Origin: Candidatus Tepidiaquacella proteinivora
GTDB taxonomy: Bacteria > Bacteroidota > Ignavibacteria > Tepidaquicellales > Tepidaquicellaceae
Assembly: GCA_013348845.1 (NCBI GenBank)
Contig: CP054675.1
Coordinates: forward strand, 372,001 to 436,000
Direction of reading: 5' to 3'
DNA length: 64,000 nucleotides
The translations under genes were made by a program, and so were the position numbers. Positions 1-64,000 of the stretch are shown in pieces. The notes under the pieces were generated by a model that ran no database searches, was not told the origin of the DNA, and worked only from the letters and a program-made list of their open reading frames with translations. Numbering within the stretch: the first letter of the stretch is position 1; every line of letters begins with the position of its first letter.

Positions 1-491
1 TGGAATTAACCAAAAAAAACGTATGTCTAAATCATACAAATACATAGACACTAAGCTATACTTATAAAGACCCAAAGATTGGATTTTAAGAAATTTTACA
101 AGATATTACAGACCCAAAAGTTTCTCTTTTCGTTTAAATTATTGCCGTAACTAAACGATTTAATGAACTATATAAAAAACCAAATCGTAACAGGATGTAG
201 TTATGATAATAGCAGTGTTTATTTTGGGGTTTCCTGAAAAATAGTGAAAGGTCGTCTGGTTAATTCCTCAGGGGCGTTATTCTGAAAGAAACAACAGTGT
301 TAAGCAGCAAAACTTTTTGTGCATTCTCAAAAATATTTTTTTACTTAGAATTAGAAATTATAGGCTTTAAAGAACAGATAAATTTGATATTTTGTTTATA
401 ATAGAATAAATAGAAGTTTTCTCCAGTTTGTTCTATGAACGATTTTAATATTGGCAGAAAAGTAAACTATTAATTTATAAAATAGATTATT
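1..491. other. Left-edge non-coding stretch
   Basis: No open frame of useful length and no peptide I recognise in any frame. The stretch is AT-rich with scattered stops, like the other decayed spacers in the first 13 kb. It may hold eroded sequence, but I cannot name it. Confidence 0.5.
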
Positions 492-807
492 ATGATAGAA
501 TTTCAATACGTTAATGGTTGTCAAAATGCTGGTGAAACATTAAATAATTTAAAAGAATTAATTTTAGACGGAATAATTATTGAGAATGAAATTAAAATAA
601 CTGAAGTTCTTGATATTGATTCTGCGGAAAGATTAAATTTTTAAGGGTTCACTAACAATTTTAATTAACGGACAAGATATGTGTACATAGGAAAAACCAA
701 AATCTTTCAATTACGGTAGTAGAATATATGGGATAAATGAAGTTAAAACTGGTGTTCTTCTGAAAGATTACATTAAATAAAGAAAAATAAAAAAAGTTCA
801 GGGATAA
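492..807 (+). pseudogene. Decayed paralogue of the thioredoxin-like gene at 43331
   Basis: The reading from ATG 492 matches the intact protein at 43331-43642 almost residue for residue. It starts MIEFQYVNGCQNAGETLNNL against MIEFQYFNGCPNAEKTLSNL. The codon after AERLNF is TAA where the intact gene has CAG. One extra base just after it shifts the frame, a TAG follows near 687, and further stops lie at 778-780 and 805-807. The Pro after the single Cys is also lost. Known: proteins of this type have a thioredoxin fold and a GCPxxxxT-like active-site loop. Inferred: a dead duplicate about 43 kb from its live copy. Confidence 0.85.
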
Positions 808-876
808 AATTTCTAAAAATAAATAATTTAAAATAATATATAAATTATGGTAAATTTAAATTATATTTAGGATTTT

Positions 877-2298
877 ATGAGTGTGAAAGTACTTTTAACT
901 GGAGCAACAGGATATATCGGTAAACGCCTCTTACCTGCATTGATAGAAAAAGGTTATCAGGTTATCTGTTGTGTAAGAGATGCGAAAAGATTTAATCCCC
1001 CCGATTCACTTAAAAAAAATATTTCAATTATTGAAATAGACCTTTTGGACATTTCGTCACTTACAAAAATTCCTGTAGATATTGATGGAGCTTATTATCT
1101 TGTTCATTCTATGTCAACATCAGATGATTATAAAAAACTTGAAGAGCAGTCTGCTATAAATTTCAGGGAAGTATTAAATAATAAGAAGGTAAAACATTTA
1201 ATTTATTTAGGCGGAATTGTTAATGAATCCAATTTATCAAAGCATTTAGCTTCAAGAAAAAATGTTGAAGAAATTTTAAGCAAAGGTAATTATAATTTTA
1301 CTTCTTTAAGAGCGGGGATAATTATCGGTTCCGGAAGTGCTTCATTTGAAATAATAAGAGATTTGGTAGAAAAACTTCCAGTAATGATTGCGCCAAAATG
1401 GTTAAATACCAAAAGCCAGCCTATAAGTATAACAGATGTAATAACAATTTTATCTCAATCTTTATTCAATAAAGAAACATACAATAAAGTATTTGATATA
1501 GGTGGTAGTGATATATTAACATACAAAGAAATGTTATTAGGATATGCAAAAATAAGAAACCTTAGACGTATAATACTAACCGTCCCTGTTATGACACCGA
1601 GATTATCGTCATACTGGTTATATTTCGTTACATCAACCTCATATAAATTAGCAAAAGCTCTTGTAGATAGTATGAAAGTGGAAGTAATTTGCAGGGATAA
1701 CAGTATAAATAAAATTTTATCAATATCAACTATTGGATACAAAGAAGCTTTGAGGAAGGCACTTGAAGGAATAGAGAGTCATAAAATTGAATCAAGCTGG
1801 AAAGATTCAAATATCAGTAGTGATTTGAATATCAAAATATCAGATTTAATAAATGTTCCTGAACACGGCTGCTATATCGACAGACGAATTAAAAAATTCA
1901 GTAATCGTGAAAAATGTATTGAGAAAATTTGGTCAATAGGTGGAGAAAACGGCTGGTATTATGGAAACTGGCTTTGGGGAATAAGGGGATTTATAGATAA
2001 ATTAGTAGGGGGAGTTGGATTAAGACGGGGCAGGACAAATCAGGAAGTAATAAATGCAGGCGATTCACTTGACTTCTGGAGAGTGTTATATGCAAACCGA
2101 GAGGAAGGTCGTTTATTACTATTCGCTGAGATGAAATTACCTGGGGAAGCATGGCTTGAATTTAAAATTGACGGGGATAAATTAATCCAGACCGCAACAT
2201 TCAGACCACTTGGCTTAGCAGGCAGGATATACTGGTATTTAGTATATCCATTCCACACCTTTATCTTTAAAGGATTAATTAATAAATTAACGGAGTAA
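877..2298 (+). CDS. SDR-family NAD(P)-binding protein with C-terminal DUF2867
   Basis: The 473-residue protein begins with a Rossmann nucleotide-binding loop, TGATGYIG, at residues 8-15. It continues as an atypical (NmrA/epimerase-like) SDR domain to about residue 300. The last ~150 residues carry the DUF2867 signature (GGENGWYYGNWLWGIRG, then DFWRVL, FRPLGLAGRIYWY). This two-domain order and length are normal for the family, thought to be NAD(P)-dependent oxidoreductases or isomerases of unknown substrate. A C-terminal hydrophobic stretch (YWYLVYPFHTFIF) may touch the membrane. ATG 877 places the dinucleotide loop at the usual distance; no strong ribosome site precedes it. It stands alone between a pseudogene and a nuclease-like gene, so neighbours do not help define its role. 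Confidence 0.85.
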   Translation: MSVKVLLTGATGYIGKRLLPALIEKGYQVICCVRDAKRFNPPDSLKKNISIIEIDLLDISSLTKIPVDIDGAYYLVHSMSTSDDYKKLEEQSAINFREVLNNKKVKHLIYLGGIVNESNLSKHLASRKNVEEILSKGNYNFTSLRAGIIIGSGSASFEIIRDLVEKLPVMIAPKWLNTKSQPISITDVITILSQSLFNKETYNKVFDIGGSDILTYKEMLLGYAKIRNLRRIILTVPVMTPRLSSYWLYFVTSTSYKLAKALVDSMKVEVICRDNSINKILSISTIGYKEALRKALEGIESHKIESSWKDSNISSDLNIKISDLINVPEHGCYIDRRIKKFSNREKCIEKIWSIGGENGWYYGNWLWGIRGFIDKLVGGVGLRRGRTNQEVINAGDSLDFWRVLYANREEGRLLLFAEMKLPGEAWLEFKIDGDKLIQTATFRPLGLAGRIYWYLVYPFHTFIFKGLINKLTE

Positions 2299-2532
2299 AA
2301 TTAATAATTTTTATTTTAATTTTTTTTATTTATTTTAAAATTAATTTTGAAATTGTGCGGTATGGGAAAAAATAATATTTTTTAAAATAACTCAGTATAT
2401 AAATGCTATTATTAGGAAATTTGTTACAATCTTTTTTAAATGTGTTATAAATTTCGCGATTTTAAGTTCTATTTATTGTTATAATAATTTATAAATTTTA
2501 AATTAATTTTATAAAAAAGGAGGAAAATTGAA

Positions 2533-3765
2533 ATGTCAGAATTGTATAAATGCCCTGTATGCGGTAAACAGCTTACTAAGGATGAATATATAAAAGCTCT
2601 TGGGTTATGGGAAGAGCAACAACGTCATATTAAACATTTACAGGATGAACAAAGGAAATTAAAGGATAAAGAAAAATTAATCCAAAGCGCACTAGAAAAA
2701 GAAAGAAAGAAGTTTAAAGAACAAGAAGTTAAATTCAAACTTAAGATCGAACACCAAGAAAAACGATTTAAAGCTGAACAAATTAAATTAATTCAAGAGA
2801 CAAAGAAAAAACTCGCGGAACAAGAGAAAAAGTCTAAGCAAAAATTTGAAGAACAATTACAACAAGTTAAAAGGACATACAAACAGAAGATAAAAACAGA
2901 AATTAAGAAAGGTATTGAAGACGGTATTGCTGAACAGAAGAAACAATTCAAGAAACAGGAAGAAGATCTTAAAAGAGCTAGAAACAAGATGAAACAACTG
3001 GAGAATAGCTTAAAAGTTTCAGCTAAGAAATACGAACAAGCCCATGAAGAAATAAAAAAATTAAAGGAGCAAATTGAAAAGGGTATCACGCCACAAATAG
3101 AAGGATTGCTTGAAGAATCGAAACTTCTTGCCAAGCTAAAGGAGCTATATCCAAACGACAGGTTTGATCATCCTGGTAAAGGAGGTGATATAATCCAATA
3201 TGTGATGGAGCATGGCAAAGAGATTGGCATAATAGTATACGAGTGCAAGAAGGTGAAATCGTTCAACATAAAACACATCGATCAAGCTAAGGAGGCTCGC
3301 CGAAAGCAAGAAGCAGACTTTGCAATTCTCGTGACTAACGCCTTCCCCTCTAAGAAACAGTACTACTTTGTGGAAAAAACGGTTTTCGTTATCAGTCCTA
3401 TTAACCTTGAGCCAATTACCTACACACTTAGAGAGAGTTTGGTCAAGATGGCATTACTCAAAATAACAAACGAAGCCAAGCAGAAAGCAGTGCAAAGAGT
3501 ATACGACTATCTTTCAAGTTCTGAGTATAGCAACAAAATGAACGATGTTGCTAGCCAACTCAAGGATTTGGCAGAAGATCTCAAAGCAGAGATTAAATCT
3601 CACAAGGATCGTTGGGAGAAGCGGTATTCCATTTACCACAAGCTCTACGAAGATGTTGGGCATATTGATTTCAAACTCAAGAGTCTTCTTAAAAACAGAC
3701 TTGATGACAAAGAGACACTGTTGGAAACAACGAAAACAACGTTTGTGACTATCAAAGAGTTTTAA
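2533..3765 (+). CDS. DUF2130 coiled-coil, restriction-endonuclease-like protein
   Basis: Residues 1-15 hold one CPVCG knuckle. A very charged coiled coil (K/E/Q-rich) fills about residues 25-190. Residues ~205-330 form a PD-(D/E)XK-type core with GKGGD (~216) and YECKK (~234) as the likely metal-binding and catalytic residues, followed by ADFAILVTNAFP. This arrangement matches DUF2130 proteins, whose biochemical role is not settled. A last helical segment lies at 340-400. A strong AAGGAGG site precedes the ATG, unlike most native-looking genes here, which may point to a foreign origin. It lies at the edge of the decayed accessory zone. A DNA-cleaving or DNA-binding role is inferred from the fold residues; no partner gene is adjacent. 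Confidence 0.8.
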   Translation: MSELYKCPVCGKQLTKDEYIKALGLWEEQQRHIKHLQDEQRKLKDKEKLIQSALEKERKKFKEQEVKFKLKIEHQEKRFKAEQIKLIQETKKKLAEQEKKSKQKFEEQLQQVKRTYKQKIKTEIKKGIEDGIAEQKKQFKKQEEDLKRARNKMKQLENSLKVSAKKYEQAHEEIKKLKEQIEKGITPQIEGLLEESKLLAKLKELYPNDRFDHPGKGGDIIQYVMEHGKEIGIIVYECKKVKSFNIKHIDQAKEARRKQEADFAILVTNAFPSKKQYYFVEKTVFVISPINLEPITYTLRESLVKMALLKITNEAKQKAVQRVYDYLSSSEYSNKMNDVASQLKDLAEDLKAEIKSHKDRWEKRYSIYHKLYEDVGHIDFKLKSLLKNRLDDKETLLETTKTTFVTIKEF

Positions 3766-4193
3766 CAATAAGCAGTGCAACGAATGCATATCAGAGTGTA
3801 ATACAATGTATATTCTTAGATAAGGTGAAGATCAGTTGAATTAGCTCCATTTGTTATGTCGCTTACTTGGTATCGAAGCACCATAGGTGTAAAATGTATA
3901 GTTTGATAATATGGTTGTTGTAGTATAAGTTTGCCCTCCTCATTCACAAAAAAAACATAGGAACTTTAGTAGGTTATAGTGGCAAAAAATATAAGGTGCA
4001 TGGACTAGAAATATTATGCAATATGGCTATCTATTTAGTTCTTCATAGGCGCGGGTGTTTAATAAATAAGAACTCAGGAGTGAGTATGGGAAGAGAAAAA
4101 TTAAACTTCTTTAATTTGGAATAGACTTTATACAGTTGATTCTTTAAAAAAAAATGATTAAAATAAATTTCTTATAGTTAGAATTTATTGTAG
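3766..4193. other. Non-coding spacer before recombinase remnant
   Basis: About 430 bases without a supported gene. Only very short frames are present (for example a 12-codon ATG frame at 4086 ending in TAG). I see no clear terminator, repeat or homology here. It is probably eroded sequence belonging to the recombinase remnant or a lost neighbour. Confidence 0.45.
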
Positions 4194-4760
4194 ATGATAA
4201 AAAATTCAATTACTGGTCAGAACAAAACTGCAGAATTATTTTCTTATAATTTTGATTTTTTGCAAAAAATCAAATCCATTAAAGTGAATAAATGTCATCT
4301 GCTTTTATATTCTACCGGATTAAGGGATGTTGAAGTGGTAAAATTAAAACCAGAGGATATAGATAGTAAACGAATGCTAATTTATGTTAAAGGTGCAAAA
4401 GGAAGGAAAGATAGGTATCGTTTACTTTCAGATGCCACCTTAAAAACACTAAGGGAATACTGGCAACAATATAAATCACTAAAATGGCTATTTTCCGCTA
4501 CTGATAAAGAAAAGTATATAACAATAAGAGCGGCTCAGATAGTATTTGAAGTAGTATGTGAACGAGCAGGAGTTAAGAGACAAGAAGCTATTCATAGTCC
4601 CAGAGCTCCATTTGCCACCCATCATTTTGAAAAGGTAAATGAGCCGAGGTATATTCAGGGCTTGTCAGTTCATAAAAGTACTAAAACAGCCGAGATATAT
4701 AAACATTTGAGTAACAAAGATTTAATTAGGATAAGGAATCCTTCAGACCAAATATTATAG
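4194..4760 (+). pseudogene. Truncated tyrosine recombinase (XerD/integron-integrase-like)
   Basis: Only the C-terminal catalytic domain remains (188 codons against about 290-320 for a full recombinase); the N-terminal core-binding domain is absent. The key positions are present: Arg in STGLRDVE, Lys in KGAKGRKDR, His and Arg in HSPRAPFATHH, His in VHKSTKT and Tyr in AEIYKH. Surrounding consensus residues have changed: HTLRHSFATH became HSPRAPFATH and ELLGHKS became GLSVHKS. The LREYWQQYKSLKWLF segment is typical of recombinases close to integron integrases and XerD in Bacteroidota. Damage plus truncation argue for an inactive relic. It is the only recombinase seen and could explain how cassettes reached this region. 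Confidence 0.75.
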
Positions 4761-5019
4761 GAGGATGGAAATGATTAACCTAAATGGAAGGATATAGGAC
4801 ATTGTTGTCTATACTTCCCAAAATGGAAAAAGTTGATATTGTTATCTATGAACGAATACCGTGTCGTTGCAAAATATGATTGTATAACTTACAATATAGT
4901 AATAGGAGTAAAAAATGAGAAAAGAAAAAATTTGTTAATACTTGTTCGACGGATTGTAAAATAATATCATAAATATTTAATTTATTATTAACTATAAATG
5001 AATTATCAGGAGATTTATT

Positions 5020-5604
5020 ATGGAAATAACGATCATTGGTTCAAATTGTCCTTTAGATGAACTTAAAAAAAATGTTGAAGATGTCATTCACGAAATAGGG
5101 TTAGAATGCAAATTAAATATTATTCATAAAATGAAGGAGGTATTAAAAGTTGAAGAAAAACAGATATTATTGACACCTGCTTTAGTTGTAGACGATATTA
5201 TATTATGTCAAGGAAACATTTGGACAAAAGATCATATAAAAGAATTTTTAACAAGAAAATGCTTACCTACAAAATCAAATGCAAATGTAGATAAAAAATA
5301 TTCTATGTGGAAAGGTATACCCAGAGAAGAGATAGATTGGCATCCCATAATAGATGAAACCAAATGTGTTGGTTGTGGAATGTGCATTACAACATGTGGT
5401 CGAAATGTTTTTGATTTCGATATTGAAAATAAAAAAGCAATTGTAAGTAGACCAATACAATGTATGGTTGGATGCACATCTTGTGAAGTATGGTGTATCT
5501 ATGATGCTATTAGTTTTCCTGACAAACAAATTGTAAAAGATTTTATTAAAAAAAATAAAATATTAGTTAAATCAAAAAAGGAATTAGAGGAAAAACTAAG
5601 ATAA
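5020..5604 (+). CDS. Thioredoxin-like / 4Fe-4S ferredoxin fusion protein
   Basis: Residues 1-75 resemble the small redox thioredoxin fold (MEITIIGSNCPLDEL ... LLTPALVVDD), with the cis-Pro loop TPAL kept. The usual CxxC is reduced to one Cys followed by PLD. After the linker SMWKGIPREEIDWHPIID, a ferredoxin-type domain holds CVGCGMCITTC and CMVGCTSCEVWC, eight or more Cys able to bind two [4Fe-4S] clusters. Proteins with this order occur in anaerobes, and their electron partner is unknown. ATG 5020 follows an AGGAG site. A hairpin of cassette-boundary type starts only 7 bases after the stop codon. The function is inferred as electron transfer. Confidence 0.75.
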   Translation: MEITIIGSNCPLDELKKNVEDVIHEIGLECKLNIIHKMKEVLKVEEKQILLTPALVVDDIILCQGNIWTKDHIKEFLTRKCLPTKSNANVDKKYSMWKGIPREEIDWHPIIDETKCVGCGMCITTCGRNVFDFDIENKKAIVSRPIQCMVGCTSCEVWCIYDAISFPDKQIVKDFIKKNKILVKSKKELEEKLR

Positions 5605-5610
5605 TCCCAA

Positions 5611-5633
5611 CGGCACACAACAGTGTATAGCCG
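5611..5633. repeat. Cassette-boundary-like hairpin A
   Basis: CGGCACAC-AACA-GTGT-ata-GCCG folds as a stem with an AACA loop and a 3-base bulge. The GCACACAACA core recurs at 27337-27346, followed there by the reverse complement of this site's right half (CGGCTATAC). It sits 7 bases after a stop codon, as attC sites do in gene cassettes. Similar GGCACACAACA...TATAGCC elements are, from memory, common between genes in Bacteroidota. The canonical attC core (GTTRRRY) is not clear, so identity is tentative. Confidence 0.45.
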
Positions 5634-5701
5634 GTTCAAGCGGAGCCCCACCTCAATGAGAGATCTACTCTAGATTAAAAGGTAGGTTTAGTTTAGTACT
5701 A

Positions 5702-6252
5702 GTGAGTATATACATTGGGATTTCTATACAGACTTTGCTGAAGATAATGGAAAGACATTTATTTATGAAGGATATGATATTCCCAAAAGAATAGATAGCC
5801 CAGCTCCAAAACTTGTCAATCAACCGTATAAAACCCAAAGTGGAAGGCTTACTCAAAATGGACTTTTTTATGAAGCCGCAAAAAATATCAAGCCAACAAA
5901 TCAAAACCGGAACTTGCCAAAGTTTATGAGAAAATTGAATCTGGAATATGGGCCAATGATGGAATTTTAAAACTTATAGATGAATAGTCAGAAATAAATC
6001 TACTTATGCAAGGTATTCAAATATAAACTTAAATTATTTCACTAAATTGATTTAGAACATTACCGATTAATTTCGATTTCAATGAAATTAAAAATGTGGC
6101 GACAAAATAAATGGCATTCTACAAAATGCGGGAGATGAGACAACCTTCATTTTGACTACATTATTTCTTGTTTGAAAGTGGGTTCATTCCTTGTCATAGA
6201 AAATATTCAAATTCTCTACTCAAAGCATATACAAAAAGGTAAAATCAAATGA
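5702..6252 (+). pseudogene. Decayed SRA(YDG)-HNH modification-dependent endonuclease
   Basis: Three fragments line up in order. From 5716 the frame reads WDFYTDFAEDNGKTFIYEGY...PKRIDSPAPK, then SGRLTQNGLFYEAAKN, which is the SRA/YDG fold that flips modified bases. Near 5907 the frame shifts and continues KPELAKVYEKIESGIWANDG to a stop at 5985-5987. At about 6118-6249 a third stretch reads CGR-stop-DNLHFDYII, then ENIQILYSKH, a damaged HNH motif where HFDHI became HFDYI. Known: SRA-HNH proteins cut DNA carrying modified cytosines. Inferred: a fully dead gene with at least two frame breaks and internal stops. No partner gene survives. Confidence 0.75.
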
Positions 6253-6676
6253 TTAAATTGCGTATAGTTGATAGCAGACTGATATCTGGTTATGGAGCTG
6301 ACTACCCTTTGCCTAAATTGGCTAACTTCGTTAACTAATCTAAAATAGCTACGAGCTGTTACCTTATTTTTTTTATCTCACTTATTTGGCTATAAAAAAC
6401 TTATTTTTTATTTTAAATATTCTGCTCCAAATTAATAATTTCATTTACTTTTTAATAATAAGAGTAGATATTTTTTTAATGATTAATATATAAATAAATT
6501 TATCTTTGCAGTATAATTTTTTGCACGGCATATTACAATTCTTTATATCTTGATAAAAATTTTTCTCAGGGGTTTATATAATTATATAAAATTTTTTATA
6601 ATATTTTATTATATTGTGTATAAATAATTATTATATAAAATGAATCGGGAAATAACTCAAAAGAGGTAGTATAAAT
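6253..6676. other. AT-rich spacer
   Basis: About 420 bases, extremely AT-rich after 6360. No open frame or repeat that I can support. The last 30 bases carry a GAGGT ribosome site for the gene starting at 6677. Confidence 0.5.
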
Positions 6677-7114
6677 ATGAAAAAAGAGGAAATTGCCGTG
6701 AAACAATTTAAGAGCGGTTACAATTGTGCTCAATCAATGATTTATAGTTTTGCAGAAGAGTTAGGAATTGATAAATCAATTGCATTGAAATTAGCAAGTG
6801 GTTTTGGAGGTGGTTTGGGGCTGACAGGTAATGTATGTGGAGCTGTGACAGGAGGAGTTCTCATACTAGGGTTGATGTTTGGTAGGGGGGAAAATGAAGA
6901 TAAATTAAAGCAGCAAAAAACATATCAATATGTAAGAGATTTTATTGAAAAATTTAAAGTAAAATATGGCACAATCGAATGCAAAAACCTAATTGATAAC
7001 ATTAATTTATTAACAGAAGAAGGTAATAAGAGATTCAGAGAATCCAAAATGATTGACAAATGTTGTGAATATGTTGAAAATGCAAACAAAATAATTCAAG
7101 AAATTATTAAATAA
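6677..7114 (+). CDS. C_GCAxxG_C_C family redox-type protein
   Basis: The 145-residue protein has the family pattern: YNCAQSM near residue 16, GFGGGLG, then GNVCGAVTGG near residue 57, and Cys residues later (ECKNLI, KCCEYVENA). These define the C_GCAxxG_C_C (PF09719-type) family, small proteins with conserved cysteines found mainly in anaerobes; a metal-cluster or redox role is assumed, not proven. The length is typical. ATG 6677 follows AAAGAGGT. The gene is intact, although both neighbours are decayed. Confidence 0.85.
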   Translation: MKKEEIAVKQFKSGYNCAQSMIYSFAEELGIDKSIALKLASGFGGGLGLTGNVCGAVTGGVLILGLMFGRGENEDKLKQQKTYQYVRDFIEKFKVKYGTIECKNLIDNINLLTEEGNKRFRESKMIDKCCEYVENANKIIQEIIK

Positions 7115-7175
7115 ATATAATATTGATAACCGATTTACATTAATATAACAAAGAAAAAGAAACAAAAAATCTAAA

Positions 7176-7346
7176 ATGAAAAAAAATAATTTTGAAAAAT
7201 TTGAACATCTAATTAATAAATTTAAGAATACCAATAAAATAATATTAAATCATAAAAAAAATTCACTTTTATTAAATGGTGATGTCCTGAAAGAGGATTT
7301 TTTCGATAAAGAATATTTTGATTTGATTATAACCTTTCCTTCTTAA
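7176..7346 (+). pseudogene. 5' fragment of a DNA methyltransferase
   Basis: Fifty-six codons remain. The segment LLLNGDVLKEDFFDKEYFDL followed by IITFPS and a stop matches the start of a beta-type DNA methyltransferase up to motif IV, where IITSPPY would be expected. The motif is broken (S to F and the Tyr codon lost) and a stop follows at once. Nothing of the rest of the enzyme is seen before the next gene at 7375. It probably belonged to an R-M system whose small partners may be the next two frames. Confidence 0.6.
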
Positions 7347-7374
7347 GAACAGTATTGATAAGTATCAAACAACC

Positions 7375-7626
7375 ATGACAATTAAAAAAATAAGGAAAGC
7401 ACTTGAAAAGATTTATAAAGAAAGAAAAAGTTGGAATGGAGCAAAAGGACCGTTTACACAAGAGGCGATAAGACGAAGAAAATTATTTTTGATAAAACAA
7501 CAACTGCTCTATCAAATAGAAGAAGCGAAGTTATTAAAAAATAGAGGTGTGGAATCTTTTCATTTTGCCTTATATAAAGTAATAAATGATTTTTTAAAAA
7601 TATCAGGGAAAAGAGGAGTAAAATGA
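7375..7626 (+). CDS. Small basic hypothetical protein
   Basis: Eighty-three residues, helical and rich in Lys, Arg and Glu (MTIKKIRKALEKIYKERKSW, then EAIRRRKLFLIKQQLLYQIEEA). I do not recognise the family. Its stop overlaps the start of the next gene (ATGATTAAAAGC) by 4 bases, so the two are translationally coupled and were probably part of one system. The methyltransferase remnant lies just upstream, so an R-M accessory role is possible but unproven. Confidence 0.55.
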   Translation: MTIKKIRKALEKIYKERKSWNGAKGPFTQEAIRRRKLFLIKQQLLYQIEEAKLLKNRGVESFHFALYKVINDFLKISGKRGVK

Positions 7627-7949
7627 TTAAAAGCGTAACATCAGAACATCGTGATGAAGGAATCTATGCTAAAATAGAAATGCAATATCTTATTTTGTTA
7701 GGTATATACTCAGTATTTAAAAAGGGTGAGATATGTACATTTGAAAGGCTTGTTGCAGAATGTTTCAAAAAATTTCCTAAGACTTTTGCATTTAAACGTT
7801 ATCCTAAATGGCCAGACTCCTTAAAGTTTGACCGTCCTTTAAGAACATTAAGGCAGAAAGGTTTAATTGTGGGAGGAGCAAATGATTACTTTTCTCTGAC
7901 TAAATTTGGAGAAGAAGAAGCAGAGCGAATAAAAAAAGTTAGAAGGTAA
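7623..7949 (+). CDS. Winged-helix-like hypothetical protein
   Basis: This 108-residue protein (GEICTFERLVAECFKKFP, then WPDSLKFDRPLRTLRQKGLI, then YFSLTKFGEEEAERI) has the look of a winged helix: helices followed by an RTLRQKGL recognition segment and a beta wing. Proteins of this type occur next to DNA methyltransferase and restriction genes; I cannot name one with certainty. The start overlaps the end of the previous gene by 4 bases. A further readable stretch (TTPEGRSTDDRLIAYLKETP, 7960-8019) follows in another frame, so the protein may once have been longer and been cut by a frameshift. Confidence 0.55.
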   Translation: MIKSVTSEHRDEGIYAKIEMQYLILLGIYSVFKKGEICTFERLVAECFKKFPKTFAFKRYPKWPDSLKFDRPLRTLRQKGLIVGGANDYFSLTKFGEEEAERIKKVRR

Positions 7950-8079
7950 AATAATTAAAACAACACCTGAGGGAAGAAGTACTGATGATAGACTAATAGC
8001 TTATTTAAAGGAAACACCTCAATTGTCTCTTCTAGATCTTGTTGCAGCACGGGCATTTGTATTCTTCTTTTGGGAGTAA

Positions 8080-8316
8080 AAGGATATTCAAAAATTTTCG
8101 GACACTACCTCTGTTATTAGTAATTTCAGAGCGAACAAAAAGGAAAAATGGTATTATATCCTTTTAATGTCAACAGGTCTTACCTTTGGAACGATTTCGG
8201 CACTTTTCAGGCTTTCTCGTAAGATTATTACTCAAGGGCAATATTCTTATTTGGTGGGTGTAATTGTTGCCAATGCAGTGATACCTACACTTATTGCTAA
8301 CAAATTTTTTTACTGA
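8080..8316 (+). pseudogene. C-terminal remnant of a cation:proton antiporter
   Basis: Between a TAA at 8077 and a TGA at 8314 one frame reads KWYYILLMSTGLTFGTISAL, then QGQYSYLVGVIVANAVIPTL and IANKFF. This is the last two membrane helices of a Kef/NapA-type antiporter (usual form: YTLLMSTGLTFGTI ... VVPTLIA). All upstream helices are missing. It is a fragment, not a gene, and shows that ordinary transport genes have also been broken up here. Confidence 0.65.
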
Positions 8317-8755
8317 GCCTATAGCTCGAAACGCCAATTTTGGATATCCAAGCCACAAACGAAAGAGATATAATTAACAAATTATAAATTTTTTTGAGAA
8401 GAAAGAAATTTTTAAACAATTCGGAATTACTTCGACAGAGATACACTATTAATAATTACATTTTTACCTTTCGCAATTAAAATCGTAAATATGGTGGATA
8501 AAATAAAGAAATTCACACAGAGAGTTGAGGATTTATTCGAGCAAACGGGGGGCTTATTTACAAATGAAAAAGATTAATACTAACTGCTAACAAGAAAATT
8601 GTTTTGCTGAAGTAATTCGTAATATCAAATGGTTTGACGCAATAATGCAGATAATTTTAAATTTATTGCATATATTTGTATGTTAATACTATTTAAACAA
8701 ATGACAATTGCAAAAAATAAATAGCATAATGATATATAAATGAAATTTTATAGCT
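8317..8755. other. Spacer with an unrecognised membrane-protein tail
   Basis: No gene can be supported. One frame (about 8446-8577) reads LLIITFLPFAIKIVNMVDKI followed by a charged tail ending in TAA, which looks like the end of a lost membrane protein. The rest is AT-rich and leads into the cytochrome gene. Confidence 0.4.
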
Positions 8756-11215
8756 ATGAACTCAAAAAAAGGAATTTGGCTGATAATATCAATTTTATTG
8801 GTATTAATATTAATCGTTGTGTTGCTTTCACAACAGCAACAATATGATTTGAAATTAGTGGACAGAAAATTAGTTACAAAAAGCGGAGTTTGTCCACCGT
8901 TTTATTTGTTTACAGAACAAGGCGATACAATAAATCCGATTAAAGGCAAAAATACCGACAAACCCTATTCGCCAAAACAAACTTGTGGAAAATGTCACGA
9001 TTATAACAAAATTACACAAGGTTTTCATTTTCAACAGGGTAAAGACGAAATTGCCTCCGGATCTTTTGCCGACCGCTATCAGTGGGTTACAACACCTGGA
9101 AATTATGGCGGTAACTGGTGCTCACCTGCGCCTTTATATAATTATTTATCGAAAAAATCAAACAAATCGGCAAAAGAAATGGACATGACATCGTTTACTT
9201 TTATAACAAATGGTTGCGGAACGTGTCACCCGGGCGGCGGTCCAATGGAATTTGACAGAGAAGGAAAACGTTATGACATACAAATGGATAGTATGAAATA
9301 CACAGCAGGAGGCACGAATAATTTTGATGGCGATTATTTTCAGGCTTATTGGAACCGTACTGGTGTAATTGAAGGAGATTGTAATTTATGTCATCAACCT
9401 AATTATAATTTTAAAGAACGAAATGCAAATTTATTAAAATGGAATTTTCGTTGGCTTGCTACCATAGGAAGCGGGTTTGCAAAAATCGAAGGTTCGGTAA
9501 AGGACAGCACCGAAATTAAATTGCAATACGATGTTACAAAATTTGATCAAGACGGCAAAGTATCAATGAACTTAGTACGAGAGCCTACCAACGAAACCTG
9601 TTTGAATTGCCACGCAAAACCACAGTGGAAAAAACGAGGAGCATCGTTCACTGCACATAACGATGTTCATATTGCAAAGGGCTTGAAGTGTGTTGATTGT
9701 CATGTTGCAGGTTCTATGGCAACAGACCAGCGGATTAAAGGTAAAGAAGTTCATCAGTTTGGCAAAGGCGATGACCCTTCAGGCAATGTTCGTAACGACT
9801 TAGATAACACCGTTCGCACTTGTGCCGATTGTCATACAAAAGGATATTCAAATGCTCCAATTGCAAAACATGAATGGTTGCCTCAATTTCATTTAGATAA
9901 AATATCTTGTCAGGCTTGCCATATAGCTGAACGAAATGTAAAATCGGCATTAGTTCAGGTAAGCGATGTGTATAATCCGGGAGTGAAAATAACTCCGCCT
10001 ACAAAATATATATGGACATTTTATGACCAAAATATGAATTATTGGAACCATTATGGTGAGCTTTCAATGTTTACAAATAAATACCAACCGAGCGACCCAT
10101 ATTATTCACAATTTGCAAAATATAAAGGCATCATTTACCCTGTAAATCCGGTTCATAGCGCCTGGACCGGCATTTATACTGAAGGGAAAAAAGGTTTAGA
10201 CCAACCCAAAATGATAGATATTTACGAAATGTGGACAATTCACAGAGAGGACGAAACTAAATATCCCGAATTATCTAAAATTAAAGACGATAACAAGGAC
10301 AGCATACCAGAAGTGAATACAGCAGACGAAATTAATGCTATAATAAATTCGGTAACAAACCATTTGCAAAACAAAGGATACGATTTGAAAGGTAAACAAA
10401 TTGTTTGGGTAAACAACGACCGAATGTATTTCAACGGTAATGATTACAAAATATTAGAAAAAGAAACATGGGAATCATCGCCGTATGCTTCGGTTTACAA
10501 ATACAACCATGATGTTAATCCTGCTCGTAACGCCTTGGGTATAAACGGTTGCACCGATTGTCATTCATTATCATCAAATATTTTTTATGCAAACATTGTT
10601 AAATATCCATTTGACAATGCAGGTAATCCTGTATTTGAACCACAATACAAACGTTTGGGAATGACTGGCTTTATGGTTTGGCTATCAGCAGTTAGAGAAC
10701 AATTTGTAAAAACATTTGAATATACAGCAATTTTGTTTTTACTCTTAACTGTTTTAATATCTTTGATTTGTACAGCAATTTTCAAAAAAAATTATTTTGA
10801 GCTCAAAACAAACTATTTAACAATTTTGTATCTTTTAGCTGCAATAGGTTTAGCGTTTATTTATTTGAAACCTGACCTTAATTCTTACATTTTACCAAGC
10901 CGTTTGTGGTTCGACAAAAATCATTTCATTTTTTCTATGATACCTTTATTTATTGGTATTTACTCAATTTTCGATATGCGAAAAGAAAATTTGATGAAAT
11001 CATTAATGTATACTTTGCAACTTATTTTTGTAGGATTAGTCATTATAACCGGCTTTTTTATTATGATAAAATTTGCTGCAATAGAAAAGATTGTTTATTT
11101 ATCATATACGATATTCGATTTAGTTATAATTGGAACTACCGTAAATTTAATTATTTACATAATCAATAAGCAATATAAAAGTATACAAAATCATATTAAT
11201 TCAAATAATAGATAA
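8756..11215 (+). CDS. Membrane-anchored octaheme c-type cytochrome
   Basis: The 819-residue protein starts with a signal or anchor helix (residues 7-25). Eight CxxCH heme sites follow: CGKCH (~77), CGTCH (~154), CNLCH (~209), CLNCH (~282), CVDCH (~312), CADCH (~356), CQACH (~385) and CTDCH (~599). From about residue 655 there are roughly five hydrophobic helices (for example TAILFLLLTVLISLICTAIF), so the heme domain is tethered by a C-terminal membrane module. Large multiheme cytochromes of this type move electrons between the membrane pool and periplasmic or extracellular acceptors; the substrate cannot be told. The ~210-residue gap before the last heme and the multi-pass tail are unusual. 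No partner gene is adjacent. A long palindrome starts 23 bases after the stop. Confidence 0.85.
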   Translation: MNSKKGIWLIISILLVLILIVVLLSQQQQYDLKLVDRKLVTKSGVCPPFYLFTEQGDTINPIKGKNTDKPYSPKQTCGKCHDYNKITQGFHFQQGKDEIASGSFADRYQWVTTPGNYGGNWCSPAPLYNYLSKKSNKSAKEMDMTSFTFITNGCGTCHPGGGPMEFDREGKRYDIQMDSMKYTAGGTNNFDGDYFQAYWNRTGVIEGDCNLCHQPNYNFKERNANLLKWNFRWLATIGSGFAKIEGSVKDSTEIKLQYDVTKFDQDGKVSMNLVREPTNETCLNCHAKPQWKKRGASFTAHNDVHIAKGLKCVDCHVAGSMATDQRIKGKEVHQFGKGDDPSGNVRNDLDNTVRTCADCHTKGYSNAPIAKHEWLPQFHLDKISCQACHIAERNVKSALVQVSDVYNPGVKITPPTKYIWTFYDQNMNYWNHYGELSMFTNKYQPSDPYYSQFAKYKGIIYPVNPVHSAWTGIYTEGKKGLDQPKMIDIYEMWTIHREDETKYPELSKIKDDNKDSIPEVNTADEINAIINSVTNHLQNKGYDLKGKQIVWVNNDRMYFNGNDYKILEKETWESSPYASVYKYNHDVNPARNALGINGCTDCHSLSSNIFYANIVKYPFDNAGNPVFEPQYKRLGMTGFMVWLSAVREQFVKTFEYTAILFLLLTVLISLICTAIFKKNYFELKTNYLTILYLLAAIGLAFIYLKPDLNSYILPSRLWFDKNHFIFSMIPLFIGIYSIFDMRKENLMKSLMYTLQLIFVGLVIITGFFIMIKFAAIEKIVYLSYTIFDLVIIGTTVNLIIYIINKQYKSIQNHINSNNR

Positions 11216-11237
11216 TAATAAAAACATTACTTAACAT

Positions 11238-11346
11238 CGTGTATAAAACATTAGAGTTAAATGATTAAATCAATCGTTCTTCACCGCTTCGGCGTTTCTT
11301 TGGGTAGATAGTTACAAAGCCCGCAATCCCCAACTTTTTATACACG
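11238..11346. repeat. Long imperfect palindrome (cassette-boundary-like B)
   Basis: An outer 11-base arm, CGTGTATAAAA (11238-11248), is perfectly complementary to TTTTATACACG (11336-11346). A small inner hairpin CGC-TTCG-GCG lies near 11285-11294. It stands 23 bases after the cytochrome stop. Total size (~109 bp), large central region and position directly 3' of a gene are what an attC-type site would show. It shares the GTATA element with the sites at 5611 and 27337. It could instead be a transcription end signal or a small mobile palindrome. Confidence 0.5.
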
Positions 11347-11381
11347 CAACCATTATAGGGTATAATACCCGCCGCCAATAG

Positions 11382-12353
11382 AATAATTATATACAAATCC
11401 CTGATTACAAAACAATTATGTTACCACTATTTAAACTTATTGATAACTCAAAGGAATACGCATTCAGAGATATTGTAGAACTTCTTGCCAATGAATTTAA
11501 ACTTACAGATTCTGAACTAAGAGAAGTGCTCCAAGCGGACAGCAAATTTATTTCTATAATTTTGTTGGTAGGGCACAAACTAATCTAAAGAAAGCAGGTT
11601 TAGTACAGTCTCCCAGAAGTGGAATTATTAAAATAACTGATCGTGGTATTCAAGTACTTAAATCCAATCCCGAAAGAATTGATAGTGACTACCTTAATCA
11701 ATTCACTGAATTTATTGAATTCAAAAAAATTAAACATAATAGACCTCCTGTTCTTTCATCCGATCAACCTGAAACCTCTGAAGAAGTCCTTGAATATTCA
11801 TTTCAGATTTTGCGAGAATCTTTAGCCAATGAAATCTTAGCTCAAATTAAATCTATTCCACTTAGTTTCTTTTGAAAAAATCGTTGTTTAATTGCTAGTA
11901 AAAATGGGATAAGAAGAAATCCTAAAAGATGCTGGACGAGTAATCCTGCTTATTTTTTTGTTTTTTTGAGATATGGCGGTACGTTAAGGGATGCTGGACA
12001 GGCAATAGGCAAGTCTGGGGATGAAGAAATTGATGGAATTATAAAAGAAGATCGTCTTGGTTTAGATATTATTTGCATAGAAGCAAGAAGTGGGGATTAT
12101 ATAGTTGGGCATTCAGAAATTCAAAAATTTGCTGGTGCATTACAAGGTTATAGTGCAAATAAAGGTGTTTTTTATTACTACTTCTGATTTTTCTAAAGAT
12201 GCATACGAATATGTAGCGAGATTTGATAGTAAGATAGTATTAATCAATGGATAACAACTTGCTCAGTTTATGAATGATTATAATATCGGCCGTACTCCGG
12301 TGGCAGTATATGAAGTTAAACAAATTGATTCAGATCATTTTTCTGAAGAGTAA
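11382..12353 (+). pseudogene. mrr: Decayed Mrr restriction endonuclease
   Basis: The whole Mrr protein can be traced in pieces. IPDYKTIMLPLLKLI begins the N-terminal winged domain, its normal Met start apparently lost. A frameshift near 11530 leads to FYNFVGRAQTNLKKAGLVQS and on to SLANEILAQIKSIP. A stop and a ~60-bp imperfect duplication (GATGCTGGAC occurs twice, near 11930 and 11990) interrupt the start of the nuclease domain. Then GYGGTLRDAGQAIGKSGDEE and IICIEARSGDYIVG follow, where active enzymes have GDEGIDG and a QAK. Another frameshift near 12175 and a TAA near 12251 precede the C-terminus. Mrr cuts modified DNA; this copy is certainly inactive, since even the catalytic QxK reads ExR. 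Confidence 0.85.
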
Positions 12354-12469
12354 ATTTTATAAACAGCGGGGAAGCAACGGCCAAAAGCAGTAACAACGAC
12401 GCTTAAATTTCATTTTGATTTAAGTTGAAAATAAACGAGTAAATGTGTAGCTTTAAATTGAAGTAATTA

Positions 12470-12655
12470 ATGAAACAAATAGCTCAATACCGCTTTTCAC
12501 AAGAAGAATTGATTGTTTATAGTTCAAAGTTATATTGTGTTGTTACTGCGGATGTAAGTTGCAATTCGAAAACCTGCCTTTCCCGCAAAGGAGAGTGTAA
12601 TTTTAATTATGTTATTATTCCTTCGTTTAACTTTATAGGAAAGGTGAAAGAATGA
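12470..12655 (+). CDS. Small Cys-containing hypothetical protein
   Basis: Sixty-one residues with four Cys (LYCVVTADVSCNSKTCLSRK, then GECNFNY). I do not recognise it. The spacing of the cysteines and the hydrophobic strands could form a small metal-binding or disulfide fold, but it could equally be a fragment. It lies between the mrr wreck and the hsdM fragment, with an AT-rich stretch after it. Coding status is uncertain. Confidence 0.3.
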   Translation: MKQIAQYRFSQEELIVYSSKLYCVVTADVSCNSKTCLSRKGECNFNYVIIPSFNFIGKVKE

Positions 12656-12899
12656 ATGAAATTACAAAGCAACTTTCATCAAATAAAAGTTAAACAAAGT
12701 TTTTTTTATTTTTATTGGTGAAGGACTTTTTTGTAATATTTATAAAGATGTATTATTATGCTTGTTAATATAACAAGCAAAAACATAACATTAATAGTTT
12801 ATAAAAATTTTTATAATATTTATAAAGAGTAGTGTAAAAAAAAAAGACTTGATTATTTCAAAAAAATTTGAGTTTTTTGAGAAGTGCTAAAAAAGAATA

Positions 12900-13643
12900 A
12901 TGTTAAGGAGGGTGACTATACCTAAAAGAAATAATATTAATGCTGCAAAAGAATCTAATGGAGCAAATCTTGGATTTGAACAGAAGCTCTGGCAAGCAGC
13001 CGATAAACTTTGTAGCAATATGGGTGCTGCTGAATACAAACATGTTGTTCTTAGATTGATTTTTTTAAAATACATCTCCGATGCATTTACAGAAGTCTAT
13101 AATGAAGTAAAAAAGGATGAACTTGCCGATCCTGAAGATAAGGATGAATATATTTCAAGAAGAGTTTTCTGGGTGCCCCAGGAAGCACGATGGGATTATC
13201 TTCAAGCAAATGCAAAAAAATCTGAAATTGGAGAACTCATAGATAAGGCATTGGACCTTATAGAACGGGATAATCCTTCATTAAAAGGGGTGCTTCCGAA
13301 AAACTATGCCCGCCCGGCATTAAACAAACAAAGATTGGGCGAATTAATTGACTTGATTGGAACAATAGGTTTGGGAGACAGAGAAAATAAAAGCAAAGAC
13401 GTATTGGGAAGAGTGTATGAGTACTTCCTCGGTCAGTTTGCCGATGCTGAAGGAAAGAAAGGCGGACAGTTCTACACCCCACGAAGTATTGTGATGCTTC
13501 TTGTAGAAATGCTTGAGCCATATAAAGGGAGAATTTTGACTGATGCCGCGAGGGCAATTACAAAAGAAAACCCGCAACTGCAGGGAGTTATTGATATAAA
13601 AGATTTTGTTGGATCTAATGCTAGGAGGACAATATATGAATGA
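12900..13643 (+). pseudogene. hsdM: hsdM, 5' part (type I R-M methylase, interrupted)
   Basis: Residues ~20-215 match the N-terminal helical domain of HsdM ([18 protein letters not shown], then [19 protein letters not shown], then [20 protein letters not shown]). Just before motif I (expected VYDPCCGSGG) the sequence changes. It reads [20 protein letters not shown] and then DIKDF, which belongs to the N-terminus of a different HsdM family, before ending IYE-stop. The best ribosome site (AAGGAGG, 12905-12911) is spaced for a codon at 12918 that is now ATA, so the original ATG may be lost. The other part of the gene lies at 15544. HsdM modifies the type I target together with HsdS, which is not in the window. 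Inactive as it stands. Confidence 0.8.
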
Positions 13644-14820
13644 ATTCTTGATGAATGAAGCAAGAAATATTAATTATAAAGTGATACCAATTAGTATTGA
13701 AGGTAAACTTACTATGCATGATAAGTCAATACTAAAAAATATTTTCAATAAGTTTAAAGTAACTGATATAAAATATGATATAAGTGAGAGTGAATTTAAT
13801 CTTTTTTTAAATTGTGTTGATTTTGAAAAATTAAAAGAAACAATTTTAAACTATAAATCTGAAAAAATTTCAGAAACTCTCTTACTCTTATTGGATAAAA
13901 TAATCTCTGAAATAGATTCTATAAAGAGTTATGGTTTAAAGGGTAAAAAGCGATTATATGTAGGTTATGACAAAGAAAGAAAAGTTCGCGGGAGAAAAGA
14001 AAAGGAAAATAACCGCAATCGATACTATTATGCAAACAAGAGTGACTTTTCTACAATAAATAATGAAATTCCTCAAGAATATATAAATAAAATTTTATGT
14101 GGGGATAGTCTTGATATTTTAAAAAAGCTTCCTGATAATTCAATCGATTTAATTTTTACCTCACCACCTTATAATTTTGGTTTGGATTATGAATCCAATG
14201 AAGACGCTCATGACTGGGAGAAATATTTTAATAAATTATTTTCTATATTTGACGAATGTATAAGAATTTTAAAATATGGTGGAAGAATCATTGTTAACAT
14301 ACAACCATTGTTTTCAGATTATATTCCTAGCCATCATATTATTAGTAATTATTTTATGAAAAAGCAGTTAATATGGAAAGGTGAGATATTATGGGAAAAA
14401 AATAATTATAACTGTAAATATACTGCGTGGGGAAGCTGGAAAAGTCCAAGTAATCCATATTTGAAATATACTTGGGAATTTTTAGAGATTTTTTGTAAAG
14501 GTACTCTTAAAAAAACTGGGAAAAAAGAAAATATTGATATTACAGTTGATGAATTTAAGAAATGGGTTATTAGTCGTTGGTCTATAGCTCCAGAAAGAAA
14601 TATGAAGGAATATAACCATCCAGCAATGTTTCCAGAAGAACTAGCAAAGCGCGTATTAAAACTATTCAGTTTTCAAAGTGATATTGTTCTAGATCCATTT
14701 AATGGCGTTGGAACTACTACTTTTGTAGCCAAAATAACTAATAGGCGATTCATCGGAATTGATATCTCTCCAGAGTATTGCGAAAAAGCTATTGCGCGTT
14801 TAAATACTACACTTTTTTAG
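13636..14820 (+). CDS. Type II DNA methyltransferase (SPPY class, probably N4-cytosine)
   Basis: The start ATG 13636 follows a good TAGGAGGA site; an upstream ATG at 13606 is less likely. Residues 1-140 form an unassigned N-terminal region. The beta-class order follows: motif [16 protein letters not shown] (SPPY near residue 175), then motif [10 protein letters not shown] near 352 and [17 protein letters not shown] at the end. SPPY enzymes mostly make N4-methylcytosine, sometimes N6-methyladenine. The downstream nuclease starts 12 bases after this stop with its own GGAGG site, so the pair is a complete type II system; the methylase protects the site the nuclease cuts. The gene overlaps the end of the hsdM fragment by 8 bases and looks undamaged. 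Confidence 0.85.
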
Positions 14821-14832
14821 GAGGAAAACATC

Positions 14833-15534
14833 ATGCCCTATTCAGTTGATGAAATCGTTAAAGCTTATGAGATATTAGTTAGAGGTATCGAAGAAGAGGC
14901 TTATAATGAGGAAGAAAGAGCTTTTGGAGGAATTATTAGAGCTGGCAAAGGTAAATTAGTTGAAAGTATTGCTCAACATATGGTTGAGATTGCATGGAAT
15001 AATTTAAAAGGAGAACTTGAAAGGTTATCATTCGAAAAAAAAATAATTAAAATTCCAATCAATCCACAATATATTGACAAATTAAAATGTAAAGAAGTTA
15101 AAGACTATATAAAAAATAATATAAATGACTATTATTATGGTTTAAAGACTGATGTCCATGTCTCGATAGATAATAAGCTAGTAATGGGAATAGAATGCAA
15201 AGCATATACGGAAAATGCAATGCTTAAAAGAATTTTAGTAGATTTCACGCTTTTTAAAAACGTTATTCCAAATATAAAATGTGTTCTTTTGCAATTAGAA
15301 AGCCAATTAACAGGTGATTATAGTCAACCTAGAAATAAAATTACATATGGAAGTCATTCAACACATACATTGTTATCTTATTTTGATATAGATTTAAATA
15401 TTATTACTTTGCTTGAAGGAGAAAGAAAAGTTGATAAACCAATTCATAATTCACAATATTATAAAGAATTAAAAAAAGAGATACTTGAAAATGGAATTGA
15501 AGTAATAAAAAATCTTTTAAGTGAATTTAAATGA
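14833..15534 (+). CDS. Type II restriction endonuclease, PD-(D/E)XK type
   Basis: The 233-residue protein has GLKTDVHVSIDNKLVMGIEC, giving Asp ~105 and Glu-Cys-Lys ~119-121, a normal PD-(D/E)XK metal site for type II enzymes. N-terminal helices (VDEIVKAYEILVRGIEEEAY) and a segment GGIIRAGKGKLVESIAQHM precede the core. I cannot name the family or recognition sequence. Directly downstream of the SPPY methyltransferase and intact, it is most simply its cognate nuclease. The hsdM remainder starts 9 bases later, so this gene marks the right edge of the inserted pair. Confidence 0.75.
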   Translation: MPYSVDEIVKAYEILVRGIEEEAYNEEERAFGGIIRAGKGKLVESIAQHMVEIAWNNLKGELERLSFEKKIIKIPINPQYIDKLKCKEVKDYIKNNINDYYYGLKTDVHVSIDNKLVMGIECKAYTENAMLKRILVDFTLFKNVIPNIKCVLLQLESQLTGDYSQPRNKITYGSHSTHTLLSYFDIDLNIITLLEGERKVDKPIHNSQYYKELKKEILENGIEVIKNLLSEFK

Positions 15535-15543
15535 ATTTTTATC

Positions 15544-16206
15544 ATGAAGTTTGAAATTTTAGCCGCCAATCCTCCTTTTAATGATTCCGACTGGGGCGGT
15601 GAAAGCTTACAGGAAGATGTGCGCTGGAAATTCGGAATTCCACCAAAAGGAAATGCCAACTTTGCCTGGATCCAGCATTTTATCCATCACCTTTCGCCAG
15701 CAGGAACCGCAGGCTTTGTCCTCGCCAATGGTTCTCTCAGCTCGATGACTTCCAACGAAGGGGAGATAAGAAAAAACATCGTAGAAGCTGATCTTGTGGA
15801 TTGTATTGTTGCCCTACCCTCGCAATTATTTTACAACACCATGATACCAGCCTGCCTGTGGTTTATCACAAGAGACAAAAAAAATCATAAATTCAAAAAC
15901 AGGCAGGGAAAAGTCCTCTTTATTGACGCAAGGAAAATGGGCGTAATGGTTGACCGAAGGCACAGAGAACTTACCGATGAAGAAATAAAAAAAATCGCAG
16001 ACACCTACCATGCCTGGAGAGGAAAAAACGGCCTCGAATACCAAGACATCCCTGGATTCTGTAAGTCCGCAACACTGGAAGAAATCAGAAAACACAACTA
16101 TATTCTAACACCCGGTCGTTATGTTGGCACCGTAGAGGAGGAAGAAGACGACGAAGCCTTCGAAGAAAAGATTAAGAGCATTAAAATAATAAGAAGTATT
16201 AAATGA
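15544..16206 (+). pseudogene. hsdM: hsdM, 3' part (type I R-M methylase, interrupted)
   Basis: The frame resumes HsdM exactly at motif [22 protein letters not shown], then [32 protein letters not shown], and [20 protein letters not shown]. The ~75 residues between the 5' part and motif IV, including the SAM-binding motif I, are gone. The tail is also cut short: after EEKIKS it reads IKIIRSIK and stops, about 30 residues before the usual end. The stop overlaps the next gene's ATG as ATGA, so this remnant and the SNF2 gene now share a transcript. Inactive alone. Confidence 0.85.
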
Positions 16207-19200
16207 CCAAAATTCAACAAGATAACATTCTTCAAGGACCATTTTGGCCAGAAAAATTAAGAGTTATATCTATCAAAAAAATTAGTGAAGGCCAGATAAA
16301 AATAGAAGCAGTAGGAATTGATTCTAATCAATTTTACAATCCTATTCTTTCGGAAGAAGATATCAAAAACATCAAAGTATTGGAGGAAAGGCCTTTTCTA
16401 TTTTCGGCTGACGGGAATTCTTTATTCCTCTTTTTGGAATCCCACCGCATAAGGAATGCTTTTCAATTCGATCCATTATGTGCTGTGAATGTCTCCCAAA
16501 TCGATCCTTTACCTCATCAAATTGAGGCAGTATATCATTATATTCTGCAAAATCCCCGAATCAGATTTCTTTTGGCAGATGATCCTGGTGCTGGGAAAAC
16601 TATAATGACAGGGCTTTTATTGAAAGAACTTAAATATCGTGGGCTTGTGGAGAAAACGCTCATCGTTGTTCCTGGACATCTTAAGGACCAGTGGCTAAGA
16701 GAAATGAAAGAAAAGTTTCAGGAGAATTTTTCAATTGTAACAAGAGAAACGATGAATGCTGAATGGGGAAAAAATATTTTTACCGATAAAAATCAAATTA
16801 TTGTATCTATGGATTTTGCCAAGCAAGATGATGTGATGATTGCTCTCAAAGATTCTAAATGGGATCTGTGCATTGTGGACGAGGCACATAAGATGTCTGC
16901 TTATAAATATAGTGAAAAAATTGATAAAACCCAGCGTTATAAGTTTGGTGAATTGATTTCTGAGAATTCTAATTTTTTACTTTTCCTTACTGCTACTCCA
17001 CATCGTGGAGATCCTGAAAACTTTCGTCTTTTACTTGACCTCTTAGAGCCAGGTTTCTTTGCTGACACCTCCATGCTTTCAGAATCAATCCAAGATAAGG
17101 ACAATCCACTATTTCTAAGAAGATTAAAAGAAGATTTAAAAAATTTTGATGGTACGCCTATTTTTCCTCCACGACATGTACACACTATTAAATACTATCT
17201 CTCAGACAAAGAAAAGGAACTCTACAACGCTGTTACAGAATATGTTGAAAAGCATTTTAACAAGGCACTTAAAAAAGAGAAACGTAATGTGACTTTCGCT
17301 CTTACCATTTTGCAGCGTCGTCTCGCTTCAAGTGCTCGTGCCATAAGGAAATCTTTAGAAAGAAGATACGAACGTTTAAAGGAACTATACGAAAAAGGAC
17401 AATTCCTTCAGGAGGAAGGATATGACGAGGACTTTATCGAGGATTTAGAAGAGAAAGAGCGATGGAAAAAAGAAGAAGAGTTGCTCGAAAAATTGACTTC
17501 TTCAGAAACACTTGAAGAACTAAAAAGTGAGATAGAAAAACTTGATGAACTTTTGGCTCTCGCTAAAGAAGTTGAAAAAAAAGAAATCGAAACAAAACTT
17601 AATGAGCTTAAAAAATTAATGGATGAGGAAAAACTCCATCATTCTGGAACAAAATTATTAATATTTACGGAATCCAAAGACACTCTTGATTATTTGGTGG
17701 AAAAGCTTAGAAAATGGGGGTATTTAGTAACATCAATTCATGGTGGGATGAATCTAGATGCAAGGATTCATGCTGAGGCTGATTTCAGAAACAAAGCACA
17801 AATTATGGTATCAACAGAGGCTGGAGGTGAGGGTATAAACCTTCAATTTTGTTGGTTCATGGTAAACTATGACATCCCTTGGAATCCCAATCGTCTGGAA
17901 CAAAGAATGGGCAGAATCCATCGATATGGTCAACAACATGAAGTTCACATTTACAATGTGGTGGCGGTGGATACAAGGGAGGGGCAAATTCTTAATAGGT
18001 TATTTGACAAACTCTCCCAGATTAGAGACCATCTCGGCTCCTCGGACAGGGTGTTTGATGTTATTGGTGTAGTACTGGTTGGAAAAAGTTTGAAAGACCT
18101 TCTTGTGGACGCAATCGCCAACCTCAGAACAATGGAAGATATACTTAAAGATTTTGAAAGGGTTCCAGACGAAGAGGCTATTAGGAGAATAATGGAAACA
18201 AGCATGGAAGCGCTTGCCACAAGGCATATCGATTTGAGCAGGATTTTAAAAGAGCAGCGTAAGGCAAAAGAAAATAGGCTTGTTCCTGAATATATTGAAG
18301 AATTTTTCAAAAAAGCTGCGCATAAGCTTAACATTAAAATGGAAAAAAGGGAAAATGACCTGTGGCACATTTCCTCAGTTCCTTTTGAGATTCGTATTCA
18401 ATCTAATGACTTCAAGATTAACTTTGGCGAAGTTCAAAAAGAATACGCAAGAATATCTTTTGACAAGGAGAAAGCATTCAAAACACAGTCTGAATTTGTT
18501 GCTATGGGGCATCCTCTTTTAGAGGCAGTTATTAATAATATAATAAACCAATTCTCACAATCTGCCTTAGATGGAGCACTATTCATTGACCCTGAAGGTA
18601 AAAGAAATGGTGTGATCTGGTTTTTGGATACAGAAATAAAAGATGGTAATAACTCGGTTGCAGGGAAAAAATTATTTGCAGTTTATCAGAATATTAATTC
18701 TTTAGAGCAACCTGAAAATTTTGTTCTACTTAATCCTGCTGTGCTGTGGGATTTAAAGCCACTATCAGCGAAGAAATCATCATCTCAGGAAAAGCCGAAA
18801 CAATTTGAGCATTCAAATCTGACCACAGAAGATTCAGTTAAGACAGAGACTTCATCTGATTATGAGTTGGGAGCAGACTCGTTGGATAAAGATGCTGTCA
18901 TCTCTTTCATTATAAACAATGGGGTGGAAAGTTATAAAAAAGAACTTTTTGAGAGACGTCAGAGGGACGCAAAGATTAAGGAGAAATATGGAATCCGCTC
19001 TCTTGAATCTATGATTTCTAAATCAGATGAAAAAATATCAGATTACGAAACAAGAAGAATAAAAGGCGAAAATATTCCGGATGTAACAATTCAAAATGAA
19101 GTTAGAAAAAAAGAGGATTCATGTAGTAAAAAGGAACGATTGAAAAAAGAGATTGTAGCCGAATCACACTTGTTTCTCACAGATCCGAAAATTCTTTGCT

Positions 19201-19619
19201 TGGTAAGAGTGATACCAGATGAAATTACTGCAAAGATGGTGAGTGATAAAGAAATTGAGAAAATTGGTATGAAATATGCCCTGAACTATGAATTACGCAA
19301 TGGAAGAACCCCAGAAGATGTTTCATCTCAAAACTTAGGCTTTGATATTCGTTCTAACGATGTCTCTGGAAATTATCGCTACATAGAAGTAAAAGCCAGA
19401 GCAAAAGAGGGCGATATTGTTCTAACTCCGAACGAATGGTTTAAGGCACAAAGGCTCAAAGAAGAATATTGGCTTTATATTGTAATAAATGCTGCAAGTA
19501 ATCCAGAGCTCTATTGCATTCAAAATCCTGCAGCTAAATTTAAGCCTGAGCAGGAAATTGATATTGTAAGATATGTTGTTAAAAACTGGAAAGAAAAGGC
19601 GGAGGCGTCAAATGATTAG
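16203..19619 (+). CDS. SNF2-family helicase with C-terminal DUF3883
   Basis: In this 1138-residue protein, residues ~100-300 hold helicase domain 1: DDPGAGKT (~126-133), [17 protein letters not shown] (~224) and LTATPHRGD. Helicase domain 2 (~485-610) has [25 protein letters not shown] and [10 protein letters not shown]. Long coiled segments lie between the two and after them. Residues ~1020-1120 carry DUF3883 (GFDIRSND ... [20 protein letters not shown]), a restriction-like fold with E-x-K. This architecture is that of SNF2 proteins in DISARM-like and COG1743/COG1483 defence clusters, where the protein is thought to move along DNA. It is the first gene of the module and overlaps the next gene by 8 bases. 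No damage seen. Confidence 0.88.
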
Positions 19620-20979
19620 AAATGAAATTCTAAAGTTGATAGAAAAGGGTGAGTGTGACAGTATTGAGTTTAAAGAAAATTTTGATAAGGAGACTATAGA
19701 GACTGCCGTAGCCTTTGCCAATACAAAAGGTGGAAATATTTTTATTGGTGTTTCAAATAATGGTATAATTAAAGGTATACAAATCGGAAGAGAAACACTT
19801 AAAGATTGGGCAAATAGGATTTCTCAGAGTACAGAGCCTCGAATCATTCCTGAAATAGAAGAAAATGAAATTGATGGTAAAAGGATAGTTAAGATTTACA
19901 TTAAAGAATTCCCTATTAAGCCAGTTTCTGTAGTTGGAAAATGTTTTAGAAGAGTTGGCACCAGCAACCGTTTGATGACACCACAGGAAATAGCGCAAAT
20001 GCATCTTCATACTACTGATACAAGTTGGGATAAATTTCCAGCAAAAGACGCGCAAATTAAAGACATAGATATTGAAAAAGTTAAAAAATACATCAAAAAA
20101 GCCAATGAAACCGGCAGAAGAAAAATAGGCCAGGAAACATCTTGGCAGGTTTTAGAAAAATTAGGATTAACAAAAGATGAACAGCCCACTTGGGCCGCAA
20201 TTCTACTTTTTGGGAAAGATCCCCAGCATTTCCTTTCTCATGCTGCAATACATTGTGGTAGATTCAAGGAAGAGACCATAATTATTGACGATAGGATGAT
20301 TGAAGGAACAATCATTGAACAGGTAGATGAAACTATGGAGTTTATAAAAAAAAATATTAATGTAAAGTTTCTAATGACTGAAAAACCTGAGAGGGAACAG
20401 AAATGGGATTATCCTTTAGATGCTTTAAGAGAAGCTGTAATAAATGCGGTATGTCACAGAGACTATACTATTCCTTCCAAAACTGAAATCAGAATATATG
20501 ATGATAAACTGGTTGTCTTTAGCCCCGGCGGGTTACCTGCTGGTATTACTATAGAAGATTTATACAGGTCGCATTCTTCGGTGCTACGAAACAAAGTAAT
20601 TGGAGAGGTACTCTATGATATCGGTTGGATTGAACAATGGGGCAGTGGCATAGAAAAAATGCGAAACGCTTGTGTGAAAAATGGGCTTCCTGAACCTAAT
20701 TTTGAAGAATATCAGGGGTTCAAGGTGATTTTAAGAAAAGATGTCTATACAGTAGAATATCTCCAAAATATCGGTTTAAATGAAAGGCAAATTAAGGCGG
20801 TATTGTATGTGAAAGAAAAAGGGAAGATTACAAATAAGGAGTATCAGAAACTTAATCAGGTATCAAGGCAAATGTCTACTATAGATCTTTCAAAAATTGT
20901 TGAAAAAGGATTATTTACAAGAATTGGAAAAGCAGGAAAAGCAATTGCCTACAAATTGACTAAATTGACTAATAAATGA
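19612..20979 (+). CDS. AlbA_2/Schlafen-type ATP-binding protein
   Basis: The start ATG 19612 follows GGCGGAGG, inside the end of the SNF2 gene. Residues 10-125 form the AlbA_2 (Schlafen AlbA) domain: CDSIEFKENFDKETIETAVA and FANTKGGNIFIGVSNNG. Residues ~260-365 carry the C-terminal HATPase-like block (LREAVINAVCHRDYT, FSPGGLPAGITIED, IEQWGSGIEKM). A winged-helix tail completes the 455 residues. Such proteins act as regulators or as effectors in defence loci. The overlap with the helicase gene and the 123-base gap to the DUF1156 gene put it inside the module. The last residues repeat LTK/LTN codons (LTKLTNK). Appears intact. Confidence 0.85.
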   Translation: MIRNEILKLIEKGECDSIEFKENFDKETIETAVAFANTKGGNIFIGVSNNGIIKGIQIGRETLKDWANRISQSTEPRIIPEIEENEIDGKRIVKIYIKEFPIKPVSVVGKCFRRVGTSNRLMTPQEIAQMHLHTTDTSWDKFPAKDAQIKDIDIEKVKKYIKKANETGRRKIGQETSWQVLEKLGLTKDEQPTWAAILLFGKDPQHFLSHAAIHCGRFKEETIIIDDRMIEGTIIEQVDETMEFIKKNINVKFLMTEKPEREQKWDYPLDALREAVINAVCHRDYTIPSKTEIRIYDDKLVVFSPGGLPAGITIEDLYRSHSSVLRNKVIGEVLYDIGWIEQWGSGIEKMRNACVKNGLPEPNFEEYQGFKVILRKDVYTVEYLQNIGLNERQIKAVLYVKEKGKITNKEYQKLNQVSRQMSTIDLSKIVEKGLFTRIGKAGKAIAYKLTKLTNK

Positions 20980-21102
20980 CTAATATTTGCCTAATAAAAA
21001 ACTATTTTAACGAAATGGAATAATTAGAATAAAAAAGTTGATTCTAATAAGATTACACAAAAGTAGTTCAAATTTTAGTGATGAACATAAGGAGGAGTAA
21101 AA

Positions 21103-23779
21103 ATGACTACTAAATCCTTTATTGAATTCGATTTTCCAGTAAAAGAAGTAAGTGAAGAATCTGCACGAGAGAAGAATATAAGGCATGGGCATATATCTAC
21201 CTTGCATATCTGGTGGGCAAGAAGACCTCTTGCTTCTTCAAGGGCAAGTGTTTATGCAGCATTAACACCAGAACCTAAAGATGAAGAAGAACGTTTAAAG
21301 AAAGCACAATTTATTCATAATCTTTCTAAGTGGGAAAATTCTTTAAATAAACACTTAATTAACAGAGCAAGAGAGGAAATTTTAAAGGCAAATAATGGTA
21401 AACCGCCAAAAGTTCTTGACCCTTTTTCAGGCGGTGGCGCGATTCCTCTTGAAGCATTAAGACTGGGTTGTGAGACATACGCCAATGATTTAAATCCTGT
21501 TGCTGTTCTTATAGAAAAATGCACCCTTGAGTATCCGCAAAAATATGGGCAGCCAAAAACTGTAAAGTCATATGATTTAATAGATGAAACTGAAATCAAT
21601 CCATTGCTTGAAGATGTAAAAAAAATGGGGGGAATGGGTATTAGAAGAAGCAAAGAAAGAGATCGGTAAATTCTATCCTTCTGAACCAGATGGTTCTATC
21701 CCTGTTGGCTATATCTGGGCAAGGACAGTAAAATGTGGCAATCCTGCTTGCGGCGTTGAGATCCCTTTAGTAAGGCAGACATGGTTAGCAAAAAAGGATA
21801 ATAAGAAGGTTGCCTACAAATTAATTTCAAAAAGAAACAAAGTTGAGTTTGAAATAAGAGAAGGTAAAGATATAGACTTTGACCCTGAAGTTGGAACAAT
21901 TTCAAGAGCAAAGGTTATCTGTCCATGTTGTAACTCTACTTTAAGTGATAAAGAAGTAAGGAAACAATTCCAGGAGGGAAAATCAGGACAGAGGATGGTT
22001 GTAGTAGTATTGCATAATCTAAATAAACAGGGAAAAACCTATAGGCTGGCCACAGAGAAAGATTTAAAAATTTTTATGGAGGCAGAAAAATATCTTGAGA
22101 AGAAAAGACAGGAACTTATGGATAAATGGGGTTTTGACCCTGTTCCGGATGAACCTATGCCACCTAAAGAAACTCTTGGATTTCGTGTTCAAAGATATGG
22201 CATGTGGAAATGGAGCGATCTTTTCAATTCCCGCCAGAAACTTGCTTTGATTACCTTTGTAGAAAAGGTAAGGCAGGCACATCAAAAGATGCTTAATGAA
22301 GGTATGCAAAAAGAATATGCAAAAGCGGTGGTGAGTTATTTGGCGCTTATAAACGGTAAACTTATTGATAAAACATCTTTTCTTTGCAGATGGCTATCTA
22401 CATCAGAACAAGTGGTAGCTACATTTTCTCGCCAAGCATTACCTATGGTTTGGGATTATGGGGAATTCAACACTTTAACAAATGAATTTGTAGAGTGGTG
22501 TTCAAGCGTTGTATCTCATCTATCTAGAATATTTGCAAATTCAATCACTAACATAACTCAATCCTCTGCAACATCTTTACCCTATCCTGATAACTACTTT
22601 GATGCTGTCATTACCGACCCACCATATTATGACAATGTTCCTTATTCTTACCTTTCAGATTTTTTCTATGTCTGGCTAAAAAGAACAGTTGGAGATTTGT
22701 ATCCTGAACTCTTCGCCACACCATTAACACCAAAAGCAGAAGAAATTGTAGCTTATTCACATGGCGAAAATGGGCTTGAGGGCGGCAAGAAGTTTTTTGA
22801 AGATATGATTGGCAAAGCCTTCAAAGAAATGTATCGTGTGTTAAAACCAGAAGGTATTGCCTGCATTGTCTTTGCCCACAAATCTACTGACGCCTGGGAG
22901 ACAATAATAAATGCACTTCTTAATTCCGGACTTTATCTTACTGCATCCTGGCCCATACATACCGAGATGAAAGCTCGTTTGAGAGCAAATGAATCAGCTG
23001 CTATGGCGTCATCCATCTATATGGTCTGCCGCAAACGAGCTGAAAACAAAACAGCATACTTTAATGAAATAAAGCCGCAGATAGAAGCAAGAATTAAAGA
23101 AAAATTAGACCAATTCTGGAATGAAGGGATTGGCGGTTCTGATTTTTTTATTTCAGCCATTGGACCTGCAATGGAGGTTTTTGGTAAATATGAAAGTGTA
23201 GAGAAGATATCAGGGGAGAAGGTTTCAGCAGCAGAGTTACTTGAATTCATCCGAAAAAGCGTTAGTGAATATGCATTAACAAAAATACTCAAAAGTCCAC
23301 AGCTTGGAGGAATAGGTGAAGAAACAAGGTTTTATCTACTCTGGCGTTGGTCTTATAATGGTGCTAAAGTTCATTTTGACGATGCAAGAAAACTGGCGCA
23401 GGCAATTGGTGTTGAAATTACAGAGCACTGGGGTAATGGTTTCATTAAAAAAGATAAGGAATTCATTTCCGTGTTAGATGCAAAAGAAAGAGGTAAAAAG
23501 TTTTTAGAAAGAGAAAAGTTTGAAACTATGATAGACATATTACACGCGTGTCTTCTCTATTGGGAACAAAATAAGCGCAAGTCAATCTCTGAGATACTTG
23601 AAGGAACGGGTAATCAAAACAATAACTCTTTCTGGCAGGTAGCACAGGCAATTTCGGAAGTTCTTCCGGAAGGAGACAAGGAAAAGCAGATGCTTCAGGG
23701 CTTTCTTTATGGAAGAGAAAGCTATACAAAAGAAGCAAAATCAGTTAAAGATCAAAAGTCATTATTTGAGGAGGAATAA
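21103..23779 (+). pseudogene. DUF1156 (COG1743) adenine-specific DNA methyltransferase, frameshifted
   Basis: The N-terminal DUF1156 motif is FIEFDFPVKEVSEESAREKN ... LHIWWARRPLA. Motif I is DPFSGGGAIPLEALRLG (~105). After LLEDVKK the frame should read [20 protein letters not shown]; an eighth A in the run at 21617-21624 shifts it to a stop at 21667-21669. The correct frame continues through a Zn ribbon (CGNPACG ... CPCC), [20 protein letters not shown] (motif IV, N6-adenine type) and on to TGA-free sequence ending at 23779. ATG 21103 follows AAGGAGGAG. Known: these enzymes sit with DUF499 ATPases and helicases in defence clusters. One base would restore it, so a recent mutation or a sequencing error are both possible. 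Confidence 0.85.
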
Positions 23780-23781
23780 AA

Positions 23782-26399
23782 ATGGCATTAAAATTATGGT
23801 GGCAGGTAGCAACACCTCATAAAGATATTCGTGAGGGCAAATTAAATGAGGCAATTTTTGCAGCAGATTTGGGTGATGTGCATATTGGCAAAGCGCCATT
23901 GGAGTATAACGATCCTGTACTCTTTTTCCAAAAAACCTACCTAACTCAAGGATTAAAAACCCTTCTTGAGAATGTACTCTTCCGTTTAAATGGTGGAAAG
24001 GGTGATCCAGTAATACAACTTCAGACACCATTTGGAGGTGGTAAGACACATGCACTTCTTACTTTATATCATGCTATAAAAAATCGAAAAGAGATCGCTC
24101 ATTTACCCATCATATCTGGACTACCAGAGATCAAGAATGCGAAAGTAGCAGTATTTGTTGGGACTCATGCAGATGCAGTATCTGGAAAAACTCTTTGGGG
24201 AGAAATCGCTTCTCAGTTAGGACAATACGAAGTTATAAAAGACCATGACAGAAAGCGAATTGCTCCCGGCAAAGAAAAGTTTCGACAGATTCTTGATGCT
24301 TCAGGTCATACCCTTATTTTATTAGATGAACTTTTAGAATACATTGTCAAAGCTAATCGGGCAGAAAAAGTTGAAAGAATTACGCAAGGTCAAACACTTG
24401 CTTTTATTCAAGAGTTAACAGAGCTTGTTGCTACTTCAGGTAAAAGTGTTCTGGTTATTACTCTTCCTGCCAGCATTCTTGAACAATATGATGAAGAAGC
24501 AGAGAAAACTTTACAGCAGTTGCAGAAAATTTCCGGAAGGGTAGAAGCTATTTATACCCCTGTAGAAGGTTTTGAAATTTATGAAATAATAAGAAAGAGA
24601 TTATTTGAAAATATTGGCGATGAAAAAACAAGGAGAGAGGTAGCACAGAGTTATTTTGATCTATATCAAAAATTAGGAACGGATGTTCCTTCATATGTAA
24701 GGGAAGTTGCATATCGTGAAAAAATTATCCGTGCTTATCCATTTCATCCTGAGCTGATTGATGTTTTATACGAGAGGTGGGGCTCATTTCCAACATTTCA
24801 GCGAACGAGAGGTGTTTTAAGACTTTTAGCGGAGATTGTAGCCGACACTTATAAGCAGAAAATACCCTCTCCACTTATTCAATCTTCAATGGTCAATCTG
24901 GAGAAACCTGTGTTGAGAAGAGAATTTATTAAACATATAGGCAATGAATATGACAGCATTATTTCTTCCGATATTGCAGGTAAAGATGCTAAAGCGTCAA
25001 AAATTGATAGAGAAATGGGAAGTGAATATGAAAAATATGGTATCGCAAAAGGAATTGCTACTTCTGTATTTTTAAACTCATTTAGTGCTGGAGCAAGTAA
25101 AGAAACAACTTTGCCAAGAATTCGAGTGGCTCTTTTACGGGAAGGTATCCCTGAAACTATCGTTGGTGATGCCATCGCTAAGTTAGAAGAAGAACTTTGG
25201 TATTTTCACTCCGAGAAAAAACAGTATGCTTTTAGAAGTCAGCCAAATTTAAATCGTATAATAGTTGATAAAGAAGAGACTATTTTCGATAGCAGAATAA
25301 TAGAGGAACTTAAAGCAAAAATTCAAAAATCTTCAGGTGATGCATTTGAAGTTTATCTATGGCCAGAAAATTCATCAGACATCCCGGATAATAAAAACCC
25401 TAAACTTATAATTCTTTCTCCGGATTTTTTATATGATTCAAATAAAGAAAATAAACTTGTATCTGAGTTTTTTGAAAAAGCCGGCACTGGTTTCAGGGTA
25501 TATAAAAATTTACTGTTTGTTCTGTCTATGGATAGTACCCAATATATTATTTTAAAGAAATCATTGAAGCGTTTTCTGGCACTTGCAGAAATACAGCAAG
25601 ACAAAAATCTGATTGAAAGATTAAATAAAGAGAGTCAGGAGGAATTGAAAAGTAAATTAAAAGAAACTGAAAAAGATTTACCTATGAAAATTTTAACTGC
25701 CTACAGGTATTTGGCGATATTAGATGTAAATGGAGTAAACTGGTTAGACGTAGGTATTCCAACAGTTGGGTCAAATGACAGCATTTCGAAAAGAGTTAAA
25801 CAGTATCTGATTGATAAAGAAAAATTCTTTCTCGCGTAACTACAAAGTATATAATTGAAAAAACATTTGCAAAAGAAGAGAAAGAGAAGACTTTGCGAGA
25901 AATTTACGAACTTTCTCTTAAGACTCCGGGAATGTTTCTTTTTGAAAATGAAAAAGTTATAATCGATGCCATACAAGAGGGAGTAAAAAATGGTTTCGTT
26001 GGAGTTAAGGAAGGCACAGAGGTTTATTACGAACAGGATGTTTCTCCAACAATGGATACTGTTGTTTTGCGTGGAGAAGTAGCAAAAGAGATAAAGCAAG
26101 CAGAAAAAAAAGAGAAAGAAAAAATAGAAACTAATATACCAGAAAAAGGGGAGGAAGTAAAAAAAGAGAGTGGAACAGTTAAAAGTTTGACTTTTAGAGC
26201 TAAAATTCCATGGGATAAATTTTCTGATGTAGTAAGTGGAATCATTCGCCCCTTAAAAGATAAGGGACTTCCACCAGAGATTACCATTGAAGTTAGAGCA
26301 AAAACAGAAGAAGGGTTTGATAGAACAACATTGGACTCCAAAGTTAGGGAAACTCTTAAGCAGATAGGTGGAAAAATAGAAGAGTGGAAAGAGGAATAA
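23782..26399 (+). pseudogene. DUF499 (COG1483) ATPase, frameshifted near the C-terminus
   Basis: The gene begins 2 bases after the DUF1156 stop, with GGAGGAATAAAA before the ATG. Walker A is PFGGGKTHALL (~84), Walker B LILLDELLEYI (~176), followed by VLVITLPASILEQYDEE and YPFHPELIDVLYERWGSFPTFQ, which are hallmarks of DUF499 AAA+-like proteins. At 25820-25824 the run has five A where six would keep the frame: it reads DKEKFFLA-stop instead of DKEKILSRVTTKYIIEKTFA. The corrected frame continues to 26399 and includes the C-terminal domain (KIPWDKFSDVVSGIIRPLKD). The first 685 codons would still be made. Role: motor partner of the DUF1156 methylase and SNF2 helicase, from known gene association. 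Confidence 0.85.
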
Positions 26400-27236
26400 T
26401 CACTATATATTAAGGATAGGAAAGAAACATTTTTAATAGAGGCTACAGTATTGATAAAGGCATTTTCACTGGCTATTCCTAATGAAGAAGCGATGAAAAT
26501 CAAAGAAGAAGTTGGCTTCTTCCATTTAATAAAGTCAATCCTATCAAAAACCGTTGATGAAAATAAAAATGATGCGCAAGATCAATTCGATACAGCAATT
26601 AAGCAAATTATATCAAAGGCAATTGTATCGGATAGGATAATTGATATTTTTGAGGCGGCTGGGATTCAAAAGCCAGAAGTATCTATTTTATCGGAAGGCT
26701 TTTTTGAAGAAGTAAAAGGAATGCCTAAAAAAAATCTGGCCTTTGAAGCGTTGAAGAAATTGCTCAGCGATCAGATAAGAACAATTTCCAGGAGAAAACT
26801 CGTTCAAGGCAAGTCTTTTTTGAAAATGCTTGAAGAGACAATAAAAAAATATACCAATCGAAGCATAGAAGCCGCACAGGTTATTGAAGAGCTTATAGAA
26901 CTTGCACGAAAAGTTCAAGATGAAAAAAATAGAGGAAAAGAGCTTAACCTGACCGAAGATGAAATCGCATTTTATGATGCTCTTGGGGTTAACGATAGTG
27001 CTGTAAAGGTCTTGGGCGATGAAACCTTAAGAAAAATTGCCCTGGAATTAACGGAAATGATAAGAAAAAGCGTTACCATAGATTGGACGCAAAGAGAAAG
27101 CGTGCAGGCTGATATAAGATTAAAGGTTAAAAAGATATTAAGAAGATACGGCTATCCGCCGGACAAAGAAAAAGCTGCCACAGAAACAGTATTACAACAG
27201 GCAGAGCTTATAGCCAAATGCTGGGTGGAAAATTGA
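26400..27236 (+). pseudogene. hsdR: hsdR, C-terminal fragment (type I R-M nuclease subunit)
   Basis: In the same frame as the DUF499 stop, sequence resumes at once as LYIKDRKETFLIEATVLIKA, then FSLAIPNEEAMKIKEEVGFF, DIFEAAGIQKPEVSILSEGF and TIDWTQRESVQADIRLKVKK, ending YPPDKEKAATETVLQQAE. This is the last ~275 residues of HsdR (DUF3387 region). The nuclease and helicase domains (some 750 residues) are missing, and there is no proper start (only TTG at 26451). Together with the two hsdM parts it shows that a type I locus once spanned the site now occupied by the SNF2-DUF499 module. Inactive. Confidence 0.82.
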
Positions 27237-27336
27237 AATTTTATTCTTATGATACTATTGAGTGGAGTTATAAAAACTGAATGATAGAAAATAAGAAACT
27301 ACGGCAAAAAGAGATTTATAGCAGATTTTAGAACAG

Positions 27337-27380
27337 CACACAACATCGGCTATACGCCATTAAGACGTTGCATAGACGCA
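27337..27380. repeat. Cassette-boundary-like element C
   Basis: GCACACAACA (27337-27346) is identical to the core of the site at 5613-5622. What follows, TCGGCTATACGC, is nearly the reverse complement of the GTGTATAGCCG at 5623-5633, and is then followed by CATTAAGACGTTGCAT. The element lies about 100 bases 3' of the hsdR fragment, at the right edge of the defence island. Mirror-related halves of one element at the two edges fit a cassette-type recombination site, but no canonical integron core is visible. Confidence 0.45.
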
Positions 27381-27419
27381 TAAATTTTCGGTAATATTTA
27401 AGAGGTATAATCTATGCAA

Positions 27420-27486
27420 TTTGTTTACATTGATGGAAGTGTCTATACTTGTAGTTACAATAAATTTTATACAAATTGTAAACAAA
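27420..27486. repeat. 10-bp perfect inverted repeat
   Basis: TTTGTTTACA (27420-27429) and TGTAAACAAA (27477-27486) are exact reverse complements 47 bases apart. They could form a weak stem or be two operator half-sites. No gene start is close enough to assign a role. Confidence 0.35.
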
Positions 27487-28045
27487 AAATAAGGAAATTA
27501 TGGGAAGGATAGGCAATCTGATGAGCACAATGTTTCCTGTTTCAGAAGCAAAATATAGTATATATTACTATCTTCCTTTAGTCCGAATTTCGGCTACACT
27601 GAAACTTTGTTTGTGTGGGGGAGAAGGGAATTCATATTGATGCTGATTCTTTCTAATATATATTTTCTATGAAAATAATTCTTTCATAAGGCCTTTAAGG
27701 GATAATGGAAAGAAGAAATAAAATTATAAGCGAAACTAAAAAAAGTAATAGGAAACAAATTTCTATCCGGGAGACTCTTGTAAAAATGATTTGCAACGAG
27801 AATTTAATTGGATGAGTAGGGGATTTTAAAATTTCTTTTTTGTATAGAAAATTTTTAAATGAAAGTGAAAAAGGGGGGAATGGATTATTTTACTGGAGGA
27901 TGTTATACTAAATACTATAAAGTTAGATGAATAAAAGATGTTATTATAATTGAAGTGAAAAATTAGGGCTATTTATATTGTAATTAGTTGATGCAATAAT
28001 TAATTTTATATTGTAAAGTTTAAATAATTATTTAAAGAAAAAAAA

Positions 28046-29179
28046 TTGGTACAGGAAAGAAAATTATCTCTTTTTGAGAAGTACCTTACGCTCTGGGTAT
28101 TAGTTTGTATTGGTGCAGGTATTCTTTTAGGAAGGTTAGCACCGGGGGTCGCAGTTAAGTTGGATTCGCTTTCGATTTACAATGTATCAATTCCGATTGC
28201 TATTTGTTTGTTTTTTATGATGTATCCGATTATGGTAAAGATAGATTTTGCAGAGGTAGTTAGGGCTGCGAAAACACCTAAACCAGTTGGTTTAACATTG
28301 TTTATTAATTGGGCGATTAAACCGTTTACAATGTATTTAATAGCTACTTTCTTTCTGGGATATTTATTCAAAGGGTTTCTGCCAGGGACTGAAGTTATTA
28401 AAACTGGGCAGGAAGTAGAGTTATGGAGAAGTTATATTTCAGGTGCTATTCTATTGGGAATAGCTCCCTGTACGGCGATGGTGTTGATGTGGAGTTATCT
28501 AGCTAAGGGAAATGATGGACTTACGCTGGTTATGGTGGCAATAAACTCTCTTACAATGCTTGTGCTTTATGCACCTCTTGGTGGAATTTTACTTGGTGTT
28601 AATGCGATGCCAATACCCTGGCAGACTATTTTATTATCGGTAATGATTTATGTTGCTTTGCCATTGGTTGCTGGATATTTTTCAAGAAAATGGATTATAA
28701 ATTCTAAAGGAATAGAATGGTTCAATACAAAATTTTTACACAGGCTAACTCCGATTAGTATAACTGCGCTTCTTGTAACTTTGGTTCTATTATTTTCATT
28801 TAAGGGTGAAGTAATAATTAATAATCCACTGACAATATTATGGATTTCTATTCCACTTTTCATTCAAACAATTTTAATTTTTAGTCTTGGATACTTTGTT
28901 TTAGCAAGACTGCTTAAACTTTCTTACCACGATGCAGCACCTGCTGCAATGATAGGTGCTTCTAACCATTTTGAAGTTGCAATTGCTACGGCAACAATGC
29001 TTTTTGGTTTGTCTTCTGGGGCAGCATTGGCGACAGTAGTTGGTGTTTTGATAGAAGTGCCGGTAATGCTTATGCTTGTTTCAATTTGTAAGAAATATTG
29101 CTATTTGTTTAAGGAATGCTATTTAGATTCACCGCAATGTAAAAGCAAATTTAATGCTCCTGAAATTAAACAAGTATAA
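28046..29179 (+). CDS. acr3: Arsenite efflux permease Acr3
   Basis: The 377-residue protein has about ten membrane helices and the Acr3 signatures [32 protein letters not shown] (Cys near residue 142, needed for arsenite transport) and [19 protein letters not shown]. It pumps As(III) out through the inner membrane, driven by the proton gradient. The first codon appears to be TTG 28046, which gives the usual N-terminus ([20 protein letters not shown]); no ATG or good ribosome site lies upstream in frame. A Cys-rich tail ([14 protein letters not shown]...QCKSK) may bind arsenic. arsM follows after 157 bases. No ArsR-type regulator is in the window. Confidence 0.93.
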
Positions 29180-29336
29180 CAGTCAAAAATTCCGGAATTG
29201 AAATGAAGAAAAATATAGAACTGTTTTTTGCAGAATTTTTAATTTTATCATAATTTTACAGATTGCAATAATTATTTAATTCATAAAAAGTTATTTAAGA
29301 ATTAAAATTTCATAACTAAAATATTAATAAGGAAAG

Positions 29337-30176
29337 ATGGTAAAAAAAGAAGATATAAAGAAACAAGTAATGAAGGGGTATGCAAAAATTGCTAAAATGG
29401 AAGGCTCCTGCTGTGCCCAAGCTCAGTCTTGCTGTGGAAGTGTGGATTTAAATCAGGATATCAGTAAGAAAATAGGATATACAGAAAAAGAGTTGAGTGC
29501 AGTTCCTGAAGGTGCGAATTTAGGACTTGGTTGTGGAAATCCTGTTGCACTTGCATCTTTGAGAGAAGGGGAGATAGTGCTTGATCTGGGTTCAGGTGCT
29601 GGGATAGACTGTTTTCTGTCAGCACAGAAAGTTGGTAAGAATGGAAGAGTTATTGGGATTGATATGACACCAGAGATGGTTGAAAAGGCAAGAGAAAATG
29701 CAAAGAAAAGTGGTTATACAAATGTGGAATACAGACTTGGAGAAATAGAGAATCTACCTGTAGCGGATAATTTTTGTGATATAATTATTTCCAATTGTGT
29801 AATTAATCTTTCACCTGATAAAGAAAAGGTTTTTAAAGAAGCATATAGAGTATTAAAACCGGGTGGAAGACTGATGATTTCTGACTTAGTATTATTGAGA
29901 GAACTTCCTGATTTTATTAAGAATTCTGTTGAAGCATATATTGGTTGTCTTTCTGGTGCTATTTTAAAAGATGAATATATTGAAATAATAAAGGAAGCAG
30001 GATTTGAAGATGTTGAAATAATTGATGAATCTACATTTCCCATCGAATTTATGGTTAATGACTCTAATGGGAAAGCGATTATTGAAAATCGGGAACTGAT
30101 TTCGGAGAAAGTGAGGGAAATTTCTAATATAGTTTCAAGTATTAAAGTCTCAGGAATTAAACCTATAAAAGTTTAA
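29337..30176 (+). CDS. arsM: Arsenite S-adenosylmethyltransferase ArsM
   Basis: The 279-residue cytosolic enzyme adds methyl groups from SAM to As(III). Motif I is [17 protein letters not shown]. The Cys residues expected for As(III) binding are in GLGCGNP (~65), [12 protein letters not shown] (~153) and YIGCLSGA (~203), with a Cys-rich N-terminus ([12 protein letters not shown]) that is common in the family. The final motif [14 protein letters not shown] is intact. ATG 29337 follows AAGGAAAG. With acr3 it forms a small arsenic resistance pair: efflux plus methylation to volatile or exportable forms. Confidence 0.93.
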
Positions 30177-30402
30177 TTATGAAGCTTTTGTAACTAAGAT
30201 ATAATAATTAATTTTACAAATTTATAAAATAAAAAAGTAAGAATTACTTTACAAAGAATTATACCAAAAATTTTGATTATTTAGAATCAAGATGAAAATA
30301 AAAACTTGTATCTTACAGCGATGTTCTACAAGCAATTAAGATTACGCGTTTCGATTAAAATAAAAATATTCAATAAAAAAAATTATTTTAGAAGGGAAAT
30401 AA

Positions 30403-31377
30403 ATGAAAAATGAAGATTTTATTTACTTAGTAGAAAATGCAGTCAAAGCACCATCAGGACATAATACACAGCCATGGAAATTTGAAAATATTGAAGATGG
30501 TATTGTTATTCATCCTGATTTTTCGAGAGCGTTACCTATTGTTGATTTGGATAATCATGCTTTGTATATTAGTTTGGGATGTGCTTTGGAGAATATTGTA
30601 TTTGCTGCGAAAAGAAAAGGGTATGAATGTAAAGTTGGTTATCCTGAAGATGAAAATGGCGCAATAACTGTAAAACTAAATCCAGCTGCAACAAGAAGTC
30701 CTTCCAATGAAGATTTATTTGATTTTATTGCAATAAGACAGGTGAACAGAAGTAAATATTCTGACAAAAAGATTAATGACGAAGAGCTTGAAAAACTAAA
30801 ATCATCTTTTAATTTTGAAGGTGTTTCAGTAGTTATTATGAATGGCAAGACGAATTTTGAAAAAATCATACCTTTTATAATAGAAGGAAATAATTTACAG
30901 TTTCAAAACAAACAGTTTATAAAAGAACTAACCAGCTGGTTTCGTTATTCAAAGTCTGAAGCAGAGAAAACAAGAGATGGTTTATGGACGGCAGCAATGG
31001 GATTACCCAATATGGGAAAACTTATTGGTAGTTTTGTAATGAAAAATTTTGTAACAGCAAAAAGTGAAGCAAAACGACTTGCAGATTTATTGGAATGTAC
31101 TCAAGGTATTGCAATTTTTGTAGCAGATAAAAATGATGTGGAAAACTGGGTTAAAACCGGGCAGGCTTTTCAACGATTTAGCCTTACTTTAACAATGCTT
31201 GGTATATGTCATGCACATCTCAATATGCCCTGTGAGGAATTAGAAGTAAGAAAAAAATTAGCAAAAGAATTAGGAATTGAAAACAAACACCCTTTATTAC
31301 TTATAAGATATGGTTATGCTGATAGAAAAATGCCATATTCATATAGAAGAAATGTTAATGATGTAATAATTAAATAA
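30403..31377 (+). CDS. Acg-type nitroreductase-family FMN protein
   Basis: The 324-residue protein begins with the flavin-binding start of the nitroreductase fold (VKAPSGHNTQPWKFENIEDG) and has a second half with FQRFSLTLTMLGICHAHLNM and LLLIRYGYADRKMPYSYRR. This long, internally doubled form resembles the Acg (Rv2032-type) branch, which may sequester FMN rather than reduce nitro compounds. It lies 226 bases after arsM with its own AGAAGGGA site, so it is probably a separate unit. Substrate unknown. Confidence 0.82.
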   Translation: MKNEDFIYLVENAVKAPSGHNTQPWKFENIEDGIVIHPDFSRALPIVDLDNHALYISLGCALENIVFAAKRKGYECKVGYPEDENGAITVKLNPAATRSPSNEDLFDFIAIRQVNRSKYSDKKINDEELEKLKSSFNFEGVSVVIMNGKTNFEKIIPFIIEGNNLQFQNKQFIKELTSWFRYSKSEAEKTRDGLWTAAMGLPNMGKLIGSFVMKNFVTAKSEAKRLADLLECTQGIAIFVADKNDVENWVKTGQAFQRFSLTLTMLGICHAHLNMPCEELEVRKKLAKELGIENKHPLLLIRYGYADRKMPYSYRRNVNDVIIK

Positions 31378-31397
31378 TAAGTATATATATTATTGAA

Positions 31398-31433
31398 GTG
31401 ATTTTCAACTGTTATAATTGGTTGAAATCATTT
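31398..31433. terminator. Possible bidirectional hairpin after nitroreductase gene
   Basis: GTGATTTTCAAC pairs with GTTGAAATCA across an 11-base loop, with one bulged T, 20 bases after the stop codon. There is no clean T run, so termination is uncertain. Confidence 0.35.
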
Positions 31434-31857
31434 GATTATAAAGTATAAAATTTTATAAGTTAATAAGTTTGATAATTGTGCAGAATATATTAAACAGCTA
31501 AAAAATTTAATAGAAAAAAATAAAGATTAGATTTTTCGGGGTTATTGATTAAAATACCTTTATTTTTTCAATAATATATCTACAATTAATTTTAATAAAA
31601 ACAAACTAAATTTTGTAATAACTCATATAATTATTGAAATTAAATTTTCAATATTAAGTAAAATTTAACATAATAATGCGGTGCTTAATTACTTAATTAT
31701 ATGTTTATTTATATATATAAATATGTCTAATTTAGAGCAAATAAAAATTTATCCGTTATAAAATTATTTTGGAAATAATTATTTTATATGTTGACTATTA
31801 AAGAAACATTATTTAGATTTGCTATAATTAATAGAATTATTAAATAATATTATTAAT
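31434..31857. other. AT-rich intergenic region before tetR operon
   Basis: About 420 bases of very AT-rich sequence without open frames. It must hold the promoter of the TetR-efflux operon and probably the TetR operator, but I could not pick out a convincing palindrome. Confidence 0.45.
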
Positions 31858-32478
31858 ATGAAAAATAAAAAAGATGAAAATACAGAACAGAAAATAATTG
31901 ATACTGCCGAGAGATTGTTTCTTGAAAAGGGTTTTGCGATGACCTCAACAACTGAAATAGCGAGGGAAGTAGGTTGTAATCAGGCATTAGTACATTATTA
32001 TTTTCGTACTAAGGAAAAGTTATTTGAAGCAATTTTCGAAAAGAAAATAAAAATGTTTGTAAAACCTTTTTTGGAATCAAAGGACGAATACAAACCTTTC
32101 GAAGAACGCTTGAAAAATCTTATAGAAAATCATTATGAATTAATAAAAGCAAATCCGAAGGTCCCTTTTCTTTTTTTAAATGAGTTATTAACAAATCCAG
32201 TAAGATTGGAATCATTAAGAAAGAAGATTGGAGATTTACCTAAGATGTTGCTCGCAAAAATTGATGAAGATTTAAAAACAGAAATTAAAAAAGGTACAAT
32301 CAGACCAATGAATACGATAGATTTATTTATTTCTATATTATCATTGAATATTACTATATTCTTAATATCTCCTGTGTTAAAAAACATTATAAATCTTTCA
32401 GATGATGAATTAAATAATATCATAGAAAACCGAAAAAACGAGAATGTACTTATGATTTTAAGATGCTTAAAACCTTAA
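31858..32478 (+). CDS. TetR/AcrR-family transcriptional regulator
   Basis: The helix-turn-helix lies at residues 10-57 (QKIIDTAERLFLEKGFAMTS, then TEIAREVGCNQALVHYYFRT). A variable ligand-binding domain follows to residue 206. The gene is first in line with the efflux genes: tolC-like starts 87 bases after its stop, and the next five genes follow closely. By analogy with the CecR-YbhGFSR system of enterobacteria it probably represses its own operon until a toxic compound binds. No ribosome site of note. Confidence 0.88.
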   Translation: MKNKKDENTEQKIIDTAERLFLEKGFAMTSTTEIAREVGCNQALVHYYFRTKEKLFEAIFEKKIKMFVKPFLESKDEYKPFEERLKNLIENHYELIKANPKVPFLFLNELLTNPVRLESLRKKIGDLPKMLLAKIDEDLKTEIKKGTIRPMNTIDLFISILSLNITIFLISPVLKNIINLSDDELNNIIENRKNENVLMILRCLKP

Positions 32479-32565
32479 ATTTTTTTATTAATGTTAATAG
32501 ATTTATTAAATAAAATAATTAATTTTTAAGGATATGATTATTAAATTAAATAAAAAAGCTTTATT

Positions 32566-33858
32566 ATGAAGAAATATATTATATTATTTTTACTATTATT
32601 TAGTTTTCAAAACTGTTTTGTATTTGCTCAACTTACTATAGATGAATGTCAGGAAAAAGCGAGGAATAATTACCCACTGATAAAGCAATATAGTTTAATA
32701 GATAAATCAGAGGTCTACAATATATCAAATGCTAATAAAGGATATTTACCACAAATATCATTCTCAGCTCAGACAACTTATCAATCAGAAGTTACGGAAT
32801 TTCCATCAAATCTGGTTCAGGTAATAAATCAAATTACAGGACAGAAAGTTAAGATTCCATCGGTAAATAAAGACCAATATAGAATGGCTTTAGAATTAAA
32901 CCAGATGATATGGGATGGTGGTGTCATTGCCTCACAGAAAAAAAATATTAATGCAACAACAGAATTAGAGAGACAAAAATTAGAAGTTGATTTATATAAA
33001 ATAAAAGATAGGGTATGCAATTTGTTTTTTGGAATTCTCATAATAAACGAACAGATAATTCAGCTTGGATTATTACAAAAAGAATTAGAGATAAATTATG
33101 ATAAAGTAAATGCATATATACAAAATGGTATCGCAAATCAATCCGACCTTGATATTATCAAAGTAGAGCAGTTGAAAACAACACAAAAAAAAGCAGAATT
33201 AACTGCAATTCAAAAATCATATAGAGAAATGCTTGCTGTTATGATTTGTGATTCCATAGCTTTGACAGATTCATTGGAAAAACCAAACTATCAGGTAAAT
33301 ATAGACAATGAAATTCAAATTAATCGGCCTGAATTAAAACTTTTCGATGCTCAAACTAAATTCCATTTAAGTCAGGAAAGTATAATTAAATCTGGAAACC
33401 TTCCTAAAATAGGCCTTTTTCTACAGGGAGGTTACGCAAACCCAGGGTTGAACATTTTCGAATCTGGATTTACTTTTTATTATGTTCTTGGAGCCAGATT
33501 GACATGGAATTTTTCGGGTTTTTATACTCAAAAAAATAATCTCGATAAAATTACTTTAAACAAAGAAATTGTTGAATCACAAAAAGAAACATTTTTATAC
33601 AACATCAATTTACAGATTATTCAAGTAAAAAATGAAATTAAAAAAATAAAGGAACAAATTAAAATTGATGATGAGATTATTGAACTTCGTAAGAGCATAA
33701 AAAAAGTTACCGAAGCAAAAGTAGAAAATGGAACTCTGACTGTAACAGACTTAATCAGAGAAATTAATGCTGAAAACTCTGCTATTCAAGAGAAAGCACT
33801 TCGTGAAATTCACTTATTGCTGGCTATGTATAATCTTAAAAACCTTACTAATAATTAG
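32566..33858 (+). CDS. TolC-family outer-membrane efflux protein
   Basis: A signal peptide (IILFLLLFSFQNCFVFAQ) is followed by LTIDECQEKARNNYPLIKQY, the usual opening of TolC-family repeats. The rest shows the long alternating helices and strands of an outer-membrane efflux duct (QTTYQSEV ... FLQGGYANPGLN ... LTWNFSGFY). Length 430 is normal. It would form the outer-membrane exit for the membrane-fusion and ABC genes that follow, 21 bases downstream. Confidence 0.88.
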   Translation: MKKYIILFLLLFSFQNCFVFAQLTIDECQEKARNNYPLIKQYSLIDKSEVYNISNANKGYLPQISFSAQTTYQSEVTEFPSNLVQVINQITGQKVKIPSVNKDQYRMALELNQMIWDGGVIASQKKNINATTELERQKLEVDLYKIKDRVCNLFFGILIINEQIIQLGLLQKELEINYDKVNAYIQNGIANQSDLDIIKVEQLKTTQKKAELTAIQKSYREMLAVMICDSIALTDSLEKPNYQVNIDNEIQINRPELKLFDAQTKFHLSQESIIKSGNLPKIGLFLQGGYANPGLNIFESGFTFYYVLGARLTWNFSGFYTQKNNLDKITLNKEIVESQKETFLYNINLQIIQVKNEIKKIKEQIKIDDEIIELRKSIKKVTEAKVENGTLTVTDLIREINAENSAIQEKALREIHLLLAMYNLKNLTNN

Positions 33859-33879
33859 CAATCAAAAAATGTTAAAAAT

Positions 33880-34782
33880 ATGAAAATAGTAAAATACATC
33901 ATTATCGGAGTTTTATTTATTTTATTAGCTTCATGTGGAGAGAAGACAATTAATCATGATGCTTCTGGAATATTTGAAGCTAATGAAATTGTCGTCTCAG
34001 CTGAAGTTACTGGAAAAATACTCGAATTTAATGTTGAGGAAGGAATGAATTTGCAAAAAGACCAGTTAGTTGGATATATTGACAGTATGCAGTTGTATTT
34101 ACGCAAGAAGCAATTACAAAAGAATATACGAGCCGTTAGAAGTCGCCAACCAGAAATTCACAAACAGATTGCAGTAATCGAACAACAGATACTTACACAA
34201 AAAAAAGAGAAACAACGGATAGAAAGTTTATTATTAGCTAATGCTGCTACACAAAAACAATTAGATGATATAAATGCTCAAATTACCTTACTTGAAAAGC
34301 AACTGGAAGCTCAAAAATCATCTTTAAATGTGACAAGCAAAGGGATTATAGGAGATGTTTTAACACTTGAAGTTCAGATTGAACAGATAGATGACCAATT
34401 AAAAAAATGTAAAATTGTTAATCAGATTGATGGAACTGTACTTGTAAAATATACTGAAGTAAATGAGTTAGCTCTGCCCGGAAAAGCATTATATAAAATA
34501 GCAGATTTAGAAAATATGATTTTCAGAGCATATATAACATCCAGTCAATTAACAAAGTTAAAGATTGACCAGAATGTCAGGGTGTTTGCGGATTTTGGAG
34601 AAGAGACAAGGAAATATGAAGGGAAGGTTGTATGGATATCAAATAAATCTGAATTTACCCCTAAAACAATACAGACAAAAGATGAGCGTGATAATTTGGT
34701 TTATGCAATAAAGATTGCAGTAAAAAATGATGGGTTTCTGAAAATTGGAATGTACGGAGAAATTGACCTTAAAATTGAATAA
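33880..34782 (+). CDS. HlyD-family periplasmic adaptor (YbhG-like lipoprotein)
   Basis: A lipobox (FILLASCGEK) gives a lipid-anchored protein. The biotinyl-lipoyl-like halves are IVVSAEVTGKILEFNVEEGM and VNQIDGTVLVKYTEVNELAL, flanking a coiled coil (residues ~85-170). This is the membrane fusion protein linking the inner-membrane ABC pump to the TolC duct. Gene order (adaptor, two ATPases, two permeases) matches YbhG-F-S-R, except that YbhF is split into two genes here. Confidence 0.88.
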   Translation: MKIVKYIIIGVLFILLASCGEKTINHDASGIFEANEIVVSAEVTGKILEFNVEEGMNLQKDQLVGYIDSMQLYLRKKQLQKNIRAVRSRQPEIHKQIAVIEQQILTQKKEKQRIESLLLANAATQKQLDDINAQITLLEKQLEAQKSSLNVTSKGIIGDVLTLEVQIEQIDDQLKKCKIVNQIDGTVLVKYTEVNELALPGKALYKIADLENMIFRAYITSSQLTKLKIDQNVRVFADFGEETRKYEGKVVWISNKSEFTPKTIQTKDERDNLVYAIKIAVKNDGFLKIGMYGEIDLKIE

Positions 34783-34805
34783 TAAATTGAAAAGGTTTTA
34801 AATAA

Positions 34806-35753
34806 ATGGAAAATAAATTTGCTGTAACTTGCCAATCGATTTCAAAACGATATATAAAAAACACTCCTTTCGAAAAGGTTAATGTTAAAGCACTGGAAGA
34901 TATTAACTTTGATGTACGAACCGGAGAATTGTACGGAATTATCGGACCAGATGGAGCGGGAAAAACTACACTATTCCGTATCCTTGCAACATTAATTCTT
35001 CCTGATTCAGGAACAGTTATAATAGAAGGTAAAGATTTAATTAAAGATTTCAAAATCATTAGACAGGAGATTGGATATATGCCTGAGCGGTTTTCACTTT
35101 ATCAGGATTTAACTGTAGAAGAGAACTTAAATGTTTTTGCTAAATTATTTAAAACAACAATTGAAGAAAATTATTACTTGATTGAAAATATTTATATGCA
35201 AATCGAACCTTTCAAAAACCGAAGGGCAGGCAAGTTATCCGGCGGAATGAAGCAAAAGCTTGCGTTGTGTTGCGCGCTGATACATAAACCCAAAGTATTA
35301 TTACTCGATGAACCAACAAGAGGCGTTGACCCAGTTTCCCGAAAAGAATTTTGGGATATATTAAAAAAGCTTAAAGAACAAAATATCACGATCATATTAT
35401 CTACTTCTTATATGGATGAAGCAAAATTGTGCGAACGAATAGCATTAATACAAAATGGAAGTTTCCTGAAAATTGATTCTCCGGAAAATATTATAAACCA
35501 ATTTAAACATAAACTATGGTCAGTAAGCAGTGATGATATGTCTAAACTATTAAATGACCTAAGGAAAATTTCATATATAAGGACATGTTTTCCATTTGGA
35601 GATTCACACCACATTACTCTAAAAAATTATAGAAGGAACTTAAATGAACTAAAAGCTGAATTGGAAAAGAACGGACATACATCAGTTGAAATAAAAAAAA
35701 TAAAAGCTTCGATAGAAGATTGTTTTATGGATTTAGTTTTAAATATTAAGTAG
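34806..35753 (+). CDS. ABC transporter ATPase (first half of YbhF-like pair)
   Basis: The 315-residue protein has Walker A GPDGAGKTTL, signature LSGGMKQKLALCCAL, Walker B VLLLDEPTRGVDP and a switch region ILSTSYMDEA. A C-terminal extension of ~80 residues is typical of drug-export ATPases. Its sister ATPase starts 12 bases after its stop. In E. coli YbhF the two ATPase halves are one polypeptide; here they are separate genes that probably pair as a heterodimer. Confidence 0.9.
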   Translation: MENKFAVTCQSISKRYIKNTPFEKVNVKALEDINFDVRTGELYGIIGPDGAGKTTLFRILATLILPDSGTVIIEGKDLIKDFKIIRQEIGYMPERFSLYQDLTVEENLNVFAKLFKTTIEENYYLIENIYMQIEPFKNRRAGKLSGGMKQKLALCCALIHKPKVLLLDEPTRGVDPVSRKEFWDILKKLKEQNITIILSTSYMDEAKLCERIALIQNGSFLKIDSPENIINQFKHKLWSVSSDDMSKLLNDLRKISYIRTCFPFGDSHHITLKNYRRNLNELKAELEKNGHTSVEIKKIKASIEDCFMDLVLNIK

Positions 35754-35765
35754 AAATATTATTTA

Positions 35766-36542
35766 ATGGATAATTCAAATACAGCATTGAAAGAATTAAA
35801 ATCAGAAGTTGTAATTTCAGTAAAAAACCTTACAAAAAAATTCGGGTCTTTTATTGCTGTAAATAATATTTCGTTTGAGGTCTTTAAAGGAGAAATTTTT
35901 GGATTTCTGGGTGCAAATGGTGCCGGAAAAACAACCGCGATGAGAATGCTGACAGGTTTGATTCATTCTACTTCGGGTGAAGCATTCGTTGCCGGATATA
36001 ATATCAATACACAATCAGAACAAATTAAGAAAACCATAGGATATATGAGCCAGAAATTTGCTTTATATAATGATTTAAAGGTATGGGAAAACATAAGACT
36101 TTTTGCCGGGATTTATGGCGTTCCGGAAAAAGATATTAAACGCCGCACAAATGAATTATTAGAGCAACTTGGTTTGGAAAAGGAAAGTAACACACTTGTA
36201 AAATCTCTTCCTTTAGGATGGAAACAAAAATTAGCATTTTCAGTTGCAATTTTTCACGATCCTGCTATTGTGTTTTTAGATGAGCCAACAGGAGGAGTTG
36301 ACCCCGCAGCGAGGCGGAATTTTTGGGAGTTAATTTATCAGGCTGCTGACCGTGGTATTACAGTTTTTGTAACAACTCATTATATGGATGAAGCAGAGTA
36401 TTGTAACCGAATTGCAATTTTAGTAGATGGTAAGATAGAAGCGCTTGACAGTCCGAAAAATTTGAAAATAAAATTTAATTCAGACAGTATTGATGAAGTA
36501 TTTCATAAATTAGCAAGGAATTCAACTCGTAATTCAGATTAA
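35766..36542 (+). CDS. ABC transporter ATPase (second half of YbhF-like pair)
   Basis: The 258-residue protein has Walker A GANGAGKTTA and Walker B AIVFLDEPTGGVDP, but the signature is SLPLGWKQKLAFSVA in place of LSGGQ. That variant is the same as in the second domain of YbhF-type proteins, supporting a heterodimer with one canonical and one degenerate ATP site. The stop lies one base before the ATG of the first permease. Confidence 0.9.
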   Translation: MDNSNTALKELKSEVVISVKNLTKKFGSFIAVNNISFEVFKGEIFGFLGANGAGKTTAMRMLTGLIHSTSGEAFVAGYNINTQSEQIKKTIGYMSQKFALYNDLKVWENIRLFAGIYGVPEKDIKRRTNELLEQLGLEKESNTLVKSLPLGWKQKLAFSVAIFHDPAIVFLDEPTGGVDPAARRNFWELIYQAADRGITVFVTTHYMDEAEYCNRIAILVDGKIEALDSPKNLKIKFNSDSIDEVFHKLARNSTRNSD

Positions 36543-36543
36543 T

Positions 36544-37650
36544 ATGCAACAATTTTTAACATTTGTAAAAAAGGAGTTTTATCATATTTTCAGGGACAGA
36601 TGGACAATGATAATTCTTCTTTTATTGCCCATTGTGTTACTTGTTTTGTTCGGTTTTATTATGTCTTATGAAGTAAAAAACATTTCCTTTGCTGTTTATG
36701 ACCCATCCAGGGATATTGCTACTCAGGGTATTGTAAATAAAATTTCTATGAACGAGTATTTCATTTTTTCCGGATATCTTGATAGCCCTAAACAGATAGA
36801 AAAAGTTTTCAGAAGCGGTAATATAAAACTTGTAATAGTTTTTAGTGGGAGATTTTATGAAAATATAATGCATACAGGAGATGCACAGGTACAGTTAATT
36901 ACAGATGGTTCAGATCCAAATACTGCTTCTATGGTGACAGTGTATGCTTCAAATCTTATAATATTATACCAACAGGAATTAATGGGCGAAATGAAAATTC
37001 CATATCAAATTAAACCTGAAATTAAATTTCTATATAATCCTACTCTTAAAGGTTCATATAATTTTGTTCCTGGTGTTATGGGTATGGTGTTAATGTTGAT
37101 TTGTGCAATGATGACTTCGGTTTCTATTGCCCGTGAAAAAGAGTCAGGAACTATGGAGGTTTTACTTGTTTCACCTTTAAAACCTATACAAATTATAATA
37201 TCTAAAGTTGTACCATATTTCTTTATATCTATTGTAAATCTAACAACAATTCTTCTAATCACAGTTTTTGTACTTGATATGTCAATTCAAGGAAACTTAT
37301 TACTACTAATTCTTATTTCTTTAATTTTTATTTTTGTCTCGCTATCTATTGGATTACTTATTTCATCAGTTGTGGATAAGCAGATGGTTGCAATTTTAAT
37401 TTCTGGTATGGTATTAATGTTGCCTGTAATAATGCTTTCCGGAATGATGTTTCCAGTAGAGAATATGCCATTTATACTTCGATGGTTATCGGAAATTATT
37501 CCTGCTAAATGGTATATGAATGCAGTAAAGAAAATAATGATACAAGGACTTGGATTTTCTTCTGTATTAAAAGAATTCATAGTTTTAAGTTTTATGGCAA
37601 TAATACTTATTTTCGCAAGTGTTAAACGATTTAAATACAGATTGGAATAA
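36544..37650 (+). CDS. ABC-2 type permease (YbhS-like)
   Basis: An ABC-2 permease of 368 residues: one N-terminal helix (MIILLLLPIVLLVLFGFIMS), a large periplasmic loop (~50-175) and five further C-terminal helices starting at VMGMVLMLICAMMTSVSIA, followed by the family motif REKESGTMEVLLVSPLKP. The paired permease begins 2 bases after its stop. Confidence 0.9.
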   Translation: MQQFLTFVKKEFYHIFRDRWTMIILLLLPIVLLVLFGFIMSYEVKNISFAVYDPSRDIATQGIVNKISMNEYFIFSGYLDSPKQIEKVFRSGNIKLVIVFSGRFYENIMHTGDAQVQLITDGSDPNTASMVTVYASNLIILYQQELMGEMKIPYQIKPEIKFLYNPTLKGSYNFVPGVMGMVLMLICAMMTSVSIAREKESGTMEVLLVSPLKPIQIIISKVVPYFFISIVNLTTILLITVFVLDMSIQGNLLLLILISLIFIFVSLSIGLLISSVVDKQMVAILISGMVLMLPVIMLSGMMFPVENMPFILRWLSEIIPAKWYMNAVKKIMIQGLGFSSVLKEFIVLSFMAIILIFASVKRFKYRLE

Positions 37651-37652
37651 TT

Positions 37653-38765
37653 ATGCTCAAATATTTAATTGAAAAAGAATTTAAACAGTTTTTCAGAAAT
37701 ACATTTTTACCTAAAGTAGTAATAGCGTTGCCATTGTTTGCAACTCTTATTTTTCCATTAGTTGCAAATTATGATATAAAAAATATTAATTTAAGCATTG
37801 TTGATAATGATAAGAGCTCATACTCAAGTCAATTAATTCGGAAAATTGAGTCTTCTGGTTATTTCCGGATTACAGATGTATCTTCCACTTATAGTTCAGC
37901 ATTAAAAAGTATTGAAGAAAATAATTCCGATATTATTCTCGAAATACCGAACCATTTTGAAACAGATATAGTTAAGGAAGGGGAAACTAAAGTGTTAATT
38001 TCGAGTAATACTGTAAATGGAATGAGAGGTGGTTTGGGAAGTGCTTATCTGAATTCTATAGTTTCTGATTTTAATTCAAATATTCGCAGCGAACTGATGC
38101 AAATAATAAAAGGCAAACAAGTTCCTTCACTTGAAATTGTTCCTATGTTTAAGTTCAACCCACGGCTTATTTACAGGGTATTTATGATTCCGGCAATAAT
38201 GGTTATGGTATTGGCTTTAATTTGTGGGTATTTACCTGCTTTAAATATTGTTGCTGAAAAGGAAAGTGGTACATTTGAACAGATGAATGTTACTCCTGTT
38301 CGTAAGATACATTTTATATTAGCGAAACTTATTCCTTACTGGGTTGTAGGTTTTGTAGTACTTACTATTTGTTTTTTTTCAGCGTGGGTATTCTATGGGT
38401 TTTTACCTGTCGGCAGTTTTATTACGCTGTATGTATTTACAAGTTTGTTTGTATTGGCAATTTCCGGTTTTGGATTGGTAATTTCCAACTATGCAAATAC
38501 ATTACAGCAGGCAGTTTTTATGATTTTCTTTTTTGTTATAACATTTATTTTCCTGAGTGGCTTATATACTCCTGTTGCAAGTATGCCTAAATGGGCTCAG
38601 TTTTTAAGCAATTTTAGCCCATTAAAATATATAATTATGGTATTTCGCTTAGTATATCTTAAAGGAAGCACAATCCCTGATTTAATTATACCATTTTTTT
38701 CATTAATAGGGTTTGCAATATTTTTTAATGGGTGGGCTATTTTAAGTTATCATAAAAAGAACTGA
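37653..38765 (+). CDS. ABC-2 type permease (YbhR-like)
   Basis: The same architecture as its upstream partner: a first helix near residue 22, a periplasmic loop, and a membrane domain starting IPAIMVMVLALICGYLPALN with AEKESGTFEQMNVTPVRK. 370 residues. It is the last gene of the efflux operon; after it comes a 167-base AT-rich gap. The two permeases and two ATPases would form one exporter. Confidence 0.9.
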   Translation: MLKYLIEKEFKQFFRNTFLPKVVIALPLFATLIFPLVANYDIKNINLSIVDNDKSSYSSQLIRKIESSGYFRITDVSSTYSSALKSIEENNSDIILEIPNHFETDIVKEGETKVLISSNTVNGMRGGLGSAYLNSIVSDFNSNIRSELMQIIKGKQVPSLEIVPMFKFNPRLIYRVFMIPAIMVMVLALICGYLPALNIVAEKESGTFEQMNVTPVRKIHFILAKLIPYWVVGFVVLTICFFSAWVFYGFLPVGSFITLYVFTSLFVLAISGFGLVISNYANTLQQAVFMIFFFVITFIFLSGLYTPVASMPKWAQFLSNFSPLKYIIMVFRLVYLKGSTIPDLIIPFFSLIGFAIFFNGWAILSYHKKN

Positions 38766-38932
38766 TAGAAAATTTGGATTAGTTAGTTGAGAACTATTAT
38801 AAATATCTTTTGATTGTAATCATTATAGGAAAGTATCTTTAATTTTTTTAATTATTGAATTTGAAGTAGAAAAAATGGTTATTATTTAATTTGTATTGCA
38901 CGCAATTCAGCTAAAGATATTTATTAATTGTA

Positions 38933-39733
38933 TTGTTAATCTTTTATTTCTATTTTAATTTAATAATTAGAAAGTTTTTCAAAAAATTGAAAAGAAAATT
39001 TTCTAAATATCCTCCAGCTGATTTAATTGTTTGCTGGCTTAAATATAAAAATGATTTATCTATTTTATTAAATGACGGGTGGTATAGAATCCCTCTGGAA
39101 AAAGCGCCTAAAAATATTTTTAATGTAAAATACCTCGCTTTTTACCAATCGTATGTATTTGGGAAAAATGCTTACATTATTAAACATTTCGGTACTATTG
39201 ATAAAATTCAGTCCTTAAAACGGTATGAGTTATTTCCCAAAGAAAAAACAAATGTAAAATCCGGATTAGATTATCTGAAGATATCAATGAAAGATATGAA
39301 TATACTTGAAAAGCCGATAGTAGCAAAGCGTCCGCGAAAAATTGTTTTCATAAATAGTACTTTAAATAAACTTCTAAACGCAAATGATGTTAATGACCTG
39401 TTTCACAATAGTCCTCTTGAAGATACACTCTGGTATCATCTGAAGAAAAACAACATTGTAGCCGAACGACAATATTACATATACTCGGGAAAAAATGCAT
39501 ATTCACTTGACTTTGCTGCTTTCTGCAGGAAAGGGAATGTTGATATTGAATGTGATGGTGATACTTACCACACAGGAAAAGAAAAAGCTGAACTTGATAA
39601 CAAACGAGATAACTATCTTACAAAAAAAGGCTGGAGCATTTTAAGATACAATACATCACAACTTAAAAAAACTGATGAGTGCGTTGCAGATATTGTAGAG
39701 CTCATCTATCGCAAAGGTGGAATTTTGAGGTAA
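38933..39733 (+). CDS. DUF559 (Vsr-like) nuclease-fold protein
   Basis: The C-terminal ~110 residues match DUF559, a Vsr/PD-(D/E)XK-like fold: SPLEDTLWYHLKKNNIVAER, YSLDFAAF (Asp ~191), VDIECDGDTYHTGKEKAELD (Glu/Asp ~203-205) and KKGWSILRYNTSQL. The N-terminal ~130 residues are not recognised and start with a hydrophobic stretch. TTG 38933 is the longest start; a start inside the hydrophobic part is also possible. It is isolated between the efflux operon and a peptidase-like gene. DUF559 proteins are often found near mobile elements; a DNA-nicking role is inferred, not shown. Confidence 0.7.
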   Translation: MLIFYFYFNLIIRKFFKKLKRKFSKYPPADLIVCWLKYKNDLSILLNDGWYRIPLEKAPKNIFNVKYLAFYQSYVFGKNAYIIKHFGTIDKIQSLKRYELFPKEKTNVKSGLDYLKISMKDMNILEKPIVAKRPRKIVFINSTLNKLLNANDVNDLFHNSPLEDTLWYHLKKNNIVAERQYYIYSGKNAYSLDFAAFCRKGNVDIECDGDTYHTGKEKAELDNKRDNYLTKKGWSILRYNTSQLKKTDECVADIVELIYRKGGILR

Positions 39734-39894
39734 GCTTTGATAAAGAAGAATTGTTGATGAAAGTATTATACAAATTATGGTTTAGAATATGAAAAGTATT
39801 TATATAAAGAATTATTTTATGTTTTATTTAGTAATTTTTTCAAATTTTTTATTATTGAAGAATTTTTTATAAAATATTTAATGGAGGGTCTATA

Positions 39895-41460
39895 ATGTTT
39901 TCCATAATGAATTTTGATAGTCTGTCAGGTAAGGTTTTTAAGAAATTATTTATTCTTCTTTTCATAAACATAAGCACTATTGTTTTCGCGCAGGATGCAA
40001 ATTACAATATTGAGGAATATGATTTATATATACAGCCTGACTTTTCAACTAAAGAACTATTAATATCAACAAAAATTACTTTGAACAATCCGGATTTACA
40101 GGATACATTTTATTTCGGGCTTAATGAAAGATTTGATTCATTGATTGTCAAATCTGAATCATCATCGGTTTCATTACAAAGAGAGGATGGATGGATTGTT
40201 ATCGTTTTACAGAAGCCAATTAAACAAGAAAAATTTCTTTTTGAGACAAAAGGTAAGCTGGGTAAAAGTGATAGTGAAAATAGGGATGTTGTTACCGATT
40301 CCAGTCTTTTTTTAATATGGTCGGATTGTTTTTATCCAATTGATTTTAATCATTGGGCAAAAGTTAAAACCACAATTTTATTGCCAGATAATTTTAAAGT
40401 AATTGCTCCGGGTAAACTAATAAATATTAAAAAATATGAAAATTTAATTGAGCATACATTCATTACGACTAATCCTGTTGTATGTTTTTCAGTTTTCGCA
40501 GATTCAAGATGGATAGAAACGAGAAAAACAATTAACGGAATAGAAATGCAGACACTTCTTTACCCCCAAAATCAAAAATTTTCAGAACAGATTTTTCAGA
40601 CAAGTAGCGAAATTTTAAATTTTTATTCAGAAACTTTTTGCGAATATCCTTTTGACCAGTTTAGTTTTATTAACCTTGACGGGATATACGCAAGGCGAGC
40701 GTTTCCTGGCTTTGTGGGTTACAGCCCTGCTTATCTGGTTAAAGAGTTTACAAAAACAGGTTTTGATGCACATGAAACAGCATTGCTTTGGTGGTTTTAT
40801 ACAATAAGAGGAGATGGACCGGGTAGTTTCCAGTGGACAGAAGGTTTTGGTGATTATGCAGAGTTCCTTTATGATGAAAAATATCAAAAACCAATCCCTG
40901 AGATTTTTCAGTATTTTCGTAATGAATATCTTAAAATGTCCTCAGAGGAGGATGTTATGTACTATGAACTAAATGGAAGCACACCACAGAAGATTGTGCA
41001 TGGGAAATACCCCTGGCTTATGCATATTATCCGTTATAAAATAGGTGATGAAAAATTTACAAAAACGATGAAACTAATATTCGAAAAATTTAGATTCAGA
41101 ACATTTAGTATCGATGAATTTATATCTGTACTTGAAGAAGGTTCCGGGCAAAGTATGCAATGGTGGCGAGAGCAGTGGCTGGAAAGAAAAGGGGTTCCTG
41201 TGATAACATTTAAATCTGATATTCAGTATAATACCGATTCTTATATTATTAAATGTATTCTTTCACAAACAGGGAACATTTATGACTTACCAATTGAAAT
41301 AAAAATTGATACTGAAAAAGGAACTGAATTACACAAGATAAATATCAAAGAGAAAGAAACTATAATTACTTTCGAATCAAAAGAAAAACCAATTAAGATT
41401 ACACTTGACCCGAATCATTGGTTATTAGCAAAAATAATTTATCTGAATCAGAATTTGTAG
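39895..41460 (+). CDS. Secreted M1-like metallopeptidase homologue, zinc site incomplete
   Basis: A signal peptide (LFILLFINISTIVFAQ) precedes an M1-type N-terminal beta domain (residues ~30-215) and a gluzincin-like catalytic domain. The expected HExxH-(18)-E reads HETALLWWFYTI (~292) followed by WTEGFGDYAEFLYDE. The first His, Glu and third ligand Glu are present, but the second zinc His is Leu. In M1 enzymes that residue is essential, so this copy is probably inactive or binds metal differently. ATG 39895 follows GGAGGG. A C-terminal domain (410-521) of beta strands is like the non-catalytic end of M1 proteins. It stands alone. Confidence 0.75.
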   Translation: MFSIMNFDSLSGKVFKKLFILLFINISTIVFAQDANYNIEEYDLYIQPDFSTKELLISTKITLNNPDLQDTFYFGLNERFDSLIVKSESSSVSLQREDGWIVIVLQKPIKQEKFLFETKGKLGKSDSENRDVVTDSSLFLIWSDCFYPIDFNHWAKVKTTILLPDNFKVIAPGKLINIKKYENLIEHTFITTNPVVCFSVFADSRWIETRKTINGIEMQTLLYPQNQKFSEQIFQTSSEILNFYSETFCEYPFDQFSFINLDGIYARRAFPGFVGYSPAYLVKEFTKTGFDAHETALLWWFYTIRGDGPGSFQWTEGFGDYAEFLYDEKYQKPIPEIFQYFRNEYLKMSSEEDVMYYELNGSTPQKIVHGKYPWLMHIIRYKIGDEKFTKTMKLIFEKFRFRTFSIDEFISVLEEGSGQSMQWWREQWLERKGVPVITFKSDIQYNTDSYIIKCILSQTGNIYDLPIEIKIDTEKGTELHKINIKEKETIITFESKEKPIKITLDPNHWLLAKIIYLNQNL

Positions 41461-41475
41461 TGTTCTGATTTATAA
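41446..41475 (+). terminator. Hairpin overlapping the stop of the M1-like gene
   Basis: AATCAGAA (41446-41453) pairs with TTCTGATT (41463-41470); the stop codon lies in the loop, and an A/T run (TATAAAAATTTTT) follows. An 8-bp stem with a T-rich tail is compatible with an intrinsic terminator. Confidence 0.4.
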
Positions 41476-41701
41476 AAATTTTTCTATGATTTATTTGAAT
41501 AACAGCAATTCTCCTGATAATATCTCTGTGTAGTATGATTTTAGTAATTGGTTATACAAAGAAAAATTGTTTATTGACTTATAGTTTGATATACAAAATT
41601 CATCTTTACGATTTAAGATAATATACAAGGATTATATTGCAAAAGAATAAATGTATATATATATTATAAAATTAACAGACTTCATCAAAAAATAAACTAA
41701 T

Positions 41702-43018
41702 ATGATTGTTAAAATAATCAGAAAAATTTTACATTTTTTTAGTTTAGATTCCGAACTTGAGAATCAAGACAAGGTTTATGATGAAATTTCTAAGGGGGCA
41801 ATTTTCAAAGGAACTAATCTCTGGATTTTATTCTTTTCAATTATTGTGGCTTCAGTTGGTTTGAATATGAACTCAACTGCTGTGGTAATTGGCGCGATGC
41901 TTATATCACCGTTATTAGGACCAATAAACGGATTGGGATATAGCATTGCTACTTATGACACAGAGCTGTTCAGGAAATCTATAAAAAATTTTATATTTGC
42001 AATATTAGTAGGACTTATAGGTTCAACAGCATATTTTGCAATAAGTCCAATTTCTACAGCACATTCAGAATTATTAGCAAGAACAAGCCCTACAATATAT
42101 GATGTATTGATTGCATTATTTGGTGGCTTAGCAGGTATCGTGGCAATCAGCAGCAAACATAAAGGAAATGTTATTCCCGGTGTTGCTATAGCGACTGCTC
42201 TTATGCCACCATTATGTACAGCCGGATATGGATTAGCAACGGGTAAATTGAATTTTTTCTTTGGTGCTTTATATTTGTTTACAATCAATACCATATTTAT
42301 CGCAATTGCTTCCGTCTGGATTTCCCGTATATTAAAGTTTCCTATAAGATCAATTATTGATGAGCGGAAAAAGAGGAGAATTAATAGACTAATTACTTTA
42401 TTAATTACAATTGTACTTTTACCAAGTATATATTTTGGATATGAACTTGTGAAACAAGAAGATTTTTTACAAAAAGCAAATAATTACGTTTCGAATGTAT
42501 CAATTATCGAGGGGAATTATCTTTTAAAAAGTGAAATTGATGCAAAATCAAGTAAAATTATTTTAGTGTATGGTGGGACAACACTTTCAGAAAATCAAAA
42601 AAATATTATAATTAAAAAATTATCAGATTTCAACATTGAAGATGCATCTGTAATAATAGAACAGGGATTAACTTTCTCCAGCAAAGATGACAGAAACACT
42701 GAATTATTTAAACTTAGAGAGCAAATTTATAATCTGAATACTTTATTAGCTAAAAAGGATTCGGAAATAGATAGTATATTAAATAAACAGAAAATGGGGC
42801 TTGAAATTTTAAATGAGGTTAGAACTATTTTTCCTCAAATTAATGGATGCTTGTATTCTGAGTCTTTAAACTACATTGATTCATTAGAAGCACCTCAGAG
42901 CATACCAGTTGTAATTTTATCAACGGATAGAAAAATTCGAAATGATGATAAAATTAAGATTAATAATTGGCTGAGACAAAAATTAAAAAACGATAATGTA
43001 AAGATTTATTATGAATAA
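41702..43018 (+). CDS. DUF389 family membrane protein
   Basis: The 438-residue protein has the DUF389 (TIGR00341-type) core: IIVASVGLNMNSTAVVIGAM and LISPLLGPINGLGYSIATYD near residues 50-90, then GGLAGIVAISSKHKGNVIPG and VAIATALMPPLCTAGYGLAT. About six membrane helices occupy residues 35-245. A soluble C-terminal half follows, with a coiled coil near 335-365. The function is unknown in the family. The gene stands between a possible terminator and the thioredoxin-like gene. No recognised regulation. Confidence 0.85.
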   Translation: MIVKIIRKILHFFSLDSELENQDKVYDEISKGAIFKGTNLWILFFSIIVASVGLNMNSTAVVIGAMLISPLLGPINGLGYSIATYDTELFRKSIKNFIFAILVGLIGSTAYFAISPISTAHSELLARTSPTIYDVLIALFGGLAGIVAISSKHKGNVIPGVAIATALMPPLCTAGYGLATGKLNFFFGALYLFTINTIFIAIASVWISRILKFPIRSIIDERKKRRINRLITLLITIVLLPSIYFGYELVKQEDFLQKANNYVSNVSIIEGNYLLKSEIDAKSSKIILVYGGTTLSENQKNIIIKKLSDFNIEDASVIIEQGLTFSSKDDRNTELFKLREQIYNLNTLLAKKDSEIDSILNKQKMGLEILNEVRTIFPQINGCLYSESLNYIDSLEAPQSIPVVILSTDRKIRNDDKIKINNWLRQKLKNDNVKIYYE

Positions 43019-43330
43019 ATTATAAATACCGCAAAGTTGTGAATATAAAAGTATCAATCAATTATTTCATTATACTAACGGGTTTAATTTTTTGATTTTA
43101 AGTTTTTAAATATTGTTGTGAAATTATATAGAAACTATTTACATACTTTTAATATCACCAGTTAAAATTGTTTTCTCAGTTTAATAAATTTTTAAAAACT
43201 TTTTTTTGTTTATAATTTCATAAAATAAATCTGAGATTTCTTTTTGATTTTAAAAAAGAATTCAATAAAATTTTTTTATAATGAAACTATTGTATTTTTA
43301 GACAAAATTTTATTTAAATTAAAAGAAAAT

Positions 43331-43642
43331 ATGATAGAGTTTCAATATTTTAATGGGTGTCCAAATGCGGAGAAAACATTGAGTAATTTAAAAGAGCTTA
43401 TCTTTGAGGGATTAATTCGTGAGGATGAAATTAAAATAACTGAAGTCCCTGATATTGATTCTGCAAGGGAATTAAATTTTCAGGGTTCACCTACTATTTT
43501 AATTAACGGACGGGATATATATACAGAAGAAAAACCCACATCATTCAATTATAGTTGCAGGGTATATACTATAAATGGTATAAGAACAGGTGTCCTTCCA
43601 AAAGAATTTATTCTGGAAAAAATAAAAAAACTTCGGGTGTGA
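43331..43642 (+). CDS. Thioredoxin-like small protein
   Basis: ATG 43331 fits both the start of the family and its decayed paralogue at 492; an upstream in-frame ATG at 43244 would add 29 AT-coded residues with no homology. The 103 residues open MIEFQYFNGCPNAEKTLSNL and include LNFQGSPTILINGRDIY, giving a thioredoxin fold with a GCPxxxxT loop and a cis-Pro (SPT). Only one Cys occurs in the loop, and another in SCRVYTI. Such proteins are often annotated as thioredoxin family or alkylmercury-lyase-like; the substrate is unknown. This is the intact copy of the pair. Confidence 0.8.
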   Translation: MIEFQYFNGCPNAEKTLSNLKELIFEGLIREDEIKITEVPDIDSARELNFQGSPTILINGRDIYTEEKPTSFNYSCRVYTINGIRTGVLPKEFILEKIKKLRV

Positions 43643-43828
43643 TTTATTTATCTTGTTTTATTGAAGACATTTCTGATTAACTATTAGATGAATTCATTAA
43701 ATCAGGAAGTGATATAAACATGAATTGTAATTTGAAATGTTAAATTGAAAATATGAAAGTGAGATAGTTACTTTCATTAAGGTAATGATTAGAAGGGGAT
43801 ATTGAATTTCTAATATATAACTTAGATA

Positions 43829-45997
43829 CTATGTATCTTTAAACATTTTTCTAACTACTTTTATTAAATCGTCAATTGAAAATGGTTTTGATATGTAGTG
43901 AGTAAATCCTCTTAATAGAAATTCTTTCTCATCTTTTTCAGCGGCAAAAGCAGTTATTGCTAATATTGGTGTATCCTTGTATTCAGGTATTTTTCTTATC
44001 ATTTCCATCAGTTGTGCGCCGTCTATACCACGCCCAAGGTTTATATCTATCATTAATGCATCGTATTTATTTTTCTTTACTTTTTCTAATGCTTCGTCTG
44101 CTTTTTTTACCATTTCTATTTTATAATGTTTAGGAAGTACTCTTGAAACTAAATCCAGCGCTATATTTTCATCTTCCACATAGAGAATTCTTTTTGTCGG
44201 TTGTACATTGATGAGTGAATCTTTTTCAGTAGTGTTGTCAGTTTCAGTTATTGTAATTGATGTATCCACCTGCGAAACCCGTTGAACTGGTAATTCTATT
44301 GTAAAAGTAGAACCTTTTTCTAATTCACTTTCCACAGTTATTTTACCTCCCAACAACTCAACATATTTCTTTGTGATAGTAAGACCTAATCCGGTTCCTT
44401 CAAAAGCACGGCTTCTGCCTTCACTGACTTGTCTGAATTCTCGCCAGATAATTTCTTTTTTATCTTCGGGAATACCTATTCCGGTATCTGCAACTTTTAT
44501 TATCAAATATTTACCATCCTGTCTTTTTTCAATTACTGATTTAAGTTCAATACTTCCTTCATTTGTGTATTTTATTGCATTGCTAATCAGATTATTGATT
44601 ATATCTCTTAATAAACTATCTTCTGTTTTAATAATCAGTTCATCTTTTTTATATTTTCTGTCAGTAAAGATATTCTTTATGTATTTAAGATTTTTCTTTT
44701 CAGCTGCTTTACTAAATAATTTAAATGATTCATCTAAAAGCTCTTCTATATTAATTTCTTTTATTATTAATTTAGGTTTTTCAAATTCAAGTCTTGTTAG
44801 ACTTAAAACTTTATTTAATGTTTCAATTAATCTTTTAGATGAATTATGTATTCTGTTAACAAATTCTTTTTGTTCAGGGTCTGTTATCAATTCAGACAAA
44901 ATCTCAGAAAAGCCAATAATTCCGACAAATGGAGTGCGAAGTTCGTGACTCATATTTGCAAAGAAATATGATTTTACTTTATTCATTTCTTCTGCTTTTT
45001 CCTTTGCTGCGATTAATTGTTCTACCATTTCCTGTCTTAATTTTACATTAACCAATAATTGAGCAAAGACTTTTAACAATTGAATTTCTTCATCTGTGAA
45101 TACACGACGTTTTTTTACAGCATCAAACCCAATAAATCCGATACAGATATTTTCATTCATCATTGGAACGGTAATCAGACTTTTGATTTCCTGCGGTTCA
45201 AGTATTTGTCTTACTCCATCAGATTCATTAAGAGCGAAAACATCTGTTACTGTTAGTATTTCTCCTTTCTTATGTTTTTCTACCCACCAGGGAATCATAT
45301 CAAGTGGTACGTTTTGCAAATTATCAATTTGTGGAGATATTCCTTCAGCACACCACTCAAAAGTATTAATACAGACGTTTTTATTGTAATCGTAATCAAA
45401 AATGTAAGCACGGTCTGCATTAACAAACTTTCCAATTTCTGCTAAAGCATTCTGAATTTCAGAATTTACTTTATCAAAAGAAATATTAATAAATCGGGAA
45501 GATATCTCCATAAGTAATTTTCGAAATTCGTGTTCATATTTGATTTTAGCTTCCATCAATCTGAGTTCGGTAATATCTTCAGCAACTCCTTCTATCCAAC
45601 CTTTATCCGGGTAAATTTTTGCTGAAAACCTTGCCCAGAAAATTGATTTGTCTTTTCTGTAGAAACGTGCTTCGAAATTTTTTACAACACCATCTCTTTT
45701 TATTATTTCTATCATTTTTTCGCGAGTGCCGGCATCAACATAATTCTGCGATGTAACATATTCTTTGATGAATTCTTCTCTGCTATCATAACCAAACATT
45801 CTGGCAAGTTGTTCATTACTCTCTAATATTTTACCGTCAGATATTCTTGTTCGGAATAAGCCGACTTGTGCATTCTGGAAAAGATTACGATAAGTTTCCT
45901 CGCTTTCGCGAAGTTTCTCTTTTGCAATTTTCTCATCTTCTAAGATACTTAGAAGTGCTTTTCGTGCAAGGTCTGAATTTTTTTGTGTTGTATTCAT
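43829..45997 (-). CDS. Hybrid sensor histidine kinase / response regulator (PAS-GAF-HisKA-HATPase-REC)
   Basis: The 722-residue protein has no membrane helix. Order: helical N-terminus, PAS (~25-145, ending EGVAEDITELR), GAF (~170-320, FVNADRAYIFDYDYNKNVC), HisKA (FFANMSHELRTPFVGIIGFS), HATPase (NNLISNAIKYTNEG, DTGIGIPEDKKEI, FEGTGLGLTITKKYVELLGG) and a REC domain (ILYVEDENIALDL, phospho-Asp in ALMIDINLG, Lys in YISKPFS). It is a cytosolic hybrid kinase able to pass phosphate within itself. It is the last gene of the kaiC-kaiB-PAS line but is separated from it by the repeat array, so it may be transcribed on its own. A signalling output of the Kai proteins is inferred from order. Confidence 0.9.
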   Translation of the reverse strand: MNTTQKNSDLARKALLSILEDEKIAKEKLRESEETYRNLFQNAQVGLFRTRISDGKILESNEQLARMFGYDSREEFIKEYVTSQNYVDAGTREKMIEIIKRDGVVKNFEARFYRKDKSIFWARFSAKIYPDKGWIEGVAEDITELRLMEAKIKYEHEFRKLLMEISSRFINISFDKVNSEIQNALAEIGKFVNADRAYIFDYDYNKNVCINTFEWCAEGISPQIDNLQNVPLDMIPWWVEKHKKGEILTVTDVFALNESDGVRQILEPQEIKSLITVPMMNENICIGFIGFDAVKKRRVFTDEEIQLLKVFAQLLVNVKLRQEMVEQLIAAKEKAEEMNKVKSYFFANMSHELRTPFVGIIGFSEILSELITDPEQKEFVNRIHNSSKRLIETLNKVLSLTRLEFEKPKLIIKEINIEELLDESFKLFSKAAEKKNLKYIKNIFTDRKYKKDELIIKTEDSLLRDIINNLISNAIKYTNEGSIELKSVIEKRQDGKYLIIKVADTGIGIPEDKKEIIWREFRQVSEGRSRAFEGTGLGLTITKKYVELLGGKITVESELEKGSTFTIELPVQRVSQVDTSITITETDNTTEKDSLINVQPTKRILYVEDENIALDLVSRVLPKHYKIEMVKKADEALEKVKKNKYDALMIDINLGRGIDGAQLMEMIRKIPEYKDTPILAITAFAAEKDEKEFLLRGFTHYISKPFSIDDLIKVVRKMFKDT

Positions 45998-46012
45998 ATT
46001 TTTTATTTTTTC

Positions 46013-46727
46013 ACCACTAAGACACTAAGTTCACTCAGTACCACTAAGTGTTTCTAAGTGTTCTTAGTGTCTAAGTGGTATTTTTTCTTCTTTTAATTCA
46101 CCACTAAGGCACTAAGTTCACTCAGTACCACTAAGTGTCTCTAAGTGTTCTTCGTGTCTAAGTGTTTTTCTTTTCATACCACTAAGACACTTAGTTCACT
46201 CAGTACCACTTAGTGTCTCTAAGTGTTCTTCGTGTCTAAGTGTTTTTTGTTTTTTTACCACTAAGGCACTAAGTTCACAGAGTACCACTTAGTATTTCTA
46301 AGTGTTCTTCGTGTCTAAGTGTTTTTTCTTTTCTTACCACTAAGGCACTAAGTTCACTCAGTACCACTTAGTGTTTCTAAGTGTTCTTAGTGTCTAAGTG
46401 GTATTTTTTCTTCTTTTAATTCACCACTAAGGCACTAAGTTCACTCAGTACCACTAAGTGTTTCTAAGTGTTCTTCGTGTCTAAGTGTTTTTTCTTTTTT
46501 TACCACTAAGGCACTAAGTTCACTCAGTACCACTTAGTGTTTCTAAGTGTTCATCGTGTCTAAGTGTTTTTTCTTTTCTTATCACTAAGGCACTAAGTTC
46601 ACTCAGTACCACTTAGTGTTTCTAAGTGTTCTTCGTGTCTAAGTGTTTTTTGTTTTTTTACCACTAAGGCACTAAGTTCACTCAGTACCACTTAATATTT
46701 CTAAGTGTTCTTCGTGTCTAAGTGGTA
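46013..46727. repeat. Nine-unit tandem array of 79/87-bp palindromic repeats
   Basis: Units begin with ACCACTAAG (or ATCACTAAG) at 46013, 46100, 46178, 46257, 46336, 46423, 46502, 46581 and 46660, so the spacings are 87, 78, 79, 79, 87, 79, 79 and 79. Each unit has the left arm CCACTAAGRCACTAAG, a middle TTCACTCAGTACCACTWAGTG and a right arm CTAAGTGTTCTTCGTGTCTAAGTG, i.e. an imperfect palindrome. The two long units carry GTGGTATTTTTTCTTC and recur exactly four units apart, giving a higher-order repeat of about 323 bp. The array overlaps the last ~27 bases of the PAS gene, whose end (YHLDTKNT) is coded by repeat sequence. No spacers, so not CRISPR. Confidence 0.9.
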
Positions 46728-48149
46728 CTTCTTTTCTTTTCCAAGTAGTTCAAGTAATTCATTTACTTCTTTTTTCAATTCTATAATTCGCTCTTCACGA
46801 CCTAATATTACATTTTGCCAGCGTTTAAGTTCATCAAGTTGCTCAAGTGTTTTTTCATCCGCCCGTTTCCGTTCAGTGATGTCCTGTGACGCACCGTAAA
46901 TGCGGATAACACGTTTACATGTTTTATCGAAAATTGGTTTTGCATAATCGCGAAGCCAGCGAATTTCTCCACTGGCAGTTACCCATCGCATTTCACAAAT
47001 ATCCGGTTCACCACTCGCCACCTTTTGAGCATGAGCAAGAGCAATCGGCAAATCTTCTGGAAACACTAAGCTTTTCCAACCGCCGAGGGCATCTATTTCT
47101 TCAATAGTATACCCAAATACTTTTGTAAACGATTCCGTCAGCCATTTATCTTTTAATTCTCCCTCAGGGGATATATCAAAGATATAAGCGTAGTCAGAAA
47201 TCATATCAGCAATTATGCGATTACGCTCTTCAGACTCTTTTAATGTGTTCTCTGCTTGTTTGAGATCTGTAATATCCAGCATAGAAACAACACTCTGCTT
47301 TGTGCCGGGAATTATTCCAACATCAAGCATGACATCGCGTATTTCTTTTTTCTTATTAACTAATCTAACTTCATATTTCTTCGGTGCTTTTTCCGGATCT
47401 TCACGCCGCAATTTATGATATTTAAGCATTAGTTCAAGGCTCTCAGGCGCAACATAGTTTGTCCATTTTGTTCCTACGAGTTCTTCAGAGCTGTATCCGG
47501 TATCTAACAGGCATTGATTGTTTGCTGCTATAATAGTATTATCTTCATCAACTACTATTGTTGCTGTACCCGTAGCTTCGAAGATCGCCTGGTACATTAC
47601 ACGACTCTCTTGAAGATCGCTCTCCATCTTCTTACGCCCGGAAATATCTGTAAGAATATGTACAGCTCCATTATATTTTCCATTTTCATCAAGGATTGGG
47701 TCAACAGTAATTTCAAACCACTTCCCGTTTTCCTGCATTTCCATACTTTCGCGTTTTAAACTTTGCTTTGCACGAATAAGTGGGCACTCGGGTATTGATG
47801 AACTGGTCTTATGCACCAGTTTAAAGCAATTCTTTCCAATAACATCACTTTCTGTACATTCCAATCCTTCAATAACAAAATTATTCGATTGTATTACTCT
47901 TTGTTCTTTATCAAGTATCCAGATGCAGCTGTTTATGGTGTGAAATGTTTTTTCCCATTGTTTAAGTAGAAGCTTAATTTCCAAACCAAGCCGTTCTTTC
48001 TCTTCAATTGCTGATTTCAATTGAATGACCAGTGGCTCTTGTTCGCCAAGCAAAACATCTACTTTTCCACTTTTAATTGCATTTAAAAGTGCTTCAGTTT
48101 CTTTAAGCTTTGCTTCTAACTCTTCGTATGTTGGTTTTTTATTTTTCAT
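46701..48149 (-). CDS. Multi-PAS sensory protein without kinase domain
   Basis: The 482-residue protein has an N-terminal coiled coil (KPTYEELEAKLKETEALLNA), three PAS domains (~65-175, ~180-300, ~310-430; each ends like HILTDISGRKKMES, SMLDITDLKQAEN, GASQDITERKRAD) and a C-terminal coiled coil (ERIIELKKEVNELLELLGKE). No HisKA or ATPase follows. PAS-only proteins of this build occur beside kaiC/kaiB in non-cyanobacteria. It starts 11 bases after kaiB ends, so it is in the kai operon. The last 8-9 residues lie in the repeat array, so the original C-terminus was probably altered by repeat growth. Confidence 0.85.
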   Translation of the reverse strand: MKNKKPTYEELEAKLKETEALLNAIKSGKVDVLLGEQEPLVIQLKSAIEEKERLGLEIKLLLKQWEKTFHTINSCIWILDKEQRVIQSNNFVIEGLECTESDVIGKNCFKLVHKTSSSIPECPLIRAKQSLKRESMEMQENGKWFEITVDPILDENGKYNGAVHILTDISGRKKMESDLQESRVMYQAIFEATGTATIVVDEDNTIIAANNQCLLDTGYSSEELVGTKWTNYVAPESLELMLKYHKLRREDPEKAPKKYEVRLVNKKKEIRDVMLDVGIIPGTKQSVVSMLDITDLKQAENTLKESEERNRIIADMISDYAYIFDISPEGELKDKWLTESFTKVFGYTIEEIDALGGWKSLVFPEDLPIALAHAQKVASGEPDICEMRWVTASGEIRWLRDYAKPIFDKTCKRVIRIYGASQDITERKRADEKTLEQLDELKRWQNVILGREERIIELKKEVNELLELLGKEKKYHLDTKNT

Positions 48150-48160
48150 AAAAGCCCTTA

Positions 48161-48466
48161 TTAAATCAAGCTGAGTGTTTTAGCAAGCGATTCGGGACTA
48201 TCCAATGAACCAATAATTGTTGTATTTATATTTGAAGATTGTACAATTAATGTCGGTACTGCAGTAATTTTATTTTCGATTGCTGTCTGGTAGTTCTCAT
48301 AAACATCAATGATTTCGAGTTTGTACTGGTCAGTTATATAAGTTTGGCAAAAACTTTTTAATACTTCACTTGCCTTTTGTGAATTAGGGTCCTTCCCTGC
48401 AACAAACAGTTTAAAACAATATTTTTGTTTTATTTCTTTCTTGCTATTTGAATTTTCTTTTCCCAT
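48161..48466 (-). CDS. kaiB: KaiB-like clock/circadian protein
   Basis: The 101-residue protein has the KaiB fold pattern: CFKLFVAGKDPNSQKASEVL, then YKLEIIDVYENYQTAIENKI and TAVPTLIVQSS (the cis-Pro loop of the thioredoxin-like form). KaiB binds the CI ring of KaiC in its fold-switched state. The gene follows kaiC by 8 bases and precedes the PAS gene by 11, so all three are in one operon. No KaiA is present; an hourglass-type or stress-related role is more likely than a true clock. Confidence 0.88.
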   Translation of the reverse strand: MGKENSNSKKEIKQKYCFKLFVAGKDPNSQKASEVLKSFCQTYITDQYKLEIIDVYENYQTAIENKITAVPTLIVQSSNINTTIIGSLDSPESLAKTLSLI

Positions 48467-48474
48467 TACTATAT

Positions 48475-50124
48475 CTATCCCTTATTGTTTAATGAATTTT
48501 CATCATTTGGAGAAGAAGCACCGCGTTCTCCTGCACGTTGTCGTAAATTAATTTCATTCTGGTTTTTAAGTAGTTTTAATCTCTCTAATTCAAGTTCTTT
48601 TTCTCGTATCTGATATTCTAAAAGTAGTAGAGTTTCTTTATCCTTTGCTTCCTGTATTAATCGTGCTGAGCCAGTAAGAACTTCTCCTTCTCCAATATAG
48701 ATATTTTTTAACTGTATGCCATTGTCGGTAATTATGTATTCGCGTTTTTGGTTGGAATGATGACTACCACGCGATTTCAAAACCTGAATTATCCTGTTAG
48801 TTTCACCTGCTAACTCTACATAGAATAAAAAGATGGTTGTATCAATCATCGAGGAAATGTCAATTCCGGATACTTCGACGTACTCTTTTGTTCCGGTTAA
48901 TTGGTTTATAAACAGAGTAGTAATACCTTTGGTTTTGGCTAAATTTAAAGTACGCATCAGGTATTCAAAGGCTGCCTGTTTACCACCCATACGATGTGTA
49001 GCAGAAATAGCATCAATTACTATATGTTGAGGTTTAAATTCATCTATTTTATTTTTTAGTACAATAAAATGCTCTTCGGCTCCCATTTCTTCGGGGAACT
49101 GACAGAGGAATGATAAGGTATTGTGTTTTGTAAATTCATCAATGAACAACCCTGCGCTTTTAACATTTCCTATAATTGCTCTTTCCGATTCTTCGAAGCT
49201 TACATATAAAACTTTTTCACCGCGTTTACAAGTAGCATTAACAAAAGTTGTAGCTAAAATAGTTTTTCCAACCCCGGGAACGCCGGCAATTAAAACACAT
49301 GATGCTCTGCGATAGCCGCCACCCAAATGTTTGTCCAAATCTTCATTACCGGTGGTAATGTGCTCACCTAACTCTTTATGCCGTAAACCAAAAGTTGTAA
49401 TTGGTGTAAGATGAATTCCTTTTGAAGTAATCACATACGGATATTCATTCCGTCCAAATTCAGAGCCACGGTATTTTGCAATTCTTAATCTTCGGGTTGA
49501 AATTTGATTGATTATTCTTGCATCTAAATAAATCAGACAATCGCTTAGAGATTCGAAAAAGTCTTCAAAAGGTGACACAGCTGTTTTTGTAGGTCGTACA
49601 GTCATTACAATAGTAAGACCAGAATTTTTCATCCATTCATCGAGCAAATGCATTTCTTTTCTTATATCTCGTGGATTATCGAAAAGTCGAAGTATAACAT
49701 CGAGAGCATCAAGTACAATTCGCTTGGCACCCATTTCTTTAACTTTGCCTGAAACCATTGCTAACAAACCTTTTAAAGAAAATTCCCCGCTGATAAAAAC
49801 ATCGGTATTTATAAATCCTTCAATTATGCAGAGTTTATTTTGTTTCTCGAGTTCTTCGAAATTCAAACCGAGAGTAGCAGCATTTTCACGGGTTTGCTGG
49901 GTAGTTTCTTCAAAGCCAACAAAAATGCCTGGTTCTCCATGCAAAGCTCCATAGTATAAGAATTCGAGCCCGAAAATTGTTTTTCCCGAACCAGTCTGGC
50001 CATTAATAACTGTAGTGCGGTTATAAGGCAGTCCACCTTCAAGAATTTCGTCCAGTCCCTGAATATATGTAGGGACTTTACGAATTTTGAAAGAAGATAT
50101 TTTTTTTGATTTTAAGTCTTTCAT
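48475..50124 (-). CDS. kaiC: KaiC-like two-domain ATPase
   Basis: The protein has 549 residues and two RecA-like domains. CI: Walker A GQTGSGKT (42-49) with the catalytic pair in FEET (72-73). CII: Walker A GVPGVGKT and FEES. The CII segment ISSMIDTTIFLFYVE aligns with the phosphorylation loop of cyanobacterial KaiC (S431-T432), here Ser-Ser, so autophosphorylation remains possible. A C-terminal helical tail (LLLEYQIREKELELERLKLL) is longer than in cyanobacteria. The divergent 515-base gap to 50640 should hold its promoter. It forms an operon with kaiB and the PAS gene. Confidence 0.92.
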   Translation of the reverse strand: MKDLKSKKISSFKIRKVPTYIQGLDEILEGGLPYNRTTVINGQTGSGKTIFGLEFLYYGALHGEPGIFVGFEETTQQTRENAATLGLNFEELEKQNKLCIIEGFINTDVFISGEFSLKGLLAMVSGKVKEMGAKRIVLDALDVILRLFDNPRDIRKEMHLLDEWMKNSGLTIVMTVRPTKTAVSPFEDFFESLSDCLIYLDARIINQISTRRLRIAKYRGSEFGRNEYPYVITSKGIHLTPITTFGLRHKELGEHITTGNEDLDKHLGGGYRRASCVLIAGVPGVGKTILATTFVNATCKRGEKVLYVSFEESERAIIGNVKSAGLFIDEFTKHNTLSFLCQFPEEMGAEEHFIVLKNKIDEFKPQHIVIDAISATHRMGGKQAAFEYLMRTLNLAKTKGITTLFINQLTGTKEYVEVSGIDISSMIDTTIFLFYVELAGETNRIIQVLKSRGSHHSNQKREYIITDNGIQLKNIYIGEGEVLTGSARLIQEAKDKETLLLLEYQIREKELELERLKLLKNQNEINLRQRAGERGASSPNDENSLNNKG

Positions 50125-50639
50125 CTTGATATCTTATATTAAAGAAAATTATTTAAAATATATTATAAAACGCCCTGTTAACAACTTTTCAATTTTATTT
50201 ATTTACGAACATAGACTAAATCAATAATTCATTATAAATATAATAAAAATTTTTTTAAAAAAATAAATTTTTCGCAGATATAAAAATAGATTTCTTCTCA
50301 GTAGAAGAGATAATTATTATTAATAAATAATTTATTACAGAAACAAATCATAATCAAATGTTTTTTGTTGTATATAACCAAGACTTTTTTCGTACAATCT
50401 TTACAATATAAATAATTTTTTTAATGTTTACTATCAGCAGTTAAACTTAATAATTACTCTCTTAAAATTAACTATTATATTTAGTAATTATTCAACTTGA
50501 AATCAAATAAAATAAATAATAATTTAATTACAAAATGTATAATTGTCAATATTCTTTTCTGCTTAATTAGAAATGGAATAAAAATTAAATAGACATTTTA
50601 TAAGGATAACTTGATATGGATTAATTTAAATAATGAATT
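50125..50639. other. Divergent intergenic region (kaiC / methyltransferase)
   Basis: About 515 bases of AT-rich sequence with no open frame. It must carry the promoters of kaiC (minus strand) and of the methyltransferase (plus strand). I found no clear operator palindrome or riboswitch-like fold. Confidence 0.45.
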
Positions 50640-51254
50640 ATGACCAATGAATGGAATAAAATAAAACTAAGCGATTATGAAAATCATATGTCTGAACCGA
50701 ATGTGCTTCAATTGCAAACATTAAACCGGATTACACAAAAACAGATTATTGATTATAATCCATTAAGTCTGGTATTTCTCGGAGTTGCAGGTGGAAATGG
50801 ACTTGAATATTGCAAAGATATCGGGCAGGTATTTGCAATTGATATTAATAAAAACTTTTTAGACACTTGTATTAAGAGATTTCCATATACTAATATTGAG
50901 TACATACATAAAGACCTGAATACGGATGAACTCAATCTGAAAAATATAGATTTAGTAGTTGCAAATTTAGTCTTCGAATATCTGAATGAAGAAATTGTAA
51001 TTCCCAAAATATCAAAAATATTGAAAAGCGGTGGAATTCTTTCAATAGTATTCCAGATTGATAATAACAACTCATTTGTAAGTAAAACTAAATATTCCGA
51101 TAAGTTAGCCTGTTTGGATAATATTCATCATACAGTAAAAGAAAATTATCTGCAAAATATTTTAGAAGAAAATAATTTTACGAAAGTTTCAGAAGAAAAT
51201 TATCCATTACCAAATAACAAATTATTAAAAAGGATAGATTATAAGTTAAGGTAA
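50640..51254 (+). CDS. Class I SAM-dependent methyltransferase
   Basis: The 204-residue protein has motif I LVFLGVAGGNGLEYCKDIGQ, an acidic loop (VFAIDIN) and a late motif LKSGGILSIVFQ. It resembles small class I methyltransferases of unknown substrate (MTNEWNKIKLSDYENHMSEP start). A single gene, with 208 AT-rich bases before katG. ATG 50640 places motif I at the usual ~45 residues. Confidence 0.78.
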   Translation: MTNEWNKIKLSDYENHMSEPNVLQLQTLNRITQKQIIDYNPLSLVFLGVAGGNGLEYCKDIGQVFAIDINKNFLDTCIKRFPYTNIEYIHKDLNTDELNLKNIDLVVANLVFEYLNEEIVIPKISKILKSGGILSIVFQIDNNNSFVSKTKYSDKLACLDNIHHTVKENYLQNILEENNFTKVSEENYPLPNNKLLKRIDYKLR

Positions 51255-51456
51255 AATTACAGAAAAAAATTTATTTAAATCTATTTAATTATTTTGTGCT
51301 TTACAGGTTATACTTTTTCTGCAAGGATTTTTCTGAAATTTTAGTATTGTTATACAAAATATAGGTATTATTTGAAAAAAATTATTAATATTTATTAATG
51401 AACTATTTAAATTAAAATTTTGTATTATTATATAATTAAGTAATTAAACTAAATAA

Positions 51457-53664
<2,208 letters not shown>

Positions 53665-53690
53665 CGATAAAATAATTCAGAATAAAAAAA

Positions 53691-53715
53691 GGCTTTGCAA
53701 TGCAAAGCCTTTTTT
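53691..53715 (+). terminator. Rho-independent terminator after katG
   Basis: GGCTTTGCA-A-TGCAAAGCC is a perfect 9-bp stem with a single-base centre (in practice a larger loop), followed at once by TTTTTT. An A run precedes it, so it could work in both directions. It begins 27 bases after the katG stop. Confidence 0.9.
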
Positions 53716-53946
53716 ATTTATGAAAACCCGATTATATAAGTTGAATATTATATTATTGATATCGTAATAATCAGGGAAAAATTATATAAATTAAATATTT
53801 TAAGTTTAAAATTTTCATAAATAAAAATTATTAACAAAATTTAAATTCTTTTCTAAAATTTTTCAGGGTATGATATCAATAAATTAGAAATAGGATTTTA
53901 ATTGTTTATTTTGTTTATTATCTTTGATTGATAAAATAGAAAAAAA

Positions 53947-56025
53947 GTGAAGAGAAATTTTTTATTTTTATTATTTATTTTTTGTTTAAATAATATTGTG
54001 TTAAGCTATTATAATGAAGGGGATATTACAAGGATCATGACGATAAATAAGATGATAGGAAGATTTATTCCGATAAGATTGTTTGATGATGTTAATAATA
54101 AATATACTAATATCGGTAATATTACGATGACGATTACAAATTACGGGACAATTGGCAAGGGATATTGCGGTACTCAGCCATCCTGTCAGTATCCGAAAAA
54201 TTCAGGAATTGAACATTTATGGCTTGGCGGGATTTGGATTGGCGGCATTAAAAATGGGGTTCTGAGTGTTACGACCGGTGCTATTGATGTATCTAATGCA
54301 TTAAAACAGGAAGGATTTGAATTTTTTAATGCACCGGGTTCAGGAATTCTTGAACGCTCATCGCTCATAACATCACCAAATTATAGACCTGATGCAGTAT
54401 CGCATCAGGATTTTGTCTGTGAGTTTTTTGATACTATTACTACGGGTGTGCAGTATCATACACCGCTTGGTATTAAAGTTATTCTTGAAAGTTATACTTA
54501 TGATTTAAATTTTGCAAACTTTTTCGTTATTCTGAATTATAAGATTGTTAATATTGGATATAATGGAAATTATTCTGATATCGACAGCATATATATTGGC
54601 TTATGGAAGGATTGTGTGGTGAGAAATATTAATATCACACCGGGCTGTAATGTCGGTACATCGTTTTTCTCAAAAGGTGCAAATGGATATAAAGATTCGC
54701 TCAGACTTGAATATACTTATGACCACAGCGGTGATGTAGGATTTACTGATAGTTATGCAGCAGTAAAATTACTTGGTGTATCGCCAAAGCCTGTAAATGA
54801 TACGGTGAAATCTTTTTACACAATCTGGCAGTTTAAGAATACCACTGACCCGTTTTATTTTTCACCGCAGACGGATGAAGCAAGATATACAAAATTAAAA
54901 GGATATTTGACTTTAAATCCGCCAACAAGAATAGATACAACGAGAATAAATTATTTAAGACTAAATCCGGGTAACAGGGTTACATTACTTTCATACGGAC
55001 CATTTAAAAAACAGGATGGAACAGCGCTATCTTTAAGATACTCACTTGATACGATAAACATTGTATTTGCGGTAATAGCTGCGAAAAAATATGGAACAGA
55101 CCCACCAAGCTTTGATACTGAATTACAAAAGAAAAATCTTTATAATAATGCCGGGTGGGCACAGCGTGCTTATGATAATGGGTATAAATTACCATCACCA
55201 CCGGATATTCCAATTACAAAAGCTGTAATTGAAAGTAGAAAGGTTACACTCTGGTGGACAAATAATGCTGAGTATTCTGTTGACCCGATTTCAGGTAAAA
55301 AAGATTTTGAAGGATATAGAGTATATAGGACAAATCCGGGTAATGATATAATTTTAAATCAGGATTTATTAGAGCAATTAAAATTAGTTGGTGATTTTGA
55401 CAGCTGCTGTAATAATTATAGTAATAATACGGGATTTAAATTTATAAAGCAAAATACCCCTAAAATGTTTGAAGGGGATACTAATAAGTATTGGTACAAG
55501 TTTGAATTTCCAAATCAATTAAATGGATTTCAGTATGTATATACAGTAACTGCTTATGATAAAGGAGACCCGAGCCAGCAATTAGAGTCGCTAGAAAGTA
55601 GTTTACTTGCAAATACGAAACGAATTATAGTCGGGACACCACCGCAGGATAATGATTGGGCAGAAGTTGGAGTATATCCTAATCCGTATTATGGTAGTGC
55701 GTATTGGGATGGAACAGGCACAAGGTCAGAAGTCTTAAGAAAAATTTATTTTTATAATTTGCCTTCGAAATGTGAAGTTTCAATTTGGACGCTTTCAGGA
55801 GATTTGGTTGATAGATTTATTCATGATGCATCAACATATAACGGTACGGATATAGAATGGTTTAGAACTTATGGTGATGGTACACAAAAATTTTCAGGCG
55901 GCGAACATGCATGGGATCTAATATCTAAAAATGACCAGGCAATTGCAACAGGACTTTATTTCTTTACTGTAAAAGATTTAAATTCAGGAGTAATTAAAAA
56001 AGGAAAATTTTTAATAATTAAATAA
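53947..56025 (+). CDS. Large exported protein with type IX-like C-terminus
   Basis: The start appears to be GTG 53947 (GTGAAGAGAAAT), giving the signal peptide MKRNFLFLLFIFCLNNIVLS. The 692-residue body is beta-rich with many aromatic residues; part (GYRVYRTNPGNDIILNQ, then YVYTVTAYDKGDPSQQ) looks like a fibronectin-type module near residues 430-540. The end (WAEVGVYPNPYYGSAYWDGT, then FYNLPSKCEVSIWTLSGDLV, then ATGLYFFTVKD) resembles the type IX sorting fold. Function unknown. It opens the operon of exported proteins; the next gene begins 11 bases after its stop. Confidence 0.75.
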   Translation: MKRNFLFLLFIFCLNNIVLSYYNEGDITRIMTINKMIGRFIPIRLFDDVNNKYTNIGNITMTITNYGTIGKGYCGTQPSCQYPKNSGIEHLWLGGIWIGGIKNGVLSVTTGAIDVSNALKQEGFEFFNAPGSGILERSSLITSPNYRPDAVSHQDFVCEFFDTITTGVQYHTPLGIKVILESYTYDLNFANFFVILNYKIVNIGYNGNYSDIDSIYIGLWKDCVVRNINITPGCNVGTSFFSKGANGYKDSLRLEYTYDHSGDVGFTDSYAAVKLLGVSPKPVNDTVKSFYTIWQFKNTTDPFYFSPQTDEARYTKLKGYLTLNPPTRIDTTRINYLRLNPGNRVTLLSYGPFKKQDGTALSLRYSLDTINIVFAVIAAKKYGTDPPSFDTELQKKNLYNNAGWAQRAYDNGYKLPSPPDIPITKAVIESRKVTLWWTNNAEYSVDPISGKKDFEGYRVYRTNPGNDIILNQDLLEQLKLVGDFDSCCNNYSNNTGFKFIKQNTPKMFEGDTNKYWYKFEFPNQLNGFQYVYTVTAYDKGDPSQQLESLESSLLANTKRIIVGTPPQDNDWAEVGVYPNPYYGSAYWDGTGTRSEVLRKIYFYNLPSKCEVSIWTLSGDLVDRFIHDASTYNGTDIEWFRTYGDGTQKFSGGEHAWDLISKNDQAIATGLYFFTVKDLNSGVIKKGKFLIIK

Positions 56026-56036
56026 TTCTATAAGAT

Positions 56037-58310
56037 ATGAAAAAATTTAAACTAATTCCAATTCTACTATTATCAGGATTATTCCTTTATGCACTGATAA
56101 TACAAATTCAGTCATGGAATCCGAGAACTATAATGGAAATACAATTTAAAGAATATGATTCACTATTATACGGAAAGGATAAATCAAACTTATTAGGAGA
56201 TTCTGTCGAGATAACAGGAAGAGTTGTTGCTCCGCCGCAGGTGAATACACCATGGGGTATAAAGAGTTTGCTAAGAGGTACAAACAGTTGGACTTGCTAC
56301 ATACAGGATACATCAAATGCGTTATGGGGTGGAATTGTTGTAAGGCAGGCTACAAGATATACAAATACATTTATACAAAATGTTGATACCGGTAATATTA
56401 TAAAAATCAGGGGAAAAGTTCAGGAATTCTGGGCAACAAATCCAACTGGGACTTCCGGTTGGTTGACGCAGATTGAATTGGATACAAATTCTGGTCCAAT
56501 AACTATATTATCACTTGGCGGTTCAAGACCAGCACCGAAATTAGTTTATGTATCAGAATTTGTTTCGGGTGATTCTCCTACAAACTGGACTATTAATTAT
56601 GTAGATGGAGAAAAGTATGAAGGTATGTATGTTGAGTTCAGAAATGTGGAAACTTCTACCGGTATAGGTAACAGACAACCATTTAGTATTGTGGATTCAG
56701 CAGGAAATAGATTATATATTAGGGATTTTTCTAATTTTTATTCAACATCACCGAGCCCATCTTCAGATACTTTATATAAACTATGGAACTGGTCAGTCCC
56801 AACACCTGGTACGCAAGTCAATTATATTAGAGGTGTTATTATTAACGCAAATAATGAAGGTGCATTTGGTAATCAGTTGCCTTATGCTCTTGTGCCTATT
56901 TATCCGAATGATATAAGTTTAGGACAATCGGCTCCGCAGTTATCAAATCCATCGAAAGACCCGGGCGTGCCAACCCCATCAGATAGTGTTACTGTTAATG
57001 TTACGGTTACAAGTGTAACTCCAATTACTAATGTAAGTTTATACTGGAGAATAAATGGCGGAGCATTTAGTCAGAAGAATTTTGTTAATACTGCAGGAAA
57101 TATATATTCAACAAAGATACCGCCTTATCCACTGAATACACTGGTTGAATATTTTATTAAAGCAACAAATTCAGCCGGACTAACGAGGCTACTCCCTGCA
57201 GATACCTTAAAATCAAAACTATTTTATGTAGTAAAAGCAAGTGATTCACTTTCAATACAGGAAGTACAATTCTGTCCGAATAACGGAGGGAGGTCTGGTT
57301 ATGAAGGTGCTTTTGTCAGAGGTATTCAGGGAATAGTAACAGCAGATACAAATGATTTCGGATATTTCTATTATGTAAGTCCGGGTGGTACACAATCATC
57401 ACCGCCGAAAGTATTTATTCAGAACGGCACAGGTCCATATAGCGGTATCTGGATTTCAGGTGCTACCGGTCATCTTGTAAGAGGTCAGTTAGTCAGAGTC
57501 AGAGGTGTAGTAGAGGAAAATTATTCCGTAACAAGAATAAATGTTTCAACAGAAAGTGATGTTACAATATTATCAAGCGGAAATCCACTACCCCCGGCAG
57601 AAATATTACCGACTTCTGTATTAGCAAATAGTAAACAGGATGGGGATACAACTATTGAGAAATGGGAAAGTGTATTTATAAGGTTTAACAATCCCGTTAC
57701 GATAAATTGTATTAATGCCGGTATTGGGTTGATTTGCACAACAAATGAACCACTGCCAGATACTACATTCAGAAGAAATTATGGAGAGATTCTTGTTTAT
57801 GATAATTCTTTAATTCCGGCAAGAATAGAGTTGCAGGATGGAAACCACACATTTACAAATAACTGGGATGGTGATACAACAGGAAAAACTTTATTGACAA
57901 AGAACGATATAATCTCTTTCGTACAGGGTATATTATATTTCTCTTACAGTAATTACAAATTACTTCCACGAGTAAATTCTGATTTTGGTAATGTGACCCC
58001 AATAGGAATAAAGAAAGAAAATATAATCGTAAATAGTTTTGAATTAAAGCAAAACTTCCCGAATCCATTCAATCCCGTAACAAAGATTTCTTTCTCTATT
58101 CCGGTAAAATCTCTTGTGAAATTAAAAATTTATGATATACTTGGAAGAGAAGTAAAAACATTAGTTGATGAAGAGTTGAATAGTGGTAGTTACATTTATG
58201 ACTTTAATGCATCAGATTTATCAAGCGGTATATATTTCTATAGGATTTATGTAATTGGTAAAGAAGGTTATATATTTACTGATGTTAAAAAGATGGTATT
58301 GATTAAATAA
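56037..58310 (+). CDS. Exported OB-fold-like protein with type IX sorting domain
   Basis: The 757-residue protein starts with an N-terminal signal or anchor (KLIPILLLSGLFLYALIIQI). Two similar blocks (residues ~45-140 and ~405-505: VEITGRVVAPP... and VRGIQGIVTAD...) look like OB-fold modules, with a beta-sandwich between (TVNVTVTSVTPITNVSLYWR). The C-terminus is a clear type A sorting domain: ELKQNFPNPFNPVTKISFSI, then KIYDILGREVKTLVDEELNS and SGIYFYRIYV. Known: this domain sends proteins through the PorSS/type IX system to the cell surface. Substrate unknown; nucleic-acid or sugar binding by the OB-folds is only a guess. Confidence 0.8.
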   Translation: MKKFKLIPILLLSGLFLYALIIQIQSWNPRTIMEIQFKEYDSLLYGKDKSNLLGDSVEITGRVVAPPQVNTPWGIKSLLRGTNSWTCYIQDTSNALWGGIVVRQATRYTNTFIQNVDTGNIIKIRGKVQEFWATNPTGTSGWLTQIELDTNSGPITILSLGGSRPAPKLVYVSEFVSGDSPTNWTINYVDGEKYEGMYVEFRNVETSTGIGNRQPFSIVDSAGNRLYIRDFSNFYSTSPSPSSDTLYKLWNWSVPTPGTQVNYIRGVIINANNEGAFGNQLPYALVPIYPNDISLGQSAPQLSNPSKDPGVPTPSDSVTVNVTVTSVTPITNVSLYWRINGGAFSQKNFVNTAGNIYSTKIPPYPLNTLVEYFIKATNSAGLTRLLPADTLKSKLFYVVKASDSLSIQEVQFCPNNGGRSGYEGAFVRGIQGIVTADTNDFGYFYYVSPGGTQSSPPKVFIQNGTGPYSGIWISGATGHLVRGQLVRVRGVVEENYSVTRINVSTESDVTILSSGNPLPPAEILPTSVLANSKQDGDTTIEKWESVFIRFNNPVTINCINAGIGLICTTNEPLPDTTFRRNYGEILVYDNSLIPARIELQDGNHTFTNNWDGDTTGKTLLTKNDIISFVQGILYFSYSNYKLLPRVNSDFGNVTPIGIKKENIIVNSFELKQNFPNPFNPVTKISFSIPVKSLVKLKIYDILGREVKTLVDEELNSGSYIYDFNASDLSSGIYFYRIYVIGKEGYIFTDVKKMVLIK

Positions 58311-58342
58311 AGATTTGTTCTTAAGAATTATATTAAAATGTT

Positions 58343-59722
58343 ATGAAACTATATTTGAAGATAGTATTACAGGTTTTTCTGATTTTATATGTTATTTCCT
58401 GCGAAAATCCTGTAAATAACGGAGTGGAATACTTACCGCCGGAAACATATCTTTCAGTTTTTTCTATGCCGGGCGATACAGTTGCTCCGGGCAGTACTGT
58501 TAAGAAGATTTACTGGTGGGGAGATAGTCCAAATGGATTTGTTGTTGGTTTCAGAATTTCATTTGATTCATTAAACTGGGGCTATACTACAAAAACAGAT
58601 AGTACATTTGTTTTTACAATTTCTGGTCAGGATAGTGTATTCAGGATTTGGGTTGCTGCTGTTGATAACCGTGGTATGGTAGATCCAACACCTGCAACAA
58701 ATTTATATCCTGTTATAAATTCTCCACCTTCTATGGTATTTGATGTTGGTACTGAAATTCCGGATACTATATTTCCAATAGCAACATTGAAATGGACAGG
58801 AACAGACCCTGATGGAGACAATACAATAAAAAATTATTTTTGGTCACTTAATGATACAAATCATTTCCATTCTGTTCCTGGTAATCTGAATATAATGACT
58901 TTAACAAAGGATAGCGGATTGATTAGTGGTAATTATTGTGTCTATATGAAAGCGATGGATATTGCAGGTTCATTTAGTCCTATTGTAAGGATGCCTGCTG
59001 ATACAACCAAGTTCTTTTATGTTAAGAGTGTAACAGGGAGGGTACTTTTGATAAAGGATATGCCACAGAATGAAATGTCCACAGCTGATAGTTATTTTGC
59101 AACAGTGCTTGATACAGTAAAATACGATGTCCTTGATATAAAATCTGGCAATGGGAAATTAATTCCTAAAATTATTAATCCAATGTTTGTTGAAACTTTG
59201 AAATTATTTAAAGTTGTTATATGGAGTGCAAATCGTGGAGGACAGGTAACAAGTAATGATCCGAATTTTACTCTTGCTCAGAGTTCATTACCATACTATC
59301 TCGCTGCAAACGGAAAGGTATTCTGGACATCAGGTATCCCGGATAATTTTATAGGGCAAGGGTCGTTGTTTAATTTTGGTCCTGTGGACAGTATAAAATC
59401 TTCCTGTTATATACAGTTTAATTTTCCGGGAGACACTTTAAAGTCGGAATATTCCGGTTATCCGGATTTATATGCAAGTTCATTTATTGCAATAACCAGA
59501 GGAATTTATTATCCAAATACTGCACAACTTGTTTTTAAATTGCTTTATAATCCAAACAGACCATATTGCCTTGATGATTCATATATTGCTGTTAAAGATG
59601 CGAATGTAAATCCGAAAATATTCCTTATGGTTATGCCGATATATTATTTGAATAACAATCAAAATAATTCAAAAGCATTTTTTGTTAAATTATTACAGGA
59701 TTTCGGCTTATTGCCACAATAA
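58343..59722 (+). CDS. Lipoprotein with Ig-like beta domains
   Basis: The lipobox LYVISCEN (Cys ~20) gives a lipid-anchored protein of 459 residues. Residues ~30-230 contain repeats of beta-sandwich type (GFVVGFRISFDSLNWGYTT, FRIWVAAVDNRGMVDPTPAT, LKWTGTDPDGDNTIKNYFWS). The C-terminal half (VTGRVLLIKDMPQNE ... VVIWSANRGGQV) may be a Rossmann-like glutamine-amidotransferase-type fold but without motifs I can name. It is followed after 9 bases by the TonB receptor gene, so the two may function as a surface pair. Confidence 0.7.
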   Translation: MKLYLKIVLQVFLILYVISCENPVNNGVEYLPPETYLSVFSMPGDTVAPGSTVKKIYWWGDSPNGFVVGFRISFDSLNWGYTTKTDSTFVFTISGQDSVFRIWVAAVDNRGMVDPTPATNLYPVINSPPSMVFDVGTEIPDTIFPIATLKWTGTDPDGDNTIKNYFWSLNDTNHFHSVPGNLNIMTLTKDSGLISGNYCVYMKAMDIAGSFSPIVRMPADTTKFFYVKSVTGRVLLIKDMPQNEMSTADSYFATVLDTVKYDVLDIKSGNGKLIPKIINPMFVETLKLFKVVIWSANRGGQVTSNDPNFTLAQSSLPYYLAANGKVFWTSGIPDNFIGQGSLFNFGPVDSIKSSCYIQFNFPGDTLKSEYSGYPDLYASSFIAITRGIYYPNTAQLVFKLLYNPNRPYCLDDSYIAVKDANVNPKIFLMVMPIYYLNNNQNNSKAFFVKLLQDFGLLPQ

Positions 59723-59731
59723 AAGTTGAGT

Positions 59732-62536
59732 ATGAAAAGAATTGTACTTCTTTTATTAGTATTATCATCAGTTGCATTTTCACAGAAACCCGGAGGTGTG
59801 CTTTATGGAATTGTTACTGATTCGAATAATCAACCACTTGAAGGAGTTTCAATAAAAATTAAAGGCTCTTATGCCGGAGCAATTACGGATTTTGATGGTA
59901 AATATAGAGTAGAAGGAATATCTCCAGGGATTTATACTGTACAGGTGTCAAGTATTGGTTTTCGTACTCTTGAATATACTAACATAAAAATTGAAGAGGG
60001 AATTGAAAGGCAACTGAATGTATTATTGAGTGAAACATCTTATACACTCGAACAGGAAATTGTTATAATTGGGGATAGACCATTAATGGATATTGAGGAG
60101 ACATCAAGTAAACACATTATAAGTAGTGAAGATATTCAAAAAAGTGTTGTTAAAGATATAAAGGATATTGTTTCACAACAGGCTGGAATTGTAGAAAGCG
60201 ATAATGAAATTCATATAAGAGGTGGAAGAAATTATGAGAATTCATATTTACTTGATGGGGTTTCCGTACAAGACCCATTATCAGGAACAAGTATAGGATT
60301 GCAGGTTTCTGCAAATTCACTTGAGGAAGTTGAAATAATAACTGGTGGATATAATGCTGAATATGGACAAGCAACCAGTGGTGTTGTAAGCGCCCGGACA
60401 AAGGAAGGAAAATATAACAGATATAATTTCTACTTTTCATATCAGAAAGATAATTTTGGAATAGGAAAGAACTCTGGCTCAAGTTTTAATACGGATATTT
60501 TTGAAATAAATTTAAGTGGACCAGAACCTGTTTCAAAATATTTGTTTGATAAAGTTGGGATAAAACCATTAGGAGAAATGACATTCTTTGGAAGTTTTTA
60601 TATGGGTATTTCTGATGGCTTTTATGCAAACCGAACAGGTTATAAAGCAAAGAGATTGTATTCAACAACTTTTCACGGAACAAGATTTACACCACGGCAG
60701 GATAATAATTGGTATTGGTTAGGTAAAATAACATGGAAATTCACTCCACAGATGAAATTGAGCTATACTTATTCACAATCTGTATCAATCAATCAAAATT
60801 CAACTTCATTACAAACAAATCTTGAGTATGTAGAACCATCGCCCGGTTATCAGTTTGATTTTCAGCAGATACTGGATAATGCAAATACTTATACATCTAA
60901 AACAAATGTAAATACATTAACATGGACTCATACATTAAGTAGCTCAGCATTTTATGAAATCAAACTAAATAGATTTTTTACAAATTTAAGAGTTGATGCT
61001 AATGGTAAGAATTGGGATCAATATCAGGAACCACTTGATATAATAAAACCACCTTTTGTTTATTATTATATAGACTCTGTTCGTACAGGGATAATTCCTG
61101 GTGATGGTTTTTATGATATCGGAAATCCTTATACATGGCATGACCATTATGTAGAAGAATATTCTATAAAATCAGATTTCACTAATAATTTTACACCTAC
61201 GAATAAACTGAAAGCAGGGATAGAGATGAATTTTCAGGAGATGCAACTGATTGATATATATCAACCGTGGATAAAACCTATGGGTTTGAATAATGATGTT
61301 TATAAGGTTTATCCTGCTTTTGGTGCTGCTTATATACAACATTCATATCAGATAAAGGGAATGATTCTTAATTATGGATTAAGATTTGATTATTGGTTTC
61401 CGGGAAAATTTGTTGATGATGCAATCAATAATATAGAACAAACTGCGCTTCCTGCTGAACTCCGTCAGAAATATATTGATGATACATATAACTTATTTGG
61501 CAGAAGATGGAAGGGAAGAATATCACCAAGAATAGGAATTTCGCATCCGATAACAGATAATCAGACCTTGTTCTTTTCTTATGGGCATTTTTCAAAAAGG
61601 CCAAAGCCGCAATTTATTTATGCTAAACTTAATCCGCAAAGCGCAAAATCAACATTCCAGAAATTCGGTAATCCAACTTTAAATCCGGAAACGACTGTTT
61701 CCTATGAACTCGGGATAAGAAATCAATTTACTAATGATGATGTATTAACAATTACGGCATACTATAAAAATATTTTTGATTATGTATCCACAAGAAGTAT
61801 AATAATAAATAGTGGAAGATATATCGGAAAGAATTACATTAGTTATTTTAATATGGATTATGCCCGTTCAAGAGGAATAGAAGTAGAATATAAAAAGAGA
61901 ATTGGCAGTTGGTTTAGCGGAAAATTTAATTTTACATATTCAGTAGCAACAGGAAAAAGTTCAACTTCTGATCAGGGATTTCTTGTTGTAACAAGAGGTG
62001 CTCAGGAAATTGTATCTGAGACGTTTTTAAGTTGGGACAGACCAATTCAAATGAGCGCAAATCTGTTTTTTAGAATAGAGAAAGGAAAAGGGATTTTTGG
62101 ATTTGCTAAAAATATACTCGATGATATAAATATTAAGACAAGGATATTTTTCCAATCCGGTAAAAGATATACAGAATATGTATACACAGGCACATTAGAA
62201 AACGGAAGACCTGAATACACCCCGGATTATAATAACATTAACGGAAAGGTTGGTGATAACTGGTTTTATGTAGATTTAAATATTGATAAGTATATCGAAG
62301 TATTTTCACTTGATTGTATTTTATCGTTAACAGTAAAGAATTTATTCAATAACAAAAATTCTGCAATATTGAACCCTGTTACCGGAAGAGCGTATGAATA
62401 CGGCGATCCTACACCAAATTTCTGGAATGACCCGTTGTTTCCTGATTTACAAGCACCAATAGATCCATATCCATATAATCCGGCGCGATATACAGCACCG
62501 AGACAAATATTATTTGGTATTTCTTTTAAATTATAA
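59732..62536 (+). CDS. TonB-dependent receptor with carboxypeptidase-regulatory-like N-domain
   Basis: ATG 59732 begins a signal peptide (MKRIVLLLLVLSSVAFSQ). Residues ~20-110 form a carboxypeptidase-regulatory-like fold (GVLYGIVTDSNNQPLEGVSI). The plug domain (~130-225) holds YLLDGVSVQDPLSG and GGYNAEYGQATSGVV. A 22-strand-type barrel fills the rest, ending in ITFGISFKL-like strand residues (ILFGISFKL). Known: such proteins import large or complex substrates across the outer membrane using TonB. The substrate cannot be read. The PorV-like gene begins 4 bases after its stop, so they are co-transcribed. Confidence 0.88.
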   Translation: MKRIVLLLLVLSSVAFSQKPGGVLYGIVTDSNNQPLEGVSIKIKGSYAGAITDFDGKYRVEGISPGIYTVQVSSIGFRTLEYTNIKIEEGIERQLNVLLSETSYTLEQEIVIIGDRPLMDIEETSSKHIISSEDIQKSVVKDIKDIVSQQAGIVESDNEIHIRGGRNYENSYLLDGVSVQDPLSGTSIGLQVSANSLEEVEIITGGYNAEYGQATSGVVSARTKEGKYNRYNFYFSYQKDNFGIGKNSGSSFNTDIFEINLSGPEPVSKYLFDKVGIKPLGEMTFFGSFYMGISDGFYANRTGYKAKRLYSTTFHGTRFTPRQDNNWYWLGKITWKFTPQMKLSYTYSQSVSINQNSTSLQTNLEYVEPSPGYQFDFQQILDNANTYTSKTNVNTLTWTHTLSSSAFYEIKLNRFFTNLRVDANGKNWDQYQEPLDIIKPPFVYYYIDSVRTGIIPGDGFYDIGNPYTWHDHYVEEYSIKSDFTNNFTPTNKLKAGIEMNFQEMQLIDIYQPWIKPMGLNNDVYKVYPAFGAAYIQHSYQIKGMILNYGLRFDYWFPGKFVDDAINNIEQTALPAELRQKYIDDTYNLFGRRWKGRISPRIGISHPITDNQTLFFSYGHFSKRPKPQFIYAKLNPQSAKSTFQKFGNPTLNPETTVSYELGIRNQFTNDDVLTITAYYKNIFDYVSTRSIIINSGRYIGKNYISYFNMDYARSRGIEVEYKKRIGSWFSGKFNFTYSVATGKSSTSDQGFLVVTRGAQEIVSETFLSWDRPIQMSANLFFRIEKGKGIFGFAKNILDDINIKTRIFFQSGKRYTEYVYTGTLENGRPEYTPDYNNINGKVGDNWFYVDLNIDKYIEVFSLDCILSLTVKNLFNNKNSAILNPVTGRAYEYGDPTPNFWNDPLFPDLQAPIDPYPYNPARYTAPRQILFGISFKL

Positions 62537-62540
62537 AAGT

Positions 62541-63530
62541 ATGAAAAGAGTTTCATTTACCATATTACTTATACTGCTAATTACAATAATTTGTAATGCT
62601 CAACTGATACCTAATCTTGGTCATCAAAAAGCAGGGACATCATCTTTACAATTTTTGAAGATTGGTCAGGGAGCGCGGGCAGCCGGAATGGGAGAGACTT
62701 TCGTTTCAGTAGTTGATGATATTTCAGCTTTATATTATAATCCTGCCGGCTTAACTTTATTCAAAGAAGATGGAATCATTGTAAATCATACTGAATGGTT
62801 TGTTGATACGAGAATGGAATTCTTCGGTGGAGTATATCATTTTGGTGGTAATAATGCTCTTGGTTTAAGTATTACAGCATTGACTACACCGGATATGAAG
62901 GTAACGACTGAGTTACAACCTTTTGGTACTGGTGAATATTTCAGATATTCAGATATAGCAATCGGATTAAGTTATGCAAGACAGATGACAGACCAGTTTT
63001 CTTTCGGTGCAACTGTTAAATATGTTGAAGAAACTCTTGCAGATTTAAAAATGCGGACGGTTGTTGCTGATTTAGGTACATATTATAGAACAGGATTGGG
63101 AACAACAAGATTTTCTGTGGTTATTTCAAATTTTGGTGCGCAGGTTTCTCCTACTGGTAGTGTTGATTTAATCAGCGGGAATAAAGTAAGTTCATTTCAG
63201 AAGTTTCCACCTCCAACATTATTCAAAATAGGGTTTGCGTTTGAACCTTTATTAACCGAAACAAATAGAATAACTACAAGCATACAATTGAACAGTCCAA
63301 ATGACAATGCGGAGAATTTTTCACTGGGTGGAGAGTATTCATATAAAGAAATGTTTTTCTTAAGAGCAGGTTATAAATTTAATGTTGATTCCGAGAATTT
63401 TTCTGCAGGGGTAGGTGTCAGAGTACCTGTTTCTTTTGCAAGATTGAATTTTGATTATGCAATATCTAATTACAGGATTCTCGGATTAGCACATAGAATT
63501 TCTTTAAATTTAATGTTACCCAAAAAGTAA
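62541..63530 (+). CDS. PorV/PorQ-like outer-membrane beta-barrel protein
   Basis: ATG 62541 begins the signal peptide MKRVSFTILLILLITIICNA; an upstream in-frame start at 62514 overlaps the receptor gene and is less likely. The 329 residues show the PorV/UPF0164 pattern: QFLKIGQGARAAGMGETFVS, then DDISALYYNPAGL near residues 45-75 and alternating beta strands to the end (RLNFDYAISNYRILGLAHRI). Known: PorV proteins carry type IX substrates to the attachment site. Placed beside proteins with sorting domains, a secretion role is plausible. Confidence 0.83.
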   Translation: MKRVSFTILLILLITIICNAQLIPNLGHQKAGTSSLQFLKIGQGARAAGMGETFVSVVDDISALYYNPAGLTLFKEDGIIVNHTEWFVDTRMEFFGGVYHFGGNNALGLSITALTTPDMKVTTELQPFGTGEYFRYSDIAIGLSYARQMTDQFSFGATVKYVEETLADLKMRTVVADLGTYYRTGLGTTRFSVVISNFGAQVSPTGSVDLISGNKVSSFQKFPPPTLFKIGFAFEPLLTETNRITTSIQLNSPNDNAENFSLGGEYSYKEMFFLRAGYKFNVDSENFSAGVGVRVPVSFARLNFDYAISNYRILGLAHRISLNLMLPKK

Positions 63531-63536
63531 AAAGTT

Positions 63537-64000
63537 ATGAGAAATAATTTATTTAAATGGGTTTTTGTTTTATTTGTAATTATAATGTTTTTTCTTTCAG
63601 GTTGTGATGAGAAACTTGATTTATCATTATTTCCGATTTCCAATAACCAGACAATTAATATTAGTGATACTGTTTATGTTCAGCAATATCCGGTCTGGAC
63701 ACAATTTAACGCTCCGGAAGATGTATTAGTCGGTTGGGAACCATTAATTTATGTGGCTGATACAAAGAATAACAGAATAGTACAACTTGACCTTGCAGGC
63801 GGAGAAATTGGAACTCTGGATATTTCAGGGGTTAATGTAAATTATCCAAGAAGAATTGCTCAGGATTATAATTTTGATTTACTTGTTTTATGCGATTCTG
63901 CTATTAGTTCTGTTGATACTGTAACTGTTTTATATCGAATTAAGTTAGTTGAAGTTGGAGGTATTATAACCAATGCAAAGAAGAAAAGAATTATGTCAAG
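63537..64000 (+). CDS. Lipoprotein, start only (cut by window end)
   Basis: ATG 63537 begins MRNNLFKWVFVLFVIIMFFL, ending in the lipobox FFLSGCDEK. The readable 154 codons contain YVADTKNNRIVQLDLAGGEI, which looks like an NHL/beta-propeller blade. The frame remains open at base 64000, so the gene continues beyond the window. It starts 6 bases after the PorV-like stop and belongs to the same operon. Confidence 0.75.
   Translation, partial: MRNNLFKWVFVLFVIIMFFLSGCDEKLDLSLFPISNNQTINISDTVYVQQYPVWTQFNAPEDVLVGWEPLIYVADTKNNRIVQLDLAGGEIGTLDISGVNVNYPRRIAQDYNFDLLVLCDSAISSVDTVTVLYRIKLVEVGGIITNAKKKRIMS

Follow-up and report, generated by a model that had tools for sequence, protein, structure and literature searches.

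In M1 enzymes, a glutamic acid of the N-terminal domain holds the amino group of the substrate and, alongside it, the glutamic acid of the GAMEN motif holds the peptide amino terminus. The aminopeptidase domain of TAF2 is catalytically dead. In TAF2 (TAF150), a large eukaryotic transcription factor subunit of TFIID, an aminopeptidase domain lies in the N-terminal part, according to an excerpt of PMC1199594. The pseudo-M1 proteins that we found in the literature are eukaryotic, namely TAF2 and Tma108, the latter as covered in a portion of PMC11266112; a bacterial M1 pseudopeptidase was not found in the open-licence literature. Tma108, from the yeast cytosol, is described in that portion as an M1-fold, putative pseudo-M1 protein that binds nascent chains and is thought not to cut, and that retains its active-site residues with one exception and employs its substrate pocket (PMC11266112). 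In contrast, the pseudo-M1 protein described here is bacterial and apparently secreted, and it lacks four active-site elements. Its likeness to TAF2 is one of description and not of sequence comparison.

An altered M1 active site

The pseudo-M1 gene lies in a window of 64,000 nucleotides, by which we mean the whole stretch of DNA that was analyzed. Its features, in window coordinates, are as follows.

39883-39888, + strand: likely ribosome binding site GGAGGG, from direct reading of the sequence
39895-41460, + strand: pseudo-M1 ORF, ATG start, 521 aa plus stop, with M1 homology over near its whole length
39895-39990, + strand: likely signal peptide, residues 1-32, cleavage before Q33 (by eye)
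40306-40356, + strand: residues 138-154, LFLIWSDCFYPIDFNHW, at the N-terminal-domain anchor Glu site of active M1 proteins, with no Glu (alignments)
40690-40710, + strand: residues 266-272, ARRAFPG for GAMENPG, the motif Glu being A269 (alignment), as in 3/3 orthologues
40759-40914, + strand: residues 289-340, the former active-site segment and best conserved part, 46/52 invariant (orthologue alignment)
40771-40794, + strand: HETALLWW, residues 293-300, H293 and E294 kept, codons CAT GAA ACA GCA TTG CTT TGG TGG
40783-40785, + strand: L297, codon TTG, at the second zinc-His position; CTG and CTC in the orthologues
40840-40842, + strand: E316, kept at the third zinc-ligand position (alignment)
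40999-41001, + strand: H369, codon CAT, at the catalytic-Tyr position (alignment); CAC in both orthologues

In a profile-profile comparison, the three orthologues match an 11-sequence M1 alignment over 490 columns (E 4e-47, probability 100%), so HETALLWW is not a chance HE word, and all 18 PDB profile matches of the protein are aminopeptidases or tricorn factor F3. Like the M1 aminopeptidases (PepN, ERAP1, LTA4H; PF01433), to which it is tied by this 490-column homology and by fold matches that were all M1 among the 50 chains listed, the protein keeps the first His, the catalytic Glu, and the third-ligand Glu. Unlike them, it is without the second zinc His, the catalytic Tyr, the GAMEN Glu, and the N-terminal anchor Glu, and it scores below the Pfam and NCBIfam cut-offs. 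The Pfam M1 (PF01433) match is subthreshold, at 20.5 bits against a cut-off of 27.7, and falls toward the C terminus of the catalytic domain, while two NCBIfam PepN models give 43.6 against 591.2 and 28.5 against 718.2. Weak M1 matches can conceal proteins unable to cut, which is a warning for annotation.

AlphaFold returned a mean pLDDT of 42 with two sequences and of 56 when five distant M1 rows were added; in the latter model the active-site segment stayed below 50 across residues 287-330, and the geometry of the cavity is therefore not readable from it. With this model, M1 chains made up 50 of the 50 matches listed by Foldseek and likewise 50 of the 50 listed by VIA-align (best Z 18.0, rmsd 5.2, 346 aligned), a partly circular result, given that the model had been built from an alignment with M1 sequences. 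These fold matches include a structure of E. coli PepN mutated at Glu121.

The earlier note on this DNA had described a secreted, full-length M1-like protein in which the first His and Glu and the downstream Glu remain while the second zinc-binding His is Leu, and these observations hold. L297 (TTG) replaces the second His within HETALLWW (residues 293-300), H293, E294, and E316 are in place, and the M1 match spans 490 aligned columns of a 521-aa protein. The likely signal peptide, read by eye from residue 1 to about residue 32, has no lipobox Cys; the protein is apparently secreted, and its location is probably the periplasm. Three further losses, which the note does not mention, came to light: H369 stands in for the catalytic Tyr and A269 for the GAMEN Glu, and in none of the three orthologues does any residue align with the N-terminal anchor Glu. 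The zinc signature of HExxH plus downstream Glu is absent, with HETAL, including L297, in 3/3 orthologues, although E316 stands 23 residues after H293, a spacing as in aligned active M1 proteins. The exopeptidase motif is likewise absent, A-RRAFPG aligning to rows of the GAGAMENPG type, as is the Tyr motif that precedes K-G-A, where VHGKYPW stands against VYxKGAW and H369 occupies the Tyr column. At the sequence level, then, four active-site elements are shown to be lost, and the losses are fixed in all three intact orthologues. In rat aminopeptidase B, replacement of the residue equivalent to L297 left 0% activity in each of H329A, H329Y, and H329F, the substitutions, Leu not among them, listed in Table 3 of PMC2241622. 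There is good support for the view that the pseudo-M1 protein would be unable to function as an ordinary M1 aminopeptidase.

Of the other M1-like ORFs in the fetched loci that reach 400 aa, 63/63 have HExxH, 50 of them with x18-19-E and 13 with HELLHN; this tally covers best-match loci and leaves out shorter frames (e.g., L006) and the window family's own rows. The window's own genome has four other M1 matches above the Pfam cut-off, and all four have HExxH. An M1 paralogue in this genome (L078, G000:C1 at about 1242108) shows an unusual HEISHTYFPF context, with DEGW replacing NEGF.

In a 70-row tree, the three pseudo-M1 sequences form one clade (100/100). This clade adjoins, with values of 91/88 that are below the starred level and on long branches, a group of M1 proteins of the same class that are without GAMEN (GYGMPSFTLLG, HELLHNWWG; ORFs of ∼1030-1050 aa). 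The two share the missing GAMEN motif, and the N-terminal anchor stretch is similarly degenerate in that group. In contrast to the pseudo-M1 protein, however, the neighboring group keeps HExxH and a downstream Glu and has a C-terminal part that by eye resembles an M28 peptidase. A stepwise path may have been followed, in which peptide-terminus recognition was lost first and the zinc His later. Fusions of GAMEN-less M1 (HELLHN[WY]WG) to an M28-like part, again by eye, are common in the class (L043, L044, L049, L056, and similar loci).

Distribution, conservation, and gene neighborhood

A contig scan for relatives, made with short exact peptide patterns, found one, L032 (68% identity; record titled Melioribacter sp. 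A05DMB-I-17). Genome searches found relatives in G241 (73%) and G378 (68%; its contig is L032), and a broken copy in G233. The two other intact orthologues, at 73% and 67-68% identity, belong to the same class as the window genome and to another family. The pseudo-M1 family is rare and patchy. In searches that scored the best three candidates per genome, with even draws from larger groups, a match of at least 58% identity was present in 4/391 genomes of the class sample, the window's own included, and in 1/395 of the phylum sample, which is the window genome itself. Matches occur in 3/79 genomes of the family of G241, in 3/164 of its order, and in 1/44 of the window's own order, again itself; the gene is absent from the two other genomes of the window's genus that were examined. 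In G233, the copy (L074 4989-5691) has its middle deleted and retains residues 59-178 and 394-517 in different frames. It lies near GNAT and Rce1-like genes, which resemble the neighbors of the G241 copy but are differently ordered.

HETALLWW, A269, and H369 are common to 3/3 intact orthologues, whose codons vary synonymously at two of these positions, L297 being TTG, CTG, and CTC and H369 being CAT, CAC, and CAC. For the three orthologue pairs, NG86 estimates of dN/dS are 0.167/1.467, 0.221/1.628, and 0.166/0.804, or 0.11, 0.14, and 0.21, and a maximum likelihood method gave lower ratios, with dS up to 5.9; these ratios are rough, as dS, which ranges from 0.8 to 1.6 with NG86 and as high as 5.9 with maximum likelihood, is near or at saturation. 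Among the three orthologues, residues 289-340 are invariant at 46/52 positions compared with 258/436 in the remaining mature protein. Three triples of active relatives have 35/46, 38/51, and 31/46 invariant positions in the same segment and 217/426, 199/422, and 191/393 outside it. By this comparison, which is small because it rests on the three intact pseudo-M1 sequences, the altered site appears constrained at least as strongly as a working M1 site. As read from the aligned sequences, the protein is shown to be under purifying selection, strongest at the altered site.

A 523-aa piece of RpoB from the window genome is 96% and 86% identical to that of two other genomes of its genus and 70%, 71%, and 69% identical to that of G241, G378, and G233. 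The corresponding values for the pseudo-M1 protein, which should evolve faster than RpoB, are 73%, 68%, and 69%, the last for an N-terminal piece. DNA similarity covers the gene and not its flanks (window 39985-41445 for G241; 40016-41421 for G378). When window 36544-45997 was searched at the DNA level against two genus mates, with 40/203 and 40/253 candidates scored, the matches among them were confined to parts of the histidine kinase and to a single stretch of 103 bases in an ABC permease. The pseudo-M1 gene lies in an accessory region, and the simplest reading is that it was probably horizontally transferred.

Upstream of the gene is an efflux set consisting of an outer membrane efflux protein, an HlyD-type protein, two ABC ATPases, and two membrane ORFs that are permeases by eye. 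A DUF559 protein is encoded upstream and a DUF389 protein downstream, and the pseudo-M1 gene seems to stand alone, judging by intergenic gaps of 161 and 241 bases. The neighbors of the G241 copy are GNAT and Rce1-like genes. At L032, two small ORFs directly downstream of the orthologue (7773-8543 and 8549-9628) have signal-like N termini and HExxH-like words (HELGH and HEIGTH). Since neighbors differ at the window, G241, and L032, gene context gives no partner, and a recurrent partner gene beside the three intact copies was not found at the level of DNA flanks or in protein synteny judged by eye.

Several vehicles were considered and rejected. A shuffled gene order at two of the orthologue loci prompted a search for shared attC-like repeats of an integron cassette, and no convincing ones appeared in the intergenic sequences or repeat lists. 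Plasmid carriage yielded 23 plasmid records with a weak match, none reaching 60% identity and none covering 80% of the query, and a scan of viral contigs contained no relative of the protein. As a candidate defence gene, it matches no PADLOC family.

Possible roles of the pseudo-M1 protein

We favor, at somewhat better than even probability, a secreted M1-fold pseudoenzyme kept for a binding or scaffold role. In such a protein the remodelled cavity would bind a ligand, which may be a peptide, protein, or polymer held otherwise than by its amino terminus, or would alternatively serve as a contact surface, and the protein would act by holding or sequestering a partner. The gene would be an accessory one that moves between families of the class, and its benefit would thus be conditional and not housekeeping. 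A binding protein, or pseudopeptidase, with inhibition and peptide sensing among its possible tasks had been put forward in the earlier note. The observations speak neither for nor against an inhibitor role. Its starting point stands, as loss of the second His is real and is found in both other orthologues, whereas a peptide-sensing role is weakened, because the GAMEN Glu and N-terminal-domain Glu that bind the peptide terminus are gone together with the catalytic Tyr. Counting against a binding role are the broken state of one of the four known copies and the retention of H293, E294, and E316, residues that a pure binder could dispense with if they made no contact with the ligand.

Retention of these three residues leaves room for a rebuilt metal site, in which H369 would join H293 and E316 to bind a metal, making the protein a hydrolase or a metal binder with altered specificity. 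In 3/3 orthologues, His occupies the Tyr position, and in M1 enzymes the residue at this position adjoins the zinc-bound substrate, an ERAP1 inhibitor contacting both (excerpt of PMC8188423). However, the peptide-positioning motifs are gone, substitutions of the second His abolished the activity of rat aminopeptidase B (Table 3 of PMC2241622), and the AlphaFold model is too weak for H293-E316-H369 distances; we regard such a site as unlikely. In its most specific form, a gluzincin-type active site would have been re-engineered, the second zinc His being given up and the catalytic-Tyr position turning into His, and a new metal centre of H293, E316, and H369, with E294 as the base, would sit on an M1 scaffold without peptide-terminus recognition, which we consider decidedly improbable; if true, it would define a new horizontally mobile family of hydrolases or metal sensors lying below the cut-offs of standard models. 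With H369, the idea of a rebuilt metal site comes down to a clear yes or no. A further role, as regulator of an active M1 peptidase in the same cell, by binding the enzyme or by sharing its substrate, would fit the four HExxH-containing M1 proteins above the Pfam cut-off in this genome, and metallopeptidase families are known to include pseudoenzymes acting as regulators of active relatives (portion of PMC11266112). Yet no M1 gene adjoins the pseudo-M1 gene among the neighbors scanned, and active M1 genes are present in 59/59 relatives searched, nearly all of which are without the pseudo-M1 protein, making this role quite unlikely.

Rarity and patchiness of the family, and the G233 copy, one of four, which has lost its middle and has its remaining parts in different frames, would be expected of an accessory peptidase gene decaying after transfer. 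This is disfavored and, in our estimate, very unlikely: three full-length frames carry the same four losses, dN/dS is near 0.1-0.2 with the strongest constraint at the altered site, and copies decaying independently would not all have settled on L297, A269, and H369. Nothing was found in favor of an ordinary M1 gene having been missequenced or misassembled, and the probability of this is negligible. A single miscalled base cannot produce L297, since TTG matches neither His codon at any position, and the same residue occurs in two orthologues from other assemblies. The earlier note had raised the question of whether orthologues share the Leu or have an intact HExxH: both other intact orthologues have HETALLWW, with different Leu codons, so that L297 is present in 3/3, and a point error or recent mutation at this position is refuted.

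With a binding or scaffold pseudoenzyme as the favored reading, this small, mobile, and apparently secreted bacterial family, with its four losses fixed together, would provide a clean test case for the conversion of a protease scaffold into a binding protein.

Defence genes elsewhere in the window

At window 12900-16206, a type I-like methyltransferase is seemingly split, its two ORFs (12900-13643 and 15544-16206) matching consecutive parts of one model, and between them lies a pair of type II methyltransferase and restriction enzyme genes (13606-14820 and 14833-15534). Hma-type defence genes occupy 16203-25839. These comprise the helicase HmaA (16203-19619), HmaB in two pieces (21103-21669 and 21995-23779) with the middle part of the model unmatched, and HmaC/DUF499 (23782-25839). 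An Argonaute-like ORF (19573-20979) is located inside the Hma set.
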